DNA of 64,000 nt, taken from assembly GCF_036237275.1 (NCBI RefSeq), contig NZ_CP108352.1, forward strand, positions 4,464,001 to 4,528,000, given 5' to 3'. A model generated the notes under the pieces. That model was not told the origin of the DNA, did not search any database, and worked only from the letters and a program-made list of their open reading frames with translations. This DNA comes from Streptomyces sp. NBC_01353. GTDB taxonomy: Bacteria; Actinomycetota; Actinomycetes; Streptomycetales; Streptomycetaceae. The position numbers were made by a program, and so were the translations under genes. Positions 1 to 64,000 of the stretch are shown here, piece after piece. Numbering within the stretch: the stretch's first letter is position 1; each line of letters begins with the position of its first letter.

Positions 1-816
1 GAACTCGTCTCCCACACCGACGCCCGCGACCTGCTCGGCACCCTCGAACGGGTCTCGGAGAAGGCCAGGAACAACACCAGCGCACGCTTCGCCGCCAAGT
101 CGACCGAGTCCGTGACCGACGCCGACGGCGGAGGCCGGCGCTTCGTGGACGCACCGCCGGTACTGCGCCGCGTACCGGACCAGGAAGCGGCGGCGGTCGC
201 CGCCTCCCTCGTTGACTACCTGGCCACCGTCTCCGAGGACCGGCTGCCGCTGCTCGCCCGGTACGCCGTCCACGATGTCGCCTTCCGCGTCGTCGGGACC
301 GGCAGTGTCGGCACCCGCTCCTACGTCGTACTGCTCCTCGACCACCGGGGAGAGCCCCTGGTCCTCCAGGTGAAGGAGGCACGGCCCTCGGCCCTGCTCC
401 CCCACCTCCCGGCCGTCGGCTTCACCGTCCCGGACCCGGGGCATGAAGGACGGCGTGTGGTCCTGGGACAGAAGCGAATGCAGGTCGTCAGCGACATCCT
501 GCTCGGCTGGACCACCGTGCAGGGGCGCCCCTTCCAGGTGCGCCAGTTCCGCAACCGCAAGGGCAGCGTCGACCCGGCCGCTCTCACACCGGACCAGGTC
601 GACGACTACGGCCGTATGACCGGCGCCCTGCTGGCCCGCGCGCACGCCCACAGCGCCGACCCGCGCCTGATAGCCGGCTACTGCGGAAAGAACGAGGAGC
701 TCGACGAGGCGATCGCGGCCTTCGCCGTCGATTACGCCGACCGCACCACGGCGGACCACGCGGACCTGGTCACAGCGGTGAACAACGGCCGGGTAGCGGC
801 CGAGCTCGGAGTATGA
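1..816 (+). CDS. DUF2252 family protein, C-terminal part
   Basis: The reading frame is open from the first base of the window, so the true start lies to the left and only about the last 271 residues are visible. The visible part resembles the C-terminal half of DUF2252 proteins, which have a kinase-like (APH-related) fold. Recognisable stretches are the core strand with VLQVKEARPS, VVLGQKRMQVVSDILLGW, the FQVRQFRNRKGS segment and the TGALLARAHAHSADP helix. The biochemical role of DUF2252 is not established. The stop is a TGA at 814-816, followed by a 98-bp gap before the next gene on the same strand. The family call rests on recalled sequence pattern only. Confidence 0.8.
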   Translation, partial: ELVSHTDARDLLGTLERVSEKARNNTSARFAAKSTESVTDADGGGRRFVDAPPVLRRVPDQEAAAVAASLVDYLATVSEDRLPLLARYAVHDVAFRVVGTGSVGTRSYVVLLLDHRGEPLVLQVKEARPSALLPHLPAVGFTVPDPGHEGRRVVLGQKRMQVVSDILLGWTTVQGRPFQVRQFRNRKGSVDPAALTPDQVDDYGRMTGALLARAHAHSADPRLIAGYCGKNEELDEAIAAFAVDYADRTTADHADLVTAVNNGRVAAELGV

Positions 817-914
817 CGGCCGACGCCTGCCCGACCACGGGCTGACGTCGCCGACGGGGGACGGGGGCGGGGGGAGGGGGGGGAGGGGCCCCGACGGGAT
901 CGTAGGCTGGTGGG

Positions 915-1772
915 GTGACGGACCGGAGCGAGGACGTGGGCGTGGACCAGGACGTGGACCCGGGCGCGGGTGCGAGCCCGGGTGGTGACGCCGGTGCGGA
1001 GCGGCCCGAGGCGCGGCTGGAGAAGGCCGTGCGGGTGGCCGAGCAGGCGCTGATCGAGTTCGAGATCGCGGTGGAGACGTTCCGGGTCGAGGTGGACAAC
1101 TTCTCCCGGCTGCATCACCAGCGGCTCGGCCCGATGTACACCCGTCTCGACGAGCTGGACGCTCAGATCGCCGAGGCGCGGGCGGCCAGGACCGGGGATC
1201 CGGAGGATCTGCGGCGGGCGCAGGAGGCGCGGGCGGTCGTGATGCCGATGCCCGGCGTCGAGGAGCTCTTCCACGACTGGATCGACTCCGACGGGCTGTC
1301 TCCCGAGGCCGCCGCGATGCTGACCGAGCAGCCGGTGCAGCCGCCGAAGCGGGTCCGGCCCGGCGAGGAGGCCCGGAAGCTGTATCGCGAGCTTGCCCGG
1401 CAGGCCCACCCGGATCTGGCGCGGGACGAGGACGAGCGCAAGCGGCGCGATGCGTTCATCACACGGGTGAACGCCGCGTACGCGCGCGGTGACGTCGCGC
1501 TGCTGCGCGAGCTGTCCGCCGAGTGGGCCGCGGGTCCCGTGCCGGAGGAGGAGCGGCTCAGCGAGAGCGAGGAGCTGTACGCGCGCCTCGAGTGGCTGAC
1601 GCAGCGCAAGGAGCTGTTGACGCTGGTGGCGCGGGAGCTGGAGGACAGCGCGATCGGCGCGATGCTGCGGATGGCGCCCGACGACCCGGACCACCTGCTG
1701 GAGGAGATCGCCGAGCAGCTGTTGGCGCAGGTGTCCGAGCGTGAGGCGGAGCTGGCCGCACTGGTGCAGTAG
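915..1772 (+). CDS. J domain-containing protein
   Basis: This is a 285-residue, charged, mostly helical protein with a GTG start. The first 25 residues are acidic and Gly/Ala-rich. Residues about 35-110 look like an amphipathic coiled coil. Residues about 150-195 form a divergent J domain with the diagnostic His-Pro-Asp at 165-167 (ARQAHPDLARDEDERKRRDA), the loop by which DnaJ-type proteins stimulate DnaK ATPase. It lacks the Gly/Phe and zinc-finger regions of true DnaJ, so it is a specialised J protein that would recruit DnaK to an unknown client. The C-terminal 90 residues are again acidic and helical. There is no signal peptide, so it should be cytoplasmic. Substrate and partner cannot be read from the context. 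Confidence 0.75.
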   Translation: MTDRSEDVGVDQDVDPGAGASPGGDAGAERPEARLEKAVRVAEQALIEFEIAVETFRVEVDNFSRLHHQRLGPMYTRLDELDAQIAEARAARTGDPEDLRRAQEARAVVMPMPGVEELFHDWIDSDGLSPEAAAMLTEQPVQPPKRVRPGEEARKLYRELARQAHPDLARDEDERKRRDAFITRVNAAYARGDVALLRELSAEWAAGPVPEEERLSESEELYARLEWLTQRKELLTLVARELEDSAIGAMLRMAPDDPDHLLEEIAEQLLAQVSEREAELAALVQ

Positions 1773-1816
1773 GTTTTTCGTCAGACCTCGGTTCTGAATG
1801 AGAGAAGGCCTGTCCC

Positions 1817-2161
1817 ATGAACTTCGCCCCGCTGCCCTCGGTGGAAGCGGCCTCCGTGCCGGCCGATGCCCTGGTGCTGGATGTCCGGGAGGACGACGAG
1901 TGGGCGGCCGGTCATGTCGTGGACGCGTTGCATGTGCCGATGAGTGATTTCGTGGCGCGGTTCGGCGAGGTGACCGAGGCGGTGGCCGATGGCCGTCGCG
2001 CGTATGTGATGTGCCGGGTGGGTGGCCGTTCGGCGCAGGTCACGCAGTATCTGGTGCAGCAGGGGATCGACGCGGTGAACGTCGACGGCGGGATGCTCGC
2101 CTGGGACGGTGCCGGGCGGCCGGTCGTGGGGAACGACGGCAGCCCGGGCTTCGTCCTGTAG
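1817..2161 (+). CDS. Rhodanese-like domain protein
   Basis: This is a single rhodanese domain of 114 residues. The active-site loop CRVGGRS carries the catalytic cysteine at residue 66, and the LDVREDDEWAAGHV strand-helix near residue 21 is typical. Such proteins accept sulfane sulfur as a persulfide on the cysteine and pass it to cyanide, thiols or a sulfur-trafficking partner. The protein is cytoplasmic, with no signal or membrane segment. It lies 44 bp after the J-domain gene on the same strand and may be cotranscribed. Its stop lies 9 bp from the end of the convergent acyl-CoA dehydrogenase gene. Which sulfur pathway it serves is not visible. Confidence 0.85.
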   Translation: MNFAPLPSVEAASVPADALVLDVREDDEWAAGHVVDALHVPMSDFVARFGEVTEAVADGRRAYVMCRVGGRSAQVTQYLVQQGIDAVNVDGGMLAWDGAGRPVVGNDGSPGFVL

Positions 2162-2169
2162 GGGGCGGC

Positions 2170-3309
2170 TCAGCCGAGGGGGTGGGTGGCCAGCAGGTCG
2201 CCGAGGGCTTCCTCGTGGGCGGCGGCGGGGCCGAGGGCGAGTTCGAGCTGTTTGGCCCAGGCGTGGTAGCGGTGCAGGGGGTAGTCGGTGTCGGCGCCGA
2301 AGCCTCCGTGGAGGTGTTGGGCGGTCTGTACGACGCGGCGGACGCCTTCGGATGCCCAGATCTTGGCGACGGCGATGTCCGCGGCGGGGGGCAGTGGTCC
2401 GCCGGCTCCGGTGCTGATGCGCCAGGCGGCCTGCCAGAGGGTGACTTCCATGGCGCGCAGGTCGATGTAGCGGTCGGCGGCCTGGACGGCGACGGCCTGG
2501 AAGGTGGCCACGGGGTGGCCGAACTGTTCTCGTTTGCCGGTGTACTGGCTCGTCATGGTGAGGACGTTCTCGCCGAGGCCGAGGGCGAGGGCGCAGGTTC
2601 CGGTGGCGAGGACGCCGCGTAGCCATTCCCAGGCGCCGTCGGTGTCGATGACGTCGGTGCTGTGGAGGCGTACGGAGTCGAGGTGGAGTTCGGCGAGGAG
2701 TTCGCCGCTCGTGGAGTACTGCTCGGCGAGGGTGAGGCCGTCGTGGGTGCGGGGGAGCAGCGCGAGGACGGTGTGTCCGTCGGTGGTGTGGGCGGGGACG
2801 GCGATGCGGTCGGCGCCGTGGGCCCAGGGGACGGCGCTCTGGAGGCCGTCGAGGATCCAGTCGGTGCCGTCGCGGTGGGCGGTGACGGCGAGTTCGGCGG
2901 GGTCGTGGCCGGTGCGGCCGTTGGTGGCGGCGGTGAGGACGAGTTCGCCGCGGCCGACGCGGGGGAGGAGTTCGGCTGCTGTGTCCTCGGTGGCGTAGCG
3001 CTGGATGGTCATGGCGACCGCGCTGGTCTCCAGGAGGGGTACGCGGGCGAGGACGCGGGCGGATTCGCGCAGGACGAGGCAGAGGGTGATGGTGTCGAGG
3101 CCGGCTCCGCCGTGTTCGGGGGCGAGGACGAGGCTGAGCAGGTCGGAGGCGGCGAGGCGGGACCAGAGGGGTCGGTCGAAGTCGTCGGAGACGGCGTGGG
3201 GGGTGAGCGCGGGGCTCGGTACGCCGTCGGGTGTGACGTCGGAGAAGACCGCTTTGGCCGCCTCGACGGCCGCCTGCTGTTCTTCGGTGAAGGTGAAGTC
3301 CACGGCCAT
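2170..3309 (-). CDS. Acyl-CoA dehydrogenase, steroid/actinobacterial type
   Basis: This is a 379-residue flavoprotein with the full acyl-CoA dehydrogenase layout: an N-terminal helical domain beginning FTFTEEQQAAVEAAKAVF, a middle beta domain, and a C-terminal helical domain containing GKREQFGHPVATFQAV and HLHGGFGADTDYPLHRYH. The last motif is common in the FadE subunits of actinobacterial cholesterol and branched-lipid catabolism, several of which work as heteromers. I could not place the catalytic Glu with certainty, so it might be a non-catalytic subunit. It starts at ATG with GGGAGGGC upstream. A KstR-like palindrome lies 35 bp upstream (3344-3357). It follows paaE by 73 bp on the same strand but appears to have its own promoter. 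Confidence 0.82.
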   Translation of the reverse strand: MAVDFTFTEEQQAAVEAAKAVFSDVTPDGVPSPALTPHAVSDDFDRPLWSRLAASDLLSLVLAPEHGGAGLDTITLCLVLRESARVLARVPLLETSAVAMTIQRYATEDTAAELLPRVGRGELVLTAATNGRTGHDPAELAVTAHRDGTDWILDGLQSAVPWAHGADRIAVPAHTTDGHTVLALLPRTHDGLTLAEQYSTSGELLAELHLDSVRLHSTDVIDTDGAWEWLRGVLATGTCALALGLGENVLTMTSQYTGKREQFGHPVATFQAVAVQAADRYIDLRAMEVTLWQAAWRISTGAGGPLPPAADIAVAKIWASEGVRRVVQTAQHLHGGFGADTDYPLHRYHAWAKQLELALGPAAAHEEALGDLLATHPLG

Positions 3310-3343
3310 GCCCTCCCGTTGCCGATCTGACGGATCGTCAAGA

Positions 3344-3357
3344 TAGAACAGGTTCTA
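3344..3357. promoter_or_regulatory. KstR-like operator upstream of acyl-CoA dehydrogenase
   Basis: The sequence TAGAACAGGTTCTA has perfect six-base arms around AG. It fits every fixed position of the 14-bp KstR consensus TnnAACnnGTTnTA, as I recall it from mycobacterial cholesterol-regulon work. A second, shorter palindrome (TGACG, 3-nt spacer, CGTCA; 3329-3341) lies between it and the gene. No KstR-type gene is present in this window, so the regulator would act from elsewhere. The placement fits a repressor site covering the promoter of the acyl-CoA dehydrogenase. Confidence 0.65.
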
Positions 3358-3382
3358 GGGGAAGGGAATGGCCGCGGGGCCC

Positions 3383-4471
3383 TCAGCGGTCGAAGTCGAG
3401 CTCCACTTCCGCGGTGGCCGGGTGGGACTGGCAGGCGAGGACGTATCCGGCCTCGGTCTCTTCCGGCTCCAGGGCGAAGTTGCGGTCCATGCGGACCTCG
3501 CCGTCGACGAGGAAGGCGCGGCAGGTGCCGCACACTCCGCCCTTGCAGGCGTAGGGGGCGTCGGCGCGGGCGCGAAGGACGGTGTCGAGGAGGGTCTCGC
3601 CTTCCTGTACGGGCCAGTTGCCGGAGCGGCCGTGCAGGGTCGCGGTGAGGGTGGCGTGGACGGGTGCGCCGACGCGGGGTGCCGGGGCGGGTGCCGAGCC
3701 GTCGTCGACGTGGAAGATCTCCTGGTGGATCCGGGTGCGGTCGACGCCGAGTCCGCGCAGGGCGTGTTCGGCGCTCTGGACGAGGCCGAACGGGCCGCAC
3801 AGGAACCAGCCGTCGATGTCGGTGACCGGCAGGAGTGCGGGGAGCAGTCCGGCGAGTCGTTCCTGGTCGAGGCGTCCGGAGGGGAGGCCCGCCTGCTGCT
3901 CTTCGCGGGAGAGCACGGTGACGAGCTGGAAGCGGTCGGGGTAGCGGTCCTTCAGGTCGGCGACCTCGTCGAGGAACATCGTGGAGGAGGCGGTGCGGTC
4001 GCTCCGTACGAGGCAGAACCGGGCGTCCGGTTCGGCTGCGAGGAGGGTCGCCGCCATGGAGAGGACCGGGGTGATGCCGCTGCCGCCGACGACGGCGGCG
4101 AAGCGTCCGGGGCGGGGAGCGAGAGTGAAGCGGCCCATCGGTTCCATGACCTCGACGGTGTCGCCGACGGCCAGTTCCTTGAGGGCGTACGTGGAGAACT
4201 CGCCGCCGTCGACGAGCCGGATGCCGACGCGCAGGACGGGGTCCTGGCCCGTGGGGGTGGCGGCGGCGCAGATCGAGTAGGTGCGGCGGATCTCTTCGCC
4301 GTCCTGGGAGGTGCGGCGCAGGGCGAGGTGCTGGCCGGGGGTGTGGCGGTAGGCCTCGCGCAGCTCGGGCGGGACGGCGAAGGTGACGGCCACCGAGTCG
4401 TCCGTGAGCTGCTCGACCTCGCTCACCCGGAGCGGATGGAACCCGGCCCGTCCGGAGCGTGAGGACACCAT
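3383..4471 (-). CDS. paaE: 1,2-phenylacetyl-CoA epoxidase, reductase subunit PaaE
   Basis: This is a 362-residue NADPH-dependent reductase that feeds electrons to the PaaAC di-iron oxygenase. The N-terminal two thirds form a ferredoxin-NADP reductase module with the flavin motif RRTYSICAA and the nucleotide-binding GGSGITPVLSMA. The C-terminal third is a plant-type 2Fe-2S ferredoxin domain with the cysteine cluster YACKGGVCGTCRAF and the distal cysteine in YVLACQSHP. Length and domain order match the family. It is the last gene of a contiguous paaABCDE run; its ATG lies directly next to the paaD stop codon, so it is translationally coupled. It should be under the promoter and TetR-type operator in front of paaA. 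Confidence 0.96.
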   Translation of the reverse strand: MVSSRSGRAGFHPLRVSEVEQLTDDSVAVTFAVPPELREAYRHTPGQHLALRRTSQDGEEIRRTYSICAAATPTGQDPVLRVGIRLVDGGEFSTYALKELAVGDTVEVMEPMGRFTLAPRPGRFAAVVGGSGITPVLSMAATLLAAEPDARFCLVRSDRTASSTMFLDEVADLKDRYPDRFQLVTVLSREEQQAGLPSGRLDQERLAGLLPALLPVTDIDGWFLCGPFGLVQSAEHALRGLGVDRTRIHQEIFHVDDGSAPAPAPRVGAPVHATLTATLHGRSGNWPVQEGETLLDTVLRARADAPYACKGGVCGTCRAFLVDGEVRMDRNFALEPEETEAGYVLACQSHPATAEVELDFDR

Positions 4472-4969
4472 CTACAACTCCTTGAAGTGGTCGAACGGTT
4501 CGCGGCAGGCGGTGCAGCGGCGCAGCGCCTTGCATGCGGTGGAGGAGAACCGGCTGAGCAGTTCGGTGTCGGTGGAGCCGCAGTTCGGGCAGCGGATCGC
4601 CAGGGTGAGGGCGACGGGTCCTCCGGCGGGGCCCTGGGGGCGGGGTGGGGCGATGCCGAACTCGGTGAGTTTGCGCCGTCCTTCGTCGCTGATGTCGTCC
4701 GTCGACCAGGCGGGTGCGAGGACGGTGACGACGGTGACTTCGGGCACGCCGTGCTGATGCAGCGCGTGCTCGATGTCGCTGGACATCGCTTCGATGGCGG
4801 GGCAGCCGGTGTACGTGGGGGTCAGCTCGACCTCGACGCGGCCCGGGCCGAGGATCTGGACGCCGCGCAGGACGCCGAGTTCCCCGAGGGTGAGGACGGG
4901 CAGCTCGGGGTCGGGGACGGCGCCGGCGATCCGGCTCAGCTCCTGCTCCAGGTCCGTCATGGTCACCAT
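4472..4969 (-). CDS. paaD: Phenylacetyl-CoA epoxidase maturation/assembly subunit PaaD
   Basis: This 165-residue protein has a DUF59 (MIP18-type) domain, seen in AVPDPELPVLTLGELGVL and PTYTGCPAIEAM, followed by a C-terminal cysteine-rich zinc-ribbon-like tail (CPNCGSTDTELL, later TACKALRRCTACREPFDHF). PaaD is needed for epoxidase activity and is thought to help assemble the iron-sulfur centre of PaaE. Two starts are possible, ATG at 4969 or ATG at 4960. I chose the first because its ATGGTGA overlaps the paaC stop codon. It is the fourth gene of the paa operon. Confidence 0.93.
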   Translation of the reverse strand: MVTMTDLEQELSRIAGAVPDPELPVLTLGELGVLRGVQILGPGRVEVELTPTYTGCPAIEAMSSDIEHALHQHGVPEVTVVTVLAPAWSTDDISDEGRRKLTEFGIAPPRPQGPAGGPVALTLAIRCPNCGSTDTELLSRFSSTACKALRRCTACREPFDHFKEL

Positions 4970-5688
4970 GTCGCCCCCGGGTGGCTGCGGTGCAGGTGCT
5001 GCATCTCGGCGAGCATCCGGCCGAAGGGCTCGGTGTGCAGGCCCTGCCGGCCGGCTCCCGCGGTCCAGGCGCCGGTGCGCGGTCCGCTCGGGACGGTGAG
5101 GGTGGCCTTTTCGAGGACGGTGGTGACGGAGTCGAGCCAGGCGCTCTGCAGGGCTTCGTGGTCGACGTCGAGGCCGTCGACGGGCTGGAACAGCTCGCCG
5201 GTGTAGCGCCAGAGCGCGTTGCAGGCCCGCTGCATCCGGTCGTGGCTCTCGGGGGTGCCGTCGCCGAGACGCAGGGTCCAGTGCTCGGCGTGGTCCTGGT
5301 GGTAGGCGACTTCCTTGACGGCTTTCGCCGCGAGTCCGCTCAGGGGTCCGCCGCCGGTCGCCAACTGGCCGTAGAGGAGCCGCTGGTAGGTGGAGAAGTA
5401 GAGCTGGCGGGCGATGGTGTGGGCGAAGTCGCCGTTGGGCTGCTCGACCAGCTGGGTGTTGCGGAAGGCCCGTTCCTCGCGGAGGTAAGCCAGCTCGTCC
5501 TCGTCGCCGACGAGGGAGAGCAGGATGCGTGCCTGGCCGAGCAGGTCGAGCGCGATGTTGGCGAGCGCGACGTCCTCCTCCAGCACGGGCGCGTTGCCGG
5601 CCCACTCCCCCAGGCGGTGGGAGAGGACGAGGGCGTCGTCTCCGAGGGCGAGGGCTGCGGTCGCGGTGGCGGCGGTCTGCGCGGTCAC
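4963..5688 (-). CDS. paaC: Phenylacetyl-CoA epoxidase structural subunit PaaC
   Basis: This is a 241-residue, all-helical ferritin-like protein that pairs with PaaA to form the epoxidase core but does not hold the active di-iron centre. Recognisable segments are ALGDDALVLSHRLGEW at the N-terminus, NIALDLLGQARILL, and the AYHQDHAEHWTLRLGDGT helix. The length matches the family. It starts with GTG, whose last two bases are shared with the paaB stop (GTGA). Its own stop overlaps the paaD start, showing coupled translation within the operon. Confidence 0.95.
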   Translation of the reverse strand: MTAQTAATATAALALGDDALVLSHRLGEWAGNAPVLEEDVALANIALDLLGQARILLSLVGDEDELAYLREERAFRNTQLVEQPNGDFAHTIARQLYFSTYQRLLYGQLATGGGPLSGLAAKAVKEVAYHQDHAEHWTLRLGDGTPESHDRMQRACNALWRYTGELFQPVDGLDVDHEALQSAWLDSVTTVLEKATLTVPSGPRTGAWTAGAGRQGLHTEPFGRMLAEMQHLHRSHPGATW

Positions 5689-5972
5689 AGGTGCTTCACT
5701 CCCTCGGGGATCTCGTAGAAGGTCGGGTGGCGGTAGGGCTTGTCCGCCGACGGTTCGAAGAAGGGGTCCTTCTCGTCGGGCGAGGAGGCGGTGATCGCGG
5801 CGGAGGGGATCACCCAGATCGAGACGCCTTCGCTGCGGCGGGTGTACAGGTCGCGGGCGTTGCGCAGGGCCATCTCGGCGTCCGGCGCGTGGAGGCTGCC
5901 CGCGTGGGTGTGGGACAGTCCGCGGCGCGAGCGCACGAACACCTCCCACAGGGGCCATCCGTCGGTGGTCAT
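5685..5972 (-). CDS. paaB: Phenylacetyl-CoA epoxidase subunit PaaB
   Basis: This is a 95-residue protein with the conserved opening [20 protein letters not shown], in which the oxygenase-associated small subunit is easily recognised. The helix [16 protein letters not shown] and the closing [16 protein letters not shown] also match. PaaB bridges PaaAC heterodimers and is required for activity. It starts at ATG overlapping the paaA stop (ATGA), and its stop overlaps the paaC GTG. It is the second gene of the paa operon. Confidence 0.95.
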
Positions 5973-7000
5973 GCGCCTGCCTCCCCGTGCTTCTGCTGCT
6001 GTGTGTGCTTGTCGGCGTATGCCGCGGCGGCTTCCCTGACCCAGGCGCCGTCCTCGTGGGCCTGGCGGCGCTTGTCGAGCCGCTGTTCGTTGCAGGGGCC
6101 GTTGCCCTTGAGGACGTCCCAGAACTCGGCCCAGTCGATGGCACCGAAGTCGTAGTGCCCGCGCTCCTCGTTCCAGCTCAGGTCCGGGTCGGGGAGGGTG
6201 AGCCCGAGGGCTTCGGCCTGCGGGACGGCGATGTCGACGAAGCGCTGGCGCAGCTCGTCGTTGGAGTGGCGCTTGATCTTCCAGGCCATCGCCTGGGCGG
6301 TGTGGGTGGACTCGTCGTCCGGGGGGCCGAACATCATCAGGGAGGGCCACCACCAGCGGTCCACCGCGTCCTGGGCCATGGCGTGCTGGGCCTCGGTGCC
6401 GCGGGAGAGGGCGAGCAGGGCTTCGTAGCCCTGGCGCTGGTGGAAGGACTCCTCCTTGCACACGCGGACCATCGCGCGGGCGTACGGGCCGTAGGAGCAG
6501 CGGCAGAGCGGGACCTGGTTGGTGATGGCGGCGCCGTCCACGAGCCAGCCGATCGCGCCGACGTCGGCCCAGGTCAGCGTGGGGTAGTTGAAGATCGAGG
6601 AGTACTTCTGGCGGCCGGAGTGGAGCTTGTCGAGGAGCTCGTCGCGGCTGGTGCCGAGGGTCTCCGCCGCGCTGTACAGGTACAGCCCGTGGCCGGCTTC
6701 GTCCTGGACCTTGGCCATGAGGATCGCCTTGCGGCGCAGCGAGGGCGCGCGGGTGATCCAGTTGGCCTCGGGCTGCATTCCGATGATCTCGGAGTGTGCG
6801 TGCTGCGCGATCTGGCGGACGAGCGACGCGCGATAGGCGTCGGGCATCCAGTCGCGTGGCTCGATGCGCTCGTCGGCGGCGACGGCGGCGTCGAACACCG
6901 CCTCGTAGGCGGCCTGGGTCGCCGCCGTGGCCGCGTCCCGCACGGACTGTGCGTCCTGTGCGTCCGCGGTCACCGCTGTCGCTGACGTCCCTGTGGTCAT
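5969..7000 (-). CDS. paaA: Phenylacetyl-CoA epoxidase catalytic subunit PaaA
   Basis: This 343-residue protein is the di-iron oxygenase that epoxidises the aromatic ring of phenylacetyl-CoA. Predicted iron ligands are visible as Glu71, Glu101-x2-His104 (QDEAGHG) and Glu184-x2-His187 (KEESFHQ). The motif [15 protein letters not shown] also matches PaaA. The first 30 residues are an Ala/Thr-rich extension longer than in enterobacterial PaaA. It is the promoter-proximal gene of paaABCDE. The start is ATG, 10 bp from a TetR-type palindrome at 7011-7028, which is likely the operator for the whole operon. Confidence 0.97.
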
Positions 7001-7010
7001 TGGATCCCCT

Positions 7011-7028
7011 ACCGACCGATCGTTCGGT
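7011..7028. promoter_or_regulatory. TetR-type operator, copy A (paaA promoter)
   Basis: ACCGACCGATCGTTCGGT is an 18-bp palindrome with one mismatched pair, placed immediately upstream of paaA. Its reverse complement recurs with 17 of 18 matches at 11645-11662 (between paaN and paaH) and with 16 of 18 at 14654-14671 (upstream of the first E1/E2 operon). The likely ligand-responsive repressor is the TetR-family protein at 13348-13941. Corynebacterial PaaR, also a TetR protein, is reported to use a related CG-phased palindrome. Confidence 0.75.
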
Positions 7029-7073
7029 TGAATGACTTCAATGGTCGGTCGGCGGCCCGTATGGTGTCAACCC

Positions 7074-7082
7074 TGTGGATAA
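7074..7082 (-). promoter_or_regulatory. DnaA-box-like 9-mer
   Basis: Read on the minus strand this is TTATCCACA, the canonical DnaA box. It sits in the gap between the divergent paaA and DUF5819 genes, 46 bp from operator copy A. An isolated box may titrate DnaA, act in regulation, or be fortuitous. Confidence 0.35.
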
Positions 7083-7113
7083 CTGCGGTGTACGGATCGG
7101 GGATCGGGGCGGG

Positions 7114-7842
7114 ATGGACTCGTACGACGACGCGGGCGCGCGCGAGGCGCGCCCAGCCACCGGACCAGGGCCCGACACGGGCGCCGGGATCGCCTCGCTC
7201 TCGCTTCCGTACCAGGTCGTCGCGGCCGTCGCGCTCGCCGCCGTCGGCGTCTTTGCCCTGGTCCATCTCGCGATGGTGTTTCTGCACGTCGCGCCGTCGA
7301 ACACGCTGACCAAGCAGCACGGAGCGGTCGTCGACGACTGGATATATCCCGAGTTCGAGCAGAACTGGAAGCTCTTCGCGCCCAACCCGCTCCAGCAGAA
7401 CAACGCGGTCCAGGTCCGCGCCGAGGTCGCCGCCGCCGACGGCTCCCGGCGCACCACCGACTGGATCGATCTGACCGCGCAGGACACCGAGGCCATCCGC
7501 GGCAGCCTCCTCCCCAGCCACACGGAACAGAACGAGCTCCGCCGGGCGTGGGACTTCTACCTGAACACCCACACCGAGGGTCATCGGCCCGAGGGCCTGC
7601 GCGGCCGGCTCTCCGAGAGCTACGTCCGCCGGATCGTCATGCTCCGCCTCGACGGGCAGCGCCTCGACGGCACGGTGGAGCGGATCCAGCTGCGCTCCAC
7701 CGTTCGCGCCGTCCCGGCCCCGTCGTGGAGCACCGAGAAGACCGCCACGGACCCCGTCCACCGGGAGTTCCCGTGGTGGAAGGTGACCGCCGCCGATCTG
7801 CCCGGCGGAGTTCAGGACGACCGTACGGAGGCGGCCCGGTGA
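7114..7842 (+). CDS. DUF5819 family membrane protein
   Basis: This 242-residue protein has one N-terminal membrane segment (VVAAVALAAVGVFALVHLAM, about residues 31-50) followed by a soluble domain containing WIYPEFEQNWKLFAPNP and FYLNTHTEGHRPEGLRGRL, both typical of DUF5819. The function of the family is unknown. It is regularly found beside HTTM proteins, and here its TGA overlaps the GTG of the HTTM gene by 4 nt, suggesting the two products work together at the membrane. The start is uncertain: ATG at 7114 is preferred, GTG at 7075 is an in-frame alternative that adds 13 residues and overlaps a DnaA-like box. Confidence 0.8.
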   Translation: MDSYDDAGAREARPATGPGPDTGAGIASLSLPYQVVAAVALAAVGVFALVHLAMVFLHVAPSNTLTKQHGAVVDDWIYPEFEQNWKLFAPNPLQQNNAVQVRAEVAAADGSRRTTDWIDLTAQDTEAIRGSLLPSHTEQNELRRAWDFYLNTHTEGHRPEGLRGRLSESYVRRIVMLRLDGQRLDGTVERIQLRSTVRAVPAPSWSTEKTATDPVHREFPWWKVTAADLPGGVQDDRTEAAR

Positions 7843-9194
7843 ACCAGCCCTCCCCGAACCAGCCCTTCCCGAACCAGGTCCCCGCGAACCAGGTCCCAGA
7901 GACCCGCGCCCCCGAGAGCCAGGCCCCCGTGCACCAGACCCCCGGCGACCACGCGGCCCCGGGTGGGGACGCCGCTCCCGGCCTGCCCCGCGAGCCCTTC
8001 GACCGGCGGCTCGCGCGGGCCATCCAGCGGGTCACGGCCAGTGCCCTCGGGCCGTACCAGAGCGCGATCATCCGGATCGGCTTCTCGCTGACCTGGCTGC
8101 TCTTCCTGCTCCGCGAGCTGCCCCACCGTCATGAGTTGTACGGCCCCGACAGCCCCTGGTCGTGGGAGATGGGCCGGCAGCTGATCGCCGACAACAGCGC
8201 GTTCACGGTGCTGATGTGGTCGGACGGCGGGCTCTGGTTCGAGCTCGTCTACGCGATCGCCGTGCTCTCCGCCGCCCTGCTGCTGGTCGGCTGGCGCACC
8301 CGCGCCATGTCGGTGGTCTTCATGGTCGGCGTGCTGTCCCTGCAGAATCGCTCCGTCTTCGTGGGCGACGGCGGCGACAACGTCATCCACCTCGCCGCGA
8401 TCTACCTCGTCCTGACCCGCTGCGGCCAGGTCTGGTCCCTGGACGCCCGCCGGGCGGCCCGCGAGGCCCGCGACGCGACCGACGGTCTGCCGGCCCGTCG
8501 CGACGTCGTCGGACCGCTGTTGTGGGTGGTGCTCGGCGGCTTCCTGCTCGCCGCCACGTACTTCCTCGGTGCCACCGGCTCCACATGGCTGCTGGTGCTG
8601 ATGTGGGTGCTGTGGCTGGCGCAGGCGCTGTGGTGGGCCGTGTGCCGCTACGCCCCGGGCGAGCCGCGCACCCTCCTCGACGTCCTCGCCAATCTCGCCC
8701 ACAACGCGACGCTCGTCGTGATCATGGCCGAGGTCTGTCTGATCTATGCCACGGCCGGCTGGTACAAGATCCAGGGTTCGCGCTGGCAGGACGGCACCGC
8801 GCTGTACTACCCGCTCCAGCTGGACTACTTCGCTCCGTGGCCCGCGCTCTCCGACTTCCTCGGCTCCAGCGGTGTGATGGTGATGCTGCTGACGTACGGC
8901 ACCGTGATGATCCAGGTCGCGTTCCCCTTCGCCCTGTTCAACCGCAAGGTCAAGAACGTCCTGCTGGTGGCGATGATGCTGGAGCACGCCGGGATCGCGG
9001 TGCTGCTCGGGCTTCCCCTGTTCTCGCTCGCGATGATCTCCGCGGACGCGGTGTTCCTGCCGACGGCGTTTCTGGTCTGGCTGGCCGCGCGGGTGGGGCT
9101 CGGCCGGGAGCGGCTGATGTCCCGTACGCGTGGGAAGGTGCCCGACCAGCGCCGTTCGGGTGAGGAACCCGCCGCCCGTACCCTCGTGGGGTGA
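7839..9194 (+). CDS. HTTM domain multipass membrane protein
   Basis: This is a 451-residue integral membrane protein. The first 50 residues are Pro/Gln/Asn-rich with imperfect NQ-V/F-P repeats. After that come roughly eight to ten hydrophobic segments, for example FSLTWLLFLLRELPH, AIAVLSAALLLVGW and LLWVVLGGFLLAATYFLG. The region with FVGDGGDNVIHLAAIYLVL and AGWYKIQGSRWQDGTALYY is characteristic of HTTM proteins, the membrane domain related to vitamin K-dependent gamma-glutamyl carboxylase. The actual substrate in Streptomyces is unknown. It is coupled at both ends, overlapping DUF5819 by 4 nt and the SpoU gene by 4 nt. Confidence 0.88.
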   Translation: MNQPSPNQPFPNQVPANQVPETRAPESQAPVHQTPGDHAAPGGDAAPGLPREPFDRRLARAIQRVTASALGPYQSAIIRIGFSLTWLLFLLRELPHRHELYGPDSPWSWEMGRQLIADNSAFTVLMWSDGGLWFELVYAIAVLSAALLLVGWRTRAMSVVFMVGVLSLQNRSVFVGDGGDNVIHLAAIYLVLTRCGQVWSLDARRAAREARDATDGLPARRDVVGPLLWVVLGGFLLAATYFLGATGSTWLLVLMWVLWLAQALWWAVCRYAPGEPRTLLDVLANLAHNATLVVIMAEVCLIYATAGWYKIQGSRWQDGTALYYPLQLDYFAPWPALSDFLGSSGVMVMLLTYGTVMIQVAFPFALFNRKVKNVLLVAMMLEHAGIAVLLGLPLFSLAMISADAVFLPTAFLVWLAARVGLGRERLMSRTRGKVPDQRRSGEEPAARTLVG

Positions 9195-9871
9195 GCACCG
9201 CAGAACAGTCCGAGCCGATCCAGTACGACGAGGGGTACGCCCCCGAGGTCGGTGTCGGGCCGCATCCGCTGCCCTGGCCGGACGGCGAGGGCTACGACCC
9301 TGAGCTGCTGGCGGGCGGGGACCGGCGCAATGTCGTCGACCGGTACCGGTACTGGACGCGCGAGGCGGTCGTCGCCGACCTGGACACCCGTCGGCACGAT
9401 TTCCATGTCGCGGTGGAGAACTGGGGCCACGACTTCAACATCGGGTCGGTGGTGCGGACCGCGAACGCGTTCCTGGCGAAGGAGATCCACATCGTGGGTC
9501 GGCGGCGCTGGAACCGGCGCGGGGCGATGGTCACGGACCGCTACCAGCATGTGCGCCACCACCCGGACACCGAGTCGCTGACCGCGTGGGCCGCGGCCGA
9601 GGGCCTGCCGATCATCGGGATCGACAATCTGCCGGGCGCGGTGCCGCTGGAGCGGACCGTGCTGCCGCGGCGCTGTGTGCTGCTCTTCGGCCAGGAAGGG
9701 CCGGGTCTGACCGAGGAGGCCCGCAAGCACGCGGAGATGGTCTGCTCGATCGCCCAGTTCGGTTCGACCCGGTCGATCAACGCGGGGGCCGCGGCCGCGA
9801 TCGCGATGCACGCCTGGGTGCAGCGGTACGCCGAGATCGACGGTCCGGCAGGGCTCGCGGAGGCCCCGTAG
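9191..9871 (+). CDS. SpoU/TrmH-family RNA 2'-O-methyltransferase
   Basis: This 226-residue protein carries the three SPOUT motifs: NIGSVVRTANAF (motif 1), LLFGQEGPGLTEEA (motif 2) and GSTRSINAGAAAAIAMHAW (motif 3). Together they form the deep trefoil knot that binds S-adenosylmethionine. Enzymes of this class methylate the ribose 2'-OH of a tRNA or rRNA nucleotide; the target is not predictable from the sequence. There is a 60-residue acidic N-terminal extension. The GTG start overlaps the HTTM stop, so it is the third gene of a coupled trio. It converges with paaN, 20 bp away. Confidence 0.9.
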   Translation: MSTAEQSEPIQYDEGYAPEVGVGPHPLPWPDGEGYDPELLAGGDRRNVVDRYRYWTREAVVADLDTRRHDFHVAVENWGHDFNIGSVVRTANAFLAKEIHIVGRRRWNRRGAMVTDRYQHVRHHPDTESLTAWAAAEGLPIIGIDNLPGAVPLERTVLPRRCVLLFGQEGPGLTEEARKHAEMVCSIAQFGSTRSINAGAAAAIAMHAWVQRYAEIDGPAGLAEAP

Positions 9872-9891
9872 GGCCCCCGCGAGACCGTGGC

Positions 9892-11589
9892 TCACGCCTG
9901 GCGGCGGACCTCCACCACCCGGAAGCGGTTGGCGACGAAGGCCGCGTCGCACAGGGCCGCGTTCGCGGCCGGGTTTCCGCCGGAGCCGTGGAAGTCGGAG
10001 AACGCCGCCGTCTGGTTGACGTAGACCCCGCCCGTCAGGTTCAGCGAGAGCTGGGCCGACTCCTCCAGGCAGACCTCCTCCACGGCGCGCTCGGTGTCCG
10101 CCGAGGTGGTGTACGCCCCGACGGTCATCGCACCCTTCTCGCGGACCGTGCGGCGCAGCAGCTCGAGGGCGTCGGCGGTCGAGTCGACGGAGACGGCGAA
10201 GGACACCGGGCCGAAGCACTCGGAGAAGTACGCGGCGTCCGCGTCGGGCTTGGAGCCGTCCAGCTTCACGATGACCGGCGTACGGACGACGGCGCCCGGG
10301 AAGTCCGGGTTCGCCACCTCGCGGGAGGCCAGCGCCACCTCGCCCAGGCCGGCCGCGGCCTCCAGGCGCGCCTTCACGTCCGGGTTGACCAGCGCGCCGA
10401 GCAGGGCGTTCGCCCGGGCGTCGTCGCCCAGCAGGCCGCCCATCGCCGCCGCGAGATCGGCGACCACCTCGTCGTACGACTTGGTGCCCGCGTCGGTGGT
10501 GATGCCGTCGCGGGGGATCAGCAGGTTCTGCGGGGTCGTGCACATCTGGCCGCTGTACAGGGACAGGGAGAAGGCCAGGTTGGAGAGCATCCCCTTGTAG
10601 TCGTCGGTGGAGTCGACGACGACCGTGTTGACGCCCGCCTTCTCCGTGTAGACCTGCGCCTGGCGGGCGTTGGCCTCCAGCCAGTCGCCGAAGGCGGTGG
10701 AGCCGGTGTAGTCGATGATCCGGATCTCGGGGCGGACGGCCAGGGTCTTGGCGATGCCCTCGCCGGGCCGCTCGACGGCCAGCGCGACCAGGTTCGGGTC
10801 GAAGCCGGCCTCGGCGAGGACCTCGCGGGCCACGCGGACCGTGAGCGCCAGCGGGAGGACGGCCCGGGGGTGAGGCTTGACCAGGACCGGGTTGCCGGTG
10901 GCCAGGGAGGCGAACAGGCCGGGGTAGCCGTTCCAGGTCGGGAAGGTGTTGCAGCCGATCATCAGCGCGATGCCGCGGGCGACCGGGGTGAACTCCTTGG
11001 TCAGCTCCAGCGGGTCCCGCTTGCCCTGCGGCTTGGACCACTGGGCGGCGCCGCCGGGGGTGCGGGTCTGCTCCGCGTACGCGTACGCCACCGCCTCCAG
11101 GCCGCGGTCCTGCGCGTGCGGGCCGCCGGCCTGGAACGCCATCATGAAGGCCTGGCCGCTGGTGTGCATCACCGCGTGCGCGAACTCGTGGGTGCGGGCG
11201 GAGATCCGGGCGAGGATCTCGATACAGACCAGGGCGCGGGCCTCGGGTCCGGCCTCGCGCCAGGCGCCCATGCCGGCGCGCATCGCGGGCAGCAGGACGT
11301 CGATGTCGGCGTGCGGGTACTCCACGCCGAGCGCCGGGCCGTACGGCGAGATCTCGCCACCGGTCCAGCCGTCCGTGCCGGGCTGGTCCAGCTCGAAGCG
11401 GGTGTCGAGCAGCGCCTTGTACGCGTCGAGACCGGCGGCGGCGTCCAGCGAGCCGTTCTCGCCGTAGGCCTTCGGGTGCTCGGGGTGGGGCGACCAGTAG
11501 GCACGGGTGCGGATCGTGTCGAGAGCCTGGTCGAGTGTGGACCGGTGCTTCTCGGCCAGAGCGTCGGTGGTCAGCTGAGCGGCGGCCAT
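9892..11589 (-). CDS. paaN: Phenylacetic acid degradation aldehyde dehydrogenase PaaN
   Basis: This is a 565-residue aldehyde dehydrogenase of the PaaN type. The NAD-binding core has PVLVKPHPRAVLPLALTVR and IIDYTGSTAFGDWLEANA, and the probable catalytic cysteine lies in SLYSGQMCTTPQNLLIPRDG. It lacks the C-terminal MaoC hydratase domain of E. coli PaaZ, so only oxidation of the ring-opened semialdehyde would be performed here. The N-terminal 130 residues are family-specific. The start ATG at 11589 has AAGGAG upstream. It is divergent from paaH, and operator copy B lies in the gap. Confidence 0.9.
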   Translation of the reverse strand: MAAAQLTTDALAEKHRSTLDQALDTIRTRAYWSPHPEHPKAYGENGSLDAAAGLDAYKALLDTRFELDQPGTDGWTGGEISPYGPALGVEYPHADIDVLLPAMRAGMGAWREAGPEARALVCIEILARISARTHEFAHAVMHTSGQAFMMAFQAGGPHAQDRGLEAVAYAYAEQTRTPGGAAQWSKPQGKRDPLELTKEFTPVARGIALMIGCNTFPTWNGYPGLFASLATGNPVLVKPHPRAVLPLALTVRVAREVLAEAGFDPNLVALAVERPGEGIAKTLAVRPEIRIIDYTGSTAFGDWLEANARQAQVYTEKAGVNTVVVDSTDDYKGMLSNLAFSLSLYSGQMCTTPQNLLIPRDGITTDAGTKSYDEVVADLAAAMGGLLGDDARANALLGALVNPDVKARLEAAAGLGEVALASREVANPDFPGAVVRTPVIVKLDGSKPDADAAYFSECFGPVSFAVSVDSTADALELLRRTVREKGAMTVGAYTTSADTERAVEEVCLEESAQLSLNLTGGVYVNQTAAFSDFHGSGGNPAANAALCDAAFVANRFRVVEVRRQA

Positions 11590-11644
11590 GGCAGGACCAA
11601 CTCCTTGTTGAGCTGGGCAGGAAGGGACGGACAGAGTTAGAGTA

Positions 11645-11662
11645 ACCGAACGATCGGTCGGG
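11645..11662. promoter_or_regulatory. TetR-type operator, copy B (paaN/paaH)
   Basis: ACCGAACGATCGGTCGGG matches the reverse complement of the paaA-proximal palindrome at 17 of 18 positions. It lies between the divergent paaN and paaH-tetR transcription units, so one bound dimer could control both. The tetR gene is last in the rightward unit, which implies autoregulation. Confidence 0.75.
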
Positions 11663-11682
11663 ACAAGGGGGTCTGTCGAAGC

Positions 11683-11691
11683 TGTGGACAA
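11683..11691 (-). promoter_or_regulatory. DnaA-box-like 9-mer
   Basis: On the minus strand this reads TTGTCCACA, the preferred Streptomyces DnaA box as I recall it. It lies 20 bp after operator copy B and 22 bp before the paaH start. Its role is unproven. Confidence 0.35.
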
Positions 11692-11713
11692 CCCATCGGG
11701 GAGGATCAGTCGC

Positions 11714-13351
11714 ATGACCGCCAATGTGAGCGATTCCGCGCCGGACGCCGTCTCGGGTTCCGCGCCGAAGCCCGCGCCGGTTCCCGTGCCCGAGCCCGGC
11801 ACCGACGCCATCGACCGGAGCCGGACCGTCGCCGTCGTCGGCACGGGGACCATGGGCCAGGGAATCGCGCAGGTCGCCCTGGTCGCCGGGCATCGCGTCC
11901 GGCTCTACGACAGCGCCCCCGGCCGGGCCGGGGAGGCCGTGACCGCCCTCGCCGCCCGCCTGGACCGCCTCGTCGAGAAGGGGCGGATGGACCGGGCCGA
12001 GCGCGACGGAGCCGTCGCGCGGCTCCACGCCGCGGCCGAGCTGACCGAACTGGCCGACGCCGCGCTCGTCGTCGAGGCGATCGTCGAGCACCTCCCGGTC
12101 AAGCAGCAGCTCTTCGGCGAGCTCGAGAAGATCGTCGGCGACGACACCCTGCTCGCCACCAACACCTCCTCCCTCTCCGTCACCGCGATCGCGGGAGGCC
12201 TGCGGCTGCCCGGCCGGTTCGTCGGGCTGCACTTCTTCAACCCGGCCCCGCTGCTCCCCCTCGTCGAGGTCGTCAGCGGCTTCGCCACCGACGAATCCGC
12301 CGCCACGCGCGCGTACGAGACCGCGAAGAGCTGGGGCAAGACGCCGGTGCGCTGCGCCGACACCCCCGGGTTCATCGTCAACCGGATAGCCCGGCCGTTC
12401 TACGCGGAGGCGCTGCGGGTGTACGAGGAGGGCGCGGCCGACCCCGCCACCATCGACGCGGTGCTGCGCGAGTGCGGCGGCTTCCGGATGGGTCCCTTCG
12501 AGCTGACCGACCTCATCGGCCAGGACGTCAACGAGGCCGTCACCCGGTCCGTGTGGGAGTCCTTCTACCAGGACCCGAAGTTCACGCCGTCCCTCGCCCA
12601 GCGGCGCCTGGTCGAGTCGGCGCGGCTCGGCCGCAAGTCGGGGCAGGGCTGGTACCCGTACGGGGACGGCGCGGCGGCCCCCGAGCCGCACACCGCGCCC
12701 CCGGCCGAGCCGCCGGCCCACGTGACGGTCCAGGGCGACGTGGAGCACATGCGCGACCTGGTGAAGCGGATCGAGGAAGCCGCGATCCCGGTCCGCTTCG
12801 GGGACGACGCGGTGCCCGGCTACCCGGGCTGGATCGAGCTGCCGAGCGGCACGCGGCTCTTCCTCGCCGACGGGACATCGGCCGACGACGCCGAGATGCC
12901 GGTCATCCACATCGACCTGGCGCTGAACTTCTCCACCTGCGAGCGGATCGCGCTCGCGCCCTCGGCCACCGTGGACGACAGCGCCCTCCAGGAGGCGATC
13001 GGCCTCTTCCAGGCGGCGGGCAAGGCGGTCAGCGTCATCCGCGACATCCCCGGCATGATCGTCGCCCGTACGGTCGCGATGCTCGCCGACTTCGCCTTCG
13101 ACGCCGCCGCGCGCTCGGTGGCCGACGGCGACGACATCGACACCGCGATGCGGCTCGGCGTGAACTACCCGCGCGGGCCCCTCGCCTGGGGCGAGGAGCT
13201 GGGCGCCGGCTGGGTCCTCGAGATGCTGTCGAACCTCCACGAGGAGTATCCGACGGGCCGCTACGCCCCCTCGCAGGCGTTGCTCCGCCGGGCCGCCGCC
13301 GAGCGGGTCGCCGCCGAGGCGGCCGCGGCCGCACAGGAGGCGACGGCATGA
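11714..13351 (+). CDS. paaH: 3-hydroxyacyl-CoA dehydrogenase PaaH
   Basis: This 545-residue enzyme oxidises a 3-hydroxyacyl-CoA with NAD+, here probably 3-hydroxyadipyl-CoA of the phenylacetate pathway. The Rossmann motif VAVVGTGTMGQGIAQVAL follows an Ala/Pro-rich 35-residue leader. The catalytic segment GRFVGLHFFNPAPLLPLVEVV and FIVNRIARPFYAEALRVYEEG are typical. A second dehydrogenase C-terminal domain (RDIPGMIVARTVAMLADFAFD) makes it the long PaaH form. The ATG at 11714 with GAGGAT upstream is preferred over GTG at 11684. Its stop overlaps the TetR start by 4 nt. Confidence 0.92.
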   Translation: MTANVSDSAPDAVSGSAPKPAPVPVPEPGTDAIDRSRTVAVVGTGTMGQGIAQVALVAGHRVRLYDSAPGRAGEAVTALAARLDRLVEKGRMDRAERDGAVARLHAAAELTELADAALVVEAIVEHLPVKQQLFGELEKIVGDDTLLATNTSSLSVTAIAGGLRLPGRFVGLHFFNPAPLLPLVEVVSGFATDESAATRAYETAKSWGKTPVRCADTPGFIVNRIARPFYAEALRVYEEGAADPATIDAVLRECGGFRMGPFELTDLIGQDVNEAVTRSVWESFYQDPKFTPSLAQRRLVESARLGRKSGQGWYPYGDGAAAPEPHTAPPAEPPAHVTVQGDVEHMRDLVKRIEEAAIPVRFGDDAVPGYPGWIELPSGTRLFLADGTSADDAEMPVIHIDLALNFSTCERIALAPSATVDDSALQEAIGLFQAAGKAVSVIRDIPGMIVARTVAMLADFAFDAAARSVADGDDIDTAMRLGVNYPRGPLAWGEELGAGWVLEMLSNLHEEYPTGRYAPSQALLRRAAAERVAAEAAAAAQEATA

Positions 13352-13941
13352 CCACCGCGAAGCGCGACACCTACACCCCCGAGACGCTGCTCTCCGTCGC
13401 CGTACGCGTCTTCAACGAGCGCGGCTACGACGGCACGTCCATGGAGCACCTCTCCAAGGCCGCGGGGATCTCCAAGTCCTCGATATACCACCATGTCGCG
13501 GGCAAGGAGGAGCTGCTGCGGCGGGCCGTCAGCCGGGCCATCGACGGGCTCTTCGCGATCCTCGACGAGCCGGGCGCGGGGCGTGGGCGGGCCATCGAGC
13601 GGGTCGAGTACGTCACCCGGCGCACCGTCGAGGTGCTGATGGCGGAGCTTCCGTACGTGACGCTGCTGCTGCGGGTCCGGGGCAACACCGACACCGAGCG
13701 GTGGGCGATGGAGCGGCGCCGGGAGTTCGACCAGAGGGTGGCCGAGCTGCTGAAGGCGGCCGTGGCCGACGGTGACCTGAGGGCCGATGTGGACATCAAG
13801 CTGGCCACGCGACTGCTCTTCGGCATGATCAACTCGCTGGTGGAGTGGTACCGGCCGCTGCCGGGCGCCGACGCGGTGCGCGAGCAGCTCGCCGACACCG
13901 TCGTCCATCTCGCGTTCGACGGGCTGCGTACGGCCCGCTGA
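13348..13941 (+). CDS. TetR-family regulator, probable PaaR
   Basis: This is a 197-residue TetR/AcrR repressor. The DNA-binding domain covers residues about 12-58, with the helix-turn-helix TSMEHLSKAAGISKSSIYHH. The C-terminal two thirds form the ligand and dimer domain. It has a strong AGGAGG site and overlaps paaH by 4 nt, so it is cotranscribed with a catabolic gene of the pathway. The repeated palindrome at 7011, 11645 and 14654 is the obvious candidate operator, and phenylacetyl-CoA is the likely inducer by analogy with known PaaR proteins. Both operator and ligand are inferred. Confidence 0.85.
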   Translation: MTTAKRDTYTPETLLSVAVRVFNERGYDGTSMEHLSKAAGISKSSIYHHVAGKEELLRRAVSRAIDGLFAILDEPGAGRGRAIERVEYVTRRTVEVLMAELPYVTLLLRVRGNTDTERWAMERRREFDQRVAELLKAAVADGDLRADVDIKLATRLLFGMINSLVEWYRPLPGADAVREQLADTVVHLAFDGLRTAR

Positions 13942-13970
13942 AGCCGCCCGGGGCCTGCTCGGTGGTTCGT

Positions 13971-14004
13971 TGTACGGGCCGCCGCTCAGCGGCCCCGTAC
14001 GGCT
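13971..14004. terminator. Bidirectional hairpin between tetR and bkdR
   Basis: An inverted repeat with arms GTACGGGCCGC and GCGGCCCCGTAC (one bulged base) lies between the convergent tetR and bkdR genes. No T-run follows, as is common for Streptomyces terminators. Confidence 0.6.
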
Positions 14005-14006
14005 TC

Positions 14007-14552
14007 TCAGTGGCCCGGGTCGAGGTCCGTCTCCTCGAAGACCAGCAGCGTGCGGGTGGAGAGCACCTCGGGGATCGACTGGAGCTTGGTGAGCACCAGC
14101 TCGCGCAGGGTCCGGTTGTCGGGGGTGTGGACCAGCAGCAGGACGTCGAAGTCCCCGCTGACCAGCGCGATGTGCGCGGCCCCCGGCAGGGCCTGGAGCT
14201 GCTCGCGCACGGTGCGCCAGGAGTTCTGGACGATCTTGAGCGTGATGTAGGCGGAGGCGCCCTGGCCCGCGCGCTCGTGGTTGACCCGCGCGCTGAAGCC
14301 GCGGATCACGCCGTCGTCGATGAGCCGGTTGATCCGCGCGTAGGCGTTGGCCCTGGACACATGCACCCGCTCGGCCACGGAGCGTATCGAGGCGCGACCG
14401 TCCGTCTGGAGGATGCGCAGGATGTCGCGGTCGATGGAGTCCAGCGGGCGCGCCGGAGGGCCCTGGGGCACCTGTGACGCCCCGCCGGGCGCCGTGCCCG
14501 GCGGCTGGGCGAGCTCCCGCTCCCAGCTCTCGGCCATTTGTTCATCCGCCAT
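14007..14552 (-). CDS. bkdR: Lrp/AsnC-family regulator BkdR
   Basis: This is a 181-residue Lrp-type regulator. The first 40 residues are a Pro/Gly-rich leader. The winged HTH is at residues about 41-95 (LDSIDRDILRILQTDGRASI, then VSRANAYARINRLIDDGVI). The RAM effector domain follows, with ALVSGDFDVLLLVHTPDNRTL. Lrp proteins bind amino acids or 2-oxoacids. The gene is divergent from the first E1/E2 operon, the arrangement described for bkdR in S. coelicolor, so it is the expected local regulator of that operon. The ATG at 14552 has GGGGGGA upstream; ATG at 14582 is an in-frame alternative. Confidence 0.87.
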   Translation of the reverse strand: MADEQMAESWERELAQPPGTAPGGASQVPQGPPARPLDSIDRDILRILQTDGRASIRSVAERVHVSRANAYARINRLIDDGVIRGFSARVNHERAGQGASAYITLKIVQNSWRTVREQLQALPGAAHIALVSGDFDVLLLVHTPDNRTLRELVLTKLQSIPEVLSTRTLLVFEETDLDPGH

Positions 14553-14597
14553 GTCCCCCCGCCTCTCTCCCATGGACGACATGCTCCTATCCCAGGC

Positions 14598-14619
14598 TGT
14601 GGAGAACCGATTGTCCACA
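14598..14619. promoter_or_regulatory. Inverted pair of DnaA-box-like 9-mers / possible BkdR operator
   Basis: TGTGGAGAA (14598-14606) and TTGTCCACA (14611-14619) are in opposite orientation and share arms CTGTGGA and TCCACAG. The second is an exact Streptomyces-type DnaA box. Because the pair is symmetric and sits in the bkdR-bkdA divergent promoter region, it could equally be an operator for BkdR. Confidence 0.4.
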
Positions 14620-14653
14620 GGCTGAGGGTGCCTGTAGCCAAAATGCCTCCACG

Positions 14654-14671
14654 ACCGAACAATCGGTAGGT
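14654..14671. promoter_or_regulatory. TetR-type operator, copy C (first E1/E2 operon)
   Basis: ACCGAACAATCGGTAGGT matches the reverse complement of copy A at 16 of 18 positions and keeps the ACCGAAC and ATCGGT half-site cores. It lies 68 bp upstream of the chosen E1-alpha start, in the bkdR/bkdA divergent region. This links the 2-oxoacid dehydrogenase operon to the phenylacetate regulon. Confidence 0.65.
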
Positions 14672-14738
14672 GAGGCGCGCCACACCCGCGCCACCCGCCT
14701 TCGGGTCTTATGCCCGCTCCCACGAGGAGGTGGACTCG

Positions 14739-15890
14739 TTGCAACAGCGCAGTTCGACAGTCCAAGAGCCGCCCGGTGCCACCCCTGGCTACCGGCCCAC
14801 CCCGCCCCCGGCGTGGAAGCCGCGTACCGACCCGGCCCCCCTGCTGCCCGACGCCGAGCCGTTCCGTGTCCTCGGCACGGACGCGGTTGCCGCCGCCGAC
14901 CCCGAGCTGCTGCGGCGGCTCTACGCGGAGCTGGTGCGCGGTCGGCGGTACAACGCGCAGGCCACGGCCCTGACCAAGCAGGGCCGGCTCGCCGTGTATC
15001 CGTCGACGACCGGCCAGGAGGCCTGCGAGGTCGCGGCCGCGCTGGCCCTGGAGGACCGGGACTGGCTGTTCCCCTCGTACCGCGACACCCTCGCGGCCGT
15101 CGTCCGCGGCCTGGACCCGGTCCAGGCGCTGACGCTGCTGCGCGGCGACTGGCACACCGGGTACGACCCGCGTGAGCACCGCATAGCGCCGCTGTCCACG
15201 CCTCTCGCCACCCAGCTCCCGCACGCGGTGGGCCTGGCCCACGCCGCCCGGCTCAAGGGCGACGACGTGGTCGCGCTCGCCATGGTCGGCGACGGCGGCA
15301 CCAGCGAGGGCGACTTCCACGAGGCGCTGAACTTCGCGGCCGTCTGGCAGGCCCCCGTGGTCTTCCTGGTGCAGAACAACGGCTTCGCGATCTCCGTGCC
15401 GCTCGCCAAGCAGACCGCGGCTCCCTCCCTGGCCCACAAGGCCGTCGGATACGGAATGCCCGGCCGGCTCGTCGACGGCAATGACGCCGTCGCCGTCCAC
15501 CAGGTGCTCACCGAGGCCGTGGCACGAGCGCGTCGGGGCGGCGGACCGACGCTGATCGAGGCGATCACGTACCGCATCGAGGCCCACACCAACGCCGACG
15601 ACGCCACCCGCTACCGCGGCGACAGCGAGGTCGAGGCGTGGCGGGCACACGACCCGATCCTGCTCCTGGAGCGGGAGTTGACGGAGCGCGGGATGCTCGA
15701 CGAGGACGGAAAGCGGGCCGCGGCCGAGGCCGCCGAGACGATGGCGGCGGCGCTGCGCGAGCGGATGAACGCCGAGCCGGTCCTCGACCCGATGGATCTC
15801 TTCGCGCACGTCTACGCCGAGCAGACCACCCAGCTGCGCGAGCAGGCCGCGCAGCTGCGGGCCGAGCTCGACGCCGAGAGCGAGGCGTGA
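14739..15890 (+). CDS. bkdA: 2-Oxoacid dehydrogenase E1 component, alpha subunit (bkd operon 1)
   Basis: This is the thiamine diphosphate-binding alpha subunit of a BCKDH/PDH-type E1 heterotetramer, about 383 residues. The ThDP motif runs from GDGGTSEGDFHEAL to VVFLVQNN. The helix ending in ALALEDRDWLFPSYRDTLAA and the loop YRIEAHTNADDATRYRGD are also typical; the IEAH segment differs from the MGAH in the second operon's E1-alpha. TTG at 14739 is chosen because GAGGAGG lies 8 nt upstream; GTG at 14730 is an alternative. It is the first gene of an alpha-beta-E2 operon with 1-3 nt overlaps. The substrate could be branched-chain oxoacids, pyruvate or an aromatic oxoacid. Confidence 0.88.
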   Translation: MQQRSSTVQEPPGATPGYRPTPPPAWKPRTDPAPLLPDAEPFRVLGTDAVAAADPELLRRLYAELVRGRRYNAQATALTKQGRLAVYPSTTGQEACEVAAALALEDRDWLFPSYRDTLAAVVRGLDPVQALTLLRGDWHTGYDPREHRIAPLSTPLATQLPHAVGLAHAARLKGDDVVALAMVGDGGTSEGDFHEALNFAAVWQAPVVFLVQNNGFAISVPLAKQTAAPSLAHKAVGYGMPGRLVDGNDAVAVHQVLTEAVARARRGGGPTLIEAITYRIEAHTNADDATRYRGDSEVEAWRAHDPILLLERELTERGMLDEDGKRAAAEAAETMAAALRERMNAEPVLDPMDLFAHVYAEQTTQLREQAAQLRAELDAESEA

Positions 15891-16915
15891 TGACGACCCA
15901 GGTGGCGGCCAAGCCCGCCAAGCCCGCGAAGCCGGCCACGATGGCGCAGGCGCTGCAGCGGGCCATGCGGGACGCGATGGCCGAGGACCCGACCGTCCAC
16001 GTCATGGGCGAGGACGTCGGCACGCTCGGCGGTGTCTTTCGCGTCACCGACGGCCTCGCCAAGGAGTTCGGCGAGGACCGCTGTACGGACACCCCGCTGG
16101 CCGAGGCCGGCATCCTGGGCACCGCCGTCGGCATGGCGATGTACGGGCTGCGGCCGGTCGTGGAGATGCAGTTCGACGCCTTCGCCTATCCGGCGTTCGA
16201 GCAGCTGATCAGCCATGTCTCGCGGATGCGGAACCGCACGCGCGGCGCGATGCCGATGCCGATGGTGATCCGGGTGCCGTACGGCGGCGGGATCGGCGGC
16301 GTCGAGCACCACAGCGACTCCTCCGAGGCGTACTACATGGCGACCCCGGGTCTCCATGTCGTCACCCCGGCCACCGTCGAGGACGCGTACGGGCTGCTGC
16401 GGGCGGCGATCGCCTCCGACGACCCGGTCGTCTTCCTGGAGCCCAAGCGGCTCTACTGGTCGAAGTCCGACTGGTCGCCCGAGGCGCCCACGCAGGTGGA
16501 GCCGATCGGCAAGGCCGTCGTACGGCGCCGCGGCACCAGCGCCACGCTGATCACGTACGGGCCGTCCGTGCCGGTCTGCCTGGAGGCCGCCGAGGCCGCC
16601 CAGGCCGAGGGCTGGGACCTGGAGGTCATCGACCTGCGCTCGCTGGTGCCGTTCGACGACGAGACCGTCAGCGCGTCGGTGCGGCGCACCGGACGAGCGG
16701 TGGTCGTGCACGAGTCGACCGGCTTCGGCGGGCCGGGCGGGGAGATCGCCGCCCGCGTGACCGAGCGCTGCTTCCACCACCTGGAGGCACCCGTGCTGCG
16801 GGTCGCCGGGTTCGACATCCCGTACCCGCCGCCGATGCTGGAGCGGCACCATCTGCCGGGCGTGGACCGGGTGCTCGACGCGGTGGCGCGGCTGCAGTGG
16901 GAGGTGGGGAGCTGA
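15890..16915 (+). CDS. bkdB: 2-Oxoacid dehydrogenase E1 component, beta subunit (bkd operon 1)
   Basis: This 341-residue transketolase-type beta subunit pairs with the preceding alpha chain. Conserved segments are VMGEDVGTLGGVFRVTDGLA, RCTDTPLAEAGILGTAVGMA, VIRVPYGGGIGGVEHHSDSS and VVFLEPKRLYW. The C-terminal transketolase domain contains VIDLRSLVPFDDETV. A short Lys/Pro/Ala-rich leader precedes the fold. The ATG shares one base with the E1-alpha stop and its own stop shares one base with the E2 start, so the subunits are translationally coupled, as expected for a stoichiometric complex. Confidence 0.93.
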   Translation: MTTQVAAKPAKPAKPATMAQALQRAMRDAMAEDPTVHVMGEDVGTLGGVFRVTDGLAKEFGEDRCTDTPLAEAGILGTAVGMAMYGLRPVVEMQFDAFAYPAFEQLISHVSRMRNRTRGAMPMPMVIRVPYGGGIGGVEHHSDSSEAYYMATPGLHVVTPATVEDAYGLLRAAIASDDPVVFLEPKRLYWSKSDWSPEAPTQVEPIGKAVVRRRGTSATLITYGPSVPVCLEAAEAAQAEGWDLEVIDLRSLVPFDDETVSASVRRTGRAVVVHESTGFGGPGGEIAARVTERCFHHLEAPVLRVAGFDIPYPPPMLERHHLPGVDRVLDAVARLQWEVGS

Positions 16916-18243
16916 TGGCCCAGGTGCTCGAGTTCAAGCTGCCGGACCTCGGCGAGGGGCTGACCGAGGCGGAGATCGTGCGCTGGCTGGTGAACGTCGG
17001 CGACGTCGTCGCCATCGACCAGCCCGTCGTCGAGGTCGAGACCGCCAAGGCGATGGTCGAGGTGCCGTGCCCCTACGGCGGGGTGGTGACCGCCCGCTTC
17101 GGCGAGGAGGGCACCGAACTGCCCGTCGGCGCACCGCTGCTGACGGTCGCCGTGGGCGGAGCGGAAGCTCCCGGGGCGGCGCCCGCGAAGTCCGGGGCGG
17201 CCGCCGAGGACGCCGAGTCCTCGGAGTACTCCGGCAATGTGCTCGTCGGCTACGGCACGGCGGGGCCGGCGGCGCGCCGGCGCCGCGTCCGCAGGGACAC
17301 CGCCCCGGCGGCCCCCGTCGCCCAGGTGACGGCGCCTGTGAAGCCGGTGCTTCCCGAGGGGCCTGTGCCGGTGATCTCCCCGCTCGTGCGGAAGCTGGCC
17401 CGGGACAAGGGGCTCGATCTGCGCGAGGTGCGCGGATCAGGTCCGGCCGGACTGATTCTGCGGGCCGACGTGGAGTCGGCACTGGCCGCCGCCGAGCGCC
17501 CGGCACCTGCTCCGGCCGCCGCGCCGTCGCCCGTGGCCGTCGCCGCCGTCGGCGTCGGTGAGCGTGTTCCGCTGCGCGGAGTCCGCGGCGCCGTGGCCGA
17601 CAAGCTCTCGCGCAGCCGTACGGAGATCCCGGACGCGACCTGCTGGGTCGACGCCGACGCCACCGAACTCATGACGGCGCGGGCCGCGATGAACGCGGCG
17701 GGTGGGCCGAAGATCTCGCTGCTCGCGCTCCTCGCCCGGATCTGCACCCATGCCCTGGCCCGCTTCCCGGAGCTCAACTCCACGGTGGACACGGCGGCCC
17801 GGGAGATCGTCCGGCTGCCGTCGGTGCACCTCGGGTTCGCGGCGCAGACCCCGCGCGGACTCGTCGTCCCGGTGGTCAGGGACGCGGGCACGCGGACGGC
17901 GGAGTCGCTGGCGGAGGAGTTCGCGCGGCTGACCGAGTCCGCCCGGCAGGGGACGCTGACGCCGGCGGACCTGACCGGCGGGACGTTCACGCTGAACAAC
18001 TACGGGGTGTTCGGGGTCGACGGATCGACGCCGATCATCAACCACCCGGAGGCGGCGATGCTCGGGGTGGGCCGGATCATTCCCAAGCCGTGGGTCCACG
18101 AGGGAGAGCTGGCCGTCCGCCAGGTCGTCCAGCTGTCGCTGACCTTCGACCACCGCGTCTGCGACGGCGGCACCGCGGGCGGGTTCCTGCGCTACGTCGC
18201 GGACTGTGTCGAGCACCCCGCGGTCCTGCTCCGCACGCTCTGA
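16915..18243 (+). CDS. bkdC: Dihydrolipoamide acyltransferase E2 (bkd operon 1)
   Basis: This 442-residue E2 has one N-terminal lipoyl domain with the lipoyl-lysine at residue 45 (VEVETAKAMVEVP). It continues with an Ala/Pro/Arg-rich linker, a peripheral subunit-binding domain (VISPLVRKLARDKGLDLREV) and the catalytic acyltransferase domain ending in TFDHRVCDGGTAGGFLRY, which holds the His and Asp of the active site. It transfers the acyl group made by E1 to CoA. No E3 (dihydrolipoamide dehydrogenase) gene is in the window, so E3 must be shared from elsewhere. It is last in the operon and followed by a hairpin at 18264. Confidence 0.93.
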   Translation: MAQVLEFKLPDLGEGLTEAEIVRWLVNVGDVVAIDQPVVEVETAKAMVEVPCPYGGVVTARFGEEGTELPVGAPLLTVAVGGAEAPGAAPAKSGAAAEDAESSEYSGNVLVGYGTAGPAARRRRVRRDTAPAAPVAQVTAPVKPVLPEGPVPVISPLVRKLARDKGLDLREVRGSGPAGLILRADVESALAAAERPAPAPAAAPSPVAVAAVGVGERVPLRGVRGAVADKLSRSRTEIPDATCWVDADATELMTARAAMNAAGGPKISLLALLARICTHALARFPELNSTVDTAAREIVRLPSVHLGFAAQTPRGLVVPVVRDAGTRTAESLAEEFARLTESARQGTLTPADLTGGTFTLNNYGVFGVDGSTPIINHPEAAMLGVGRIIPKPWVHEGELAVRQVVQLSLTFDHRVCDGGTAGGFLRYVADCVEHPAVLLRTL

Positions 18244-18263
18244 CGGCCCCGTCCCGGGATCGG

Positions 18264-18292
18264 CCGCCTGTCTCCGTACGTGAGACAGGCGG
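18264..18292. terminator. Terminator of bkd operon 1
   Basis: Perfect 11-bp arms CCGCCTGTCTC and GAGACAGGCGG enclose a 7-nt loop, 21 bp after the E2 stop codon. Confidence 0.7.
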
Positions 18293-18337
18293 CGATCTTC
18301 GGGGTCGTACCGGGCGGGCGCGGATCATACTGCTGGG

Positions 18338-19216
18338 ATGACGACCGTGTATGACGCCATCGTGCTCGCCGGGGGTGCCGCGAAGCGGCTCGGCGGGGCG
18401 GACAAGCCCGCGGTACGGGTCGGGGGCCGGGCGCTGCTCGACCGGGTCCTCGCGGGCTGCCGGGGCGCTGGGCGCACCGTGGTCGTCGGCGGTCGACGGA
18501 CGACCGTCCGCCCCGTGGTGTGGGCCAGGGAAGAGCCGCCCGGTGGAGGTCCGTTGGCCGCGCTCGACGCCGGCGTGCGTGAGGTGGACGCCGACACGGT
18601 GCTCGTCCTCTCCGCCGACCTGCCGTTCCTCGACGAGGGCACCGGCCGGCAGCTCCTGGCCGCCCTGTCCGCCGCGCCCGACGCCGAGGCCGCGCTGCTG
18701 GTCGACGCCGACGGCCGGGACCAGCCGCTCGTGGCCGCCTACCGCACCGAGGCACTCCGGCGTGAGCTGGCTCTCATCGCCGGCGCACACGGCACCCTCG
18801 CCGGCCTCCCGCTGCGTCTGCTCACGCGGGAGCTCCACATCGTCCGGGTCGCCGCGGAGCCCCTCGCCTCCTTCGACTGCGACACCTGGGAGGACATTGC
18901 CGCGGCCCGGGCCCGTATCAGGGAGCATGGGAACGTGCTGGACGAATGGATCACCGCAGTCAAGGACGAGCTGGGCATCGAGATCGACGTCGACACCGGC
19001 GTGCTGCTCGATCTGGCCCGGGACGCCGCCCACGGGGTCGCCCGCCCCGCCGCGCCGCTGACCACGTTCCTGGTCGGGTACGCGGCGGCGCAGGCGGCCG
19101 GTGCCGACGGCGGCCCCAAGGCGGTCGCCGAGGCCGCCCGCAAGGCCGCCGCCCTCGCCAACCGCTGGGCCGCCGAAGCGGAGCAGGGCGAAGCGGAACA
19201 GGGCGAAGCCGGATGA
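18338..19216 (+). CDS. MobA-like NTP transferase fused to DUF6457
   Basis: This is a 292-residue two-domain protein. Residues 1 to about 195 are a MobA-type nucleotidyltransferase with the GTP-binding signature VLAGGAAKRLGGADKPAV and the catalytic aspartate region VLVLSADLPFLDEGT. MobA attaches GMP to molybdopterin to form the bis-MGD cofactor. Residues from about 200 onward are the DUF6457 domain (VLDEWITAVKDELGIEIDVD), commonly appended to actinobacterial MobA or encoded next to it; its function is unknown. The TGA overlaps the moeA ATG, so the two cofactor genes are coupled. Confidence 0.88.
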   Translation: MTTVYDAIVLAGGAAKRLGGADKPAVRVGGRALLDRVLAGCRGAGRTVVVGGRRTTVRPVVWAREEPPGGGPLAALDAGVREVDADTVLVLSADLPFLDEGTGRQLLAALSAAPDAEAALLVDADGRDQPLVAAYRTEALRRELALIAGAHGTLAGLPLRLLTRELHIVRVAAEPLASFDCDTWEDIAAARARIREHGNVLDEWITAVKDELGIEIDVDTGVLLDLARDAAHGVARPAAPLTTFLVGYAAAQAAGADGGPKAVAEAARKAAALANRWAAEAEQGEAEQGEAG

Positions 19217-20724
19217 CCCCACAGGAGCGCGGGAGCCGCCCGGGCACCGAGCCGGAGGCCGCCCCGGCCCACCAGCCCGAGCCCGAGAGCGACGGCGTCG
19301 ACGAGGCCCTCGCCCTCGTCGCCCCGCCGCGCGCCGCCGCATCCCGACCCGCCGAGCCCCGCGCCGCCGAGTCCGGGTCGGCCGAACGGTCCGCCGGGCG
19401 GTCCGCCGACCCCGCGTCCGCCGACCCACGCCCCGGCGACCGCCACTCCGGCCCGTCCCGCTCCGGCCCGTCCCAGCCCGCCGATCCCCACCGCGCCACC
19501 GCCTGGCCCGCCGCCCGGGCGGTCGCCGCTCGGGCCGGGGCCACGACCGGAGCCGGTCGGGAACCCCGCCGTACGCCCCTCGGGCAGGCCCTCGGCCAGG
19601 TCCTCGCCGAGCCACTCCACGCGCTCACCGATCTGCCGTCCTTCGACACCTCCGCCATGGACGGCTGGGCGGTCGCGGGACCCGGCCCGTGGGAGATCCA
19701 TGAGGAGGGCGCGGTACTCGCCGGCCACGCACCCCTCGCGCCGCTCGCCGACGGCACGGCGGTACGGATCGCCACCGGCGCCCGCGTCCCGCCCGAGACC
19801 ACCGCGGTCATCCGCAGCGAACACGCCCGCACGGACGCCGGCGGCCATCTGCACGCCCGGCGCGAGGTCCTGCCCGGCCAGGACATCCGCCCCCGCGGAC
19901 AGGAGTGCCGCTCCGGCGACCGGCTGCTACCCGCCGGGACGGCGGTGACCCCCGCCGTCCTCGGCCTCGCTGCCGCAGCCGGCTACGACGAGCTGGCGAC
20001 CCTGCCCCGCCCGCGTGTCGAGGTCCTCGTCCTCGGCGACGAGCTCCTGACGGCCGGACTCCCCCACGACGGTCTGATCCGTGACGCACTCGGCCCCATG
20101 CTCGGCCCCTGGCTGAACGCGCTCGGGGCCGACGTGCTCGCCACCCGGCGGATCGGCGACGACGCCGACGCCCTGTACGCCGCCGTCACCGGTTCCGAGG
20201 CCGACCTCGTGATCACCACCGGGGGCACGGCCGCGGGGCCCGTCGACCACGTCCACCCGGTCCTCGCCAAGGCCGGAGCCGTACTCCTGGTCGACGGTGT
20301 GAAGGTCCGCCCCGGCCATCCGATGCTGCTCGCCCGCCTCGACGGCGACCGGCTCCTGGTCGGCCTGCCCGGCAACCCCCTCGCCGCCGTCTCGGGACTG
20401 CTCACGCTGGCCGAGCCGCTGCTGGGCGCCCTCGCGGGCGCCCCGGTCCCGCCGCCGTACCGCGTGTCCGTGCGGGACGAGGTCCAAGGCCATCCGTACG
20501 ACACGCGCCTCGTCCCGGTCGTCCACCGGGGCGACGAGGTCGTACCGCTGCACTACAACGGCCCGGCGATGCTCAGGGGCATCGCCGCCGCGGACGGGAT
20601 GGCCGTCGTGCCGCCCGGGGGCGCGCGGTCGGGGGACGCACTGGAGATCCTCGACCTCCCCTGGCCGGTGGCCCCGGGCCAGGTACCGGGTCATGGTGCG
20701 TCCCAAGGAGCGTGTTTCACGTGA
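19213..20724 (+). CDS. moeA: Molybdopterin molybdotransferase MoeA
   Basis: This 503-residue enzyme inserts molybdate into adenylated molybdopterin. The MoeA core begins after about 100 residues of Ala/Pro/Ser/Asp-rich low-complexity sequence. Core motifs are TSAMDGWAVAGPGPWE, the MoCF-binding TTGGTAAGPVDH and VGLPGNPLAAVSGLLTLAEP. The long disordered leader is unusual for the family, whose members are usually about 400 residues. The 3' end is notable: the last codons and the stop lie inside a parS palindrome, and TGA overlaps the GTG of the next gene. Confidence 0.93.
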   Translation: MTPQERGSRPGTEPEAAPAHQPEPESDGVDEALALVAPPRAAASRPAEPRAAESGSAERSAGRSADPASADPRPGDRHSGPSRSGPSQPADPHRATAWPAARAVAARAGATTGAGREPRRTPLGQALGQVLAEPLHALTDLPSFDTSAMDGWAVAGPGPWEIHEEGAVLAGHAPLAPLADGTAVRIATGARVPPETTAVIRSEHARTDAGGHLHARREVLPGQDIRPRGQECRSGDRLLPAGTAVTPAVLGLAAAAGYDELATLPRPRVEVLVLGDELLTAGLPHDGLIRDALGPMLGPWLNALGADVLATRRIGDDADALYAAVTGSEADLVITTGGTAAGPVDHVHPVLAKAGAVLLVDGVKVRPGHPMLLARLDGDRLLVGLPGNPLAAVSGLLTLAEPLLGALAGAPVPPPYRVSVRDEVQGHPYDTRLVPVVHRGDEVVPLHYNGPAMLRGIAAADGMAVVPPGGARSGDALEILDLPWPVAPGQVPGHGASQGACFT

Positions 20725-20727
20725 AAC
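20714..20727. other. parS site (ParB-binding), perfect
   Basis: GTTTCACGTGAAAC is the Streptomyces parS consensus as I recall it. Here it covers the last codons of moeA (coding ...Cys-Phe-Thr-stop) and the GTG start of the K+ channel gene. Streptomyces parS sites cluster around oriC, and several lie inside genes. Confidence 0.9.
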
Positions 20728-21803
20728 TTCCCAGCCGTGACGTCATGGCCCGGCACGCGGACGAGAAGACGTCCCCGTCCCGGATCCGGATGCCCCGGCG
20801 CGTCGTCGAGAAGCCCCTGCGGCAGGTGACGAGGCGGCTGTTGATGGCTCTCAGTGTGCTGGCCCTCACGACCTTGATCGTCTACGCCGACCGCGACGGC
20901 TATCACGACAACTCCAACGGCACCTTGGACTTCCTCGACTGTGCCTACTACGCGACCGTCACCCTCTCCACCACGGGGTACGGCGACATCGTCCCGTACA
21001 GCGACTCGGCGCGGCTCATCAACATCCTGCTGATCACGCCCCTGCGCGTCCTGTTCCTGATCATCCTGGTCGGCACCACTCTCGAGGTCCTCACCGAACG
21101 GACCCGGGAGGAGTGGCGGCTGAACCGCTGGAGGTCCACCTTGCGCGAGCACACCGTCGTCGTCGGCTTCGGCACGAAGGGCCGCTCCGCGATCCAGACG
21201 CTCTGCGCGACGGGGCTGCGGAAGGAACAGATCGTCATCGTCGACCCCTCGACCAAGGTGATCGAGACGGCGAACGCGGACGGATTCGTCGGTGTCGTCG
21301 GCGACGCGACCCGCAGCGATGTACTGCTCCGCGCCGAGGTCCAGAAGGCCCGTCAGATCGTCATCGCCACCCAGCGCGACGACACCGCCGTCCTGGTGGC
21401 GCTCACCGCCCGGCAGCTCAACCGGGGCGCGAAGATCGTCGCCGCGGTCCGCGAGGAGGAGAACGCACCGCTGCTGCGCCAGTCCGGTGCGGACGCCGTG
21501 ATCACCAGCGCCAGCGCCGCCGGCCGGCTGCTCGGGCTCTCCGTGCTCAGCCCCAGCGCGGGCACGGTGATGGAGGATCTGATCCAGCAGGGTTCGGGCC
21601 TCGATCTGGTCGAACGGCCGGTGATAAAGGCCGAGGTGGGCAAGAGCGTGCGGGAGACCGAGGACCTCGTGGTGAGCGTGCTGCGCGGGCACCGGCTGCT
21701 CGGGTACGACGATCCGGCCGCCAGCCCGCTGCAGTTGACGGACCGTGTGATCACGATCGTCCGTGCGGCGCCCGTCACTCCGCTGTCGACGCCGCCCGAG
21801 TAG
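20721..21803 (+). CDS. Two-TM potassium channel with TrkA/RCK domain
   Basis: This is a 360-residue channel protein. It has two membrane helices (LLMALSVLALTTLIVYADR, then INILLITPLRVLFLIILVG) flanking a pore loop with the K+ selectivity filter TTGYGD. A cytoplasmic Rossmann-type RCK/TrkA-N domain begins at HTVVVGFGTKGRSAI and a TrkA-C-like segment is at the end. It probably conducts K+ across the cytoplasmic membrane under nucleotide control. The GTG at 20721, overlapping the moeA stop with AAGGAG upstream, is preferred; GTG at 20712 is possible. The start codon lies inside a parS site. Confidence 0.88.
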   Translation: MKLPSRDVMARHADEKTSPSRIRMPRRVVEKPLRQVTRRLLMALSVLALTTLIVYADRDGYHDNSNGTLDFLDCAYYATVTLSTTGYGDIVPYSDSARLINILLITPLRVLFLIILVGTTLEVLTERTREEWRLNRWRSTLREHTVVVGFGTKGRSAIQTLCATGLRKEQIVIVDPSTKVIETANADGFVGVVGDATRSDVLLRAEVQKARQIVIATQRDDTAVLVALTARQLNRGAKIVAAVREEENAPLLRQSGADAVITSASAAGRLLGLSVLSPSAGTVMEDLIQQGSGLDLVERPVIKAEVGKSVRETEDLVVSVLRGHRLLGYDDPAASPLQLTDRVITIVRAAPVTPLSTPPE

Positions 21804-21813
21804 CCTCGCCACC

Positions 21814-22800
21814 ATGCATGCGATCACGATTCCGGAACCCGGCGGCCCCGAGGCACTCGTCTGGGCCGAGGTGCCCGATCCCGTGCCCGCCGAGGGCGAG
21901 GTCCTCGTCGAGGTGGTGGCGAGCGCCGTCAACCGTGCCGATCTGCTCCAGCGACAGGGCTTCTACGACCCGCCGCCGGGCACGTCCCCGTACCCCGGCC
22001 TCGAATGTTCGGGGCGCATCACCGAGCTCGGCCAGGGGGTGTCCGGCTGGTCCGTCGGCGACGAGGTGTGCGCCCTGCTCGTGGGCGGCGGTTACGCGGA
22101 GAAGGTCGCCGTGCCCGCCGGCCAGTTGTTGCCGGTGCCGGACGGGGTGGACCTCGTCACGGCCGCGGCGCTGCCCGAGGTCACGAGCACCGTCTGGTCG
22201 AACGTCTTCATGATCGCCCACCTGCGGCCGGGCGAGACGCTGCTGGTGCACGGCGGTGCGAGCGGTATCGGCACGATGGCGATCCAGCTGGCGAAGGCCG
22301 TGGGTGCCCGGGTCGCGGTCACCGCCGGCGGCCCCGAGAAGCTGGCCCGCTGTGCCGAGCTCGGCGCGGACATCCTGATCGACTACCGCGAGCAGGACTT
22401 CGTCGAGGAGCTGCGCAAGGCCACCGACGGGGCAGGGGCGGACGTCATCCTCGACATCGTCGGAGCGAAGTACCTGGACCGCAATGTGAAGGCCCTCGCG
22501 GTCAACGGACGCTTGGCGATCATCGGGATGCAGGGCGGGGTGAAGGGCGAGCTGAACCTCGGCGCGCTGCTCGCCAAGCGTGCCGCGATCACCGCGACCA
22601 CGCTGCGGGCCCGCCCGCTGCACGAGAAGACGGCCATCGTCGCCGCGGTGCGCGAGCATGTCTGGCCGCTGATCGGTGCGGGCACGGTACGCCCTGTGGT
22701 CGACCGTACGGTGCCGATGCCCGACGCCTCCGAGGCCCACCGGGCGCTGGACTCGGGTACGCACGTGGGCAAGGTCCTGCTGCTGGCCCCACGGGCCTGA
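21814..22800 (+). CDS. Zinc-independent NAD(P)H-quinone oxidoreductase (MDR family)
   Basis: This 328-residue protein belongs to the quinone oxidoreductase branch of the medium-chain dehydrogenases. The N-terminal GroES-like domain opens with ITIPEPGGPEALVWAEVPDP and has AVNRADLLQRQGFYDPPPG. The Rossmann fold carries LLVHGGASGIGTMAIQLAKA. It lacks the cysteine ligands of zinc alcohol dehydrogenases. Related proteins reduce quinones or enones with NADPH; the substrate here is not clear. The start is 10 bp after the channel gene, so it may belong to the same transcript. A strong hairpin follows. Confidence 0.88.
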   Translation: MHAITIPEPGGPEALVWAEVPDPVPAEGEVLVEVVASAVNRADLLQRQGFYDPPPGTSPYPGLECSGRITELGQGVSGWSVGDEVCALLVGGGYAEKVAVPAGQLLPVPDGVDLVTAAALPEVTSTVWSNVFMIAHLRPGETLLVHGGASGIGTMAIQLAKAVGARVAVTAGGPEKLARCAELGADILIDYREQDFVEELRKATDGAGADVILDIVGAKYLDRNVKALAVNGRLAIIGMQGGVKGELNLGALLAKRAAITATTLRARPLHEKTAIVAAVREHVWPLIGAGTVRPVVDRTVPMPDASEAHRALDSGTHVGKVLLLAPRA

Positions 22801-22860
22801 CCCCGCTGCCCGAAGGCCACGCCCCCCGCAAGGGCCCCGTACTCGGAAGAGCCCCGTACT

Positions 22861-22900
22861 CGGAAGGGCCCGGCACACAGTCGTGTGCCGGGCCCTTCCG
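22861..22900. terminator. Strong bidirectional terminator hairpin
   Basis: A perfect 18-bp stem, left arm CGGAAGGGCCCGGCACAC and right arm its exact complement, encloses the 4-nt loop AGTC. It lies between the convergent oxidoreductase and bpa genes. Just before it the string CCCCGTACTCGGAAG occurs twice in tandem. Confidence 0.85.
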
Positions 22901-22923
22901 CGTGCAACTGACGCCCCGCAGGC

Positions 22924-23469
22924 CTACAAATACGGCCCCGAGCGGACCGCGTGCCCGTGGCCCTGGTCGTCGTCATCGTCGTGCGACGCCCCCGGCGGAA
23001 GCGCCCGGCGCATCTGCTCCAACTGGGCGCGGGCCGCCATCTGCTGGGCGAACAGCGCCGTCTGGATTCCGTGGAAGAGGCCCTCGAGCCAGCCCACCAA
23101 CTGGGCCTGCGCGATGCGCAGTTCCGCCTCGGAGGGAATCGCCTCGTCCGTGAACGGCAGGGAGAGACGCTCCAGTTCCTCGACCAGTTCGGGCGCGAGC
23201 CCGTCCTCCAGCTCCTTCACGGAGCTGGCGTGGATGTCCTTGAGCCTGACACGGCTGGCCTCGTCGAGAGGTGCCGCGCGTACTTCCTCCAGGAGCTGCT
23301 TGATCATGCTGCCGATGCGCATGACCTTCGCAGGCTGCTCGACCATTTCCGTCACCGGGACCTCGCGGGATTCGTCGTCACCCTGAGTGCCGCCGAGCGC
23401 CATTCCGTCCTGTCCCACGATGAGGACCTGGGGGCTCTCCTGCGACCGTTCATTCCTCGGCATCTCCAT
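22924..23469 (-). CDS. bpa: Bacterial proteasome activator Bpa
   Basis: This 181-residue protein matches Bpa (PafE), the ATP-independent ring that opens the actinobacterial 20S proteasome. The helical core has KVMRIGSMIKQLLEEVRAAP and ELRIAQAQLVGWLEGLFHGI. The extreme C-terminus GPYL matches the GQYL-type tail that docks into the proteasome alpha ring. The N-terminus is polar and probably disordered, and an Asp-rich stretch precedes the tail. The ATG at 23469 is chosen; ATG at 23463 is two codons later. It is a monocistronic gene between two hairpins. Confidence 0.92.
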   Translation of the reverse strand: MEMPRNERSQESPQVLIVGQDGMALGGTQGDDESREVPVTEMVEQPAKVMRIGSMIKQLLEEVRAAPLDEASRVRLKDIHASSVKELEDGLAPELVEELERLSLPFTDEAIPSEAELRIAQAQLVGWLEGLFHGIQTALFAQQMAARAQLEQMRRALPPGASHDDDDDQGHGHAVRSGPYL

Positions 23470-23506
23470 GCCGCCATTCTCTCGCACACGTGCCTCACCA
23501 CACGGT

Positions 23507-23547
23507 GTGCCCCCGGAGGAGGGTGATCCACCCTTCTCCGGGGGCAC
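23507..23547. terminator. Hairpin downstream of the ABC permease
   Basis: Arms of 19 bp with one mismatch (GTGCCCCCGGAGGAGGGTG paired with the downstream copy) enclose the loop ATC. It follows the leftward ABC transporter operon and precedes the bpa start. Confidence 0.75.
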
Positions 23548-23565
23548 GGGACGGCAACGGTCCGG

Positions 23566-26421
23566 TCAGATGGCGGCGCGGCGGGCCAGGGCTCCGCGCG
23601 AGCGGGTGACCAGGGCGGCCAGGAGCGCGGCGCCGATCGGCACGACCACCAGCAGCGCCGCCAGCGTCTCCCAGGGGACGACGATCGGCACGTAGGGCGG
23701 CGAGTCCATGGCGCCCCAGCCCTGGTCCAGGCTCTCCTGGTAGAAGCGCTCGCGTTCGCGCCCCTCGGTGAGCCGCAGGCCCATCGCCGGCAGCACACCG
23801 GCCGCCGACCCGAGGATCACACCCATCGCGGCGACCACCCCGCACTGGAAGCCGCTGAGCGTGCGGCGGACCCGCGGGGGTGCTCCGACGGCGGAGAGCG
23901 TCTTGAGGTCGGCCTCCGCGTCGGCCTGCGCCAGGCCGGTCGCGATACCGGCGGCGCCGATGGTGACGAGACCGGCGAAGACGGCCAGCGAGAGGAGCAC
24001 GATGCTGCTCTTGCCGACGAAGCCGTCCTCGACGCGAAGCTCGACATCGCTGCCGATCTTGGCGATCTCACCGTCGAGCTTCTGGCGCTGCTCGCTGGTC
24101 GGCATCGTGTCGGTGGAGAACAGCGAGCCCACCGGCACCGTGGTGAAGCCGGCGGCCTCGGCGGCGGCCGGGGTGAGGAGCGCCTGGACGCCGTACGCCT
24201 TCGTCTCGCCGGGCACCAGGTAGGCGGGGAGCGACTTGAGCTCGCCCGGTACGGGCTTGCCCGCCTGCTCGGCCTCGCTCGCCTTCATCGTGTCGGCGAT
24301 CAGCTTGACGCCGATCTTCCCGCCCTGATCGACCTGGGGCTTGGAGAAGGAAACGATTTTTCCCTCGGCCAGAGCCTTCTCGGCGCCCGCGTCCTTGATC
24401 CCGAGGACCTTCAGGACCTTGGCGTCGCCGATCACCAGCCCGCCCTCGACATAGATGCCGCCGTCGTTGCTCTGCTTGCACCGCCAGTCCTCGGCGAGCT
24501 TGCGGCGCTGCTCCTTGGAGAACTTCTCCGCGGGGTCCTCGCCGTTCTCCGAGGTCCACAGCGGGCACTCGTTGGCCTTGGGGATGACGATCTCGAACCT
24601 GCCGCAGCCCGGGGAATCCATGTGGGGCGGGCAGCCTGCCTTGCCGACCTGCACGCGTTCGACATCCGCGCGGGTGTCGATGGGAAGGTGGCGCTGGACG
24701 GCATCACGGACCGCCGGGACGTCCCGGCCGCCGTCCTCCATGACGAGGGCGGAGACCGCGCCGTGCGGCAGGCTGGCGCGGTACTCGGCCCGCTCCTGCG
24801 CGTCGTAGCTGGCCGTGTACGTGGAGACGGCGACGGTTCCGGCGACGGCGGCGAGCACGGCGGCGACGGCGGGTGCCGTACGCCCCCGGTTGCGCACGGC
24901 GTCCCGCAGGGCGAGGCGCGGCGACAGGGGCAGCCAGCGGCCGGTCCGGCCGAAGAGACCCACCAGGGCGGGGGTCATGGCGACCACGCCCAGCTCGGCG
25001 ATGGCGCTGCCGCCCGCGACGATGGCGAACTGGTCGGAGACCACCGAGCCGTAGAGCGCGATCGCCGCGCCCAGGAGCAGCGCGCCCAGGCCGACCAGCG
25101 GCAGCACACGGCTGCTGCGGCGGACACCGCGACGGCCGGTGAGCGAGGCCAGGACGGTCTGCCGGGAGGCGGTGACGGCCGGGACGATGGCGGCCAGTAC
25201 GCCGGTCAGCACGGCGAGCAACGCGATGCCGAGCAGTTCCAGGGGGCGTATGTCGAAGCTGCCGAACCGCTGCCCGAACGCGTCCTCGAGTACCGGCTGA
25301 AGGGCGAAGGTCAGGATCAGGGCGAGGACCGTGCCGGTGACGGCGGCGGCGACACCGATGACGAGACCGCCACCGAGGACGATGGCCCGGATGTGGCGCC
25401 GGTCGCCGCCGTTGGCGCCGACGAGCCCCAGCTGGCGGCGCGAGCGGCGCGCGCCGACGGCGAACGCGGGTCCGGCCAGCAGGCAGATCTCCAGCATCGC
25501 GAGGCCGACGACCGTGCCGAGCGCGGCGAGCTCGGCGGCCTGGGCGCCCGTGCTGGATTCGAAGTTGCCCCAGCCGTCCTTCTGGAAGAGCGGGACCTCG
25601 GAGTCGGCGGGCGGGTCGAGAAGCACGGCGCGCGAGACGACGGTGACACCCTTGGTGTTGATCTGCTGCACGGTGTTCCACGTGAAACCACCGGCGGCCT
25701 TCACCAGGTAGGTGGTGTCGACTCCGGCGCGGGACATACCGGCCTTCTCGGCCACCTTCGCGTACGGGGCGAGGAAGGCGCCGGGCAGGGCGTTGACCTG
25801 GTCGGCCTTCAGGTCGTTGGGGAGCTCGTAGGAGCCGACGATCCGGTAGGTCCGGTCGTAGCCGCGCGCGGACAGGGTCGAACCGATCGACAGGCCGCTG
25901 CTCTCCAAGAAGTGCGTGGTCGCGGCGAGCTCGTCGGCCTTCTCGGGGAAGCGTCCCTCCTGGAGGGACATGATGCCCTTCGCGATCGGGTCGGCGGCCT
26001 TGAGCTCACGGACGTCGGTCTGGAGCAGTCCGTGGGCGGTGGTGAGCTTCGCGTTTCCGGAGCTGTCCGTGAGGACGGTGGATCCGGCCGGGAAGGTCTT
26101 GGCGACATCGGTGGTGCCGGTGGGCCAGACCTTGTCCTCGTAGTCGGCGGCCGGCGTGTTCATGTCGCCGTTCGGCGACTGGAGGATCGGCACGCCGCCC
26201 ACGGCGGCGTCGGAGAACCGGGCGTCGGCGGCGCCGATGGTGCGGTCCAGGCTCTCCTCGGTGGAGAGCTCGGAGGTGCGCAGGGTCAGATCGGCGGCGC
26301 TGACACCCAGGATGGGCAGGGCGATCATGGCGAGGACCAGGAAGCTGCGGCCCTTGTAGCGCCAGGCGTCGCGGCGGGCGATACGGATCGCGGCGCGCCA
26401 GGAGTGGATCCAGTTGTTCAC
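23566..26421 (-). CDS. FtsX-like ABC transporter permease, large
   Basis: This is a 951-residue membrane protein of the FtsX/MacB class with two FtsX domains. An N-terminal membrane helix (FLVLAMIALPILGVSAADL) is followed by a large extracytoplasmic domain, then a three-helix FtsX block around residue 300. A fourth helix region near residues 380-480, a second extracytoplasmic domain containing cysteines (GKAGCPPHMDSPGCGRFE) and a final helix block at the C-terminus complete it. Such permeases do mechanotransmission or peptide/lipid export rather than classical import. GTG overlaps the ATPase stop by 4 nt. A parS-like sequence lies inside the gene at 25675. Confidence 0.9.
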   Translation of the reverse strand: MNNWIHSWRAAIRIARRDAWRYKGRSFLVLAMIALPILGVSAADLTLRTSELSTEESLDRTIGAADARFSDAAVGGVPILQSPNGDMNTPAADYEDKVWPTGTTDVAKTFPAGSTVLTDSSGNAKLTTAHGLLQTDVRELKAADPIAKGIMSLQEGRFPEKADELAATTHFLESSGLSIGSTLSARGYDRTYRIVGSYELPNDLKADQVNALPGAFLAPYAKVAEKAGMSRAGVDTTYLVKAAGGFTWNTVQQINTKGVTVVSRAVLLDPPADSEVPLFQKDGWGNFESSTGAQAAELAALGTVVGLAMLEICLLAGPAFAVGARRSRRQLGLVGANGGDRRHIRAIVLGGGLVIGVAAAVTGTVLALILTFALQPVLEDAFGQRFGSFDIRPLELLGIALLAVLTGVLAAIVPAVTASRQTVLASLTGRRGVRRSSRVLPLVGLGALLLGAAIALYGSVVSDQFAIVAGGSAIAELGVVAMTPALVGLFGRTGRWLPLSPRLALRDAVRNRGRTAPAVAAVLAAVAGTVAVSTYTASYDAQERAEYRASLPHGAVSALVMEDGGRDVPAVRDAVQRHLPIDTRADVERVQVGKAGCPPHMDSPGCGRFEIVIPKANECPLWTSENGEDPAEKFSKEQRRKLAEDWRCKQSNDGGIYVEGGLVIGDAKVLKVLGIKDAGAEKALAEGKIVSFSKPQVDQGGKIGVKLIADTMKASEAEQAGKPVPGELKSLPAYLVPGETKAYGVQALLTPAAAEAAGFTTVPVGSLFSTDTMPTSEQRQKLDGEIAKIGSDVELRVEDGFVGKSSIVLLSLAVFAGLVTIGAAGIATGLAQADAEADLKTLSAVGAPPRVRRTLSGFQCGVVAAMGVILGSAAGVLPAMGLRLTEGRERERFYQESLDQGWGAMDSPPYVPIVVPWETLAALLVVVPIGAALLAALVTRSRGALARRAAI
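25675..25688. other. parS-like site, one mismatch
   Basis: GTTCCACGTGAAAC differs from the consensus GTTTCACGTGAAAC at one position. It lies within the permease coding region, between two perfect copies at 20714 and 38661. Binding strength would be reduced relative to the perfect sites. Confidence 0.6.
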
Positions 26422-27152
26422 CGCTCGGCCGCCTGGCCCGACAGCAGCGAGTCGGCGTCGCTGCGTACGGTCTGGTCGACGACGGCGCCGTCCCGCAGGA
26501 AGACGACGCGGTCGGCCCAGGCGGCGAACCGCGGCTCGTGGGTGACCAGCACGCCTGCGGCACCGGCGTCGCAGCGCGAGCGCAGCAGGGCGAGGACGGA
26601 CTCTCCGGTCTCGGAGTCCAGGGCGCCGGTGGGCTCGTCGGCCAGGACGAGACGACGGTCGCCGACGAGGGCGCGGGCGATGGCCACTCGCTGCTGCTGG
26701 CCGCCGGACATCTCGTCGGGGAAGCGGTCGGCGAGGTGACCCAGGTCCATCTCCTCGAGCGCGGCGAGGGCCTCGCCGCGCGCCTTGCGTGCCGAGGTGC
26801 CGTCCAGCTCGCGGGGCAGGGCGACGTTCTCGGCGGCCGTGAGGGCGGGGATCAGGTTGTAGTCCTGGAAGACGTACCCGATGCTGCGGCGGCGCAGGGC
26901 CGCGAGGGCCTTGCGGCCGGCGGTGGTGATGTCGGTGTTCTCGACGATCACCCGGCCGGAGGTGGGGGTGTCGAGGCCGCCCGCGATGGTGAGCAGGGTG
27001 GACTTGCCGGAGCCGGACGGGCCCATGACGGCCACGAGTTCACCGGGGAAGACATCGAGGTCGATGCCGCGCAGGGCGTGCACCTCGGTCTCGCCGGAGC
27101 CGTGGACACGGGTCAGGTTCTGCAGTTGCAGCACGGGCTGCTGTGTGGACAT
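26418..27152 (-). CDS. ABC transporter ATP-binding protein (LolD/MacB type)
   Basis: This 244-residue ATPase partners the FtsX-type permease encoded immediately downstream. It has Walker [12 protein letters not shown], the signature [15 protein letters not shown] and Walker B LVLADEPTGALDS. The ATG at 27152, preceded by a G-rich site, is preferred over upstream GTG codons. It overlaps the permease by 4 nt, so the two form a coupled unit. The PadR-type regulator lies upstream in the same orientation, 153 bp away, and probably controls this transporter. Confidence 0.93.
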   Translation of the reverse strand: MSTQQPVLQLQNLTRVHGSGETEVHALRGIDLDVFPGELVAVMGPSGSGKSTLLTIAGGLDTPTSGRVIVENTDITTAGRKALAALRRRSIGYVFQDYNLIPALTAAENVALPRELDGTSARKARGEALAALEEMDLGHLADRFPDEMSGGQQQRVAIARALVGDRRLVLADEPTGALDSETGESVLALLRSRCDAGAAGVLVTHEPRFAAWADRVVFLRDGAVVDQTVRSDADSLLSGQAAER

Positions 27153-27305
27153 GGAGGGGTCCCCCTTGGGCGTACGCCGACGGACGGTCGTGTGACGTGC
27201 GGTCACGTGCGGTCGCGTGCGGTGTCGTACGGAGCGGTTGGTCTCGTACGGAGCGGTTGAGGTGGTGGTGCGTGTGCGTGTGCGGCGCGGTGTGCGGCCG
27301 CGGGT

Positions 27306-27989
27306 TCAGCGCAGCGGTGCCCGGCGGGCGTTCTGGGAGGACGTGCCGGCGGAGTCGGGCGGCCGTGCCTCACCGGTGTCGGAGCCGGTACCGGGGCCGG
27401 TGTCGGAGCCGGGTCGGTCGGAGAGGCCGGTGGTGCCGACGGCGGCCGTCGAGAGCCGGATCAGCCGGGCCTCGCAGTGGTCCAGCCAGCGGGCCTCGGC
27501 CTCGGTCTGGAAGATCAGCTGCTCCAGGACGAGGAGCCAGGCCACGTCGTCGCGTTCCCGGGACTCGCCGCTCTCGAGGGCGGCGAGTGCCTGGGCCTTG
27601 AGCCGGGTGTAGTCCTGCATCGCCTTCACGGTGTGGCGGCGCTGGGACTGGATGACGGCGCGGATGTCGACCCCGGGCGCCCCGACGGCCATGGCGAGCT
27701 TGATGGCGAGCTCGTCGCGGGCAGGGCTGGTGCGGTCCACGGGCTTCTCGAACCACTTCTTGAGCTCTGCGCGACCGCTGTCGGTGATCGCGTAGAGCGC
27801 ATGGCCGGCGTCGTCCTCGCCGCCCTGCGCGACCATGCCGTCCCGTTCGAGACGGTTGAGTGTCGTGTAGACCTGGCCGACGTTCAGAGGCCAGGTGGAG
27901 CCTGTGCGTGACTCGAACTCCGTACGGAGCTGCGAGCCGTAGCGAGGCCCGCGTTCGAGGAGGGCGAGCAGCCCGTGGCGGATCGACAT
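27306..27989 (-). CDS. PadR-family transcriptional regulator
   Basis: This 227-residue protein has the N-terminal PadR winged helix (LLALLERGPRYGSQLRTEFE and VYTTLNRLERDGMV) and a C-terminal dimerisation helix domain (KAMQDYTRLKAQALAALESG, LIFQTEAEARWLDHCEARL). The last 40 residues are low-complexity Gly/Ser/Thr. PadR proteins beside ABC exporters are usually repressors that respond to the exported compound. Two palindromes cover the start codon and the region just upstream, suggesting autoregulation. The ATG at 27989 fits the family N-terminus. Confidence 0.88.
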   Translation of the reverse strand: MSIRHGLLALLERGPRYGSQLRTEFESRTGSTWPLNVGQVYTTLNRLERDGMVAQGGEDDAGHALYAITDSGRAELKKWFEKPVDRTSPARDELAIKLAMAVGAPGVDIRAVIQSQRRHTVKAMQDYTRLKAQALAALESGESRERDDVAWLLVLEQLIFQTEAEARWLDHCEARLIRLSTAAVGTTGLSDRPGSDTGPGTGSDTGEARPPDSAGTSSQNARRAPLR

Positions 27990-28014
27990 ACTCAGTATGT
28001 ATACCGGGTATGCC
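27987..28014. promoter_or_regulatory. Two adjacent palindromes at the padR start
   Basis: CATACTCAGTATG (27987-27999) has arms CATACT and AGTATG, and its first three bases are the padR start codon. ATACCGGGTAT (28002-28012) follows within a few bases. Two closely spaced symmetric sites across a start codon suggest PadR autorepression. Confidence 0.55.
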
Positions 28015-28095
28015 GGAGCGGACAAGCGACCTGAGACGGAACCTCCGGGTCCGACTCAAGGGGGACGAGGCGGGGACGGGCGGGGTACGGGCCGC

Positions 28096-28812
28096 TCAGC
28101 GGCGGCGCATCCGGACCCCGAGGAAACCGATCCCGAGCCCCACCATCGCGAGCCCCGCGCCGAGGGTCAGGACGGGAATCTGCCGGTCAGCGGTGGTGGC
28201 GGTGGCGCGGGGGCTGAGCCGGGGAGCCGCGGCGGGCGCGGACGCGGGTGGGGGCGTGTCGGTCGTGGACTCCGTCTCGGGTACCGCTTCGAGTGCCTCG
28301 TCCGTGCCGTCCTCCTCCTCGGGAGGCTCGTCGGCTGTTGCCGTTTTGGTACGTGAGGGGTCCTCCGGCTCGGGGGAGGAGCTCGATTCCCGGGGCGGGA
28401 CGGGGCGGCCGGGCCGCTCACGCCCCTCCGCGGCAGGGCGCCCCGCCAGGGAACCGGCCGGGGCGGGCTCGCCCATGTAGGAGGGCGTGGGCCGCTCCGA
28501 GGTGGCCGCGGCGGGAGGGCCGGGAGGGCCGGAGACACCGCCGTTCGTGGCGGAAGGCCGCGGGCGGGGCGCGGTGGAGGAGGAGGGCGAAGGGGAGGGA
28601 GGCCGGGACGGCGTGGCTGCCGAGGTCGACGACGTCGGCTTCGAGGGTGACGCGGCCGGCATTGAAGGAGCGGCCGTCGAGGCCGAGGGCCTCGGGTCCG
28701 CCGTCGGCCCTCTCTCCGCCCCGTACGCGACCGGTACGGCACCCACCACCAGCCAGCACGCGACCACCGGGCCGATGGTCCGTGTCCGCGCACCGCGGAG
28801 TCCTGGAGTCAC
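28096..28812 (-). CDS. Secreted/cell-surface low-complexity protein with C-terminal anchor
   Basis: This is a 238-residue protein with a hydrophobic N-terminal segment (IGPVVACWLVVGAVPVAYGA) like a signal peptide. A long Pro/Ser/Thr/Ala-rich middle follows, with clusters such as PPSPSPSSSTAPRPRPS. A C-terminal hydrophobic helix (VLTLGAGLAMVGLGIGFLGV) ends in RMRRR. This resembles a sortase-type tail, but no LPxTG or LAxTG motif is visible before the helix, so simple membrane anchoring is more likely. GTG at 28812 with GGGAGGGGGG upstream is preferred. I do not recognise a family. It lies downstream of the first Ser/Thr kinase gene on the same strand. Confidence 0.6.
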   Translation of the reverse strand: MTPGLRGARTRTIGPVVACWLVVGAVPVAYGAERGPTADPRPSASTAAPSMPAASPSKPTSSTSAATPSRPPSPSPSSSTAPRPRPSATNGGVSGPPGPPAAATSERPTPSYMGEPAPAGSLAGRPAAEGRERPGRPVPPRESSSSPEPEDPSRTKTATADEPPEEEDGTDEALEAVPETESTTDTPPPASAPAAAPRLSPRATATTADRQIPVLTLGAGLAMVGLGIGFLGVRMRRR

Positions 28813-28935
28813 CGGGTGACCCCCCTCCCGTACCGAGCCGCCGAGTTTCAACTCAGCGTCACATGTCGGGACACATCCGGCATCCCGGACGGGAGGAGGG
28901 GTGAGATCCCTGCTCAGGGGGCGCTCGGCGTATGG

Positions 28936-30558
28936 CTACTGCGGCGGGTTGCCCGTCGAGACCTTGAGCGTGAATTCGGCGCCGTCCTTGGTGACGTCCT
29001 CGCCGATCGGCGGGTACTGCTCGAGGACGGTGCCGTCGCCGTAGGTGTTCTCGTCCACCGGGGTCTGCGTCGTGATCTGCCAGCCCGCGGCCTGGATGCA
29101 GGCCTTCACCGACTGGATGTTCTTGTACGTGAAGTTCGGGACCTCGAACTTCTCCGGGTCGTCGCTCGACTCGGTCGGCTCCGTGCACTTCTTCGTCTCG
29201 ATGGACTTGGAGAGGTCCGGTCCCTTGTACCCCGGGGCCGCCGACTGGCTCTGGTTCGGGTCGCCGCCGTTCTTCGACGCGTCGTCCTTGTTGAGGTTGA
29301 TCGCCGTGATCACACCGCCGATCGCCACCAGCGCCACGACGATCGCACCCACGAGCACCGGCATGTTCCGCCGCGAGCCGGAGCCGCCGCCCGTCGTGAC
29401 CGACGTCTGCTGAGGCGGCTGCGGCGACATCGTGTACGGCCCGGGAGCGGGCGTCTGGTACGCCGGGGCGGGCGTCGGGGCCTGCTGCGGGTAGCCGTAG
29501 GACGGGGCCGGCGTCGGCGGGCCGTACGGGCCCGGCTGCGGCGTCGGAGGCTGGTACGGCTGCTGGACGCCGTGCATCGAGGGCGGCGGGGTCTGACCGA
29601 CCGGCGGGAAGACCGCCGAACCCACGCCCGAACCGCTGCTGACCTGACCACCGGCCACGATCACCGGCGCACCCGTCTGCCCCGCCGACAGCACCCGATG
29701 GCACTCGTCCTGCATCGCCGCCGCGCTCGGGAACCGCTCGTTCGGGTTCTTCTTCAGCGCGCGGGCGACGAGCGCGTCCATCGCCGGCGTCACCGAGCGG
29801 TTGATGGAGGACGGCGCGACCGGCTCCTCCTGGACGTGCGCGTACGCGATGGCGAGCGGCGAGTCCGCGTCGAACGGAAGACGGCCCGTCAGCAACTGGA
29901 AGAGCATGATGCCGACCGAATAAAGATCGGAGCGGGCGTCCACACCGCGGCCGAGGGCCTGCTCGGGGGAGAGGTACTGAGGAGTACCGACGACCATGCC
30001 GGTCTGCGTCATCGAGGTGACACCGGACTGCATGGCCCGCGCGATGCCGAAGTCCATGACCTTGACGACGCCGCGCTTGGTCATCATCACGTTGCCGGGC
30101 TTGATGTCCCGGTGGACCAGGCCCATTTCGTGGCTGGTCTCCAGCGCGGCCAGCACGTCGGCCGTCACCTTCAGCGCCTTGTCGGCCGGCATCGCGCCGA
30201 ACTGCCGTACGTCGGAGGCGAGGACCGAGCCGAGCGGCTGCCCCTCCACGTACTCCATGACGATGTACGGCATGACGGCGCCGTCGAGGGTGTCCTCGCC
30301 GGTGTCGAAGACCGAGACGATGTTGGTGTGCGACAGCTTCGCGACCGCCTGCGCCTCGCGCCGGAACCGCTCGCGGAACGACTGTTCCCGGCCGAGTTCC
30401 GAGTGCAGGGTCTTGATGGCCACCTGCCGGTCGAGCGCGCTGTCGTACGCCAGGTAGACGGAGGCCATGCCGCCCTCGCCGAGCAGGTCGCGAAGCTGGT
30501 AGCGGCCGTTCGCGACCGAACCGCCCGCATAGCGGCCCTGTGCGCCGTCCTGGCTCAT
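28936..30558 (-). CDS. PknB-type Ser/Thr protein kinase with one PASTA domain
   Basis: This 540-residue membrane kinase has a Hanks-type catalytic domain at residues about 20-285, with the nucleotide loop LGEGGMASVY, Lys49, the catalytic HRDIKPGN at 149 and the DFG motif MDFGIARA. A Pro/Gln/Tyr-rich linker and one membrane helix near residue 400 (MPVLVGAIVVALVAIGGVI) follow. A single extracellular PASTA domain (about 470-537) with VPNFTYKNIQSVKACIQAAGW should sense muropeptide-like ligands. It is divergent from a second kinase gene, 269 bp away. PknB-like roles in growth and cell-wall control are inferred from the family. Confidence 0.94.
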   Translation of the reverse strand: MSQDGAQGRYAGGSVANGRYQLRDLLGEGGMASVYLAYDSALDRQVAIKTLHSELGREQSFRERFRREAQAVAKLSHTNIVSVFDTGEDTLDGAVMPYIVMEYVEGQPLGSVLASDVRQFGAMPADKALKVTADVLAALETSHEMGLVHRDIKPGNVMMTKRGVVKVMDFGIARAMQSGVTSMTQTGMVVGTPQYLSPEQALGRGVDARSDLYSVGIMLFQLLTGRLPFDADSPLAIAYAHVQEEPVAPSSINRSVTPAMDALVARALKKNPNERFPSAAAMQDECHRVLSAGQTGAPVIVAGGQVSSGSGVGSAVFPPVGQTPPPSMHGVQQPYQPPTPQPGPYGPPTPAPSYGYPQQAPTPAPAYQTPAPGPYTMSPQPPQQTSVTTGGGSGSRRNMPVLVGAIVVALVAIGGVITAINLNKDDASKNGGDPNQSQSAAPGYKGPDLSKSIETKKCTEPTESSDDPEKFEVPNFTYKNIQSVKACIQAAGWQITTQTPVDENTYGDGTVLEQYPPIGEDVTKDGAEFTLKVSTGNPPQ

Positions 30559-30827
30559 TCGTGCTCCCCCTACGCGCGCGTGGCGGCGCTGATCGGAATT
30601 TCCTGGCCAAGTCTGCCCCAGGGCAACGACACGTCAAGCCAGGTGCCCGTTCCGTGACACTCCGCGTGAGAAGCGTCTCGCAAGCGTTACAGGAACGGCC
30701 TGGAATTTGCACAGGCGTACGCGGACGGGGTTGGATGACCGGTCCATCTCGAACCGTGGTGTCGGACGAAGCCTGTAGCGTGACGGCGGTACGGCATTGC
30801 ACGGTAGACATACGACGGCGAGGACTG

Positions 30828-32483
30828 ATGGCACCCGAATCCGAAGCAGGCGGCGGCGGCCTGTCGGGCGCCGCCGCCGAGTCCTGGGGCGTCGGCGGAG
30901 TGGTCGGTGACGGTCGGTACCGGCTGACGCACCGTCTCGGACGAGGCGGCATGGCCGAGGTGTTCGCCGCCGAGGACGTCCGCCTGGGCCGCACGGTCGC
31001 CGTGAAGCTGCTCCGCTCCGACCTCGCCGAGGACCCGGTCTCCAAGGCCCGCTTCACCCGTGAGGCGCAGTCGGTCGCCGGACTCAACCACCATGCGATC
31101 GTGGCGGTGTACGACTCCGGCGAGGACGTCGTGGCCGGCCAGTCCGTGCCGTACATCGTGATGGAGCTGGTCGAGGGCCGCACCATCCGTGACCTGCTGA
31201 TCAGCGCCGAGGCGCCGGGTTCCGAGCAGGCCCTGATCATCGTCTCCGGCGTGCTCGAGGCGCTCGCGTACTCGCACCAGCACGGCATCGTGCACCGGGA
31301 CATCAAGCCCGCGAACGTCATCATCACGCACACCGGCGCCGTGAAGGTCATGGACTTCGGCATCGCGCGCGCCCTGCACGGCGCGCAGTCGACGATGACC
31401 CAGACCGGCATGGTCATGGGCACGCCGCAGTACCTCTCCCCCGAACAGGCGCTCGGAAAGGCCGTGGACCACCGGTCCGACCTGTACGCCACGGGCTGTC
31501 TGCTCTACGAACTCCTCGCTCTGCGGCCTCCCTTCACCGGCGAGACACCGTTGTCGGTGGTCTACCAGCATGTGCAGGACGCGCCGATCCCGCCGTCCGA
31601 GGTCGCCCACGGGGCGCCGCCGGAGCTCGACGGACTCGTGATGCGTTCGCTCGCGAAGGACCCGGACGACCGGTTCCAGAGCGCCGAGGAGATGCGCGGG
31701 CTGATCCAGTACGGCCTGCAGATGCTCCAGCAGGCGGGCGGTCACACCGGCACGTGGAACACGGGCCCGGTGGAGGTGCACGAGGGCGGCCACACGCCGG
31801 TCGGCGGCGTCGCGGCGACGACCGCGATGGGGCACCCGATGCACCACGAGACGTCGCAGCGCCCGATCCTGCCGCCGATGAACCCGGACGACGGCGGATA
31901 CGACGGCGGCGGCCACGGTGGGTACGGGCAGGACGGCTACGGCCACAAGGGCGGCGGCAAGAGCGGCCGGGGCAAGGCGTTGCTCTTCGTGGCGCTCGCG
32001 ATGATCGCGATCGTGGCCGGTGTCGCGTACGCGATCGACAAGGCCGGTGAGAAGAGCGGCGGTACGAACAAGCCGCCGGCGGTCACCAACTCGCCGTCCA
32101 CCTCCCAGGAACCGTCGACGCCTTCGCAGGAGACGCCGACGCAGGAGACCGAGGAGCCGGACACCTCCACGGGCGGCAACCAGCAGCCCTGGACGCCGTC
32201 CTACACGCCCTCGTACAAGCCGTCGACGCCGTCCACGCCGACGGGCGAACCGTCGACGGAGCCCACGGACACGACCGACGGGGGCACGGACACCGAGGGC
32301 ACGACGGAGGGCACGACCGAGGGGACCACGGAGGGCACCACCGAGGGGTCCAGCGAGGGCACCACGGAGGGCAACACCAACTCGGGTACGACGACGGGCA
32401 ATACGAACACGGGAACGTCGACGGGCACGACCGTCGGTACGACCGCGGGCACGGCGGACGGCGGGACCGGCACCACCCCCTGA
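30828..32483 (+). CDS. Membrane Ser/Thr protein kinase with Thr/Glu/Gly-repeat ectodomain
   Basis: This 551-residue kinase has a catalytic domain at residues about 30-295: LGRGGMAEVF, Lys60, HRDIKPANV, MDFGIARA and MGTPQYLSPEQALG. A Gly/His/Tyr-rich linker leads to one membrane helix (ALLFVALAMIAIVAGVAYAI). The extracellular tail has no PASTA domain; it is a 125-residue Thr/Ser/Pro/Glu/Gly stretch with seven tandem four-residue repeats (EGTT type). It is likely a surface-exposed, possibly glycosylated stalk. The ATG at 30828 follows CGAGGAC. The gene is head-to-head with the PASTA kinase, so the two probably share a control region. Confidence 0.92.
   Translation: MAPESEAGGGGLSGAAAESWGVGGVVGDGRYRLTHRLGRGGMAEVFAAEDVRLGRTVAVKLLRSDLAEDPVSKARFTREAQSVAGLNHHAIVAVYDSGEDVVAGQSVPYIVMELVEGRTIRDLLISAEAPGSEQALIIVSGVLEALAYSHQHGIVHRDIKPANVIITHTGAVKVMDFGIARALHGAQSTMTQTGMVMGTPQYLSPEQALGKAVDHRSDLYATGCLLYELLALRPPFTGETPLSVVYQHVQDAPIPPSEVAHGAPPELDGLVMRSLAKDPDDRFQSAEEMRGLIQYGLQMLQQAGGHTGTWNTGPVEVHEGGHTPVGGVAATTAMGHPMHHETSQRPILPPMNPDDGGYDGGGHGGYGQDGYGHKGGGKSGRGKALLFVALAMIAIVAGVAYAIDKAGEKSGGTNKPPAVTNSPSTSQEPSTPSQETPTQETEEPDTSTGGNQQPWTPSYTPSYKPSTPSTPTGEPSTEPTDTTDGGTDTEGTTEGTTEGTTEGTTEGSSEGTTEGNTNSGTTTGNTNTGTSTGTTVGTTAGTADGGTGTTP
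32295..32378 (+). repeat. Seven tandem 12-bp repeats coding EGTT
   Basis: Imperfect units of the form GAGGGCACGACG run head to tail in frame within the kinase ectodomain. Synonymous changes between units (ACG/ACC, GGC/GGG) and one variant unit (GAGGGGTCCAGC) show the array is not freshly expanded. Copy number may still vary between strains. Confidence 0.85.
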
Positions 32484-32496
32484 CCGCTCGGACCGC

Positions 32497-33513
32497 TCAC
32501 CCCGTGAACGCGTCGCGTACCGCCTCGTACTCGCGGGTCCACCACACCGCCAGGGCCGACGCCGCAGGAAACTGCGGGTCGGCCCTTCGGTCGTGGAGCT
32601 GGTAGCGCCAGCGCAGTATCCAGAAGTCGTTGAGCCGTTCCCACCACACGCGGTGCACCGCGGACGCCAGTTCCGCCCCGTCCGCGCCGACCGCCCGCCG
32701 GTAGGCCCGCGCGTACGCCCGCACCTTCTCCAGGGCCAGTTCGCCCGCCGGCCGTACGAAGAAGATGGCGGCGGCCCTGACCGCCTCCTCCGCCCGTGGC
32801 TGGACGCCCAGGCGGTCCCAGTCGACGATCGCTGCCGGCTCCGCGCCCCGGTAGAGCAGGTTCAGCGGGTGGAAGTCGCCGTGCACCCAGCCGGCCGCCG
32901 CGGCGGCCGGGGGACGACGGTGGGCGTGCTCGGCGAGGAGCACGCGGCGTTCGAGCAGCCGGTGCTCGGCGAGCGCGTCGAAGCCGGTGCGGGGGTGGCC
33001 GGCGCGGGAGAGCCGGAGCAGTTCGTCGATGAGCCGGAAGGTGTCCTCGGGACGAGCGCTCTCGTGCTCCGCGCCGGGTGGCGGGGACTCCATCACCTGC
33101 TCCAGGCAGGTGTGGACGTGCCCGAGGAGCGCGCCCAGGCGCCTCGATCCGCCGGTGGAGAGCTGGGCGCCGTCGCGGTGGCGGCCGTCGATCCAGGGGT
33201 GCAGGGCGTAGCAGCGGCCGCCGATGACGGCGACGGTACGGCCGGCGGAGTCCGCGAGCGGCGGGGCGACGGGCAGCCCGAGGGCGTGCAGGCGCTGGGT
33301 GGCGCGGTGCTGGCGGCTGATGGTGTCCCGGTCGGCGGTCGGGGCGTCGAGGTGCTGCTTGAGGAAGTAGGCGCCCCGGGTGGTGGCGAGGCGGTAGCCG
33401 CGGTTGAGGAGGCCCTGGGTGACGGGTTCACAGGAGAGCGGCTCACCGGCCTCGTGGTAGCGGCGAAGCAAGGCGCCGACGGGCGGAGCAAGCGTTTCAG
33501 ATGAGCGCGGCAC
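32497..33513 (-). CDS. Aminoglycoside phosphotransferase-fold kinase
   Basis: This is a 338-residue protein with the APH/choline-kinase fold. The N-lobe contains LATTRGAYFLKQHLDA, with the probable ATP lysine. The catalytic loop is WVHGDFHPLNLLY and the metal-binding aspartate follows in AAIVDWDRLGVQPR. Family members phosphorylate small molecules such as aminoglycosides, homoserine or sugars; nothing here points to antibiotic resistance. It starts with GTG. It converges with the kinase gene on the left (14 bp gap) and precedes the PPOx gene's stop by about 15 bp. Confidence 0.82.
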   Translation of the reverse strand: MPRSSETLAPPVGALLRRYHEAGEPLSCEPVTQGLLNRGYRLATTRGAYFLKQHLDAPTADRDTISRQHRATQRLHALGLPVAPPLADSAGRTVAVIGGRCYALHPWIDGRHRDGAQLSTGGSRRLGALLGHVHTCLEQVMESPPPGAEHESARPEDTFRLIDELLRLSRAGHPRTGFDALAEHRLLERRVLLAEHAHRRPPAAAAAGWVHGDFHPLNLLYRGAEPAAIVDWDRLGVQPRAEEAVRAAAIFFVRPAGELALEKVRAYARAYRRAVGADGAELASAVHRVWWERLNDFWILRWRYQLHDRRADPQFPAASALAVWWTREYEAVRDAFTG

Positions 33514-33528
33514 TCCCCAGATGTTAGA

Positions 33529-33945
33529 TCACGCTACGTGGTGAAGATGTCGCTCCATGGTGTAGTCCAGCTCGTGCACGGTCACGAACTGGGGCTCGAT
33601 GCGCATGTAGATCGGGTCGAAGGGCTCGCCGTCCACGATCTGCGGGGCGGCGCCGAAGGCCGCCAGCTGCTCCTCGGTCGGCTCGACCACCTCGGCGGTG
33701 CCGGTGAACTGCACGGACCACAGGTTCTCGGCGCCCGAGTCGAAGTTGTCCGCGCCGTAGGCGACGACGCTGCCGGCGCAGGCCCGGTGGTAGCCGAGGC
33801 CCCGGTGCATGCGAAGCAGGACACCGCCGTCGTCCACGATGTGCCGGGCGGGTGCGACGAACGGCATCGCGCGCATACTCGTCGCCACCCGGCCGTACGA
33901 CACGCGGTGCAGCAGCTCGATGGCGCGGATCTCCTCGGTGGACAT
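33529..33945 (-). CDS. Pyridoxamine 5'-phosphate oxidase-fold flavin/F420-binding protein
   Basis: This 138-residue protein has the split-barrel PPOx fold: AIELLHRVSYGRVATSMRAM at the N-terminus, ARHIVDDGGVLLRMHRGLGY in the middle and LWSVQFTGTAEVVEPTEEQL in the second half. Such small proteins bind FMN, F420 or haem. The catalysed reaction cannot be assigned. The ATG at 33945 is preferred; ATG at 34029 would add 28 residues. Downstream of the DevR-like regulator on the same strand, it may be cotranscribed with it, which would fit a redox-related role. Confidence 0.8.
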   Translation of the reverse strand: MSTEEIRAIELLHRVSYGRVATSMRAMPFVAPARHIVDDGGVLLRMHRGLGYHRACAGSVVAYGADNFDSGAENLWSVQFTGTAEVVEPTEEQLAAFGAAPQIVDGEPFDPIYMRIEPQFVTVHELDYTMERHLHHVA

Positions 33946-34078
33946 GGCTTCCACTCTCTGCCACCGCCACCGTGCGGGAACAGGGGCCCCCGCCCCGGTC
34001 GGGCCGGGACGTAGGTCCCGAATCCCCATCGCCGGTCCGGGCCGGTCCGTCCGGGTGACCCGGGTCGGCGGGAGGGTG

Positions 34079-34738
34079 TCAGTGGCGCTCCGCCTGCAGT
34101 CGGGCCACGTACGCCGCGGCCTGCGAGCGCCGCTCCATACCCAGCTTCGACAGCAGGCTGGAGACGTAGTTCTTGATGGTCTTCTCCGCCAGGTGGAGCC
34201 GCTCGCCGATGGCCCGGTTGGTCAGACCCTCGCCGATCAGGTCCAGGATCTTGCGCTCCTGCTCCGTCAGGTTGGCGAGCTTGTCGTCACCCTTCGGGTT
34301 GTTTCCGTCGCGGAGACGTTCCAGGACACGGGCGGTCGCGACCGGGTCGAGGAGGGATTTGCCGGCGGCCACGTCCCGCACGGCCGACAGCAGCTCATTG
34401 CCACGGATGGCCTTGAGGACATATCCCGAGGCCCCGGCCATGATCGCGTCGAAGAGCGCCTCGTCGTCGGCGTACGAGGTCAGCATCAGGCACTTGATGT
34501 CCTCGTTCTGCGAACGGACCTCGCGACAGACCTCGACGCCGCTGCCGTCCGGAAGTCGGACGTCGAGCACGGCCACGTCCGGGCGGGTGGCAGGGATCCT
34601 GACCAGCGCATCCGCCGCGGTACCGGCCTCGCCGACCACTTCGATGTCGTCTTCCACAGAGAGCAGCTCGTGGACGCCGCGCCGGACGACTTCGTGGTCG
34701 TCCAACAGAAATACCCGGATTTTTCCATCTTCGCGCAC
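34079..34738 (-). CDS. NarL/LuxR-family response regulator, DevR-like, orphan
   Basis: This 219-residue response regulator has its phospho-acceptor at Asp59 (VAVLDVRLPDGSG), the acidic pair Asp13-Asp14, and a C-terminal LuxR-type HTH. The stretches LTEQERKILDLIGEGLTNRA and AEKTIKNYVSSLLSKLGMER closely resemble mycobacterial DevR/DosR. No histidine kinase is adjacent. The GTG at 34738 (protein opening VREDGKIRVFLLDDHEVV) is chosen from the family N-terminus. It is divergent from bkd operon 2 across a 335-bp region with a 27-bp AT-rich palindrome. Confidence 0.88.
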   Translation of the reverse strand: MREDGKIRVFLLDDHEVVRRGVHELLSVEDDIEVVGEAGTAADALVRIPATRPDVAVLDVRLPDGSGVEVCREVRSQNEDIKCLMLTSYADDEALFDAIMAGASGYVLKAIRGNELLSAVRDVAAGKSLLDPVATARVLERLRDGNNPKGDDKLANLTEQERKILDLIGEGLTNRAIGERLHLAEKTIKNYVSSLLSKLGMERRSQAAAYVARLQAERH

Positions 34739-34856
34739 GAGGTCAGTCTCACATATTGGCTCTTCCCGTGCCTGGGGGTGGCGGGATACCGTGCCGGTGT
34801 TCCGGCGGCCTCGTGGCCGTTGCATCGCGCTGACCAGCTGTGTTTCCGCATTTCTC

Positions 34857-34883
34857 GATTTACTTGGAAATCCAAGCAAAATC
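34857..34883. promoter_or_regulatory. 27-bp imperfect palindrome between DevR-like gene and bkd operon 2
   Basis: Arms GATTTACTTGGA and TCCAAGCAAAATC flank AA, in an unusually AT-rich stretch for this genome (about 34830-34925). A second inverted repeat, TGACAGG (34935-34941) with CCTGTCA (34957-34963), lies closer to the E1-alpha gene. Together they make up most of what is recognisable in the 34739-35073 gap. They may be sites for the response regulator or an Lrp-type protein. Confidence 0.5.
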
Positions 34884-35073
34884 GCAGGTCAAATGGGGTT
34901 TCGCAGGAATGCGGCGCACTGGGTAACGTGCCTATGACAGGGCGCTCGCCGGGGCACCTGTCACGCCTGACCCCGGCCGAGTCGCACCCACCCCGTGCGC
35001 GAGTACGGACAAGGCGAGCCGCACTGGCCTTTCCCGGCAACCCCGGGGGCCGGACCGACGGAGGAGCACGCAC

Positions 35074-36243
35074 GTGACCGTGGAGAGCACTGCCGCGCGC
35101 AAGACCACGCGACGCAGCAGCGGCGCCAAGCGCACCGCCAGCGCCAGCGCGGGCGCCAAGAAGTCCCAGACTTCCGAGCCCGAGCTCGTTCAGCTGCTGA
35201 CGCCCGAAGGGGAGCGCGTCCAGCACCCCGAGTACGACATCGACCTGAGCGCCGACGAGCTGCGCGGCCTCTACCGGGACATGGTCCTGACCCGCCGATT
35301 CGACGCGGAGGCCACGTCCCTCCAGCGTCAGGGCGAGCTGGGCCTGTGGGCGTCGCTGCTCGGCCAGGAAGCCGCGCAGATCGGCTCCGCCCGCGCGCTG
35401 CGCGACGACGACTACGTCTTCCCGACCTACCGCGAGCACGGTGTCGCCTGGTGCCGCGGGGTCGACCCCGCCAACCTGCTGGGCATGTTCCGTGGTGTGA
35501 ACCACGGTGGCTGGGACCCCAACAGCAACAATTTCCACCTGTACACGATCGTCATCGGCTCGCAGACCCTGCACGCCACCGGCTACGCCATGGGCGTCGC
35601 CAAGGACGGCGCGGACTCCGCCGTGATCGCGTACTTCGGCGACGGCGCGTCCAGCCAGGGCGACGTGGCCGAGTCCTTCACGTTCTCCGCGGTCTACAAC
35701 GCCCCGGTCGTCTTCTTCTGCCAGAACAACCAGTGGGCGATCTCCGAGCCCACCGAGAAGCAGACCCGTGTGCCGCTCTACCAGCGCGCGCAGGGCTTCG
35801 GCTTCCCCGGCGTCCGCGTCGACGGAAACGACGTCCTCGCCTGCCTGGCCGTGACCCGGTCCGCGCTCGAGCGCGCCCGCCGCGGCGAGGGCCCGACGCT
35901 GGTCGAGGCGTTCACCTACCGCATGGGCGCCCACACCACCTCCGACGACCCGACCAAGTACCGCGCCGACGAGGAGCGCGAGGCCTGGGAGGCGAAGGAC
36001 CCGATCCTGCGGCTCAAGGCGTACCTGGAGCGCGAGGGGAACGCGGACGCCGCGTTCTTCGAGGAGCTCGAGGCGGAGAGCGAGGCGCTCGGCAAGCGCG
36101 TCCGCGAGGCCGTCCGCTCCATGCCCGACCCGGACCACATGGCGATCTTCGAGAATGTCTACGCCGACGGGCACGCGCTCGTCGACGAGGAGCGCGCGCA
36201 GTTCGCCGCCTACCAGGCGTCCTTCGCCGAGGAGGGCAACTAA
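35074..36243 (+). CDS. bkdA: 2-Oxoacid dehydrogenase E1 component, alpha subunit (bkd operon 2)
   Basis: This is a 389-residue ThDP-dependent E1-alpha. The cofactor motif runs from YFGDGASSQGDVAES to VVFFCQNNQWAIS. The helix-loop DYVFPTYREHGVAWCRGVDP and the BCKDH-like loop YRMGAHTTSDDPTKYR are clear. An N-terminal 35-residue Ala/Ser/Lys/Arg extension is predicted to be disordered. GTG start with GAGGAG upstream. It is the first gene of the second alpha-beta-E2 operon, separated by 2 bp from E1-beta. Branched-chain 2-oxoacids are the expected substrates, giving primers for branched fatty acids and polyketides. Confidence 0.92.
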   Translation: MTVESTAARKTTRRSSGAKRTASASAGAKKSQTSEPELVQLLTPEGERVQHPEYDIDLSADELRGLYRDMVLTRRFDAEATSLQRQGELGLWASLLGQEAAQIGSARALRDDDYVFPTYREHGVAWCRGVDPANLLGMFRGVNHGGWDPNSNNFHLYTIVIGSQTLHATGYAMGVAKDGADSAVIAYFGDGASSQGDVAESFTFSAVYNAPVVFFCQNNQWAISEPTEKQTRVPLYQRAQGFGFPGVRVDGNDVLACLAVTRSALERARRGEGPTLVEAFTYRMGAHTTSDDPTKYRADEEREAWEAKDPILRLKAYLEREGNADAAFFEELEAESEALGKRVREAVRSMPDPDHMAIFENVYADGHALVDEERAQFAAYQASFAEEGN

Positions 36244-36245
36244 CC

Positions 36246-37226
36246 ATGGCCGTACAGAAGCTTCCTCTGGCCAAGGCGCTCAACGAGTCGCTCCGCAAGG
36301 CCCTGGAGACCGACCCCAAGGTCCTCATCATGGGCGAGGACGTCGGCAAGCTCGGCGGTGTCTTCCGCGTCACCGACGGGCTGCAGAAGGACTTCGGCGA
36401 GGACCGGGTCATCGACACCCCGCTCGCCGAGTCCGGCATCGTCGGCACCGCGATCGGCCTGGCCCTGCGCGGCTACCGGCCCGTCGTGGAGATCCAGTTC
36501 GACGGTTTCGTCTTCCCCGCGTACGACCAGATCGTCACCCAGCTCGCGAAGATGCACGCCCGCGCGCTCGGCAAGATCAAGCTGCCGGTCGTCATCCGAA
36601 TCCCGTACGGCGGCGGCATCGGCGCGGTCGAGCACCACTCCGAGTCCCCCGAGGCGCTCTTCGCGCACGTCGCGGGCCTCAAGGTGGTCTCGCCGTCGAA
36701 CTCCTCCGACGCGTACTGGATGCTCCAGCAGGCCATCCAGAGCGACGACCCGGTCATCTTCTTCGAGCCCAAGCGCCGCTACTGGGACAAGGGCGAGGTC
36801 GACACCGAGGCCATCCCGGGCGAGCTGCACAAGGCGCGCGTGGCGCGCGAGGGCAGCGACCTCACGCTCGCCGCGTACGGCCCGATGGTGAAGGTCTGCC
36901 TGGAGGCCGCCGCGGCCGCCCAGGAGGAGGGCAAGTCGGTGGAGGTCCTGGACCTGCGCTCGATGTCCCCGATCGACTTCGACGCCATCCAGACGTCGGT
37001 CGAGAAGACCCGCCGCCTGGTCGTGGTCCACGAGGCCCCGGTCTTCTACGGCTCGGGCGCGGAGATCGCCGCCCGGATCACCGAGCGCTGCTTCTACCAC
37101 CTGGAGGCCCCCGTCCTGCGGGTCGGCGGCTACCACGCGCCGTATCCGCCGGCGCGCCTGGAGGAGGAGTACCTGCCGGGCCTGGACCGCGTGCTCGACG
37201 CCGTCGACCGCTCGCTGGCGTACTGA
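36246..37226 (+). CDS. bkdB: 2-Oxoacid dehydrogenase E1 component, beta subunit (bkd operon 2)
   Basis: This 326-residue beta subunit shows LIMGEDVGKLGGVFRVTDGL, RVIDTPLAESGIVGTAIGLA, VIRIPYGGGIGAVEHHSESP and VIFFEPKRRYW. It is closely similar along its length to the beta subunit at 15890-16915, evidence that the two operons are paralogous. The ATG lies 2 bp after the alpha-subunit stop. It forms the alpha2-beta2 E1 with BkdA of the same operon. Confidence 0.94.
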   Translation: MAVQKLPLAKALNESLRKALETDPKVLIMGEDVGKLGGVFRVTDGLQKDFGEDRVIDTPLAESGIVGTAIGLALRGYRPVVEIQFDGFVFPAYDQIVTQLAKMHARALGKIKLPVVIRIPYGGGIGAVEHHSESPEALFAHVAGLKVVSPSNSSDAYWMLQQAIQSDDPVIFFEPKRRYWDKGEVDTEAIPGELHKARVAREGSDLTLAAYGPMVKVCLEAAAAAQEEGKSVEVLDLRSMSPIDFDAIQTSVEKTRRLVVVHEAPVFYGSGAEIAARITERCFYHLEAPVLRVGGYHAPYPPARLEEEYLPGLDRVLDAVDRSLAY

Positions 37227-37236
37227 GGAGAGCATC

Positions 37237-38640
37237 GTGACGATCCGCGAATTCAAGATGCCCGACGTGGGCGAGGGCCTCACCGAGGCCGAGATCCTCA
37301 AGTGGTACGTCCAGCCCGGTGACACGGTCGCCGACGGGCAGGTCGTCTGCGAGGTCGAGACGGCGAAGGCGGCCGTCGAGCTGCCCAGCCCCTTCGACGG
37401 CGTGGTGCACGAGCTGCTCTTCCCCGAGGGGACGACGGTCGACGTCGGCCAGGTGATCATCTCGGTGAACGTGGGCGGGGACGCTCCGGCGGAGGCTCCG
37501 GCCGTGCCCGCCGCCGCTCCGGCGCCCGCAGCACCCGCCCCCGCGGAGGAGGAGCCCGAGCCGCAGGGCCGCCAGCCGGTCCTCGTCGGTTACGGCGTCG
37601 CCGCGACCTCCACCAAGCGCCGCCCGCGCAAGGGAGCCACGGCGGTCTCCGCCGCGGTGCCCGAGCAGGCCGCCGCCGCGATCCAGGGCGAGCTCAACGG
37701 GCACGGCGGGGTCGCCACCGCCGCCCGGCCGCTGGCGAAGCCGCCGGTGCGCAAGCTCGCCAAGGACCTCGGCGTCGACCTCACGACGGTCACCCCGACC
37801 GGCCCGGACGGGATCATCACCCGCGAGGACGTCCACGCGGCCGCCGCTCCGGCGGTCGAGGCCCCGGCCCCCGTGGTCGAGGCACCCGCGCCCGTCTCCG
37901 CCCCCGCCGCCGTCCCGGCTCCCGCCGTGTCGGCGGACGCCCGGGAGACCCGTATCCCCATCAAGGGCGTACGGAAGGCCACGGCGGCGGCGATGGTCGG
38001 TTCGGCCTTCACCGCGCCGCACGTCACCGAGTTCGTCACCTTCGACATCACGCGCACGATGAAGCTGGTCGAGGAGCTCAAGTCCGACAAGGACATGGCG
38101 GGCCTGCGGGTCAACCCGCTCCTCCTCATCGCCAAGGCCGTCCTGGTCGCCGCCAAGCGGAACCCGGACATCAACGCGGCCTGGGACGAGGCGAACCAGG
38201 AGATCGTGCTCAAGCACTACGTCAACCTGGGCATCGCCGCGGCCACCCCGCGCGGTCTGATCGTGCCGAACATCAAGGACGCGCACGCCCAGACCCTCCC
38301 GGAGCTGTCGAAGTCGCTGAGCGAGCTGGTCGCCACCGCCCGCGAGGGCAAGACCACCCCGGCGGCGATGCAGGGCGGCACGTTCACCATCACCAACGTC
38401 GGCGTCTTCGGCGTCGACACCGGTACGCCCATCCTCAACCCGGGCGAGTCCGCGATCCTCGCGGTCGGTGCGATCAAGCTCCAGCCCTGGGTCCACAAGG
38501 GCAAGGTGAAGCCGCGTCAGGTCACCACGCTGGCCCTGTCGTTCGACCACCGGCTGGTCGACGGCGAGCTCGGCTCCAAGTTCCTGGCGGACGTCGCCGC
38601 GATCCTGGAGCAGCCGAAGCGACTCATCACCTGGTCGTAG
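37237..38640 (+). CDS. bkdC: Dihydrolipoamide acyltransferase E2 (bkd operon 2)
   Basis: This 467-residue E2 has one lipoyl domain with the lipoyl-lysine at residue 44 (CEVETAKAAVELPSP) and an Ala/Pro-rich linker. The subunit-binding domain (PPVRKLAKDLGVDLTTVTPT) and the catalytic domain with SFDHRLVDGELGSKFLADVA follow. It transfers branched acyl groups to CoA. The GTG start follows GAGGAG, 10 bp after E1-beta. No E3 gene is adjacent. A parS site and a terminator hairpin follow the stop by 20-60 bp. Confidence 0.94.
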   Translation: MTIREFKMPDVGEGLTEAEILKWYVQPGDTVADGQVVCEVETAKAAVELPSPFDGVVHELLFPEGTTVDVGQVIISVNVGGDAPAEAPAVPAAAPAPAAPAPAEEEPEPQGRQPVLVGYGVAATSTKRRPRKGATAVSAAVPEQAAAAIQGELNGHGGVATAARPLAKPPVRKLAKDLGVDLTTVTPTGPDGIITREDVHAAAAPAVEAPAPVVEAPAPVSAPAAVPAPAVSADARETRIPIKGVRKATAAAMVGSAFTAPHVTEFVTFDITRTMKLVEELKSDKDMAGLRVNPLLLIAKAVLVAAKRNPDINAAWDEANQEIVLKHYVNLGIAAATPRGLIVPNIKDAHAQTLPELSKSLSELVATAREGKTTPAAMQGGTFTITNVGVFGVDTGTPILNPGESAILAVGAIKLQPWVHKGKVKPRQVTTLALSFDHRLVDGELGSKFLADVAAILEQPKRLITWS

Positions 38641-38660
38641 CGGACCGAGCACACTGCGTT

Positions 38661-38674
38661 GTTTCACGTGAAAC
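38661..38674. other. parS site (ParB-binding), perfect
   Basis: GTTTCACGTGAAAC, the exact parS palindrome, lies 20 bp after the E2 stop. Its last four bases (AAAC) also form the base of the terminator stem at 38671-38703, so ParB binding and hairpin formation use overlapping sequence. Confidence 0.9.
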
Positions 38675-38703
38675 GCCCGACCGGGCTTGCCGGTCGGGCG
38701 TTT
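38671..38703. terminator. Bidirectional terminator of bkd operon 2
   Basis: A perfect 14-bp stem (AAACGCCCGACCGG and its complement) encloses the 5-nt loop GCTTG and ends in TTT on both strands. It separates the convergent bkd operon and NmrA-like gene. Confidence 0.85.
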
Positions 38704-38735
38704 GGCGTCTTTGGACGAGAGCCATGGGACGAGAG

Positions 38736-39581
38736 CTACCGGAACGCGGCGACGTAGCGCTGCGCCCAGGCGGCGAAGGTCTGGGGCGTACGGCCCAGCA
38801 CCTGCTCGACGTGCGGGCTGACGCGCTGCTCGGCGGGGTTGGGCTCGCCGAGGATGGTCAACGTCGTCTCGACCACGGGCTCGGGCATGAAGTGCAGCAT
38901 CTGCGCCCGGGCCTCCTCCCGGGTCTGCTCCACGAACCGGACGGGCTCGCCCAGGGCAATGGAGATCGCCTCGGCCCGTTCCCGGGGCGTGCTGAGGGCG
39001 GGACCGGTCAGCTCGTAGATCTGCCCGTCGTGGCCGTCCTCCCGCAGCGCCGCGGCACCGACCTCGGCGATGTCGTCCGGGTCGATGACCGGCAGTCCGG
39101 TGTCCGCGAAGGGCGCGGCGATCTCCCTGCGAGTACGGACCGACTCGACCCAGGCGAAGGCGTTGGAGGCGAAGCCCCCGGGCCGCAGGATCGTCCACTC
39201 CAGGCCCGCCTCCCGGACGGCGTCCTCGATGGCGCGTCCCGTGTCCCCGTGGGAGGCCGACTCCGGCCGGGTCGCGACGCCCTGGGAGGACAGCAGGACG
39301 ACCCGTCGGATGCCGCCGGCTTTTGCGGCGTCGAGGACGGCGTGCGGATTCAGCCGATGCGCGCTGGGGCCGCCGCTCTGCAGGAACAGCGCGTCGGCGC
39401 CGTCGAAGACGGGCCGCAGGCTCTCCGCCTCGATCAGATCCGACCGCACGTGCCGGACGTTCGGCGGCACATCCGTCTCCGAGATCCCCCGGGATGTCGC
39501 GGTCACCTGCTCGCCGGCCGCCGCGAGTACCCGTACGAGCGATCGGCCGACGTTACCCGTGGCCCCCGTCACAACGATCAT
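38736..39581 (-). CDS. NmrA/SDR-a type NAD(P)-binding protein
   Basis: This 281-residue atypical short-chain dehydrogenase has the N-terminal dinucleotide motif VVTGATGNVGRSLVRVLAAA, the strand VVLLSSQGV, and ILRPGGFASNAFAWVESVR. These match the NmrA-like/QOR2-type group, whose members reduce quinones or sense NADP(H) redox state. The active-site YxxxK is not evident, which fits that group. It is divergent from an HxlR-family regulator and probably controlled by it; such pairs often respond to quinones or electrophiles. Confidence 0.85.
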   Translation of the reverse strand: MIVVTGATGNVGRSLVRVLAAAGEQVTATSRGISETDVPPNVRHVRSDLIEAESLRPVFDGADALFLQSGGPSAHRLNPHAVLDAAKAGGIRRVVLLSSQGVATRPESASHGDTGRAIEDAVREAGLEWTILRPGGFASNAFAWVESVRTRREIAAPFADTGLPVIDPDDIAEVGAAALREDGHDGQIYELTGPALSTPRERAEAISIALGEPVRFVEQTREEARAQMLHFMPEPVVETTLTILGEPNPAEQRVSPHVEQVLGRTPQTFAAWAQRYVAAFR

Positions 39582-39636
39582 CGTGAACTCCCCTGTCGTT
39601 CCGCTTGGTTGACGTCAGGGACGCTAACAGCCTCGG

Positions 39637-39651
39637 TATAGTAGGTACCTA
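39637..39651. promoter_or_regulatory. HxlR promoter and operator
   Basis: A good -10 element TATAGT (39637-39642) runs directly into the perfect palindrome TAGGTACCTA (39642-39651). It lies between the divergent NmrA-like and HxlR genes. A regulator bound here would block polymerase in at least the rightward direction. Confidence 0.6.
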
Positions 39652-39664
39652 GAGGAAAGTGACT

Positions 39665-40075
39665 ATGCCCGAGGGGACGCGCATGGCTACCGAGACGATG
39701 CGGACGGCTTCGGCGGACACCGACCCGGAGCTCGCCTGCCCGGTCGCTCCCGTGGTGGACATCGTCTTCAGCCGATGGACCACGCCGATCCTGTGGACCC
39801 TCAACGCCCGTGGCCGGCAACGGTTCGTGGAGCTGGAGCGGGCGATCGGCAGGATCACGCCGAAGGTGCTGACCCAGCGGCTGCGCCAGCTGGAGCGCGA
39901 CGGCCTGGTCGTCCGGACGTACCACCCGGAGGTGCCGCCCCGGGTCGAGTACGAGATCAGCGAACTCGGCCGCAGCCTCGCCCCGCTCTTCGCCCACCTG
40001 GCCGAATGGGCCGCCGACAACCTGGACAAGGTCGACGAGGCCCGCCAGGTCTACGACGCCGATCCCACCCGCTAG
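39665..40075 (+). CDS. HxlR-family winged-helix regulator
   Basis: This 136-residue protein has the HxlR domain, with CPVAPVVDIVFSRWTTPIL, ITPKVLTQRLRQLERDGLVV and PRVEYEISELGRSLAPLF. The single cysteine in CPVAP is in the position used by HxlR/YodB-type sensors of quinones and aldehydes. The ATG at 39665 has AGGAAAG 6 nt upstream; ATG at 39683 is a possible later start. It is divergent from the NmrA-like oxidoreductase, its likely target. Confidence 0.87.
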   Translation: MPEGTRMATETMRTASADTDPELACPVAPVVDIVFSRWTTPILWTLNARGRQRFVELERAIGRITPKVLTQRLRQLERDGLVVRTYHPEVPPRVEYEISELGRSLAPLFAHLAEWAADNLDKVDEARQVYDADPTR

Positions 40076-40081
40076 AACCCA

Positions 40082-40106
40082 GCCCCGTCCGTATCGCGGA
40101 CGGGGC
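40082..40106. terminator. Hairpin after the HxlR gene
   Basis: Perfect 10-bp arms GCCCCGTCCG and CGGACGGGGC enclose the 5-nt loop TATCG, 6 bp after the HxlR stop. Confidence 0.75.
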
Positions 40107-40142
40107 CGCCTGTTGCACCCCTGTTGTATCTAAGCTGTGCGC

Positions 40143-40784
40143 ATGGCATCCGCACCCCCAGCAGCCGACCGTGTCTACATGCACGTCAAGCAGGCCGTCC
40201 TCGAGCGTCGGTACGAGGGAGGCACGCTCCTCACCGAGGGCGAACTCGCCCAGGCCGTGGGGGTCTCCCGCACCCCCGTACGGGAAGCGCTGCTCAAGCT
40301 GGAGATGGAAGGGCTGCTCAAGCTCTACCCCAAGAAGGGCGCCCTGGTCCTCGCCGTCTCCGCGCAGGAGATCGCCGATGTCGTCGAGACCCGGCTGCTC
40401 GTCGAGGAGTTCGCCGTCCGCCGCGCCGTGCCCGCGTCGGCCGCGCTGATCGCGCGGCTCGAAGAGCTCCTGGAGGAGCAGAAGCGGCGGGCCGAGGCAG
40501 GGGACCTCGCCGAGGTCGCCGTCACCGACCGCTGCTTCCACGCCGAGATCGTCAAGCACGCCGGCAACCAGATCCTCGCCCGCCTCTACGACCAGCTGCG
40601 CGACCGCCAGCTGCGGATGGGCGTGGCCGTGATGCAGTCCCAGCCCGACCGCATCACCAAGAACATCACCGAGCACGCCGAGATCCTGGAGCGGATCCGC
40701 GCGGGTGACGTGGAGGGCGCGGCCCACTGCGTCCGACAGCACCTGAGCTGGGTCAAGGTCCTGGTCCGGGGTGAGGAACGGTGA
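40143..40784 (+). CDS. GntR-family (FadR/FCD type) regulator
   Basis: This 213-residue regulator has a GntR winged helix (LLTEGELAQAVGVSRTPVRE) and a C-terminal FCD effector domain with EEFAVRRAVPASAALIARLE and the metal/ligand segment DRCFHAEIVKHAGNQILARL. FCD-type GntR proteins sense small organic acids or related metabolites. The ATG at 40143 is preferred; an in-frame GTG lies two codons upstream. Its TGA overlaps the MFS transporter GTG by 4 nt, so it is cotranscribed with, and probably regulates, the transporter. Confidence 0.9.
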   Translation: MASAPPAADRVYMHVKQAVLERRYEGGTLLTEGELAQAVGVSRTPVREALLKLEMEGLLKLYPKKGALVLAVSAQEIADVVETRLLVEEFAVRRAVPASAALIARLEELLEEQKRRAEAGDLAEVAVTDRCFHAEIVKHAGNQILARLYDQLRDRQLRMGVAVMQSQPDRITKNITEHAEILERIRAGDVEGAAHCVRQHLSWVKVLVRGEER

Positions 40785-42094
40785 GCGGACGGGGCTTCGG
40801 ATCGGCCGTCACCCTGCCCGGTGACCCTCCCGGCGGCAGGCGCGCCGCCCTCGTCTGGGGCGTCGGCGTCGCCGTCTACTTCGTCGCCGTCATCTTCCGT
40901 ACGTCGCTCGGCGTCGCCGGACTCGACGCCGCCGACCGCTTCGACGTCAACGCCTCCGCGCTCTCCACCTTCTCCATCCTCCAGCTCCTCGTCTACGCCG
41001 GGATGCAGATACCCGTCGGCCTCATGGTCGACCGGCTCGGCACCAAGAAGGTCCTGACGCTCGGCGTGGTGCTGTTCACCGTCGGACAGCTGGGCTTCGC
41101 GCTCTCCCCCTCGTACGGCATGGCACTCGCCTCCCGCGCGCTGCTCGGCTGCGGTGACGCCATGACGTTCATCAGCGTGCTGCGGCTCGGCAGCCGCTGG
41201 TTCCCGGCCCGGCGCGGCCCGCTCATCGGCCAGGTCGCCGCGCTGTTCGGCATGGCGGGCAATCTCGTCTCCACCATCGTCATCGCCCGCGCCCTGCACG
41301 GCATGGGCTGGACGACGACCTTCGTCGGCAGCTCGATCGCGGGCGTCGTCGTCCTCGTCCTGCTGCTGCTCTTCCTCAAGGACCACCCCGAGGGCCACGA
41401 ACCCCCGCCCGCCGCGCACACCGGCGCCGCGTTCGTCCGCCGCCAGATCGCCGAGTCCTGGCGGGAGCCCGGCACCCGGCTCGGCATGTGGGTGCACTTC
41501 ACCACCCAGTTCCCCGCCATGGTGTTCCTGCTGCTGTGGGGCCTGCCGTTCCTGGTCGAGGACCAGGGCCTGTCCCGGGGAGTCGCCGGCGAGCTGCTGA
41601 CGCTCGTGGTGCTCTCGAACATGGTGGTGGGGCTCGCGTACGGGCAGATCATCGCCCGGCACCACGCGGCCAGGGCCCCGCTCGCCCTCGGCACGGTCGC
41701 GTCGACCGCGCTGCTGTGGGCCGCCACCCTTGCGTACCCCGGCGACGCGGCCCCGATGTGGCTGCTGATCACCCTCTGCGCGGTCCTCGGCGCCTGCGGG
41801 CCCGCCTCGATGATCGGCTTCGACTTCGCCCGCCCGGCCAACCCGCCGGAGCGTCAGGGAACGGCCTCGGGAATCGTCAACATGGGTGGTTTCACCGCCT
41901 CGATGACGACGCTGCTCGCGGTCGGCGTCCTCCTCGACGCGACCGGCGACAACTACCGGATCGCCTTCTCCTCCGTCTTCGCGCTGGAGGCACTGGGCGT
42001 CGTCCAGATCCTGCGCCTGAAGGCCCGGTCGGCCCGCAGGGAGAAGGAACGCCTCGTCGCCAGCCGCGTCGAGGCCGTGCACGTACCGGCGTAG
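40781..42094 (+). CDS. MFS transporter
   Basis: This 437-residue membrane protein has about twelve hydrophobic segments and the MFS loop motif GLMVDRLGTKKVL between helices 2 and 3. Further landmarks are ALLGCGDAMTFISVLRLG and the central loop EGHEPPPAAHTGAAF. The fold suggests proton-coupled transport of a small solute; direction and substrate are unknown. The GTG overlaps the GntR gene stop, which indicates that the regulator's ligand may be the transported compound. Confidence 0.9.
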   Translation: MSGRGFGSAVTLPGDPPGGRRAALVWGVGVAVYFVAVIFRTSLGVAGLDAADRFDVNASALSTFSILQLLVYAGMQIPVGLMVDRLGTKKVLTLGVVLFTVGQLGFALSPSYGMALASRALLGCGDAMTFISVLRLGSRWFPARRGPLIGQVAALFGMAGNLVSTIVIARALHGMGWTTTFVGSSIAGVVVLVLLLLFLKDHPEGHEPPPAAHTGAAFVRRQIAESWREPGTRLGMWVHFTTQFPAMVFLLLWGLPFLVEDQGLSRGVAGELLTLVVLSNMVVGLAYGQIIARHHAARAPLALGTVASTALLWAATLAYPGDAAPMWLLITLCAVLGACGPASMIGFDFARPANPPERQGTASGIVNMGGFTASMTTLLAVGVLLDATGDNYRIAFSSVFALEALGVVQILRLKARSARREKERLVASRVEAVHVPA

Positions 42095-42200
42095 CCGGTA
42101 GCCGCGTCACCGTACGCGCGTCGCCGCACCCCGGGCCGCCGCACCCCGCGTCGCCGCACCCGCCGACGGGCGCCCCGGTGCCACCGCGGCGAGCCCAGGA

Positions 42201-43028
42201 CTACCGCGGCGTCACCGTGAAGTTGTCCAGGATCGCCCGCGCCAGGTCGAGGTCGCCCTCGGTCTTGATCCGGTCGGCCACCTCGGCCGGCCGGACCCGG
42301 CCGCACGCCAGGCGGACGTACGTCTCCCAGTCCAGCGCCAGCGTCGCGAGGGGCCCCAGCGAGGGCGCCCCGTCGACCGTCCCGTGGCCCTCCGCGTCCA
42401 CCCGTACCGTCCGCAGGAACTCGACCGGCCCGTGCACGTCGAAGACGACCGCCGAACTCGTCGGCGCGCCCGCGTCCTTGGCGACCACCTTCGGCAGCGC
42501 CTCCAGGAGGACGTCACGGGTGACATGGGCGGCGGGGGAGTCCAGGTTGCCCGGCCGGCCGAGCGTGGTGCGCAGGTCCTGTTCGTGCACCCAGACGTCG
42601 AACGCGCGCATCCGGTAGCCCAGTTCCAGCGTCTGCTCGGCGCCGAGCGGCGCGCGGATCAGATGGTCGGGCTGCCGGTTCTCGTTGCGCAGCTGGCGCG
42701 CGCGACGGATCAGGATGTACTCCAGCTCCGAGGTCATCTCGGGGCCGGTGTGGTGCCGCCGCACATCGACCTGCATCTCCATGTAGCGGGCGAACTCACT
42801 GCGTACGTGGTAGAGGTCGCGCGGCAGCGAGTGGATGGGGCGCGGGTCCCCGAGCATCTCGCACTCCATGCCGATCACATGGGACACGATGTCGCGCACC
42901 GACCAGCCCGGGCACGGTGTGGCGCGGTTCCATTCGCCTTCCACGAGCGGCTGAACCAGCTCGGATATCGCTTCGATGGAGTGGGTCCAGGCGTCGGCGT
43001 AGGTCTGAAGGCTGGGATGGACGGTCAC
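42201..43028 (-). CDS. Maleylpyruvate isomerase/mycothiol-dependent (DinB-like) protein
   Basis: This 275-residue protein has the N-terminal MDMPI/DinB four-helix domain with VEGEWNRATPCPGWSVRDIV and SHVIGMECEML, in which His residues bind a metal in family members. The helix RAFDVWVHEQDLRTTLGRPG and a C-terminal SCP2-like beta domain follow. The family includes mycothiol-dependent isomerases and transferases, mycothiol being the actinobacterial thiol. The exact reaction is unknown. It starts at GTG and is divergent from the nitrilase-family gene. Confidence 0.83.
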   Translation of the reverse strand: MTVHPSLQTYADAWTHSIEAISELVQPLVEGEWNRATPCPGWSVRDIVSHVIGMECEMLGDPRPIHSLPRDLYHVRSEFARYMEMQVDVRRHHTGPEMTSELEYILIRRARQLRNENRQPDHLIRAPLGAEQTLELGYRMRAFDVWVHEQDLRTTLGRPGNLDSPAAHVTRDVLLEALPKVVAKDAGAPTSSAVVFDVHGPVEFLRTVRVDAEGHGTVDGAPSLGPLATLALDWETYVRLACGRVRPAEVADRIKTEGDLDLARAILDNFTVTPR

Positions 43029-43183
43029 GGGACCCCTCGGCGGTTCTGCGGTGCGCGGGCTGAAAACAAGACTGCGTGGGAGGCTCGGACGCTAAGTTAC
43101 GCTGCCCGAAGGCACCCCGGCAGTGCTTTCGTGTGACGATCGTAGGCCCGTGTTGACGGCTCGAATGCCAGGACGGTGGTAGT

Positions 43184-43984
43184 GTGCGCGCCTCGCTGAT
43201 CCAGATCGCAGTAGACCCGGACGAATCGGTCGAATCTCGCCGAGCGCGCGTGGCCGGTCTCGTACGGGAGGAGCGCGGCGCGGCGGACCTCGTGGTCCTG
43301 CCGGAGCTGTGGCCGATGGGGGCGTTCGCGTACGAGTCCTTCGCGGCGGAGTCCGAGCCGCTGAACGGTCCGACGTACGGGGCGATGGCGGCGGCGGCCC
43401 GGGACGCGTCGGTCTGGCTGCACGCCGGATCGATCGTCGAGGCGGTCGGCGGAGCGCTCTTCAACACGTCGCTGGTCTTCACTCCGGAGGGTGAGCTCGC
43501 CGCGAGCTACCGCAAGATCCACCGCTTCGGCTTCGACAAGGGCGAGGCCGTGATGATGGCGGCGGGGGACGAGCTCGTGACGGTCGCGCTGCCGACGCTC
43601 ACGGTCGGCGTCGGCACCTGCTACGACCTCCGTTTCCCTGAGCTGTTCCGGGGGCTGGTCGACGCGGGCGCGCAGGCGTTCGTCGTCCCGGCGGGCTGGC
43701 CGGCCCGCCGCCGCGCCCACTGGACGCTGCTCGCGCAGGCGAGGGCCGTGGAGAACCAGGCGTACATGCTGGCCTGCGGCACGGCGGGCACGCACGCGGG
43801 CGTGGAGCAGGCGGGGCACTCGATCGTGGTGGACCCGTGGGGCGAGGTCCTCGCGGAGGCGGGCCCGGACGAGGAGATCCTGCGCGTCGAGCTCGACCCG
43901 GCGAAGGTGACGACGACGAGGGAACAGTTCCCGGCGCTGAAGGACCGGGTGCTGGGGGTGGCGAGGCCGGGGCGGGGGGACTGA
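43184..43984 (+). CDS. Carbon-nitrogen hydrolase (nitrilase superfamily)
   Basis: This 266-residue enzyme has the complete catalytic triad Glu41 (VLPELWP), Lys111 (YRKIHRFGF) and Cys146 (GVGTCYDLRFPEL). Such amidases cleave omega-amides, N-carbamyl groups or damaged metabolites such as deaminated glutathione. It lacks a signal peptide. The GTG start has almost no space after the promoter-like TTGACG at 43153-43158, so a short or absent leader is possible. A GC-rich repeat tract follows the stop. Confidence 0.92.
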   Translation: MRASLIQIAVDPDESVESRRARVAGLVREERGAADLVVLPELWPMGAFAYESFAAESEPLNGPTYGAMAAAARDASVWLHAGSIVEAVGGALFNTSLVFTPEGELAASYRKIHRFGFDKGEAVMMAAGDELVTVALPTLTVGVGTCYDLRFPELFRGLVDAGAQAFVVPAGWPARRRAHWTLLAQARAVENQAYMLACGTAGTHAGVEQAGHSIVVDPWGEVLAEAGPDEEILRVELDPAKVTTTREQFPALKDRVLGVARPGRGD

Positions 43985-44036
43985 CGGTCAGGGGTCCGGC
44001 AGGGAGTGGGTCTGATGGGCGGTCGGACAGCCCACG

Positions 44037-44122
44037 GGAGCTGACGGGCCGAGGAGCTGACGCCGGGCCAAGGCGCTGACGGGCTGAAGGGACTGACGGG
44101 CCAAGGCGCTGACGGGCCAGGG
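44037..44122. repeat. Five degenerate 16-19 bp tandem repeats
   Basis: Units follow the pattern (G)CTGACGGGCCAAGGCG with substitutions and small indels. One 20-bp segment, GGACTGACGGGCCAAGGCGC (44090-44109), recurs exactly at 46207-46226. Confidence 0.8.
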
Positions 44123-44253
44123 CGTGCATCGGGTCGTGATCAATGAGCATCGCAGCCTCCGGGGTGGTGCCCCGTCCGGGGTGCGGGGCCCGGCGATCTG
44201 CGGCTGCGCCGTGTGTGGGTGCGAGTGACCGGAAGCGTTGCCGCAGGCAGGCA

Positions 44254-44280
44254 GCGGCGGGGCCCGAGGGCCCCAGCCGC
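44254..44280. terminator. Hairpin downstream of the TetR gene
   Basis: Arms GCGGCGGGGCCC and GGGCCCC-A-GCCGC (one bulged A) lie 20 bp after the leftward TetR stop codon. Confidence 0.65.
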
Positions 44281-44300
44281 GTGCCCGCCGGGACGGTGTG

Positions 44301-44879
44301 TCAGACCATGGCGAGCCGGTCCACCAACAACTCCATCCTCGTCTCAGCGTCCTCGGGCAGCAGGCGGCCCGCTCGGGTCAGGGTCGCGAGGCCGTGCAGA
44401 GCCGCCCAGAACACCTCGGTGAACATCCCCGGGTGGACGCCATCGCCGGCGACCTCGGCGAGGCACTCGAGCAGGGCGGCGAAGGCGTCCTTCAGCGGCT
44501 CGGGGGTGTCCTCCTGCGCGTACGCCAGGCCGCCGTCGAGCTGGAACAGGGCGTCGTAGACCGCCGGGTTGTGCTCGGCGAAGTCGAGGTAGGCGCGGGC
44601 GAGGGCGGCGACCCGCTCGCGCGGGCTGTTCGCTCTGGAGGCCGCGGCACGCACCGCCGAGGCCAGCTCGGCGGCGCCTTCCAGGGCGACGGCGCCGATG
44701 ATCTCGCGCTTGCCGCGGAAGTGGCTGTAGAGGACGGGCTGGCTGTATTCGATGCGCTCGGCGAGCCGGCGGGTGGTGACTGCGTCCCACCCCTGCTGCT
44801 CGGCGAGTTCGCGGGCTGTCGCCACGATGAGGCGCTCGCGCTCCGCCCGTTCGCGCTCCTTGCGTTCCTTTACCGACAT
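44301..44879 (-). CDS. TetR-family regulator (WHG/TetR_C_33-like)
   Basis: This 192-residue repressor has an N-terminal HTH in which VTTRRLAERIEYSQPVLYSH is the recognition region. The charged leader SVKERKERERAERERL precedes it. The C-terminal ligand domain contains RVAALARAYLDFAEHNPAVY, as in the WHG-domain group. It is divergent from a DUF1772 membrane protein. The gap holds a conspicuous array of CTAGCnnnGCTAG-type palindromes, so autoregulation and control of the neighbour are likely. Confidence 0.88.
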   Translation of the reverse strand: MSVKERKERERAERERLIVATARELAEQQGWDAVTTRRLAERIEYSQPVLYSHFRGKREIIGAVALEGAAELASAVRAAASRANSPRERVAALARAYLDFAEHNPAVYDALFQLDGGLAYAQEDTPEPLKDAFAALLECLAEVAGDGVHPGMFTEVFWAALHGLATLTRAGRLLPEDAETRMELLVDRLAMV

Positions 44880-44888
44880 GATTCGATC

Positions 44889-44953
44889 CTAGCACCGCTA
44901 GACAATCGAGCGTTAGCAGTACTAGCGTTGCCTCATCACCTAGCAACGCTAGT
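44889..44953. promoter_or_regulatory. Operator array between TetR and DUF1772 genes
   Basis: CTAGCACCGCTAG (44889-44901) and CTAGCAACGCTAG (44940-44952) share perfect CTAGC/GCTAG arms; a degenerate copy, TTAGCAGTACTAG, lies midway (44913-44925). In addition ACTAGCGTTGC (44921-44931) and GCAACGCTAGT (44943-44953) form a perfect 11-bp inverted repeat. The spacing of about 25 bp places the sites near the same helical face. Confidence 0.7.
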
Positions 44954-44969
44954 TCACGGAGGGATCGTC

Positions 44970-45416
44970 ATGCTCAACACACTCGAGATCGTCACCACCG
45001 TCGTCGTCGGCCTGATGGTGGGGGTGGAGTTCTCCGTCATCTTCATCATGAACCGGATCCTGGACGCGCTTCCCGAGGACAGCGGCCAGCTCGGCCACGC
45101 CCACGGCGGCCGGATGCTGGGCGCCCTGATGCCGTTCTGGTACATAGGCTCGCTCGTCCTCAGCGCGATCTGGGCCGTCGCCGGATGGCACCACCCCGGC
45201 GCCGGACTCGTCGTCACCGCCGCCGGACTGCTGATCCTCAGCGTGGTCATGTCGATCCTGCTGCTCGTCCCGATCAACAACCGAAACAAGACCTGGACCC
45301 CCGAGAACCGGCCCGCCGACTGGAAGGAGCAGCTGCACCGCTGGAACCGCTACCACTACATCCGCGTCGCCGTCATCGTCGCCGCGTTCACCCTGCTGGT
45401 CGCCGCCCTCGCCTGA
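44970..45416 (+). CDS. DUF1772 (anthrone oxygenase-like) membrane protein
   Basis: This 148-residue protein has four hydrophobic helices and the DUF1772 pattern. LEIVTTVVVGLMVGVEFSVI is helix 1 and FWYIGSLVLSAIWAVAG helix 2. VPINNRNKTW followed by WNRYHYIRVAVIVAAFTLL gives the conserved W-x4-H-x2-R region. The family includes anthrone oxygenases but most members are uncharacterised. The ATG at 44970 has a strong GGAGGGA. It is divergent from the TetR regulator, whose operator array lies directly upstream. Confidence 0.82.
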   Translation: MLNTLEIVTTVVVGLMVGVEFSVIFIMNRILDALPEDSGQLGHAHGGRMLGALMPFWYIGSLVLSAIWAVAGWHHPGAGLVVTAAGLLILSVVMSILLLVPINNRNKTWTPENRPADWKEQLHRWNRYHYIRVAVIVAAFTLLVAALA

Positions 45417-45738
45417 TACCACCGCTGCCCCGACATGCACTGGTTCGCCCCTGTATATCGACGGCTTTTGCCCCGTCGGGGTGAGCCGGAGAAGGCATCG
45501 GATTTCTGACCCCGCGGGCCGAGACCGCGCCGGTGGCCGATCCCCACTCCTCGGGGGCGGCTGACCACCGAAATCCCGACATTCGGGAATGCAGCTGCCG
45601 CTCAGATCCCACAACTGCGATCCCGGCAAGCTGCGCCCCTCGATCGGCCGCGTTCCACGCGGCCTGATCAGGCCCCACACGACTCGGCAAGCTCCACGAA
45701 GCCCACCAAGCTGACGAAGACTCGCATGGAGAAGAACA
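45417..45738. other. Intergenic region, 322 bp
   Basis: No convincing gene is seen. It holds a weak hairpin with arms CGACGG and CCGTCG (45458-45477), possibly ending the DUF1772 transcript, and an inverted repeat TCCCGA-CAT-TCGGGA (45574-45588) that could be a regulatory site for the next gene. Confidence 0.5.
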
Positions 45739-46164
45739 ATGTCGCTGAAGAAGATCAACACCGTCCTGGCCGCCGCCTTCATCCTCTTCATCCTCTGGTT
45801 CGGGACGGAGTACATCCTGAGCCCGGAGACGACGGCGCCGGGCTACGGCCTGCCGAGCTGGCCGTCCGGCGACGGCGACGGCTTCCTGATCATCAAGGGA
45901 ATCCGCGACGTCGTCCTGGCCCTGGTTCTGGGCATCCTGCTGGTGACGGGTCACCGCCGGGCGCTGGGCTGGGTGCTGCTGGTGGAAGCACTCGCCGCGT
46001 ACGGCGACATGGCCAACGTGCTGGCCCACCACGGCTCCGTGGCCACCGCGCTCGGCGTCCACGGCCTGACCGCGACACTGATGGTGGTCAACGGCCTGCT
46101 GATCATGCGCGAGACCCGCAACGTCGCGGCCGCTCAGGAAACGCCCGCCCCGCAGCCCGCCTAG
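45739..46164 (+). CDS. DUF4267-like small membrane protein
   Basis: This is a 141-residue protein with four predicted membrane helices. The N-terminal INTVLAAAFILFILWFGTEY is followed by FLIIKGIRDVVLALVLGILL, which has the GIRD motif of DUF4267, and then ALGWVLLVEALAAYGDMANV. The C-terminus is short, polar and Pro/Ala-rich. The function is unknown. The ATG follows GGAGAAG. It lies downstream of the DUF1772 gene, and the same short direct repeat occurs on both sides of this three-gene module. Confidence 0.78.
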   Translation: MSLKKINTVLAAAFILFILWFGTEYILSPETTAPGYGLPSWPSGDGDGFLIIKGIRDVVLALVLGILLVTGHRRALGWVLLVEALAAYGDMANVLAHHGSVATALGVHGLTATLMVVNGLLIMRETRNVAAAQETPAPQPA

Positions 46165-46206
46165 CGCGGATCGGGCCGTGATCAGTCCGTGGGTTTCGCC
46201 CTAAGG

Positions 46207-46226
46207 GGACTGACGGGCCAAGGCGC
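46207..46226. repeat. 20-bp copy of the 44-kb repeat
   Basis: GGACTGACGGGCCAAGGCGC is identical to 44090-44109 and continues with further similarity (CTGACGGGTC). It lies between the DUF4267 gene and the next gene, so the two copies bracket the TetR-DUF1772-DUF4267 module. Confidence 0.8.
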
Positions 46227-46326
46227 CTGACGGGTCGTCCACCAGACGAGAGCGCGGCACGGTCGGCGGACCAATCCGGCGGGATTGGTTCTGGGCCCGC
46301 GGGCTCCGTCCCGCTTCACTGGGGCC

Positions 46327-47529
46327 ATGAGCGACGACACCGGAGCCCTCCGTCCCGAGACCCTCGCCGTCCACCCGCCGCAGCCGGAGATCAGCGGCAG
46401 CAGCCCGATGAGCGTCCCGCTGTACCAGGGGCACATCTTCTCCTTCGACACCGCCGACGCGATGGCGGACGCCTTCCACGCGCCCGGCACCTTCCTCTAC
46501 AACCGCTTCGGCAACCCCACCGTCCGCGCCCTCGAGGACGCCGTCGCCCGCCTGGAGGGCGGGGCCGCCGGGCTCTCGTACGCCTCCGGCATGGGCGCCA
46601 TCAACGGCGTCCTGCTCGCCCTGCTCTCCGCCGGCGGCCATGTCGTCGCCCAGCGCTGCCTCTACGGCGGTACGTACGCGGTCCTCACCGACCTCGCCGA
46701 ACGCTGGGGCGTCGAGGTCACCTACGTCTCCGGGACGGACCCGGAGGAGGTACGCCGCGCCCTGCGTCCCGAGACGCGGCTGCTGTACCTGGAGACCATC
46801 GCCAACCCGACCACCCGCGTCGGCGACCTGCCCGCCCTGATCGCCGTCGCCGCCGAGGCCGGCGTGCCGAGCGCCGTGGACAACACCTTCGCCTCGCCGC
46901 TGCTGTTCCGGCCGATCGAGCACGGCGCGGACATCGTCATCCACTCCGCGACCAAGTACCTCGCCGGGCACGCGGACGTCCTCGGCGGCATCGCGGTCTT
47001 CAAGGACGCCGAGCTGTACGGTCGGGTCCGCCACCACGCGGTCGAGCTGGGTGCGTCGACCGACCCCTTCGCCGCCTGGTTGACCCTGCGCGGCCTGCAG
47101 ACGCTGCCGCTGCGGATCGAGCGGCAGTGCGCGAGCGCCCTCGACCTGGCCGGCCGGCTCGCCGCGCACCCCGCGGTCTCGGCGGCGCTCCATCCGGCGC
47201 TCGCCGGACACCCCGACGAGGCCGTCGCCCGGCGGCTGCTGCCCAAGGGCGGCGGCGGGGTGATCTCCTTCGACCTCGCGGGCGGCCGGGAGGCGGGCCG
47301 CGCCTTCGTCGGGGCGGTACGGGTGGCCTCGCTGAGCCCCTCGCTCGGCGATGTGAAGACCCTGGTGATGCACCCGGCCTCCACCTCGCACCGCCAGCTG
47401 GACGCGGCGGCCCTGGAAGCGGCGGGCATCGGCCCCGGGACGGTACGGGTGTCGGTCGGCATCGAGCACGTCGAAGACCTGTGGGCGGACCTGGAGCAGG
47501 CCCTGGAGGTGGCGGCGAAGGCGGTCTAG
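46327..47529 (+). CDS. Cys/Met metabolism PLP-dependent enzyme (cystathionine gamma-synthase/lyase type)
   Basis: This is a 400-residue fold-type I PLP enzyme. The Schiff-base lysine is Lys210 in SATKYLAGHADVLGG. YNRFGNPTVRALEDAVARLE and SYASGMGAINGVLLALLSAG place the phosphate-binding region, and VDNTFASPLLFRP holds the PLP aspartate. Members interconvert cystathionine, homocysteine, methionine and cysteine by beta- or gamma-elimination or replacement. The exact activity is not decided by sequence alone. The ATG at 46327 is chosen for the family length. Confidence 0.92.
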   Translation: MSDDTGALRPETLAVHPPQPEISGSSPMSVPLYQGHIFSFDTADAMADAFHAPGTFLYNRFGNPTVRALEDAVARLEGGAAGLSYASGMGAINGVLLALLSAGGHVVAQRCLYGGTYAVLTDLAERWGVEVTYVSGTDPEEVRRALRPETRLLYLETIANPTTRVGDLPALIAVAAEAGVPSAVDNTFASPLLFRPIEHGADIVIHSATKYLAGHADVLGGIAVFKDAELYGRVRHHAVELGASTDPFAAWLTLRGLQTLPLRIERQCASALDLAGRLAAHPAVSAALHPALAGHPDEAVARRLLPKGGGGVISFDLAGGREAGRAFVGAVRVASLSPSLGDVKTLVMHPASTSHRQLDAAALEAAGIGPGTVRVSVGIEHVEDLWADLEQALEVAAKAV

Positions 47530-47556
47530 CGCGGGCGGGGTCTCGGGCCGTCCGGG

Positions 47557-48048
47557 TCAGCCCTCCCGTTCCCGCTCCGCCATCCGGATCACGCACACCG
47601 CGACCGCGATCAACAGCGCCGCGTCGGTGTCCTCACGGACGACGTTCACGGCGTACGTGTCCCGGACGCGGAACCACTGCCGGGAGATGTGGGCGAGGAG
47701 TTCACCGTCGTACTCGACGGTGAACTCCCGGTCCAGGATCCGGCCGCTGACGTCGAGCTCGGTGCCCTCGACCAGCGTGACCCGGAAGTGGTTGCGGAGC
47801 AGCGAGAGCCGCTTCCTGCGGATCGTGGCGAGCGGGCGGTCGTCCCGCTCGATCGTCATCGTGTCCCGCAGGCTGAACATCTTCTGACGCAGGGTGATCA
47901 GGACCTGCCCGAGCGGGTCCTTCAACTCCAGCGTGTCGCGCAGCCGCAACGCCTTGCCGTCGACGAGGAAGGCGTGCCGCCCGCCCTCGTCCTCGATCCA
48001 GTAGTCGTCGCCGACGGCGAAGATTTTGTCCCGTACGAGGTATTTCAT
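47557..48048 (-). CDS. LURP-one-related/scramblase-like (DUF567) protein
   Basis: This 163-residue, all-beta protein opens with MKYLVRDKIFAVGDDYWIED and has repeated RDTL/RDTM hairpins (LRLRDTLELKDPLGQVLITL, FSLRDTMTIERDDRPLATIR). That is the LURP-one/Tubby-like pattern. Such proteins may bind membranes or lipids; the bacterial function is unknown. It converges with the PLP-enzyme gene (27 bp) and is divergent from the NHL-thioredoxin gene. Confidence 0.85.
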   Translation of the reverse strand: MKYLVRDKIFAVGDDYWIEDEGGRHAFLVDGKALRLRDTLELKDPLGQVLITLRQKMFSLRDTMTIERDDRPLATIRRKRLSLLRNHFRVTLVEGTELDVSGRILDREFTVEYDGELLAHISRQWFRVRDTYAVNVVREDTDAALLIAVAVCVIRMAEREREG

Positions 48049-48217
48049 GACGTCAGGGCTTCCCCGTCGGATGCCGGTTCACGCAGGCGCGAAGGGGCGG
48101 GTGAAGCGCTCGGTGGTGGCGCCGAGCAGTCCCCGGTCAACCGTCGCTCCCCTGTCCTGGGCCTCGCCGTACGACGCGTGTGATCCGGCCTTCATACGTG
48201 GATGGCAAGCTTGAAGC

Positions 48218-50023
48218 ATGAACGATGCCGCCCCGGCGCCCACCCCCGCGCCCGCGACCCGCCGTGCCCGTGTCCGTGCCCCCAAGCTGATCGGCAAGGG
48301 CGGATGGATCAACACCGGCGGGAAGGAACTGACCCTCGCCGACCTCCGAGGTCGCGTAGTGATCTTGGATTTCTGGACGTTTTGCTGCATCAACTGCCTG
48401 CATGTTCTCGACGAGCTCCGTGAGTTGGAGGAGAAGCACCGCGACACCCTCGTGATCGTCGGTGTCCACTCCCCCAAGTTCGTCCACGAGGCCGAGCACC
48501 AGGCCGTCGTCGACGCCGTCGAGCGGTACGAGGTGCATCACCCCGTCCTCGACGACCCCGAGCTCGCGACCTGGAAGCAGTACGCCGTACGCGCCTGGCC
48601 GACGCTCGTCGTCATCGATCCCGAGGGGTATGTCGTCGCCCAGCACGCGGGTGAGGGGCACGCCAACGCCATTCGGACGCTCGTCGAGGAGCTGGAGGCC
48701 GAGCACGGGGCCAAGGGGACGCTGCGGCGTGGGGACGGGCCGTACGTGCCGCCGGAGCCCGTGGCGACCGATCTGCGCTTCCCCGGCAAGGCGGTCCTGC
48801 TGCCCTCCGGGAACTTCCTGGTCTCCGACACCACCCGCCACCAGCTCGTCGAGCTGGCGCCGGACGGGGAGACCGTGGTGCGCCGGATCGGGGACGGCGA
48901 GTTCCGTGAGCCCCAGGGACTCACCGTGCTGCCCGACGGCACGGTCGTCGTCGCCGACACCGTGAACCACGCGCTGCGCACGTACCACCCCGAGAGCGGC
49001 GCCATCGAGCTGCTCGCCGGCACCGGGAAGCAATGGTGGCAGGGGTCGACCACCTCCGGGCCGGCCCTGGAGGTCGACCTCTCGTCGCCGTGGGACGTGG
49101 CCTGGTGGCAGGGCAAGGTGTGGATCGCCATGGCCGGCGTCCACCAGCTGTGGACCTACGACCCCGCGACGCGGACCGTCGAGGTCGCGGCCGGTACGAC
49201 CAACGAAGGGCTCGTCGACGGGCCGGCCGCCGAGGCCTGGTTCGCGCAGCCCTCCGGGCTCGCCGCCACCGAGGACCGGCTGTGGATCGCCGACTCGGAG
49301 ACCAGCGCCCTGCGCTGGATCGACACCGACGGCGTCGTCCACACCGCCGTCGGTACCGGCCTCTTCGACTTCGGCCACCGCGACGGCGCCGCCGCCGAGG
49401 CGCTCCTCCAGCACCCGCTGGGCGTGACCGCCCTCCCCGACGGGTCGGTCGCCGTCAGCGACACGTACAACCACGCCCTGCGCCGCTTCGACCCGGCGAC
49501 GGGTGAGGTGACGACCCTCGCCACCGATCTGCGCGAGCCGAGCGACGCCGTCCTCGTCGGGGACGAGATCGTCGTCGTCGAGTCGGCGCGGCACCGGCTG
49601 ACCCGCCTGCGGCTGCCCGAGGAAGCCGTCCAGGTCGAGGCGGTCGCCCACCGCACGCAGCGCGAGGCCACCGAGGTGGCGCCCGGCCGGCTCCGGCTCG
49701 ACGTCGTCTTCCAGGCGCCGACGGGGCAGAAGCTGGACGAGCGGTACGGCCCCTCGACCCGGCTCCTGGTCTCCTCGACCCCGCCGGAACTGCTGCTCGC
49801 CGGCGAGGGCACCGGTACGGACCTCTTCCGGGAACTGGACCTCAACCCGGCGATCACCGACGGCGTGCTGCACGTGTCGGCGATGGCGGCGTCCTGCGAC
49901 GACGACCCGGCCAACGAGTACCCGGCCTGCCATGTGCACCAGCAGGACTGGGGCGTACCGGTGAAGGTGACGGCGGCGGGCGCCCAGCGGCTCCCGCTCA
50001 TCCTCGCCGGGATGGACGCCTAG
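48218..50023 (+). CDS. Thioredoxin-like protein with NHL-repeat beta-propeller
   Basis: This is a 601-residue fusion. Residues about 25-165 are a TlpA/thioredoxin-like domain with the redox motif Cys57-Ile-Asn-Cys60 (FWTFCCINCLHVLDEL) and WPTLVVIDPEGYVVAQHAG. Residues from about 185 onward form an NHL-type propeller with repeats such as EPQGLTVLPDGTVVVADTVN and HPLGVTALPDGSVAVSDTYN. There is no signal peptide, so the cytoplasm is likely. It resembles NHL-domain thioredoxin proteins of animals (NHLRC2). The function in bacteria is unknown; thiol-disulfide exchange is inferred. Confidence 0.9.
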   Translation: MNDAAPAPTPAPATRRARVRAPKLIGKGGWINTGGKELTLADLRGRVVILDFWTFCCINCLHVLDELRELEEKHRDTLVIVGVHSPKFVHEAEHQAVVDAVERYEVHHPVLDDPELATWKQYAVRAWPTLVVIDPEGYVVAQHAGEGHANAIRTLVEELEAEHGAKGTLRRGDGPYVPPEPVATDLRFPGKAVLLPSGNFLVSDTTRHQLVELAPDGETVVRRIGDGEFREPQGLTVLPDGTVVVADTVNHALRTYHPESGAIELLAGTGKQWWQGSTTSGPALEVDLSSPWDVAWWQGKVWIAMAGVHQLWTYDPATRTVEVAAGTTNEGLVDGPAAEAWFAQPSGLAATEDRLWIADSETSALRWIDTDGVVHTAVGTGLFDFGHRDGAAAEALLQHPLGVTALPDGSVAVSDTYNHALRRFDPATGEVTTLATDLREPSDAVLVGDEIVVVESARHRLTRLRLPEEAVQVEAVAHRTQREATEVAPGRLRLDVVFQAPTGQKLDERYGPSTRLLVSSTPPELLLAGEGTGTDLFRELDLNPAITDGVLHVSAMAASCDDDPANEYPACHVHQQDWGVPVKVTAAGAQRLPLILAGMDA

Positions 50024-50027
50024 AGGG

Positions 50028-50070
50028 TGACGCCTGGCGGACACGACCTGATCGTGTCCGCCAGGCGTCA
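50028..50070. terminator. Terminator of the NHL-thioredoxin gene
   Basis: A perfect 19-bp stem (left arm TGACGCCTGGCGGACACGA, right arm its complement) encloses the 5-nt loop CCTGA. It starts 5 bp after the stop codon. Confidence 0.9.
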
Positions 50071-50121
50071 GGCGTCCACGGGCCGACAGGCCCAGGCGCC
50101 CTCGGGCCCGTCGCGGCGGCA

Positions 50122-50290
50122 CTAGGGGGTGTCCGACAGATCATGGCCGGGGCCGCGGCGTCTGGCACGGCACCTCGCCGCGTTGCCGAAACGCCCGAAT
50201 AGCTCCGCTGTTAGGTCATTCCGGCGCCTTGCGATGTACCGCACCAGTCGCCGCGTCCTATCCGGCCCTGATCCGCCGGACACCCCCTAG
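50122..50290. mobile_element. MITE / internally deleted IS5-type element with CTAG target duplication
   Basis: The element proper (50126-50286, 161 bp) has terminal inverted repeats: the first 22 bases, beginning GGGGTGTCCG, match the reverse complement of the last 22 at all but three positions. It is flanked on both sides by CTAG, the kind of 4-bp duplication made by IS5-group elements. It carries no transposase gene, so it would need one supplied in trans. The right-hand CTAG supplies the TAG stop codon of the neighbouring minus-strand gene. Confidence 0.85.
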
Positions 50291-50631
50291 CGCACGAACC
50301 CCTGGTTCTTGGAAGGGCGCCCCGCCGCCCCGTCCAGGCAGCCCTCCACCCATGCTCCGGGGTCGTGGACGGCCCGGTCGCCGCCCATTCCCCAGCGCTC
50401 CATGTCCGCGCACTCGCCGGACAGCAGCGCTCGGGTCCGCTCCCCGTCCAGGTCGGCCTTCCGGATCCGGACGGCCTGGAGATAGCCGCCCTCGTAGGCG
50501 ATGTCCGTGCCCCAGGGCGGGCGTTCGTTGTACGTGGCGATGCCGTAGCCCGCCACGGCCGTGCCGATCAGCACGGCCGTGGCGACGCAGGCGATGAACT
50601 TCCCCCGGGGAGGGCCCTCGTGACGATCCAT
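50287..50631 (-). CDS. Hypothetical single-pass membrane protein
   Basis: This is a 114-residue protein with an N-terminal membrane helix (FIACVATAVLIGTAVAGYGI, residues about 12-31) after a short basic leader. The rest is polar with two cysteines (SGECADMERWG and VEGCLDGAAG). I do not recognise a family. The stop codon TAG is part of the CTAG target-site duplication of the adjacent MITE, so the element inserted at the very end of the gene. The original C-terminus may or may not be preserved. No strong ribosome-binding site is visible before the ATG. Confidence 0.6.
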   Translation of the reverse strand: MDRHEGPPRGKFIACVATAVLIGTAVAGYGIATYNERPPWGTDIAYEGGYLQAVRIRKADLDGERTRALLSGECADMERWGMGGDRAVHDPGAWVEGCLDGAAGRPSKNQGFVR

Positions 50632-50723
50632 GAGGTCGACGGTGTCAGGAGTGGCCTTTCCCGGATGTTTCGTCCGGTGCCGTGCGCGGCGCCGGACGCC
50701 CCGGGTCGTGGGCGCTGGGGCTG

Positions 50724-50951
50724 TCAGTAGCCGCCGTCGCGCCGGTCCTCGTCCACGACCGTGGGAGCCGTCGGCGGGACGACGACCCGTCGGCGCCGGG
50801 CGATGCTGGTGAACGTGGCCAAGCCGATGAGACCGACCGCCATCATGATCAGTCCGACCAGGTCGAGGTTGACGCCGTCGAGCTCCCAGTCCGTGGCGAA
50901 CGTGAGGATCGCGCCCACGGCGATGAGGATGATGCAGCCTCCCAGGCCCAT
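50724..50951 (-). CDS. DUF6458-like small membrane protein
   Basis: This 75-residue protein has two membrane helices: GLGGCIILIAVGAILTFAT, then the loop DWELDGVNLDL, then VGLIMMAVGLIGLATFTSIA. It ends in a basic patch (RRRR) and a polar acidic tail. This arrangement matches DUF6458 proteins of actinobacteria, whose function is unknown. It lies 93 bp upstream of the MITE-truncated hypothetical gene and may be monocistronic. Confidence 0.8.
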   Translation of the reverse strand: MGLGGCIILIAVGAILTFATDWELDGVNLDLVGLIMMAVGLIGLATFTSIARRRRVVVPPTAPTVVDEDRRDGGY

Positions 50952-51003
50952 GAATCCCGCCTCCTAGTGGGTAGTCAGGATCGGGTACCCGGGTCGGGGG
51001 TGA

Positions 51004-52293
51004 CTATCCCTCCAGGAACGCCACGAGCGCGTTCGCGAGCAGGTACGGGTCCTTGGCGCCGCACAGTTCGCGGGCGCTGTGCATGGAGAGGATCGCGACG
51101 CCGATGTCGACGGTCGTGATGCCGTGGCGGGCGGCGGTGATGGGGCCGATCGTCGTGCCGCACGGCATCTCGTTGTTCGACACGAACGTCTGCCACGGCA
51201 CGCCGGCCTTCTCGCAGGCCGCGGCGAACACGGCGCGGCCGCTGCCGTCGGTGGCGTAGCGCTGGTTGACGTTCATCTTGAGGATCGGGCCGCCGTTGGC
51301 GCGCGGGTGGTGCGTCGGGTCGTGGCGCTCCGCGTAGTTGGGGTGGACGGCGTGGCCGGTGTCGGAGGAGAGGCAGACGGTGCCGGCGAAGGCCCGGGCC
51401 TTGTCCTCGTACGCGCCGCCGCGCGCGAAGACGGAGCGCTCCAGGACCGAGCCGAGCAGCGGGCCCTGGGCGCCGGTGTCGGACTCGGAGCCGTTCTCCT
51501 CGTGGTCGAAGGCGGCGAGGACCGGGATGTACGCGAGGTCGGGCTGCGCGGACACGGCGGCGAGGGCGGCCACGCCCGCGTGGACGGAGATCAGGTTGTC
51601 CATGCGGGGGCCGGCGACGAGTTCGCGGTCGCGGCCGAGGTAGGTGGGGGCCTCGACGGAGTGGACCATCAGGTCCCAGCCGGCCACGTCCTCGGCGTCG
51701 ACGCCGGCTTCCTGGGCCACGAAGGAGATCAGGTCGCCCTCGTGGACCTCGCCGAGGCCCCAGATGGGCTGCATGTGGCGCTGCCGGTCGAGCTTGAGGC
51801 CGTCGTTGGCCTGGCGGTCGAGGTGGATGGCGAGCTGCGGCACGCGCAGCACGGCGCGGTCCACGTTCACCAGGTGGTGGCTGCCGTCGCGGAGGGTGAG
51901 GCGGCCGGCGAGGCCGAGGTCGCGGTCGAGCCAGGTGTTGAGCAGCGTTCCGCCGTACGTCTCGACGGCCACCTGCCGCCAGCCCTGCGCGCCCATGTCG
52001 GGCTGCGGCTTGACCCGCAGGTTGGGGGAGTCGGTGTGGGCGCCGACGATCCGGAACGGGGTGTGGGTGTCGGCGCCCTCGGGCACGTACCAGGCGATGA
52101 GCGCCCCGCCGCGGATCACGTACTTCCCGCCGGCGGAGGCGTCCCAGGCCGCGGTCTCCTCGACCTGCCTGAAGCCTGCCTTCTCCAGTCGCTCGGCGGC
52201 GTTCGCCACGGCGTGGTACGGCGACGGGGACGCCGCCAGGAAGGTCATGAGGTCGTCGGTGTGGCCGCGGTCGAAGCGGGCAGTGCTCGTCAT
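51004..52293 (-). CDS. M18 family aminopeptidase
   Basis: This 429-residue enzyme is a dinuclear-zinc aminopeptidase of family M18 (aspartyl aminopeptidase-like). Metal and catalytic motifs are all visible: GAHTDSPNLRVKP, GPRMDNLISVHAG, AFDHEENGSESDTGAQG, CLSSDTGHAVHPNY and ILSMHSARELCGAKDP. These enzymes form large cytoplasmic oligomers and remove N-terminal residues from peptides, often acidic ones. The length and the motif order are complete. It starts at ATG and appears to be monocistronic. Confidence 0.94.
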   Translation of the reverse strand: MTSTARFDRGHTDDLMTFLAASPSPYHAVANAAERLEKAGFRQVEETAAWDASAGGKYVIRGGALIAWYVPEGADTHTPFRIVGAHTDSPNLRVKPQPDMGAQGWRQVAVETYGGTLLNTWLDRDLGLAGRLTLRDGSHHLVNVDRAVLRVPQLAIHLDRQANDGLKLDRQRHMQPIWGLGEVHEGDLISFVAQEAGVDAEDVAGWDLMVHSVEAPTYLGRDRELVAGPRMDNLISVHAGVAALAAVSAQPDLAYIPVLAAFDHEENGSESDTGAQGPLLGSVLERSVFARGGAYEDKARAFAGTVCLSSDTGHAVHPNYAERHDPTHHPRANGGPILKMNVNQRYATDGSGRAVFAAACEKAGVPWQTFVSNNEMPCGTTIGPITAARHGITTVDIGVAILSMHSARELCGAKDPYLLANALVAFLEG

Positions 52294-52344
52294 GGGTTCA
52301 CCTTACGCAGGCGTCGGAATGCGAGAACGGCGCCCCGAAAGACG

Positions 52345-52380
52345 GAACGGCCCACTCCCCTCCCCGGGAGCGAGCCGTTC
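52345..52380. terminator. Hairpin between acyl-CoA dehydrogenase and aminopeptidase genes
   Basis: Outer arms GAACGGC/GCCGTTC with inner CTCCC/GGGAG form a two-part stem. It lies between the aminopeptidase promoter side and the end of the acyl-CoA dehydrogenase, both leftward genes. Confidence 0.45.
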
Positions 52381-52401
52381 GTCAGTGGACGGGGGCGCGT
52401 A

Positions 52402-54231
52402 CTAGAACGCGGCCTCGTCCAGGTCCATCAGCGAGCCGTCGACGGCCTCGGCGAGGGCGCGCTCGGCGCTGACGCCCGGCAGGACGTTGGCGGCGAAGAA
52501 CTTCGCGGCCGCGATCTTGCCCGTGTAGAAGGTCTGGTCCTTGGCGGAGGCGCCGGCGGCCAGCTTCTCGGCGGCGACGGCCGCACCCTTGAGGAGCAGG
52601 TAGCCGACGACGACGTCACCGGAGGCCATCAGCAGGCGGGTGGTGTTGAGGCCGACCTTGTAGATGTTCTTGACGTCCTCGCCGGTGGCGGTGAGGTCGG
52701 TGAGCATCGCGCCGACGATGCCCTCGAGGTCCACGGCCGCCTTGGCGAGCGCGTCGCGGGCGCCGGCCAGCTCCTCGCCGCCGGTGCCGACCGCGAGGAA
52801 CTTCTTGATCTCCTCGGCCAGCGCGTTCAGGGACGCGCCCTGGTCGCGGACGATCTTGCGGAAGAAGAAGTCCTGGCCCTGGATGGCCGTGGTGCCCTCG
52901 TAGAGGGTGTCGATCTTGGCGTCCCGGATGTACTGCTCGATCGGGTACTCCTGCAGGAAGCCGGAGCCGCCGAAGGTCTGGAGCGACTGCGCGAGCTGCT
53001 CGTAGCCCTTCTCGGAGCCGTAGCCCTTCACGATCGGCAGCAGCAGGTCGTTCAGGCCGATCTCGGCCTTCGCGTCCTCGCCGGCGGCCTCCTTGACCTG
53101 GATCGCGTCCTGCACGGCGGCCGTGTAGAGGACGAGGGAGCGCATGCCCTCCGCGTACGCCTTCTGCGTCATCAGCGAGCGGCGGACGTCGGGGTGGTGC
53201 GTGATGGTGACCTTGGGCGCGGCCTTGTCCATGAAGTTCGCCAGGTCGGTGCCCTGGACGCGCTCCTTGGCGTACTCCAGGGCGTTGAGGTAGCCCGTGG
53301 AGAGGGTGGAGATCGCCTTCGTGCCGACCATCATGCGGGCGAACTCGATGATGAGGAACATCTGGCGGATGCCGTCGTGCTTGTCGCCGATCAGCCAGCC
53401 CTTGGCGGGGTGCTGGTCGCCGAAGGTCATCTCGCACGTGTTGGAGGCCTTGAGGCCCATCTTGTGCTCGACGTTGGTGGCGTAGACGCCGTTGCGCTCG
53501 CCCAGCTCGCCGGTCTCCCAGTCGAAGTGGTACTTCGGCACGAGGAAGAGCGAGAGGCCCTTGGTGCCCGGGCCGTGGCCCTCGGGGCGGGCGAGGACGT
53601 AGTGGAGGATGTTCTCCTCCATGTCGTGCTCACCGGAGGTGATGAAGCGCTTCACGCCCTCGATGTGCCAGGAGCCGTCGTCCTGCTGGATCGCCTTGGT
53701 GCGGCCGGCGCCGACGTCCGAGCCGGCGTCCGGCTCGGTGAGGACCATGGTGGAGCCCCACTGGCGCTCGACGGCGATCTGCGCGACCTTCTTCTGCGCC
53801 TCGTTGCCCTCGTTGAAGAGGATGCCGGCGAAGGCCGGGCCGGAGGAGTACATCCACACGGCCGGGTTCGCGCCGAGGATCAGCTCCGCGTAGGCCCAGA
53901 TCAGGGAGCGCGGGGAGGTGGTGCCGCCGATCTCCTCGGGCAGGCCGAGGCGCCAGTACTCGGAGTCCATGAAGGCCTTGTAGGACTTCTTGAAGCTGGC
54001 CGGGACCGGGGCGGTGTTCGTCTCGGGGTCGAAGACCGGCGGGTTGCGGTCGGCGTCGGCGAAGGACTCGGCCAGCTCGTTCTCGGAGAGGCGGGTCAGC
54101 TCCTCCAGAACGCTCTTGGCGGTCTCGACGTCCATCTCCTCGAACGGACCGGTGCCGTACACCTTGTCGCGCCCGAGCACCTCGAAGAGGTTGAACTCGA
54201 TGTCGCGGAGATTCGACTTGTAGTGCCCCAT
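52402..54231 (-). CDS. Long acyl-CoA dehydrogenase (FadE5-like)
   Basis: This 609-residue enzyme is of the long ACAD class, with the usual fold plus an extended C-terminal helical domain. It has the FAD/substrate motifs [18 protein letters not shown] and [13 protein letters not shown], the helix [20 protein letters not shown], and the catalytic base Glu in [17 protein letters not shown]. These features match FadE5-type enzymes, which oxidise a wide range of acyl-CoAs. The start ATG at 54231 (protein opening [20 protein letters not shown]) is well supported by the family. Two short palindromes 60-110 bp upstream look like TetR-type operators. Confidence 0.93.
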
Positions 54232-54289
54232 GGCGACGGCTCCGTAAGGATCGGGGAGGCGGATGTCCTGGTATGCGAGCGTGCTCGTA

Positions 54290-54338
54290 CTACCGGTGAG
54301 TAGCCCACGCTTCTCTACGATGATGCTACCCGCCGGTA
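54290..54338. promoter_or_regulatory. Two TACC-type palindromes upstream of the FadE5-like gene
   Basis: TACCCGCCGGTA (54327-54338) has perfect TACC/GGTA arms. The other site, read on the minus strand, is TACTCACCGGTA and matches it at 10 of 12 positions. CTAC/GTAG arms at 54290-54303 extend it. Paired sites suggest cooperative binding of a fatty-acid-responsive regulator. Confidence 0.55.
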
Positions 54339-54360
54339 ATAAGAGCAACCCCCATCCGGC

Positions 54361-54648
54361 CATCTGTGACGCGAGCCGCAGAAAAAGGGGCCCGGGGCGC
54401 ACCCCCGGGGTCCGGGGGTGCGCCCCGGGGCCCTTCTCGTCGTCGGTGCGGGAGCAAGAGAAAGGGGCCGATGCGAAGAATCGTGCGAATGGCCGGGTGC
54501 TTCGGTCGGACGCCGTGCGGTGCCCGGGGGTCCGTGGCCCGTTCTCGGGGGTTCGTGCCCCTTTTGTCGTCCGTGCCCGGGGTGTGCGCTCCGTCTCGGC
54601 CGACCTGATCCGCTCTGCGCGCCGCGTCCGCTCGCTAGGCTGGGGCCC
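54361..54648. other. Intergenic region with very strong hairpin
   Basis: No gene is supported here. The main feature is the 22-bp stem at 54387-54433. The stretch 54480-54640 contains no convincing reading frame with a ribosome-binding site. Confidence 0.6.
54387..54433. terminator. GC-only hairpin with 22-bp stem
   Basis: The right arm CCGGGGGTGCGCCCCGGGG continuing to CCC pairs with the left arm at all but one position, with a 3-4 nt loop. It lies between the divergent FadE5-like and SseB-like genes, so it does not sit at the end of either; it may block read-through or act on a leader transcript. Confidence 0.6.
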
Positions 54649-55140
54649 ATGTACGGCTACGACCAGAATCAGGGCGCCCAGCAGCAGTACGCCCCGCCGC
54701 CGCAGCAGCCGATGTCGGGCGGCGTGCAGGGCGGGATGCAGGGCGGGTACGGGCAGCAGGCTCCCCTGTATCCGGAGCCGTCGCCGCCGTCGCTCGCCGA
54801 CGCCGTACGGGCCTTCACGACCGGGTCCCTCGCAGCCGAGGACTTCCAGCAGATCTTCGCGACCTCGAAGGTCTACTGCCCGCGCGGGGACAACCCCGGC
54901 TTCCTCGCCCTGCACAACACCCAGCAGCCGGTCATCCCGATGTTCACCTCGCTGAAGGAGCTGCGCCGGTACGCCGGCAAGGAGTCGAAGTACTTCGTGA
55001 TCACCGGCGCCGAGGTGATCGACCTGCTCCCGACCGGCTACGGCTTCGTCCTCGACATGGAGGGCGACCACCGGATGGTCTTCGACGCGAAGGCCGTGGA
55101 ACAGATGGTCGACTTCGCGATGCGGCGGATGTACGGCTGA
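54649..55140 (+). CDS. SseB-family protein
   Basis: This is a 163-residue protein. The first 45 residues are Gln/Gly/Tyr/Pro-rich ([18 protein letters not shown]). The remainder matches the SseB N-terminal domain, with [40 protein letters not shown] and [17 protein letters not shown]. SseB-domain proteins are widespread in actinobacteria and without an agreed function; some are linked to cell-envelope or secretion processes. There is no signal peptide. A perfect palindromic terminator follows the stop. Confidence 0.85.
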
Positions 55141-55160
55141 CGCACGCTGGAGAAGTGGGA

Positions 55161-55192
55161 GAACGCCCGGGAGGAATTCCTCCCGGGCGTTC
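55161..55192. terminator. Perfect 32-bp palindromic terminator
   Basis: The left arm GAACGCCCGGGAGGAA and its exact complement meet without a spacer; in RNA the innermost bases would open as the loop. It lies 20 bp after the SseB-like stop. Confidence 0.85.
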
Positions 55193-55254
55193 CGCGTTCC
55201 GGGTGGCAGGAAGTTCATCGTTCAACTAAACTGGTTGCACAAGGAGGTCCCGCC

Positions 55255-56226
55255 ATGCCCGCTGTGACTGTCGAGAACCCGCTCGCCCTGCCGCGCGTCG
55301 CCGCCCCTGCCGACGCCGTCTCCCGCCCCGTGCTCGCCGTGACCACGGCCCCGTCCGGCTTCGAGGGCGAGGGCTTCCCGGTGCGCCGCGCGTTCGCCGG
55401 GATCAACTACCAGTACCTCGACCCGTTCATCATGATGGACCAGATGGGAGAGGTGGAGTACGCCCCCGGTGAGCCCAAGGGCACCCCGTGGCACCCCCAC
55501 CGCGGCTTCGAGACCGTCACGTACATCATCGACGGGATCTTCGACCACCAGGACTCCAACGGCGGTGGCGGCACCATCACCAACGGCGACACCCAGTGGA
55601 TGACCGCCGGCTCCGGACTCCTCCACATCGAGGCCCCGCCGGAGTCCCTCGTCGTGAGCGGCGGACTCTTCCACGGACTCCAGCTGTGGGTGAACCTGCC
55701 CGCCTCCGACAAGATGATGGCCCCGCGCTACCAGGACATCCGCGGCGGCCAGGTGCAGCTGCTGACCTCCCCCGACGGCGGCGCGCTGCTCCGCGTCATC
55801 GCCGGCGACCTCGAAGGGCACGCCGGCCCGGGCGTCACGCACACCCCGATCACGATGATCCACGCGACGATCCGGCCGGGAGCCGAGGTGACCCTGCCGT
55901 GGCGCGAGGACTTCAACGGGCTCGTGTACGTCCTCGCGGGGCGCGGCTCCGTCGGTGCGGAGCGACGGCCGGTCCACATGGGCCAGACCGCCGTCTTCGG
56001 CAAGGGCGGCGCGCTGACGGTCCGGGCCGACGAGAAGCAGGACGGGCACACGCCCGACCTGGAGGTCGTCGTCCTCGGCGGGCAGCCGATCCGCGAACCG
56101 ATGGCCCACTACGGCCCGTTCGTCATGAACACCCAGGCCGAGCTGCGCCAGGCCTTCGAGGACTTCCAGGCGGGGCGCCTCGGCACGATCCCGGCGGTGC
56201 ATGGCATGGGCGAGGGAGGGCTGTAG
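55255..56226 (+). CDS. Pirin family protein
   Basis: This is a 323-residue bicupin. The N-terminal cupin carries the metal-binding motif PWHPHRGFETVTYIIDG and the downstream GDTQWMTAGSGLLHIEAP. The C-terminal cupin follows from about residue 200, with VYVLAGRGSVGAERRPVHMG. Bacterial pirins are linked to quercetinase-like oxidation or to redox and carbon-flux regulation; the role here is open. ATG with an excellent AAGGAGG. The promoter gap contains TTCAACTAAACTGG, which could be part of a regulatory site. Confidence 0.92.
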   Translation: MPAVTVENPLALPRVAAPADAVSRPVLAVTTAPSGFEGEGFPVRRAFAGINYQYLDPFIMMDQMGEVEYAPGEPKGTPWHPHRGFETVTYIIDGIFDHQDSNGGGGTITNGDTQWMTAGSGLLHIEAPPESLVVSGGLFHGLQLWVNLPASDKMMAPRYQDIRGGQVQLLTSPDGGALLRVIAGDLEGHAGPGVTHTPITMIHATIRPGAEVTLPWREDFNGLVYVLAGRGSVGAERRPVHMGQTAVFGKGGALTVRADEKQDGHTPDLEVVVLGGQPIREPMAHYGPFVMNTQAELRQAFEDFQAGRLGTIPAVHGMGEGGL

Positions 56227-56320
56227 GGCCCTGGGGGCACATTGGCGGAAAACTGCCCAGGGCGCTCTCCCCTCCACCTTGTCTGCACCTTGAGGCGTGT
56301 GAGGGCGAAGAGCGCGTGCG

Positions 56321-56349
56321 AGGACCCGGCGACCGAAGGTCGCCGGGTC
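56321..56349. terminator. Terminator of the pirin gene
   Basis: Perfect 13-bp arms GGACCCGGCGACC and GGTCGCCGGGTCC enclose the loop GAA and are followed by the T-rich GTTCTTTA. Confidence 0.88.
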
Positions 56350-56614
56350 CGTTCTTTAGCACAAGAGATGCTCCGTCAACTAGGGGATCCATATGAGAGT
56401 TGGCGAAAAATGCTTGACGCATCTATGTCAATCCTGTGATGATCATGGGCGTTTACGGGGTGGCTCTCCTCGTTTCGTTCACCAGGCGGACACGTTGTGC
56501 ACGCCCCTGCGTGGACTCATCGAACGTAGGGGGCACCCCTCGCTCGGGTGCCGCTTCCATGGCCGGGGACGTCCCCGATGCCGGAGAGGGCCCACGGGAA
56601 TGAGGAGTAACCGC
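56350..56614. other. Promoter region with AT-rich segment
   Basis: The stretch 56355-56445 has clearly lower GC than its surroundings. A candidate -35 TTGACG is at 56414-56419; a -10 element about 17 bp later (TGTGAT or GATGAT) is weak. The region probably holds the promoter of the secreted protein at 56615. No small gene is supported. Confidence 0.45.
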
Positions 56615-57085
56615 ATGCTGAAGAAGGCTCTCGGAACCGCCGCTGCCGCCGTGGCGGTGCTGGCCGTCACCACGGCCCCGGCGTCTGCCGACGAATACTG
56701 GAAGCCGCACCACCGTTCATCCGGCAACGCCAACTCTTCCAAGTGCTACGTCCCCGGACTTCAGGGATCGATGCCGATGTGCCTGTTCTGGCACAACACC
56801 GGAACCCAGGCGGTGTGGGCCCAGGAGGGAAGCACCTACGACCTGGCCGGCGAGAGGTTCCGCGAGAACACCGGAACCGGCTCCGGTTCGTACGTGAAGA
56901 ACAACGCCACCGCCATGGAGGTCCGGTACAGCCAGGGTGTCGGGGGCACCGTCTGGTTCAACAGTGGTTACGCGGGCAACTGGGACTACGCCTACGACGA
57001 CCAGGGCGGACCGCTCTACTACACCTGGAACGAGAACGCCTCGACCATGGTCGGCATCGGCACCCGCTGGTCCATCACCCTCTGA
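56615..57085 (+). CDS. Secreted beta-rich protein, peptidase inhibitor I36-like
   Basis: This is a 156-residue protein with a clear signal peptide: basic MLKK, hydrophobic ALGTAAAAVAVLAVTTA and the cleavage-like site PASA-DE at about residue 26. The mature part of about 130 residues is rich in Gly, Asn, Tyr and Trp, with CYVPGLQGSMPMCLFWHN, YVKNNATAMEVRYS and WFNSGYAGNWDYAYDDQGG. The Cys pair and the NNATAM/NSGY pattern recall the I36/beta-gamma-crystallin-like inhibitors of Streptomyces, but the match is loose. The ATG at 56615 with GAGGAG is preferred over 56600. It is followed by a strong terminator and then by an export operon. Confidence 0.65.
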   Translation: MLKKALGTAAAAVAVLAVTTAPASADEYWKPHHRSSGNANSSKCYVPGLQGSMPMCLFWHNTGTQAVWAQEGSTYDLAGERFRENTGTGSGSYVKNNATAMEVRYSQGVGGTVWFNSGYAGNWDYAYDDQGGPLYYTWNENASTMVGIGTRWSITL

Positions 57086-57107
57086 CCCGCGGCTCTTTCC
57101 TCCACCC

Positions 57108-57150
57108 CGATGTACCGGGCGGCAGCCGGAATCTGCCGCCCGGTACATCG
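57108..57150. terminator. Strong hairpin between the secreted protein and the export operon
   Basis: A perfect 18-bp stem (left arm CGATGTACCGGGCGGCAG and its complement) with the 7-nt loop CCGGAAT is followed by TTCTT. It separates the secreted-protein gene from the lipoprotein operon 44 bp downstream, so partial read-through cannot be excluded. Confidence 0.85.
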
Positions 57151-57193
57151 GCAATTCTTCCCTCCCGGCCCGCCTCTCGCGCAAGGTGCCTTC

Positions 57194-58159
57194 ATGATCA
57201 CGACTCGTTCCGCTCGTACCCGGCTGACCGCGGCCGTACTTACGGTGCTCGCCGCCACCGCCTGCAGCTCCGGCGGCGAGGAAGCCGGGAGTGACCGAGC
57301 GGCGCCGCCCGCCAAGGAGCAGCGTGAGGTTCCCGGCGTCGGCAAGGTCGAGGAGAAGGACGCCACGAGCGACCTGGTCCTGCCGATCGACGCCTACGAC
57401 GTGTCCACCGACCGCATCGTGCAGACCGGGCAGGCCCTCAACCTGCTGAAGAAGCAGTGCCTGTCCCGCTTCGGCCTGCAAACGCAGGCACTGCCCGCCG
57501 CGACGGTCACTCAAGGCTCCGCGCACACTCGCCGCTACGGCACCCCCGCCTCTCTCGAAGTCGCCCAGAAGTACGGCTTCCACATGCCCCAGGGGGACCC
57601 ACGGGCCCTGACCGCCAATCAGATGGTGCGTCAGCCGACCGCCGTCACCGAGGTGTTGCGCGGCATGAAGGAGGGCAGCAGCGAGCCCGTGACCACGTAC
57701 AACGGGATGAAGGTGCCCGAGGGCGGCTGTGCCGGGGAGGCCCAGCGCAAGCTGGCGAACGGCAAGGAGGACCGGGTCGGGCACGCCGAGACCGCCGCGG
57801 CGATCAAGGCGCGCTCCTTCGAGGTCGCCAAGAACGATCCGCGGGTGATCGCCGCGGAGAAGAAGTGGGCCGGCTGCATGGCCGGCAAGGGCTACAGCGT
57901 CTACAAGAGCCCGTTCGACGCGATCGGCGACCGGAAGTGGAGTGCGCCGAAGGCCACTTCGGAGGAGATCGAGACGGCAGTGGCCTCCTGGACGTGCGGC
58001 AAGGAGTCCAACGTCGTCGGCACCTGGGTGGCGGTGGAGACCGCGTACCAGCAGGACCAGATCGAGGAGAACGCCGAGACGCTCAAGGAGGAGCAGAAGA
58101 CGCAGGAGAGCGACGCCAAGCGGATCAACGGGATCATCGCAGCGGCGGGGGCGCAGTAG
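57194..58159 (+). CDS. Lipoprotein with conserved cysteine motifs, export-operon first gene
   Basis: This 321-residue protein has a lipoprotein signal ending in LAATAC-SSGG, with the lipobox cysteine near residue 24. The mature part is polar and helical with four further cysteines in KKQCLSRFGL, EGGCAGEAQRKL, KKWAGCMAGKGYSVY and ASWTCGKESN. The W-x2-CM-x3-GY segment recurs in secreted actinobacterial proteins, often next to peptidoglycan-binding adaptor and ABC genes. It would sit on the outer face of the membrane. Its TAG shares one base with the GTG of the next gene. I do not know a function; substrate capture or delivery for the exporter is inferred from context. Confidence 0.72.
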   Translation: MITTRSARTRLTAAVLTVLAATACSSGGEEAGSDRAAPPAKEQREVPGVGKVEEKDATSDLVLPIDAYDVSTDRIVQTGQALNLLKKQCLSRFGLQTQALPAATVTQGSAHTRRYGTPASLEVAQKYGFHMPQGDPRALTANQMVRQPTAVTEVLRGMKEGSSEPVTTYNGMKVPEGGCAGEAQRKLANGKEDRVGHAETAAAIKARSFEVAKNDPRVIAAEKKWAGCMAGKGYSVYKSPFDAIGDRKWSAPKATSEEIETAVASWTCGKESNVVGTWVAVETAYQQDQIEENAETLKEEQKTQESDAKRINGIIAAAGAQ

Positions 58160-59631
58160 TGCCCCTGGGACCGGCGGGCCGCCGCCGGGCCGGGCTCCTG
58201 ACCGCGGCGGCCACCGCGCTGCTCTCCCTCGGCGGGGTGCTCGGCTCCACGATGGTGAAGTCGCCCGCACAGGCTGTCGCCGACAGCGCGCCCCCCACCC
58301 CGAGTGTGATCACCGCCGCGGTGGAGCGGCAGAAGCTGGTGCGCACCCTCGTCTTCCGCGGGGACTTCGCCACCGGACGGCAGACCGAGATCGCGCCGAC
58401 CGCGATCGCCGCGACGGGCAAGGACGGAGCGCAGGGCGAGAGCGGTGCGCGGAGTTCGCTGGTGGTCACCAAGGTGCTGGTGGCGGAGGGCGACCGGGCG
58501 AAGGCGGGCCGGCCGCTGGCCGAGGTCTCCGGCCGCCCGGTGTTCGTCCTGCCCGGCGCGCTCCCCGGCTACCGTGACCTGCTGCCGGGCATCTCCGGCG
58601 ACGACGTCGACCAGCTCCAGAAGGCCCTGGCGAGCCTCGGTATCGGACGCGGAGGCGACCGGAGCGGATACTTCGGCCCGGGTACGAAGGCCGCCGTCGC
58701 CGCGCTGTACCGGCGGATGGGATACGAGCCTCCCGTCACCGGAGCCCGGACGGAAGAGGCGGTACGGCAGGCCAGGACGGCGTGGGAGGAAGCGTCCGCG
58801 ACCGTCACGCAGCTGGAGCAGGGGACCCCTTCCGGATCGAACGGGGAAGCGACGACAGAGGGTCCGGACGGCGACGGCTCCACGGCAGGATCCGGTACGG
58901 AGGCCGGCCGCGCCGCCGGCCCCGCGGCCGATCCGGAGGGGGCCCGTAAGCGGCTGCGGGAGGCGAAGGAGGCGTACGACCTCGCCGTCGCCGCGGACGG
59001 GGTGATGCTGCCCGCCTCGGAGGCCATCTTCGTGAAGGACCTGCCGGCCCGGGTGTCCGGTCTCCCGGCGGCCGTGGGCGACCGTCTGGAGGGGCCCGTC
59101 GTGGTGCTCACCAGCGGCGGTCCACGGCTCACCGGCTACCTGGATCCGACCCTCGAGGGGCGCCTCGTGCCGGGGACCCGGGTGGAGGTGACCAGCGAGA
59201 CCCTGGGCATCACGGTGTCCGGGAAGGTCGCCTCGATCGGCGAGCGGGTGACACCAGGCGACGCCAAGGACGCCAAGGGCCAGGGCCAGGGCCAGGGCAA
59301 GAGCCAGGGTGCGGGAGCGTCGGTGAACGGGAACGCCCCCTACCTGCCGGTCACGGTCACCCCGGACAAGGCGTGGGACGACCGGCTGGAAGGCCACAAC
59401 GTCATGATCACCGTGACGTCCCCGCTCACCGGCACCGCCGTCCTGGTCGTACCGCAGGCCGCGCTGCTGACCGGAGCGGACACCCACACCACGGTGACGG
59501 TGCAGGGGCCCGGCGGTCGTGAGCGGAAGGTGCGGGTCACCGCCGGCCCCTCGGCGGACGGCCTGGTCCAGGTCACCCCGGCCCGCGGCGAGCCCCTGCG
59601 GGAGGGCGACCGGGTCGTGGTCGGCCGGTGA
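58159..59631 (+). CDS. Membrane-fusion/adaptor protein with peptidoglycan-binding domain
   Basis: This is a 490-residue protein with an N-terminal membrane anchor or signal ([20 protein letters not shown]). A PG_binding_1 domain follows at residues about 150-195 ([40 protein letters not shown]). A coiled-coil region with an acidic Gly/Ser-rich insert comes next, then beta-barrel and membrane-proximal domains typical of MacA/RND-type adaptors. It would link the ABC permease to the cell wall. It overlaps the lipoprotein gene by 1 nt and the ATPase gene by 4 nt. Confidence 0.86.
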
Positions 59632-60575
59632 GCCCGCTGCGTCTGCCGCGCCCCTTCCGGGGGCGCCCCGCGGGCCTCGGACCGGCCGCCGGGAACACGT
59701 CCCCGGACCTGACCTCGGCCTCCGGCCTGGCCTCGGCCTGGGACCCGGACCTGGCCTCGGCCTCCGACCTGGCCTCCGACCTGGCCTCGGCCTCGGACCC
59801 GGCCCTGGACCCGGACCCGGACCCGGGGGCGGCTTCCGCCCCGGGGCCTGGCGTCGGCGCCTCCTCCGTCCCGGTCATCCGGCTCACCGGGGTCACTCGC
59901 ACCTTCCCCGGCACCGTGGAGGTGCACGCGCTGCACCCGGTCGACCTCGTCGTGGAGCGCGGCGAGTTCACGGCGATCGTCGGACCCTCCGGCTCGGGCA
60001 AGTCCACCCTGCTCAACCTGCTCGGTCTGCTCGACCGGCCGAGCTCGGGCACCTACGAACTCTCCGGGACCGATGTCGCCGGTCTGCGGGAACGACAGCG
60101 GACCGCGGCGCGGGGACACCGCATCGGATTCGTCTTCCAGTCCTTCCACCTGCTGCCCCATCGGACCGTCACGGAGAACGTGGTCCTGGCGCAGCTCTAC
60201 ACCGCGACGCGCACGCGGCCCCAGGTGCGGACCGAGCGGGCGCGGGAGGCCCTGCGTCGGGTGGGCCTCGGACACCGGCTGGACGCGCTGCCCACCACGC
60301 TCTCGGGTGGCGAGCGCCAGCGTGTGGCCATCGCCCGCGCGCTGGTCAACCGGCCGGCCCTGCTGCTGTGCGACGAACCGACCGGCAACCTCGACACCCG
60401 CACCTCAGAAATGATCATGAACCTCTTCGTCGAACTCCATGCCGAAGGCCAGACCATCGTCGTCATCACCCACGACCCGGCCGTCGCTGCGCGTGCCCAG
60501 CGCACCGTCACCCTCCGGGACGGCCGGATCGTGTCCTCGGAACGCGCCGGGCTCCCCGCCGGGGCAGCCGGATGA
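59628..60575 (+). CDS. ABC transporter ATP-binding protein with repetitive N-terminal extension
   Basis: This 315-residue ATPase is of the MacB/LolD class: Walker [16 protein letters not shown], signature [15 protein letters not shown] and Walker [13 protein letters not shown]. Unlike its relatives it has about 80 extra N-terminal residues made of LASASD/DPDPD-type repeats. No ATG, GTG or TTG occurs in frame between the GTG start and the start of the ATPase core (about 59871), so the extension should be translated if that GTG is used. It overlaps the adaptor by 4 nt and the permease by 4 nt. Confidence 0.88.
59710..59835 (+). repeat. Degenerate in-frame repeat coding Ala/Ser/Asp/Pro/Leu
   Basis: Alternating units close to GACCTGGCCTCGGCCTCC and GACCCGGAC encode the low-complexity leader of the ABC ATPase. 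Length may differ between strains. Confidence 0.7.
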
Positions 60576-61804
60576 CCGACCTGCCCTCCACCACCCGGTT
60601 CCGCGCGCGCGACCTGGTGGCCGAGTCCCTGGCCGGACTGCTGCAGCGGCCGGGCCGGTCCGTCCTGACCATGCTGGGCACGGTTCTCGGCGTGGGGGCG
60701 TTCGTCGCCGTCCTCGGGCTCACCTCGACCGCGACCGGGCAGATCGGCAAGGCGTTCACCACGCTGAAGGCGACCACCGTCACCGTCCTCGACCACCTTC
60801 CCGAGGACAGCGCCACCGCGCCGGAGCTCCACTTTCCCGCCGACGCCGACGAACGCGTCCAGCGCCTCAACGGCGTGGAGGCGGCCGGCGTCTGGTGGCA
60901 GCCCTCGCTGCGCAACCCCTCGGTGGGCACTCGGCCCGGGCGCCCGGGAGAGGACGGCGACGGGGCTCAGGGAATACGTGTCTACGCGGCCTCGCCCGGC
61001 CTGCTGGCCGCGACGCGGGCCGAGGTCTCCTCGGGGGTGCTCTACAACCAGTTCCACCGCGGCCGGGCTGAACCGGTGTGTGTACTCGGTGCCGGGGCGG
61101 CCCGCATCCTCGGCGTCAGCCGCGTGGACAACCAGCCGGTTGTGTTCGTGGACAACACCGCGTACACGGTCGTCGGGATCGTCGCCGACGCGGAGACCGT
61201 CCCCGAACTGATGCTGGGCGTCATCCTGCCGGAGACCACCGCGCTCCAGGCCTATGGCCCGCCGGTCGACGCACCCGCCACCATGGTGATCCGCACCAGG
61301 CCCGGAGCCGCCTCCCTGATCGCGGACCAGGCCCCGCTCGCCCTCCGTCCGGACGCCCCGCAGCACCTCACGGCCGTGCCGCCGCCCGACCCGCACACCC
61401 TGCGGGACTCCGTGGACACCTCGCTGTCCGGCCTGTTCCTGCTGCTCGCGGCGATCTGCCTGGTGATCGGGGCCGTCGGCATCGCCAACACCACCCTGGT
61501 CGCGGTCCTGGAACGGCGCGGCGAGATCGGCCTGCGGCGCGCACTCGGGGCGCGCCCCTCGCACGTGGCGGGCCAGTTCCTCGCGGAGTCCACCGCGCTC
61601 GGCACGCTCGGCGGGCTGATCGGCGCGGCGATCGGCGTCGGCGTGGTGGTCGCGGTCGCCCTCGCCCAGGGCTGGACCGCGATCGTCCACCCCTATGTCG
61701 CCCTGCCCGCCCCCGCCGTCGGGTCCCTCACCGGTCTCCTCGCCGGTCTCTACCCATCGCTGCGGGCTGCCCGCGTCGAACCCCTGGAAGCCCTGAGGCA
61801 GTGA
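60572..61804 (+). CDS. MacB/FtsX-type ABC permease
   Basis: This is a 410-residue permease with the MacB topology. It has one N-terminal helix (SVLTMLGTVLGVGAFVAVLGL), an extracytoplasmic MacB-PCD domain (about residues 50-260) and three C-terminal helices, including LSGLFLLLAAICLVIGAVGI. The motif RRGEIGLRRALGARPSHVAG is the FtsX cytoplasmic loop. It is the last gene of the lipoprotein-adaptor-ATPase-permease unit, which by analogy exports a peptide, lipid or secondary metabolite. ATG overlaps the ATPase stop by 4 nt. Confidence 0.9.
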   Translation: MTDLPSTTRFRARDLVAESLAGLLQRPGRSVLTMLGTVLGVGAFVAVLGLTSTATGQIGKAFTTLKATTVTVLDHLPEDSATAPELHFPADADERVQRLNGVEAAGVWWQPSLRNPSVGTRPGRPGEDGDGAQGIRVYAASPGLLAATRAEVSSGVLYNQFHRGRAEPVCVLGAGAARILGVSRVDNQPVVFVDNTAYTVVGIVADAETVPELMLGVILPETTALQAYGPPVDAPATMVIRTRPGAASLIADQAPLALRPDAPQHLTAVPPPDPHTLRDSVDTSLSGLFLLLAAICLVIGAVGIANTTLVAVLERRGEIGLRRALGARPSHVAGQFLAESTALGTLGGLIGAAIGVGVVVAVALAQGWTAIVHPYVALPAPAVGSLTGLLAGLYPSLRAARVEPLEALRQ

Positions 61805-61945
61805 GCACGGTGTGCCACCCCGGCCCGGGGTGGCACACCTCTTCCACCCGTACCTACCCGCGCCCATGGACGCGGCCGTATCTCGTATGCGCTTCCCTGA
61901 CGAGGCGTCACTCATCCGGGTCCGTAGCGCAGGACGACACGCCGG

Positions 61946-63055
61946 GTGCCGTGGTCCGGTGGACGGGTGCAGACGCCGAGTCCCCGCCCCCTCCTCCCCG
62001 AGGTCGCCCGCCGCGTCGCCGCCTGGTGCGTCGTCCTGCTGCTCGTCGCGGGGGTCGCCGCGGTCGCGATCTGGCTGTGCGTGGTGTTCCAGACGGCTGT
62101 CACACCTGTCCTGCTCGCGATCCTCGGCACCGCGCTCCTCGGGCCGCTCTACCGGCGCCTGCTGCGGATGAAGGTGCGGAAGTCGCTCGCCGCCGGGCTC
62201 ACGGTCCTCGCGGTCCTCGGCTTCGTCGGCGGCGCCACCTACATCGTGGTCCTCGCGCTCATCGAGACCGGCGACCAGATCATCGCCTCGCTGCGGCAGG
62301 CCGCCGTCGACATCGCCGACCATCTGGGCGCGGCCGGGACCTCGATCGACGACCTCGCCAAGAACGCGAAGGCGCTGCTGGAGAAGTTCGGCGGGACCGC
62401 CGCCTCCGGGGTGCTCTCGGGGCTGAGCGTCGTCGCCCAGGTGGCCGCCATGGGCGTCCTCGCCCTGCTGCTGATCTTCTTCTTCCTCAAGGACTCCGAC
62501 AAGGCCGCCGGGGCCCTGCGCTCGCTCGCCCCCCGCTCGACCGGCGACACGCTGGAGGCCATGGGCCGCCGCGCGTTCGAGGCCGTCGAGGGGTTCATGC
62601 GCGGGACGACCGTCGTCGCCCTCGTCGACGCGGTCCTCATCACCATCGGGCTGCTGATCCTGCGCGTGCCCGGCGCCGTCGGGCTCGGTGCGCTCGTCTT
62701 CGTCACCGCCTACATCCCGTACCTCGGCGCGTTCCTCTCCGGGGCCGTCGCCGTCCTCGTCGCCCTCGCCGATCGCGGCTTCGTCATCGCGCTGTGGGTC
62801 CTCGGGGTCGTCCTGGCCGTCCAGGTCATCGAGGGCAACGTCCTCCAGCCCGCAATCCAGAGCCGGACCGTTCAGATGCATCCGGCCGTCGTCATGCTCG
62901 CCATCACGGCGGGGGCGTCCGTCGCCGGGATCCTGGGCATGTTGCTGGCCGTACCGGTGACGGCGGCCGCCTTCGGGGTGATCGGCGAGCTGCGGAGCCG
63001 GTACGGGACCCAGGACACGGGCACTTCGGGCGCGGGCGCCCCGGCCGAGGAGTGA
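61946..63055 (+). CDS. AI-2E family transporter
   Basis: This 369-residue membrane protein has about seven to eight helices and the family pattern: FQTAVTPVLLAILGTALLGP, LLLIFFFLKDSDKAAGALRS, FVTAYIPYLGAFLSGAVAVL and VIEGNVLQPAIQSRTVQMHP. The family was named for possible autoinducer-2 export but includes Na+/H+ antiporters and uncharacterised members. The start is uncertain: GTG at 61946, or GTG at 61967 without the first seven residues. It stands alone, 141 bp after the export operon. Confidence 0.88.
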   Translation: MPWSGGRVQTPSPRPLLPEVARRVAAWCVVLLLVAGVAAVAIWLCVVFQTAVTPVLLAILGTALLGPLYRRLLRMKVRKSLAAGLTVLAVLGFVGGATYIVVLALIETGDQIIASLRQAAVDIADHLGAAGTSIDDLAKNAKALLEKFGGTAASGVLSGLSVVAQVAAMGVLALLLIFFFLKDSDKAAGALRSLAPRSTGDTLEAMGRRAFEAVEGFMRGTTVVALVDAVLITIGLLILRVPGAVGLGALVFVTAYIPYLGAFLSGAVAVLVALADRGFVIALWVLGVVLAVQVIEGNVLQPAIQSRTVQMHPAVVMLAITAGASVAGILGMLLAVPVTAAAFGVIGELRSRYGTQDTGTSGAGAPAEE

Positions 63056-63064
63056 CGTCGGCGC

Positions 63065-63883
63065 TCAGGTCGCCGCCGGGATGCCGCCCGGCTCGAAGGA
63101 CGCCAGCATCTGCTCGAGTGCCGCCTGGTCCGGGCCCACGAACGGGTCCGAGTCCGGGGCCATCGTGATCGTCTCGATCATCAGGTCGGTCATCCGCACC
63201 GCGGGCGGCAGATGGGTCGACAGCACGATCTCCGGGTTCATCTCCCGCAGCGGCTCGACCGTCGCCCGGTACTTCGCCTGGTCCACGACATGCACCCACG
63301 GGCTGTCCACGGTCGCCCACAGCAGCTGCGCCTGCCGCAGCTCCTCGGGCTTGAGGTCGTTCGCGTGCCCGCTCTCGGCGAGCTCCGCGGTCGGCATCGG
63401 GCCGCCGAAGCAGTCGGAGCTGAAGCAGATCCGGGTCTTCTCGTCGTAGAAGCCCACCGTGGCGGGGTTGTCGTAGAGCGGTGGCTTGAAGGCGTGCAAC
63501 ATACGGTCGCCGACGTCGAGGGACTGACCGGGGTTGAGGAAGTAGACGCGGTCCATCGGCAGCGGGCGCTCGGTGGTCATGATCCCGGCGCCGATGAAGG
63601 TGGTCACGACCTTGGCCTTCGGCGCGGCCACGAGCAGGTCGAAGATGCCGCCGGTGTGATCGCGGTCGGGGTGGGTGAGCCAGATCCAGCGGACGTCGGC
63701 GGGGTCCATGACGGAGCCGAGGGCGCTGACGAAGTTCCGGTCGGAGAGGGAGAGTCCGGTGTCGACGACGACCGGTTCCTTGGCGGTGAGGACGTACGCG
63801 TTGGCGGGGATGTGGCCGATCCCCGGGACTTCGAGGCTGTCGGCCAGAACAGTGGTGTCGCTGCCGACCTTGTGGGTGTCCAT
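63065..63883 (-). CDS. MBL-fold metallo-hydrolase, ODP/flavodiiron-like
   Basis: This 272-residue protein has the metallo-beta-lactamase fold. The metal motif is His71-Pro-Asp-Arg-Asp75-His76 (LTHPDRDHTGG), with Asp in place of the second His of the usual HxHxDH. This resembles the HxExDH of flavodiiron and oxygen-binding di-iron (ODP) proteins. Later ligands are in ICFSSDCFGG and IVLSTHLPPAV. It lacks the flavodoxin domain of flavodiiron proteins. A redox or O2-related di-iron role is more likely than beta-lactam hydrolysis. It converges with the AI-2E gene (9 bp). Confidence 0.85.
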   Translation of the reverse strand: MDTHKVGSDTTVLADSLEVPGIGHIPANAYVLTAKEPVVVDTGLSLSDRNFVSALGSVMDPADVRWIWLTHPDRDHTGGIFDLLVAAPKAKVVTTFIGAGIMTTERPLPMDRVYFLNPGQSLDVGDRMLHAFKPPLYDNPATVGFYDEKTRICFSSDCFGGPMPTAELAESGHANDLKPEELRQAQLLWATVDSPWVHVVDQAKYRATVEPLREMNPEIVLSTHLPPAVRMTDLMIETITMAPDSDPFVGPDQAALEQMLASFEPGGIPAAT

Positions 63884-64000
63884 GGCAAACTCCGTGGTCC
63901 CCCCGGCGACGGCCGTACGACACCAGTCTCCCGCGCCGGACCAGGTGGCGCGCGCGGTGGCGCCGGGCCCGTGCGCGCCTCGCGGTGGCGACCCACGGCT

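Follow-up and report, generated by a model that had tools for sequence, protein, structure and literature searches.

The operon encoding the E1-alpha, E1-beta and E2 subunits of a 2-oxoacid dehydrogenase complex is very probably a member of the PaaR regulon, and a likely role of the complex, suggested by its regulation and gene neighbourhood, is the oxidation of phenylpyruvate to phenylacetyl-CoA. Streptomyces possess duplicate gene sets for so-called branched-chain dehydrogenases, and why there is a second set has been a long-standing question; in Streptomyces and close relatives, an unchanged paa switch located before one of them suggests that this set feeds phenylalanine-derived material into phenylacetate breakdown.

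The paa Locus and Its Operators

The relevant features of the window (the whole analysed stretch of 64,000 nucleotides) are listed below.

3383..6461, minus strand: paaB, paaC, paaD and paaE (TIGR02157, TIGR02158 and TIGR02159 above cut-off)
5969..7000, minus strand: paaA, first gene of paaABCDE (TIGR02156, 524 bits, cut-off 280)
7011..7028, minus strand: operator 1, putative PaaR-type, before paaA; reads ACCGACCGATCGTTCGGT; core 7015-7028, minus-strand core ACCGAACGATCGGT
9892..11589, minus strand: paaN (TIGR02288, 955 bits, cut-off 579)
11645..11662, plus strand: operator 2, putative PaaR-type, between divergent paaN and paaH-tetR; reads ACCGAACGATCGGTCGGG; core 11645-11658
11714..13351, plus strand: paaH, 3-hydroxyacyl-CoA dehydrogenase (NF006124 above cut-off; TIGR02279 (PaaH) 611 bits, below the 669 cut-off)
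13348..13941, plus strand: tetR, identified by gene context as paaR, TetR-family regulator of 197 aa (TetR_N and TetR_C_24 above Pfam cut-offs)
14007..14552, minus strand: Lrp/AsnC-family regulator by profile matches, in the position of S. coelicolor bkdR (SCO3832; naming from PMC12323332)
14611..14640, plus strand: possible E1-alpha operon promoter, TTGTCC, 18 bp, TAGCCA, in a partly conserved block
14654..14671, plus strand: operator 3, putative PaaR-type, before E1-alpha; reads ACCGAACAATCGGTAGGT; core 14654-14667, ACCGAACAATCGGT
14739..15890, plus strand: 2-oxoacid dehydrogenase E1-alpha, position of bkdA2, TTG start (TIGR03181, 430 bits, cut-off 411)
15890..16915, plus strand: E1-beta (best models E1-beta, below cut-off; NF006667, 280 of 321 bits)
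16915..18243, plus strand: E2 acyltransferase (best models E2, below cut-off; NF008814, 293 of 722 bits)

PaaE scored 417.0 bits with TIGR02160, slightly below the cut-off of 420.8, and the true starts of paaB, paaC and paaD lie inside the listed ORFs. The TetR protein matched PF00440 with 58 bits (cut-off 24), and the stop codon of paaH overlaps the start of tetR in ATGA. In 19 of the 20 inspected loci of other families, a match to paaA, paaN or paaK lies no more than 10 kb from the TetR orthologue, and the inverted-repeat operator precedes both the paa operons and the transcription unit of tetR itself; judging by this gene context, the TetR gene is PaaR. All three subunits of the complex belong to the 2-oxoacid dehydrogenase family, E1-alpha with a score above cut-off and E1-beta and E2 with the right models below it; TIGR03181 is a pyruvate dehydrogenase E1-alpha model, which the other E1-alpha of the window reaches as well.

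Compared with the reverse complement of site 1, site 2 is identical at 17/18 positions and site 3 at 16/18, so that the three palindromes described in the first-pass annotation were reproduced in both coordinates and match counts. Their assignment to promoter gaps also proved right: site 1 lies 11 bp upstream of the PaaA start (and 86 bp ahead of a plus-strand ORF, whose start is taken as 7114), while sites 2 and 3 occupy the divergent gaps between the starts of paaN and paaH and between the Lrp-type gene and E1-alpha, respectively. A search of the window allowing up to three mismatches gave five matches, strand duplicates of three places, versus 0.19 expected, and none of 100 shuffled windows gave five. 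The core common to all sites comprises 14 bp, ACCGAAC[G/A]ATCGGT; site 3 is the least symmetric of the three, with CA in place of CG at its centre.

A whole-genome search of the 8.57-Mb genome revealed exact ACCGAACRATCGGT at three places, all of them the window sites, with about 0.05 copies expected from the window base composition. A fourth site, a copy of the core with one mismatch, is located 48 bp upstream of paaK, unlinked to the window. As a control, the core pattern read backwards found no matches in 121 genomes.

Conservation of the Operators in Related Genomes

The exact core was found upstream of PaaA in 46/46 named loci (those with PaaA and the upstream gap present) and within the PaaN gap in 77/77 named loci containing PaaN, and ACCGAACAATCGGT was found upstream of E1-alpha in 80/80 named Streptomyces loci. 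Among 121 genomes of the same family, a set overlapping the named loci in at least five contigs as judged by length, exact site 3 precedes E1-alpha in 111 (30/30 in one set, 72 by pairing, and 7 + 2 from further inspected loci). A PaaR match (1e-45) is present in 113 of the 121; site 3 occurs in 111 of these 113 and in none of the eight others (Fisher p 5e-11, shared ancestry ignored). The two PaaR-positive genomes lacking site 3 have the least similar PaaR (61% and 56%), and PaaR identity above 70%, a threshold chosen post hoc, delimits the same 111 genomes. The proposal that the TetR protein cotranscribed with paaH regulates all three sites thus gains support from the 111/113 co-occurrence, the ATGA overlap and the paa context, all read from sequence. 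No site-bearing E1-alpha was found in the five genomes without PaaA; the other E1-alpha of the window is present in 119/121. Closely related Streptomyces conserve a wider block around site 3, and alignment on the core of 59 of the 111 genomes showed diverged flanks (0.86 and 0.62 bits per base) and a retained core.

Two genomes show other combinations of these genes. G001 contains PaaA and PaaR (56%) and no such E1-alpha. G010 keeps E1-alpha (65%) without PaaA, PaaR or the site; therefore, the enzyme can serve something else.

The conservation of site 3 before orthologous E1-alpha genes, on which the first-pass annotation had made the link depend, holds within the family (111/121 genomes, 80/80 loci) and does not extend to 40 upstream regions from other families; the link between the operator and E1-alpha is seen only within this family. 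The 40 regions represent as many of the 56 genomes of other families that match E1-alpha, 20 with a PaaR match and 20 without. None contained a site with one mismatch or fewer, and the best had two (L151, L152, L154 and L167), a level reached in 7/200 base-shuffled regions; one mismatch was reached in 2/200. The E1-alpha proteins concerned are 57-68% identical and may not be orthologues. A 41st region (L138) also had no site up to two mismatches. The rule that the site is found only where PaaR is found applies within the family; its converse fails outside, the site being absent upstream of E1-alpha in 20 PaaR-containing genomes. PaaR and E1-alpha are within 20 kb of each other in only 3 of the 23 other-family genomes matching both, 20 of which were examined and revealed no site before E1-alpha.

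The E1-alpha, E1-beta and E2 genes adjoin paa genes in the family genomes G107, G089, G031 and G020, and lie beside them in G323, G276 and G147 from other families (in G147, about 15 kb from PaaR). The four paa-embedded copies in the family have no site with up to two mismatches directly before E1-alpha, and the inspected stretch contained the TetR gene in only one of them (L085).

Among the matches listed, 76/79 A-type sites are located before E1-alpha, the exceptions being L077, L078 (repeat array) and L079, and 29/71 G-type places are without an A-type neighbour closer than 12 kb on the contig concerned. Eighteen of these 29 distant G-type sites were inspected, with neighbours labelled by eye or recall: eight lie before paaK, four at the beginning of a small ORF, in letters that encode a conserved peptide, two upstream of another TetR-like gene (labelled by eye), and four have no clear target. 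The near-match at 3121176 (L005) in the genome under study is of the small-ORF kind. The suggestion that every exact core is a PaaR site was rejected, given the distant G-type and A-type copies with other or no clear targets.

Published Expression Data

A transcriptome table of two strain comparisons for S. rimosus (PMC10612213) gives log2 changes in HP126 versus wild type of +5.0/+4.6/+4.7 for E1-alpha/E1-beta/E2, +4.1/+3.5/+3.3 for PaaE/D/C, +3.1 for the unlinked PaaK and -1.7 for valine dehydrogenase; a branched-chain aminotransferase is up too (+1.0). The authors of that study interpret the rise of paa and of the complex as two pathways. The first-pass annotation considered a link between a Bkd-type complex and phenylacetate control to be undescribed; the literature searched, which comprised sources other than the full text of Zhao 2015, contained no such description and no report of the E1-alpha operon as a PaaR target.

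Proposed Regulation and Alternative Readings

In the model that we consider reasonably probable as a whole, PaaR control of all targets is combined with a phenylpyruvate-oxidising complex. PaaR would repress its own paaH-paaR unit together with paaA-E, paaN, the operon at 14739 and the unlinked paaK, binding a 14-bp operator that overlaps each promoter or immediately follows it, and a build-up of phenylacetyl-CoA would release it. We infer that PaaR binds site 3 and represses E1-alpha, not the Lrp-type gene; the candidate promoter at 14611..14640 would place operator 3 just past the transcription start. The complex would oxidise phenylpyruvate, derived from phenylalanine, to phenylacetyl-CoA, and its product would be the PaaR inducer, closing a loop; phenylalanine would therefore reach the paa pathway with neither free phenylacetate nor PaaK involved. 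Our opinion is evenly balanced on whether bkdR-bkdA2B2C2 is not mainly branched-chain but a dedicated phenylpyruvate dehydrogenase making the PaaR inducer, in a self-amplifying phenylalanine breakdown under double control by PaaR and the Lrp-type regulator.

Perhaps PaaR controls the E1-alpha operon but the encoded enzyme truly acts as a branched-chain 2-oxoacid dehydrogenase, in which case PaaR would just couple branched-chain and aromatic catabolism as acyl-CoA supply. This reading, which we find rather unlikely, agrees with the S. coelicolor annotation of the operon as bkdA2B2C2, branched-chain (PMC12323332), with the adjoining Lrp-type bkdR, with the S. rimosus authors' own view (PMC10612213) and with the activation by valine of one BCDH in S. 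albus, "BCDH II", the operon meant not being stated (PMC8176718); in the same work, bkdR deletion left valine-degradation genes without major difference. However, it is the other E1-alpha that is near-universal, while the site-bearing one tracks PaaR; valine dehydrogenase went down in S. rimosus as the complex went up (PMC10612213), and the three genes are repeatedly found beside paa genes.

Site 3 lies in the gap shared by the Lrp-type gene and E1-alpha, at distances of 102 bp and 72 bp from their respective starts. It is improbable that it serves the divergent Lrp-type gene, with PaaR reaching E1-alpha only via bkdR: the large change of E1-alpha alongside paa in S. rimosus (PMC10612213) argues against this, as would the promoter-like hexamers facing E1-alpha 14-43 bp upstream of the site. 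Binding of site 3 by a TetR-family protein other than PaaR that recognises a similar operator is more improbable still, given the close agreement of the site with PaaR presence across 121 genomes and the position of A-type sites before E1-alpha (76/79 of the matches listed), even though TetR operators resemble one another and an exact G-type core precedes a different TetR-like gene (labelled by eye) in two relatives. Chance resemblance inside a conserved promoter, a reading prompted by the wider block in close relatives, is scarcely credible against the core retained between diverged flanks in 59 more diverse genomes, the three copies versus about 0.05 expected and the empty backwards control.

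If one dehydrogenase set is indeed under PaaR control and produces phenylacetyl-CoA, the duplication would be explained and phenylalanine would have a way into the paa pathway; bkd knock-outs and antibiotic precursor feeding (pristinamycin I, polyketides) would then need a different reading.

Comparison with Known Systems

TetR-type control of paa is already known in Streptomyces: PaaR of S. pristinaespiralis represses the paa genes (Zhao 2015, as cited in PMC10933834 and PMC7089894). It is likewise a TetR-type repressor, and its putative site, AACGA-N4-TCGGT, has the same TCGGT half-site; the targets given in the excerpts of these two papers are paa genes, with no 2-oxoacid dehydrogenase named. 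PaaR of Thermus thermophilus (TTHA0973) and Burkholderia cenocepacia, also of the TetR family, binds 14-15 bp inverted repeats before paa genes, as proposed here, and is released by phenylacetyl-CoA (PMC6651687, PMC9493321); the operator differs in detail, and the targets given in those excerpts include no E1/E2 operon. A survey of actinomycetes indicated PaaR as the dominant local regulator of the paa locus, Streptomyces included; "2-oxo" and "phenylpyruvate" do not occur in its main text (PMC13186573).

The bkdR-bkdA2B2C2 genes of S. coelicolor (SCO3832-SCO3829), which form one of its two BCDH loci, have an Lrp-type gene adjoining E1-alpha, E1-beta and E2, as in the window; they are regarded as branched-chain, and PaaR control is unmentioned in the available part of that source (PMC12323332). 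PglB/PglC, comparable by its description, belongs to phenylglycine biosynthesis in an antibiotic cluster and is a pyruvate-dehydrogenase-like complex proposed to convert phenylpyruvate to phenylacetyl-CoA (PMC7089894).

Operator-like sites and gene layout

An 18-bp palindrome, described by the first-pass annotation at three places of the window, is present there before paaA (site 1, 7011-7028), in the paaN/paaH gap (site 2, 11645-11662) and before the gene of the 2-oxoacid dehydrogenase E1-alpha subunit (E1a; site 3, 14654-14671), and its counts of 17/18 and 16/18 matches to the reverse complement of the first site were confirmed. The genes are arranged as follows.

Leftward from 7000, minus strand: paaABCDE
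7114-9194, plus strand: two ORFs, diverging from paaA around site 1
9892-11589, minus strand: paaN, diverging from paaH around site 2
11714-13351, plus strand: paaH, diverging from paaN around site 2
13348-13941, plus strand: tetR, ATGA overlap with the paaH stop
14007-14552, minus strand: Lrp/AsnC-type gene, diverging from E1a around site 3
14739-18243, plus strand: first set of E1a, E1-beta (E1b) and E2 acyltransferase (E2) genes, diverging from the Lrp/AsnC-type gene around site 3
35260-38628: second E1a-E1b-E2 set, 43, 58 and 39% identical to the first

Judged from gene content, the Lrp-type gene and the first set are equivalent to S. coelicolor SCO3832 (bkdR) and SCO3831-3829 (bkdA2, B2, C2), as named in excerpts of PMC12323332.

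The informative core comprises 14 bp, being ACCGAACGATCGGT (G-type) at site 1 (minus strand) and site 2, and ACCGAACAATCGGT (A-type) at site 3. The window contains five matches with up to three mismatches versus 0.19 expected, a number reached in 0/100 shuffles; in the whole 8.57-Mb genome ACCGAACRATCGGT occurs at three places, all of them these three gaps, versus about 0.05 expected from base composition. The genome-wide pattern search found no core site at the second E1a-E1b-E2 set. Allowing one mismatch to ACCGAACGATCGGT adds two more places: a fourth PaaR-like site (genome positions 7893716-7893729; 9717-9730 of fetched locus L068), 48 bp before paaK (TIGR02155, 713 bits, cut-off 646) and 3.4 Mb away from the paa genes of the window, and a second one (genome position 3121176; 1501 of fetched locus L005) where, by eye, a small ORF begins. 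In L005, and likewise in fetched loci L261, L262, L272 and L273 (near 3900-4350), the core-like sequence falls within the beginning of a conserved small ORF; the peptide contains TDRSV, the ORF adjoins a helicase-like gene and, in L261 and L262, is followed by a WhiB-like gene (labels by eye), and the likeness is probably a coding coincidence. In two relatives (L264 3961, L267 4111), another TetR-like gene, by eye similar to ScbR, has the exact core about 140-200 bp upstream.

Probable identity and candidate targets of the TetR-family protein

The tetR product is a TetR-family protein, taken from gene context as PaaR, the repressor of phenylacetate (paa) genes. A class-wide search found its matches in 71/246 genomes, of which 22 belong to the own genus; among 20 of the 49 genomes from other genera, 19/20 loci have a paaA, paaK or paaN match no more than 10 kb from it, the exception (L127) lying on a 16-kb contig. 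Judged from positions, a site with up to two mismatches to ACCGAACRATCGGT is clearly before a paa gene in 12/20 loci, possibly so or only before tetR in three (L127, L133, L137), and absent before a paa gene in five (L124, L128, L130, L135, L138). At 2208-2221 of L137, a paa locus of another family, an exact A-type core precedes a transporter-like gene (by eye).

The 80 named Streptomyces loci are the best 80 of 582 relatives, hence all close. The G-type core was found before PaaA in 46/46 and in the PaaN gap in 77/77 of those that could be checked. A paaH match is absent in 16 of the 77 having paaN and tetR, and since the paaN gap there leads straight to tetR, this arrangement suggests autoregulation of tetR. 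The site-1 position is less constant where PaaA is not adjacent: the exact core is kept in 8/21 and absent in 13/21 loci with enough sequence, three of which end near this position. The first ORF of the 7114-9194 pair, which has no NCBIfam match, is present in each of the 68 named loci that contain paaN and have enough sequence; because of this, and of the core kept in 8/21 loci without neighbouring paaA, the pair may represent further PaaR targets.

Conservation of site 3 in Streptomycetaceae

Conservation of site 3 upstream of E1a orthologues, on which the first-pass annotation had staked its proposal, was found in 111/121 same-family genomes and 80/80 named loci (exact site; at least five contigs match between the sets by length, which are therefore not independent). 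The E1a protein was found in 115/121 family genomes, and all 30 loci returned by the E1a search carry the exact site upstream. The pattern search detected the core in 114/121 genomes, and the reversed pattern in none of the 121. It gave at least 150 places; among the matches listed, 76 of the 79 A-type places precede E1a (72 sit 57-165 bp before an E1a match, two are E1a-search loci, L059 and L067, and two precede E1a genes found by tblastn, L080 and L081), versus 0/71 G-type places. Seven further E1a orthologues, outside the listed places, carry the exact site.

A PaaR match (1e-45) exists in 113/121 genomes, and site 3 is present in 111/113 of these versus 0/8 without it (Fisher p 5e-11, shared ancestry ignored). 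PaaR is least similar in the two exceptions, G020 (61%) and G001 (56%), and the genomes with PaaR above 70% identity, a line chosen after the data were seen, are identical with the site-bearing set. Among the ten site-less genomes, six lack E1a at 1e-100 (G001, G004, G015, G018, G029, G034), three (G020, G031, G038) have only a copy of the paa-embedded E1a clade, and G010 has a 65% E1a. PaaA is missing in G004, G010, G015, G018 and G029, and present but without the site in G001, G020, G031, G034 and G038. The second E1a is found in 119/121 genomes (missing in G001 and G022), so this distribution is peculiar to the first E1a.

We aligned 59 E1a upstream regions on the core (39 retrieved when the presence of the site was not yet known or checked, 20 picked from genomes already shown to carry it; G010 was excluded), so that the full core score is by construction and the flanks are the informative part; they have diverged, to 0.86 bits per base over 60 bases before the core and 0.62 over 30 bases after it. 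A second conserved block (TTGTCCAC...TAGCCAAAATG) lies upstream of site 3, at 14611-14645, and may combine a promoter with an Lrp-type binding site.

E1a copies near paa genes and outside the family

Family genomes G107, G089, G031 and G020 carry a related E1a-E1b-E2 set close to paaN, a paaH-like gene, and paaA together with the genes around it. In a tree of 19 rows, their E1a and that of G038 group in one clade; site-bearing E1a form the neighbouring clade, which also holds two site-less extra copies, and a long branch sets the second E1a far apart. Within the fetched stretches, these extra copies (L086 and L088, in G056 and G096; E1a identity 67-68%) have no match to the paa query proteins nearby, and their E1a genes have no close site upstream. 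In other families, E1a-E1b-E2 near PaaR was found in 3/23 genomes with both matches, together with an Lrp gene (G323, G276 and G147, the last at a distance of about 15 kb). In the paa-adjacent copies of these three and the four family genomes, the sequence directly before E1a showed no close site.

Outside the family, 56 genomes have an E1a match, and none of 40 upstream regions (20 with a PaaR match, 20 without) contains a site with up to one mismatch; therefore, the operator link to E1a appears, as far as seen, to be a property of Streptomycetaceae.

Expression in S. rimosus

Table 2 of PMC10612213, comprising genes selected by its authors, gives log2 changes in S. rimosus HP126 versus wild type ATCC 10970 of +5.0, +4.6 and +4.7 for E1a, E1b and E2 (SRIMR7_19995, 20000, 20005), +4.1, +3.5 and +3.3 for PaaE, D and C (SRIMR7_19935, 19940, 19945) and +3.1 for PaaK (SRIMR7_35410). 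In HP126 dv3 versus HP126, the values are -2.9, -2.7 and -2.7, then -1.4, -1.0 and 0, and -1.3, respectively. The table also lists valine dehydrogenase (-1.7 in HP126 versus wild type) and a branched-chain aminotransferase (+1.0); its authors, in the excerpts concerned, read two separate pathways. The tag numbers, in steps of five, appear to fit the window gene order. The co-moving genes match the prediction that follows from the four sites of the own genome, and PaaR is a candidate driver.

Discussion

PaaR is already known to repress paa in Streptomyces (excerpts of PMC10933834). The literature searched, with most subscription papers, including Zhao 2015, beyond its reach, yielded no report of the E1a operon as a PaaR target. 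The present analysis adds a testable claim on the function of one of the two BCDH loci in Streptomyces.

Putative control of a 2-oxoacid dehydrogenase by phenylacetyl-CoA is best understood if the enzyme converts phenylpyruvate to phenylacetyl-CoA, the predicted reaction of E1a-E1b-E2. TTGTCC-18 bp-TAGCCA at 14611-14640 is a possible E1a promoter; site 3 would in that case sit immediately downstream of the transcription start, where repressors commonly bind. Phenylacetyl-CoA, as the product, would induce the operon that makes it, and the Lrp-type gene may provide a second control. The known PaaR proteins, as described in excerpts of PMC9493321 and PMC6651687, bind inverted repeats of 14-15 bp and are released by phenylacetyl-CoA; conversion of phenylpyruvate to phenylacetyl-CoA has also been proposed for PglB/PglC (excerpts of PMC7089894).
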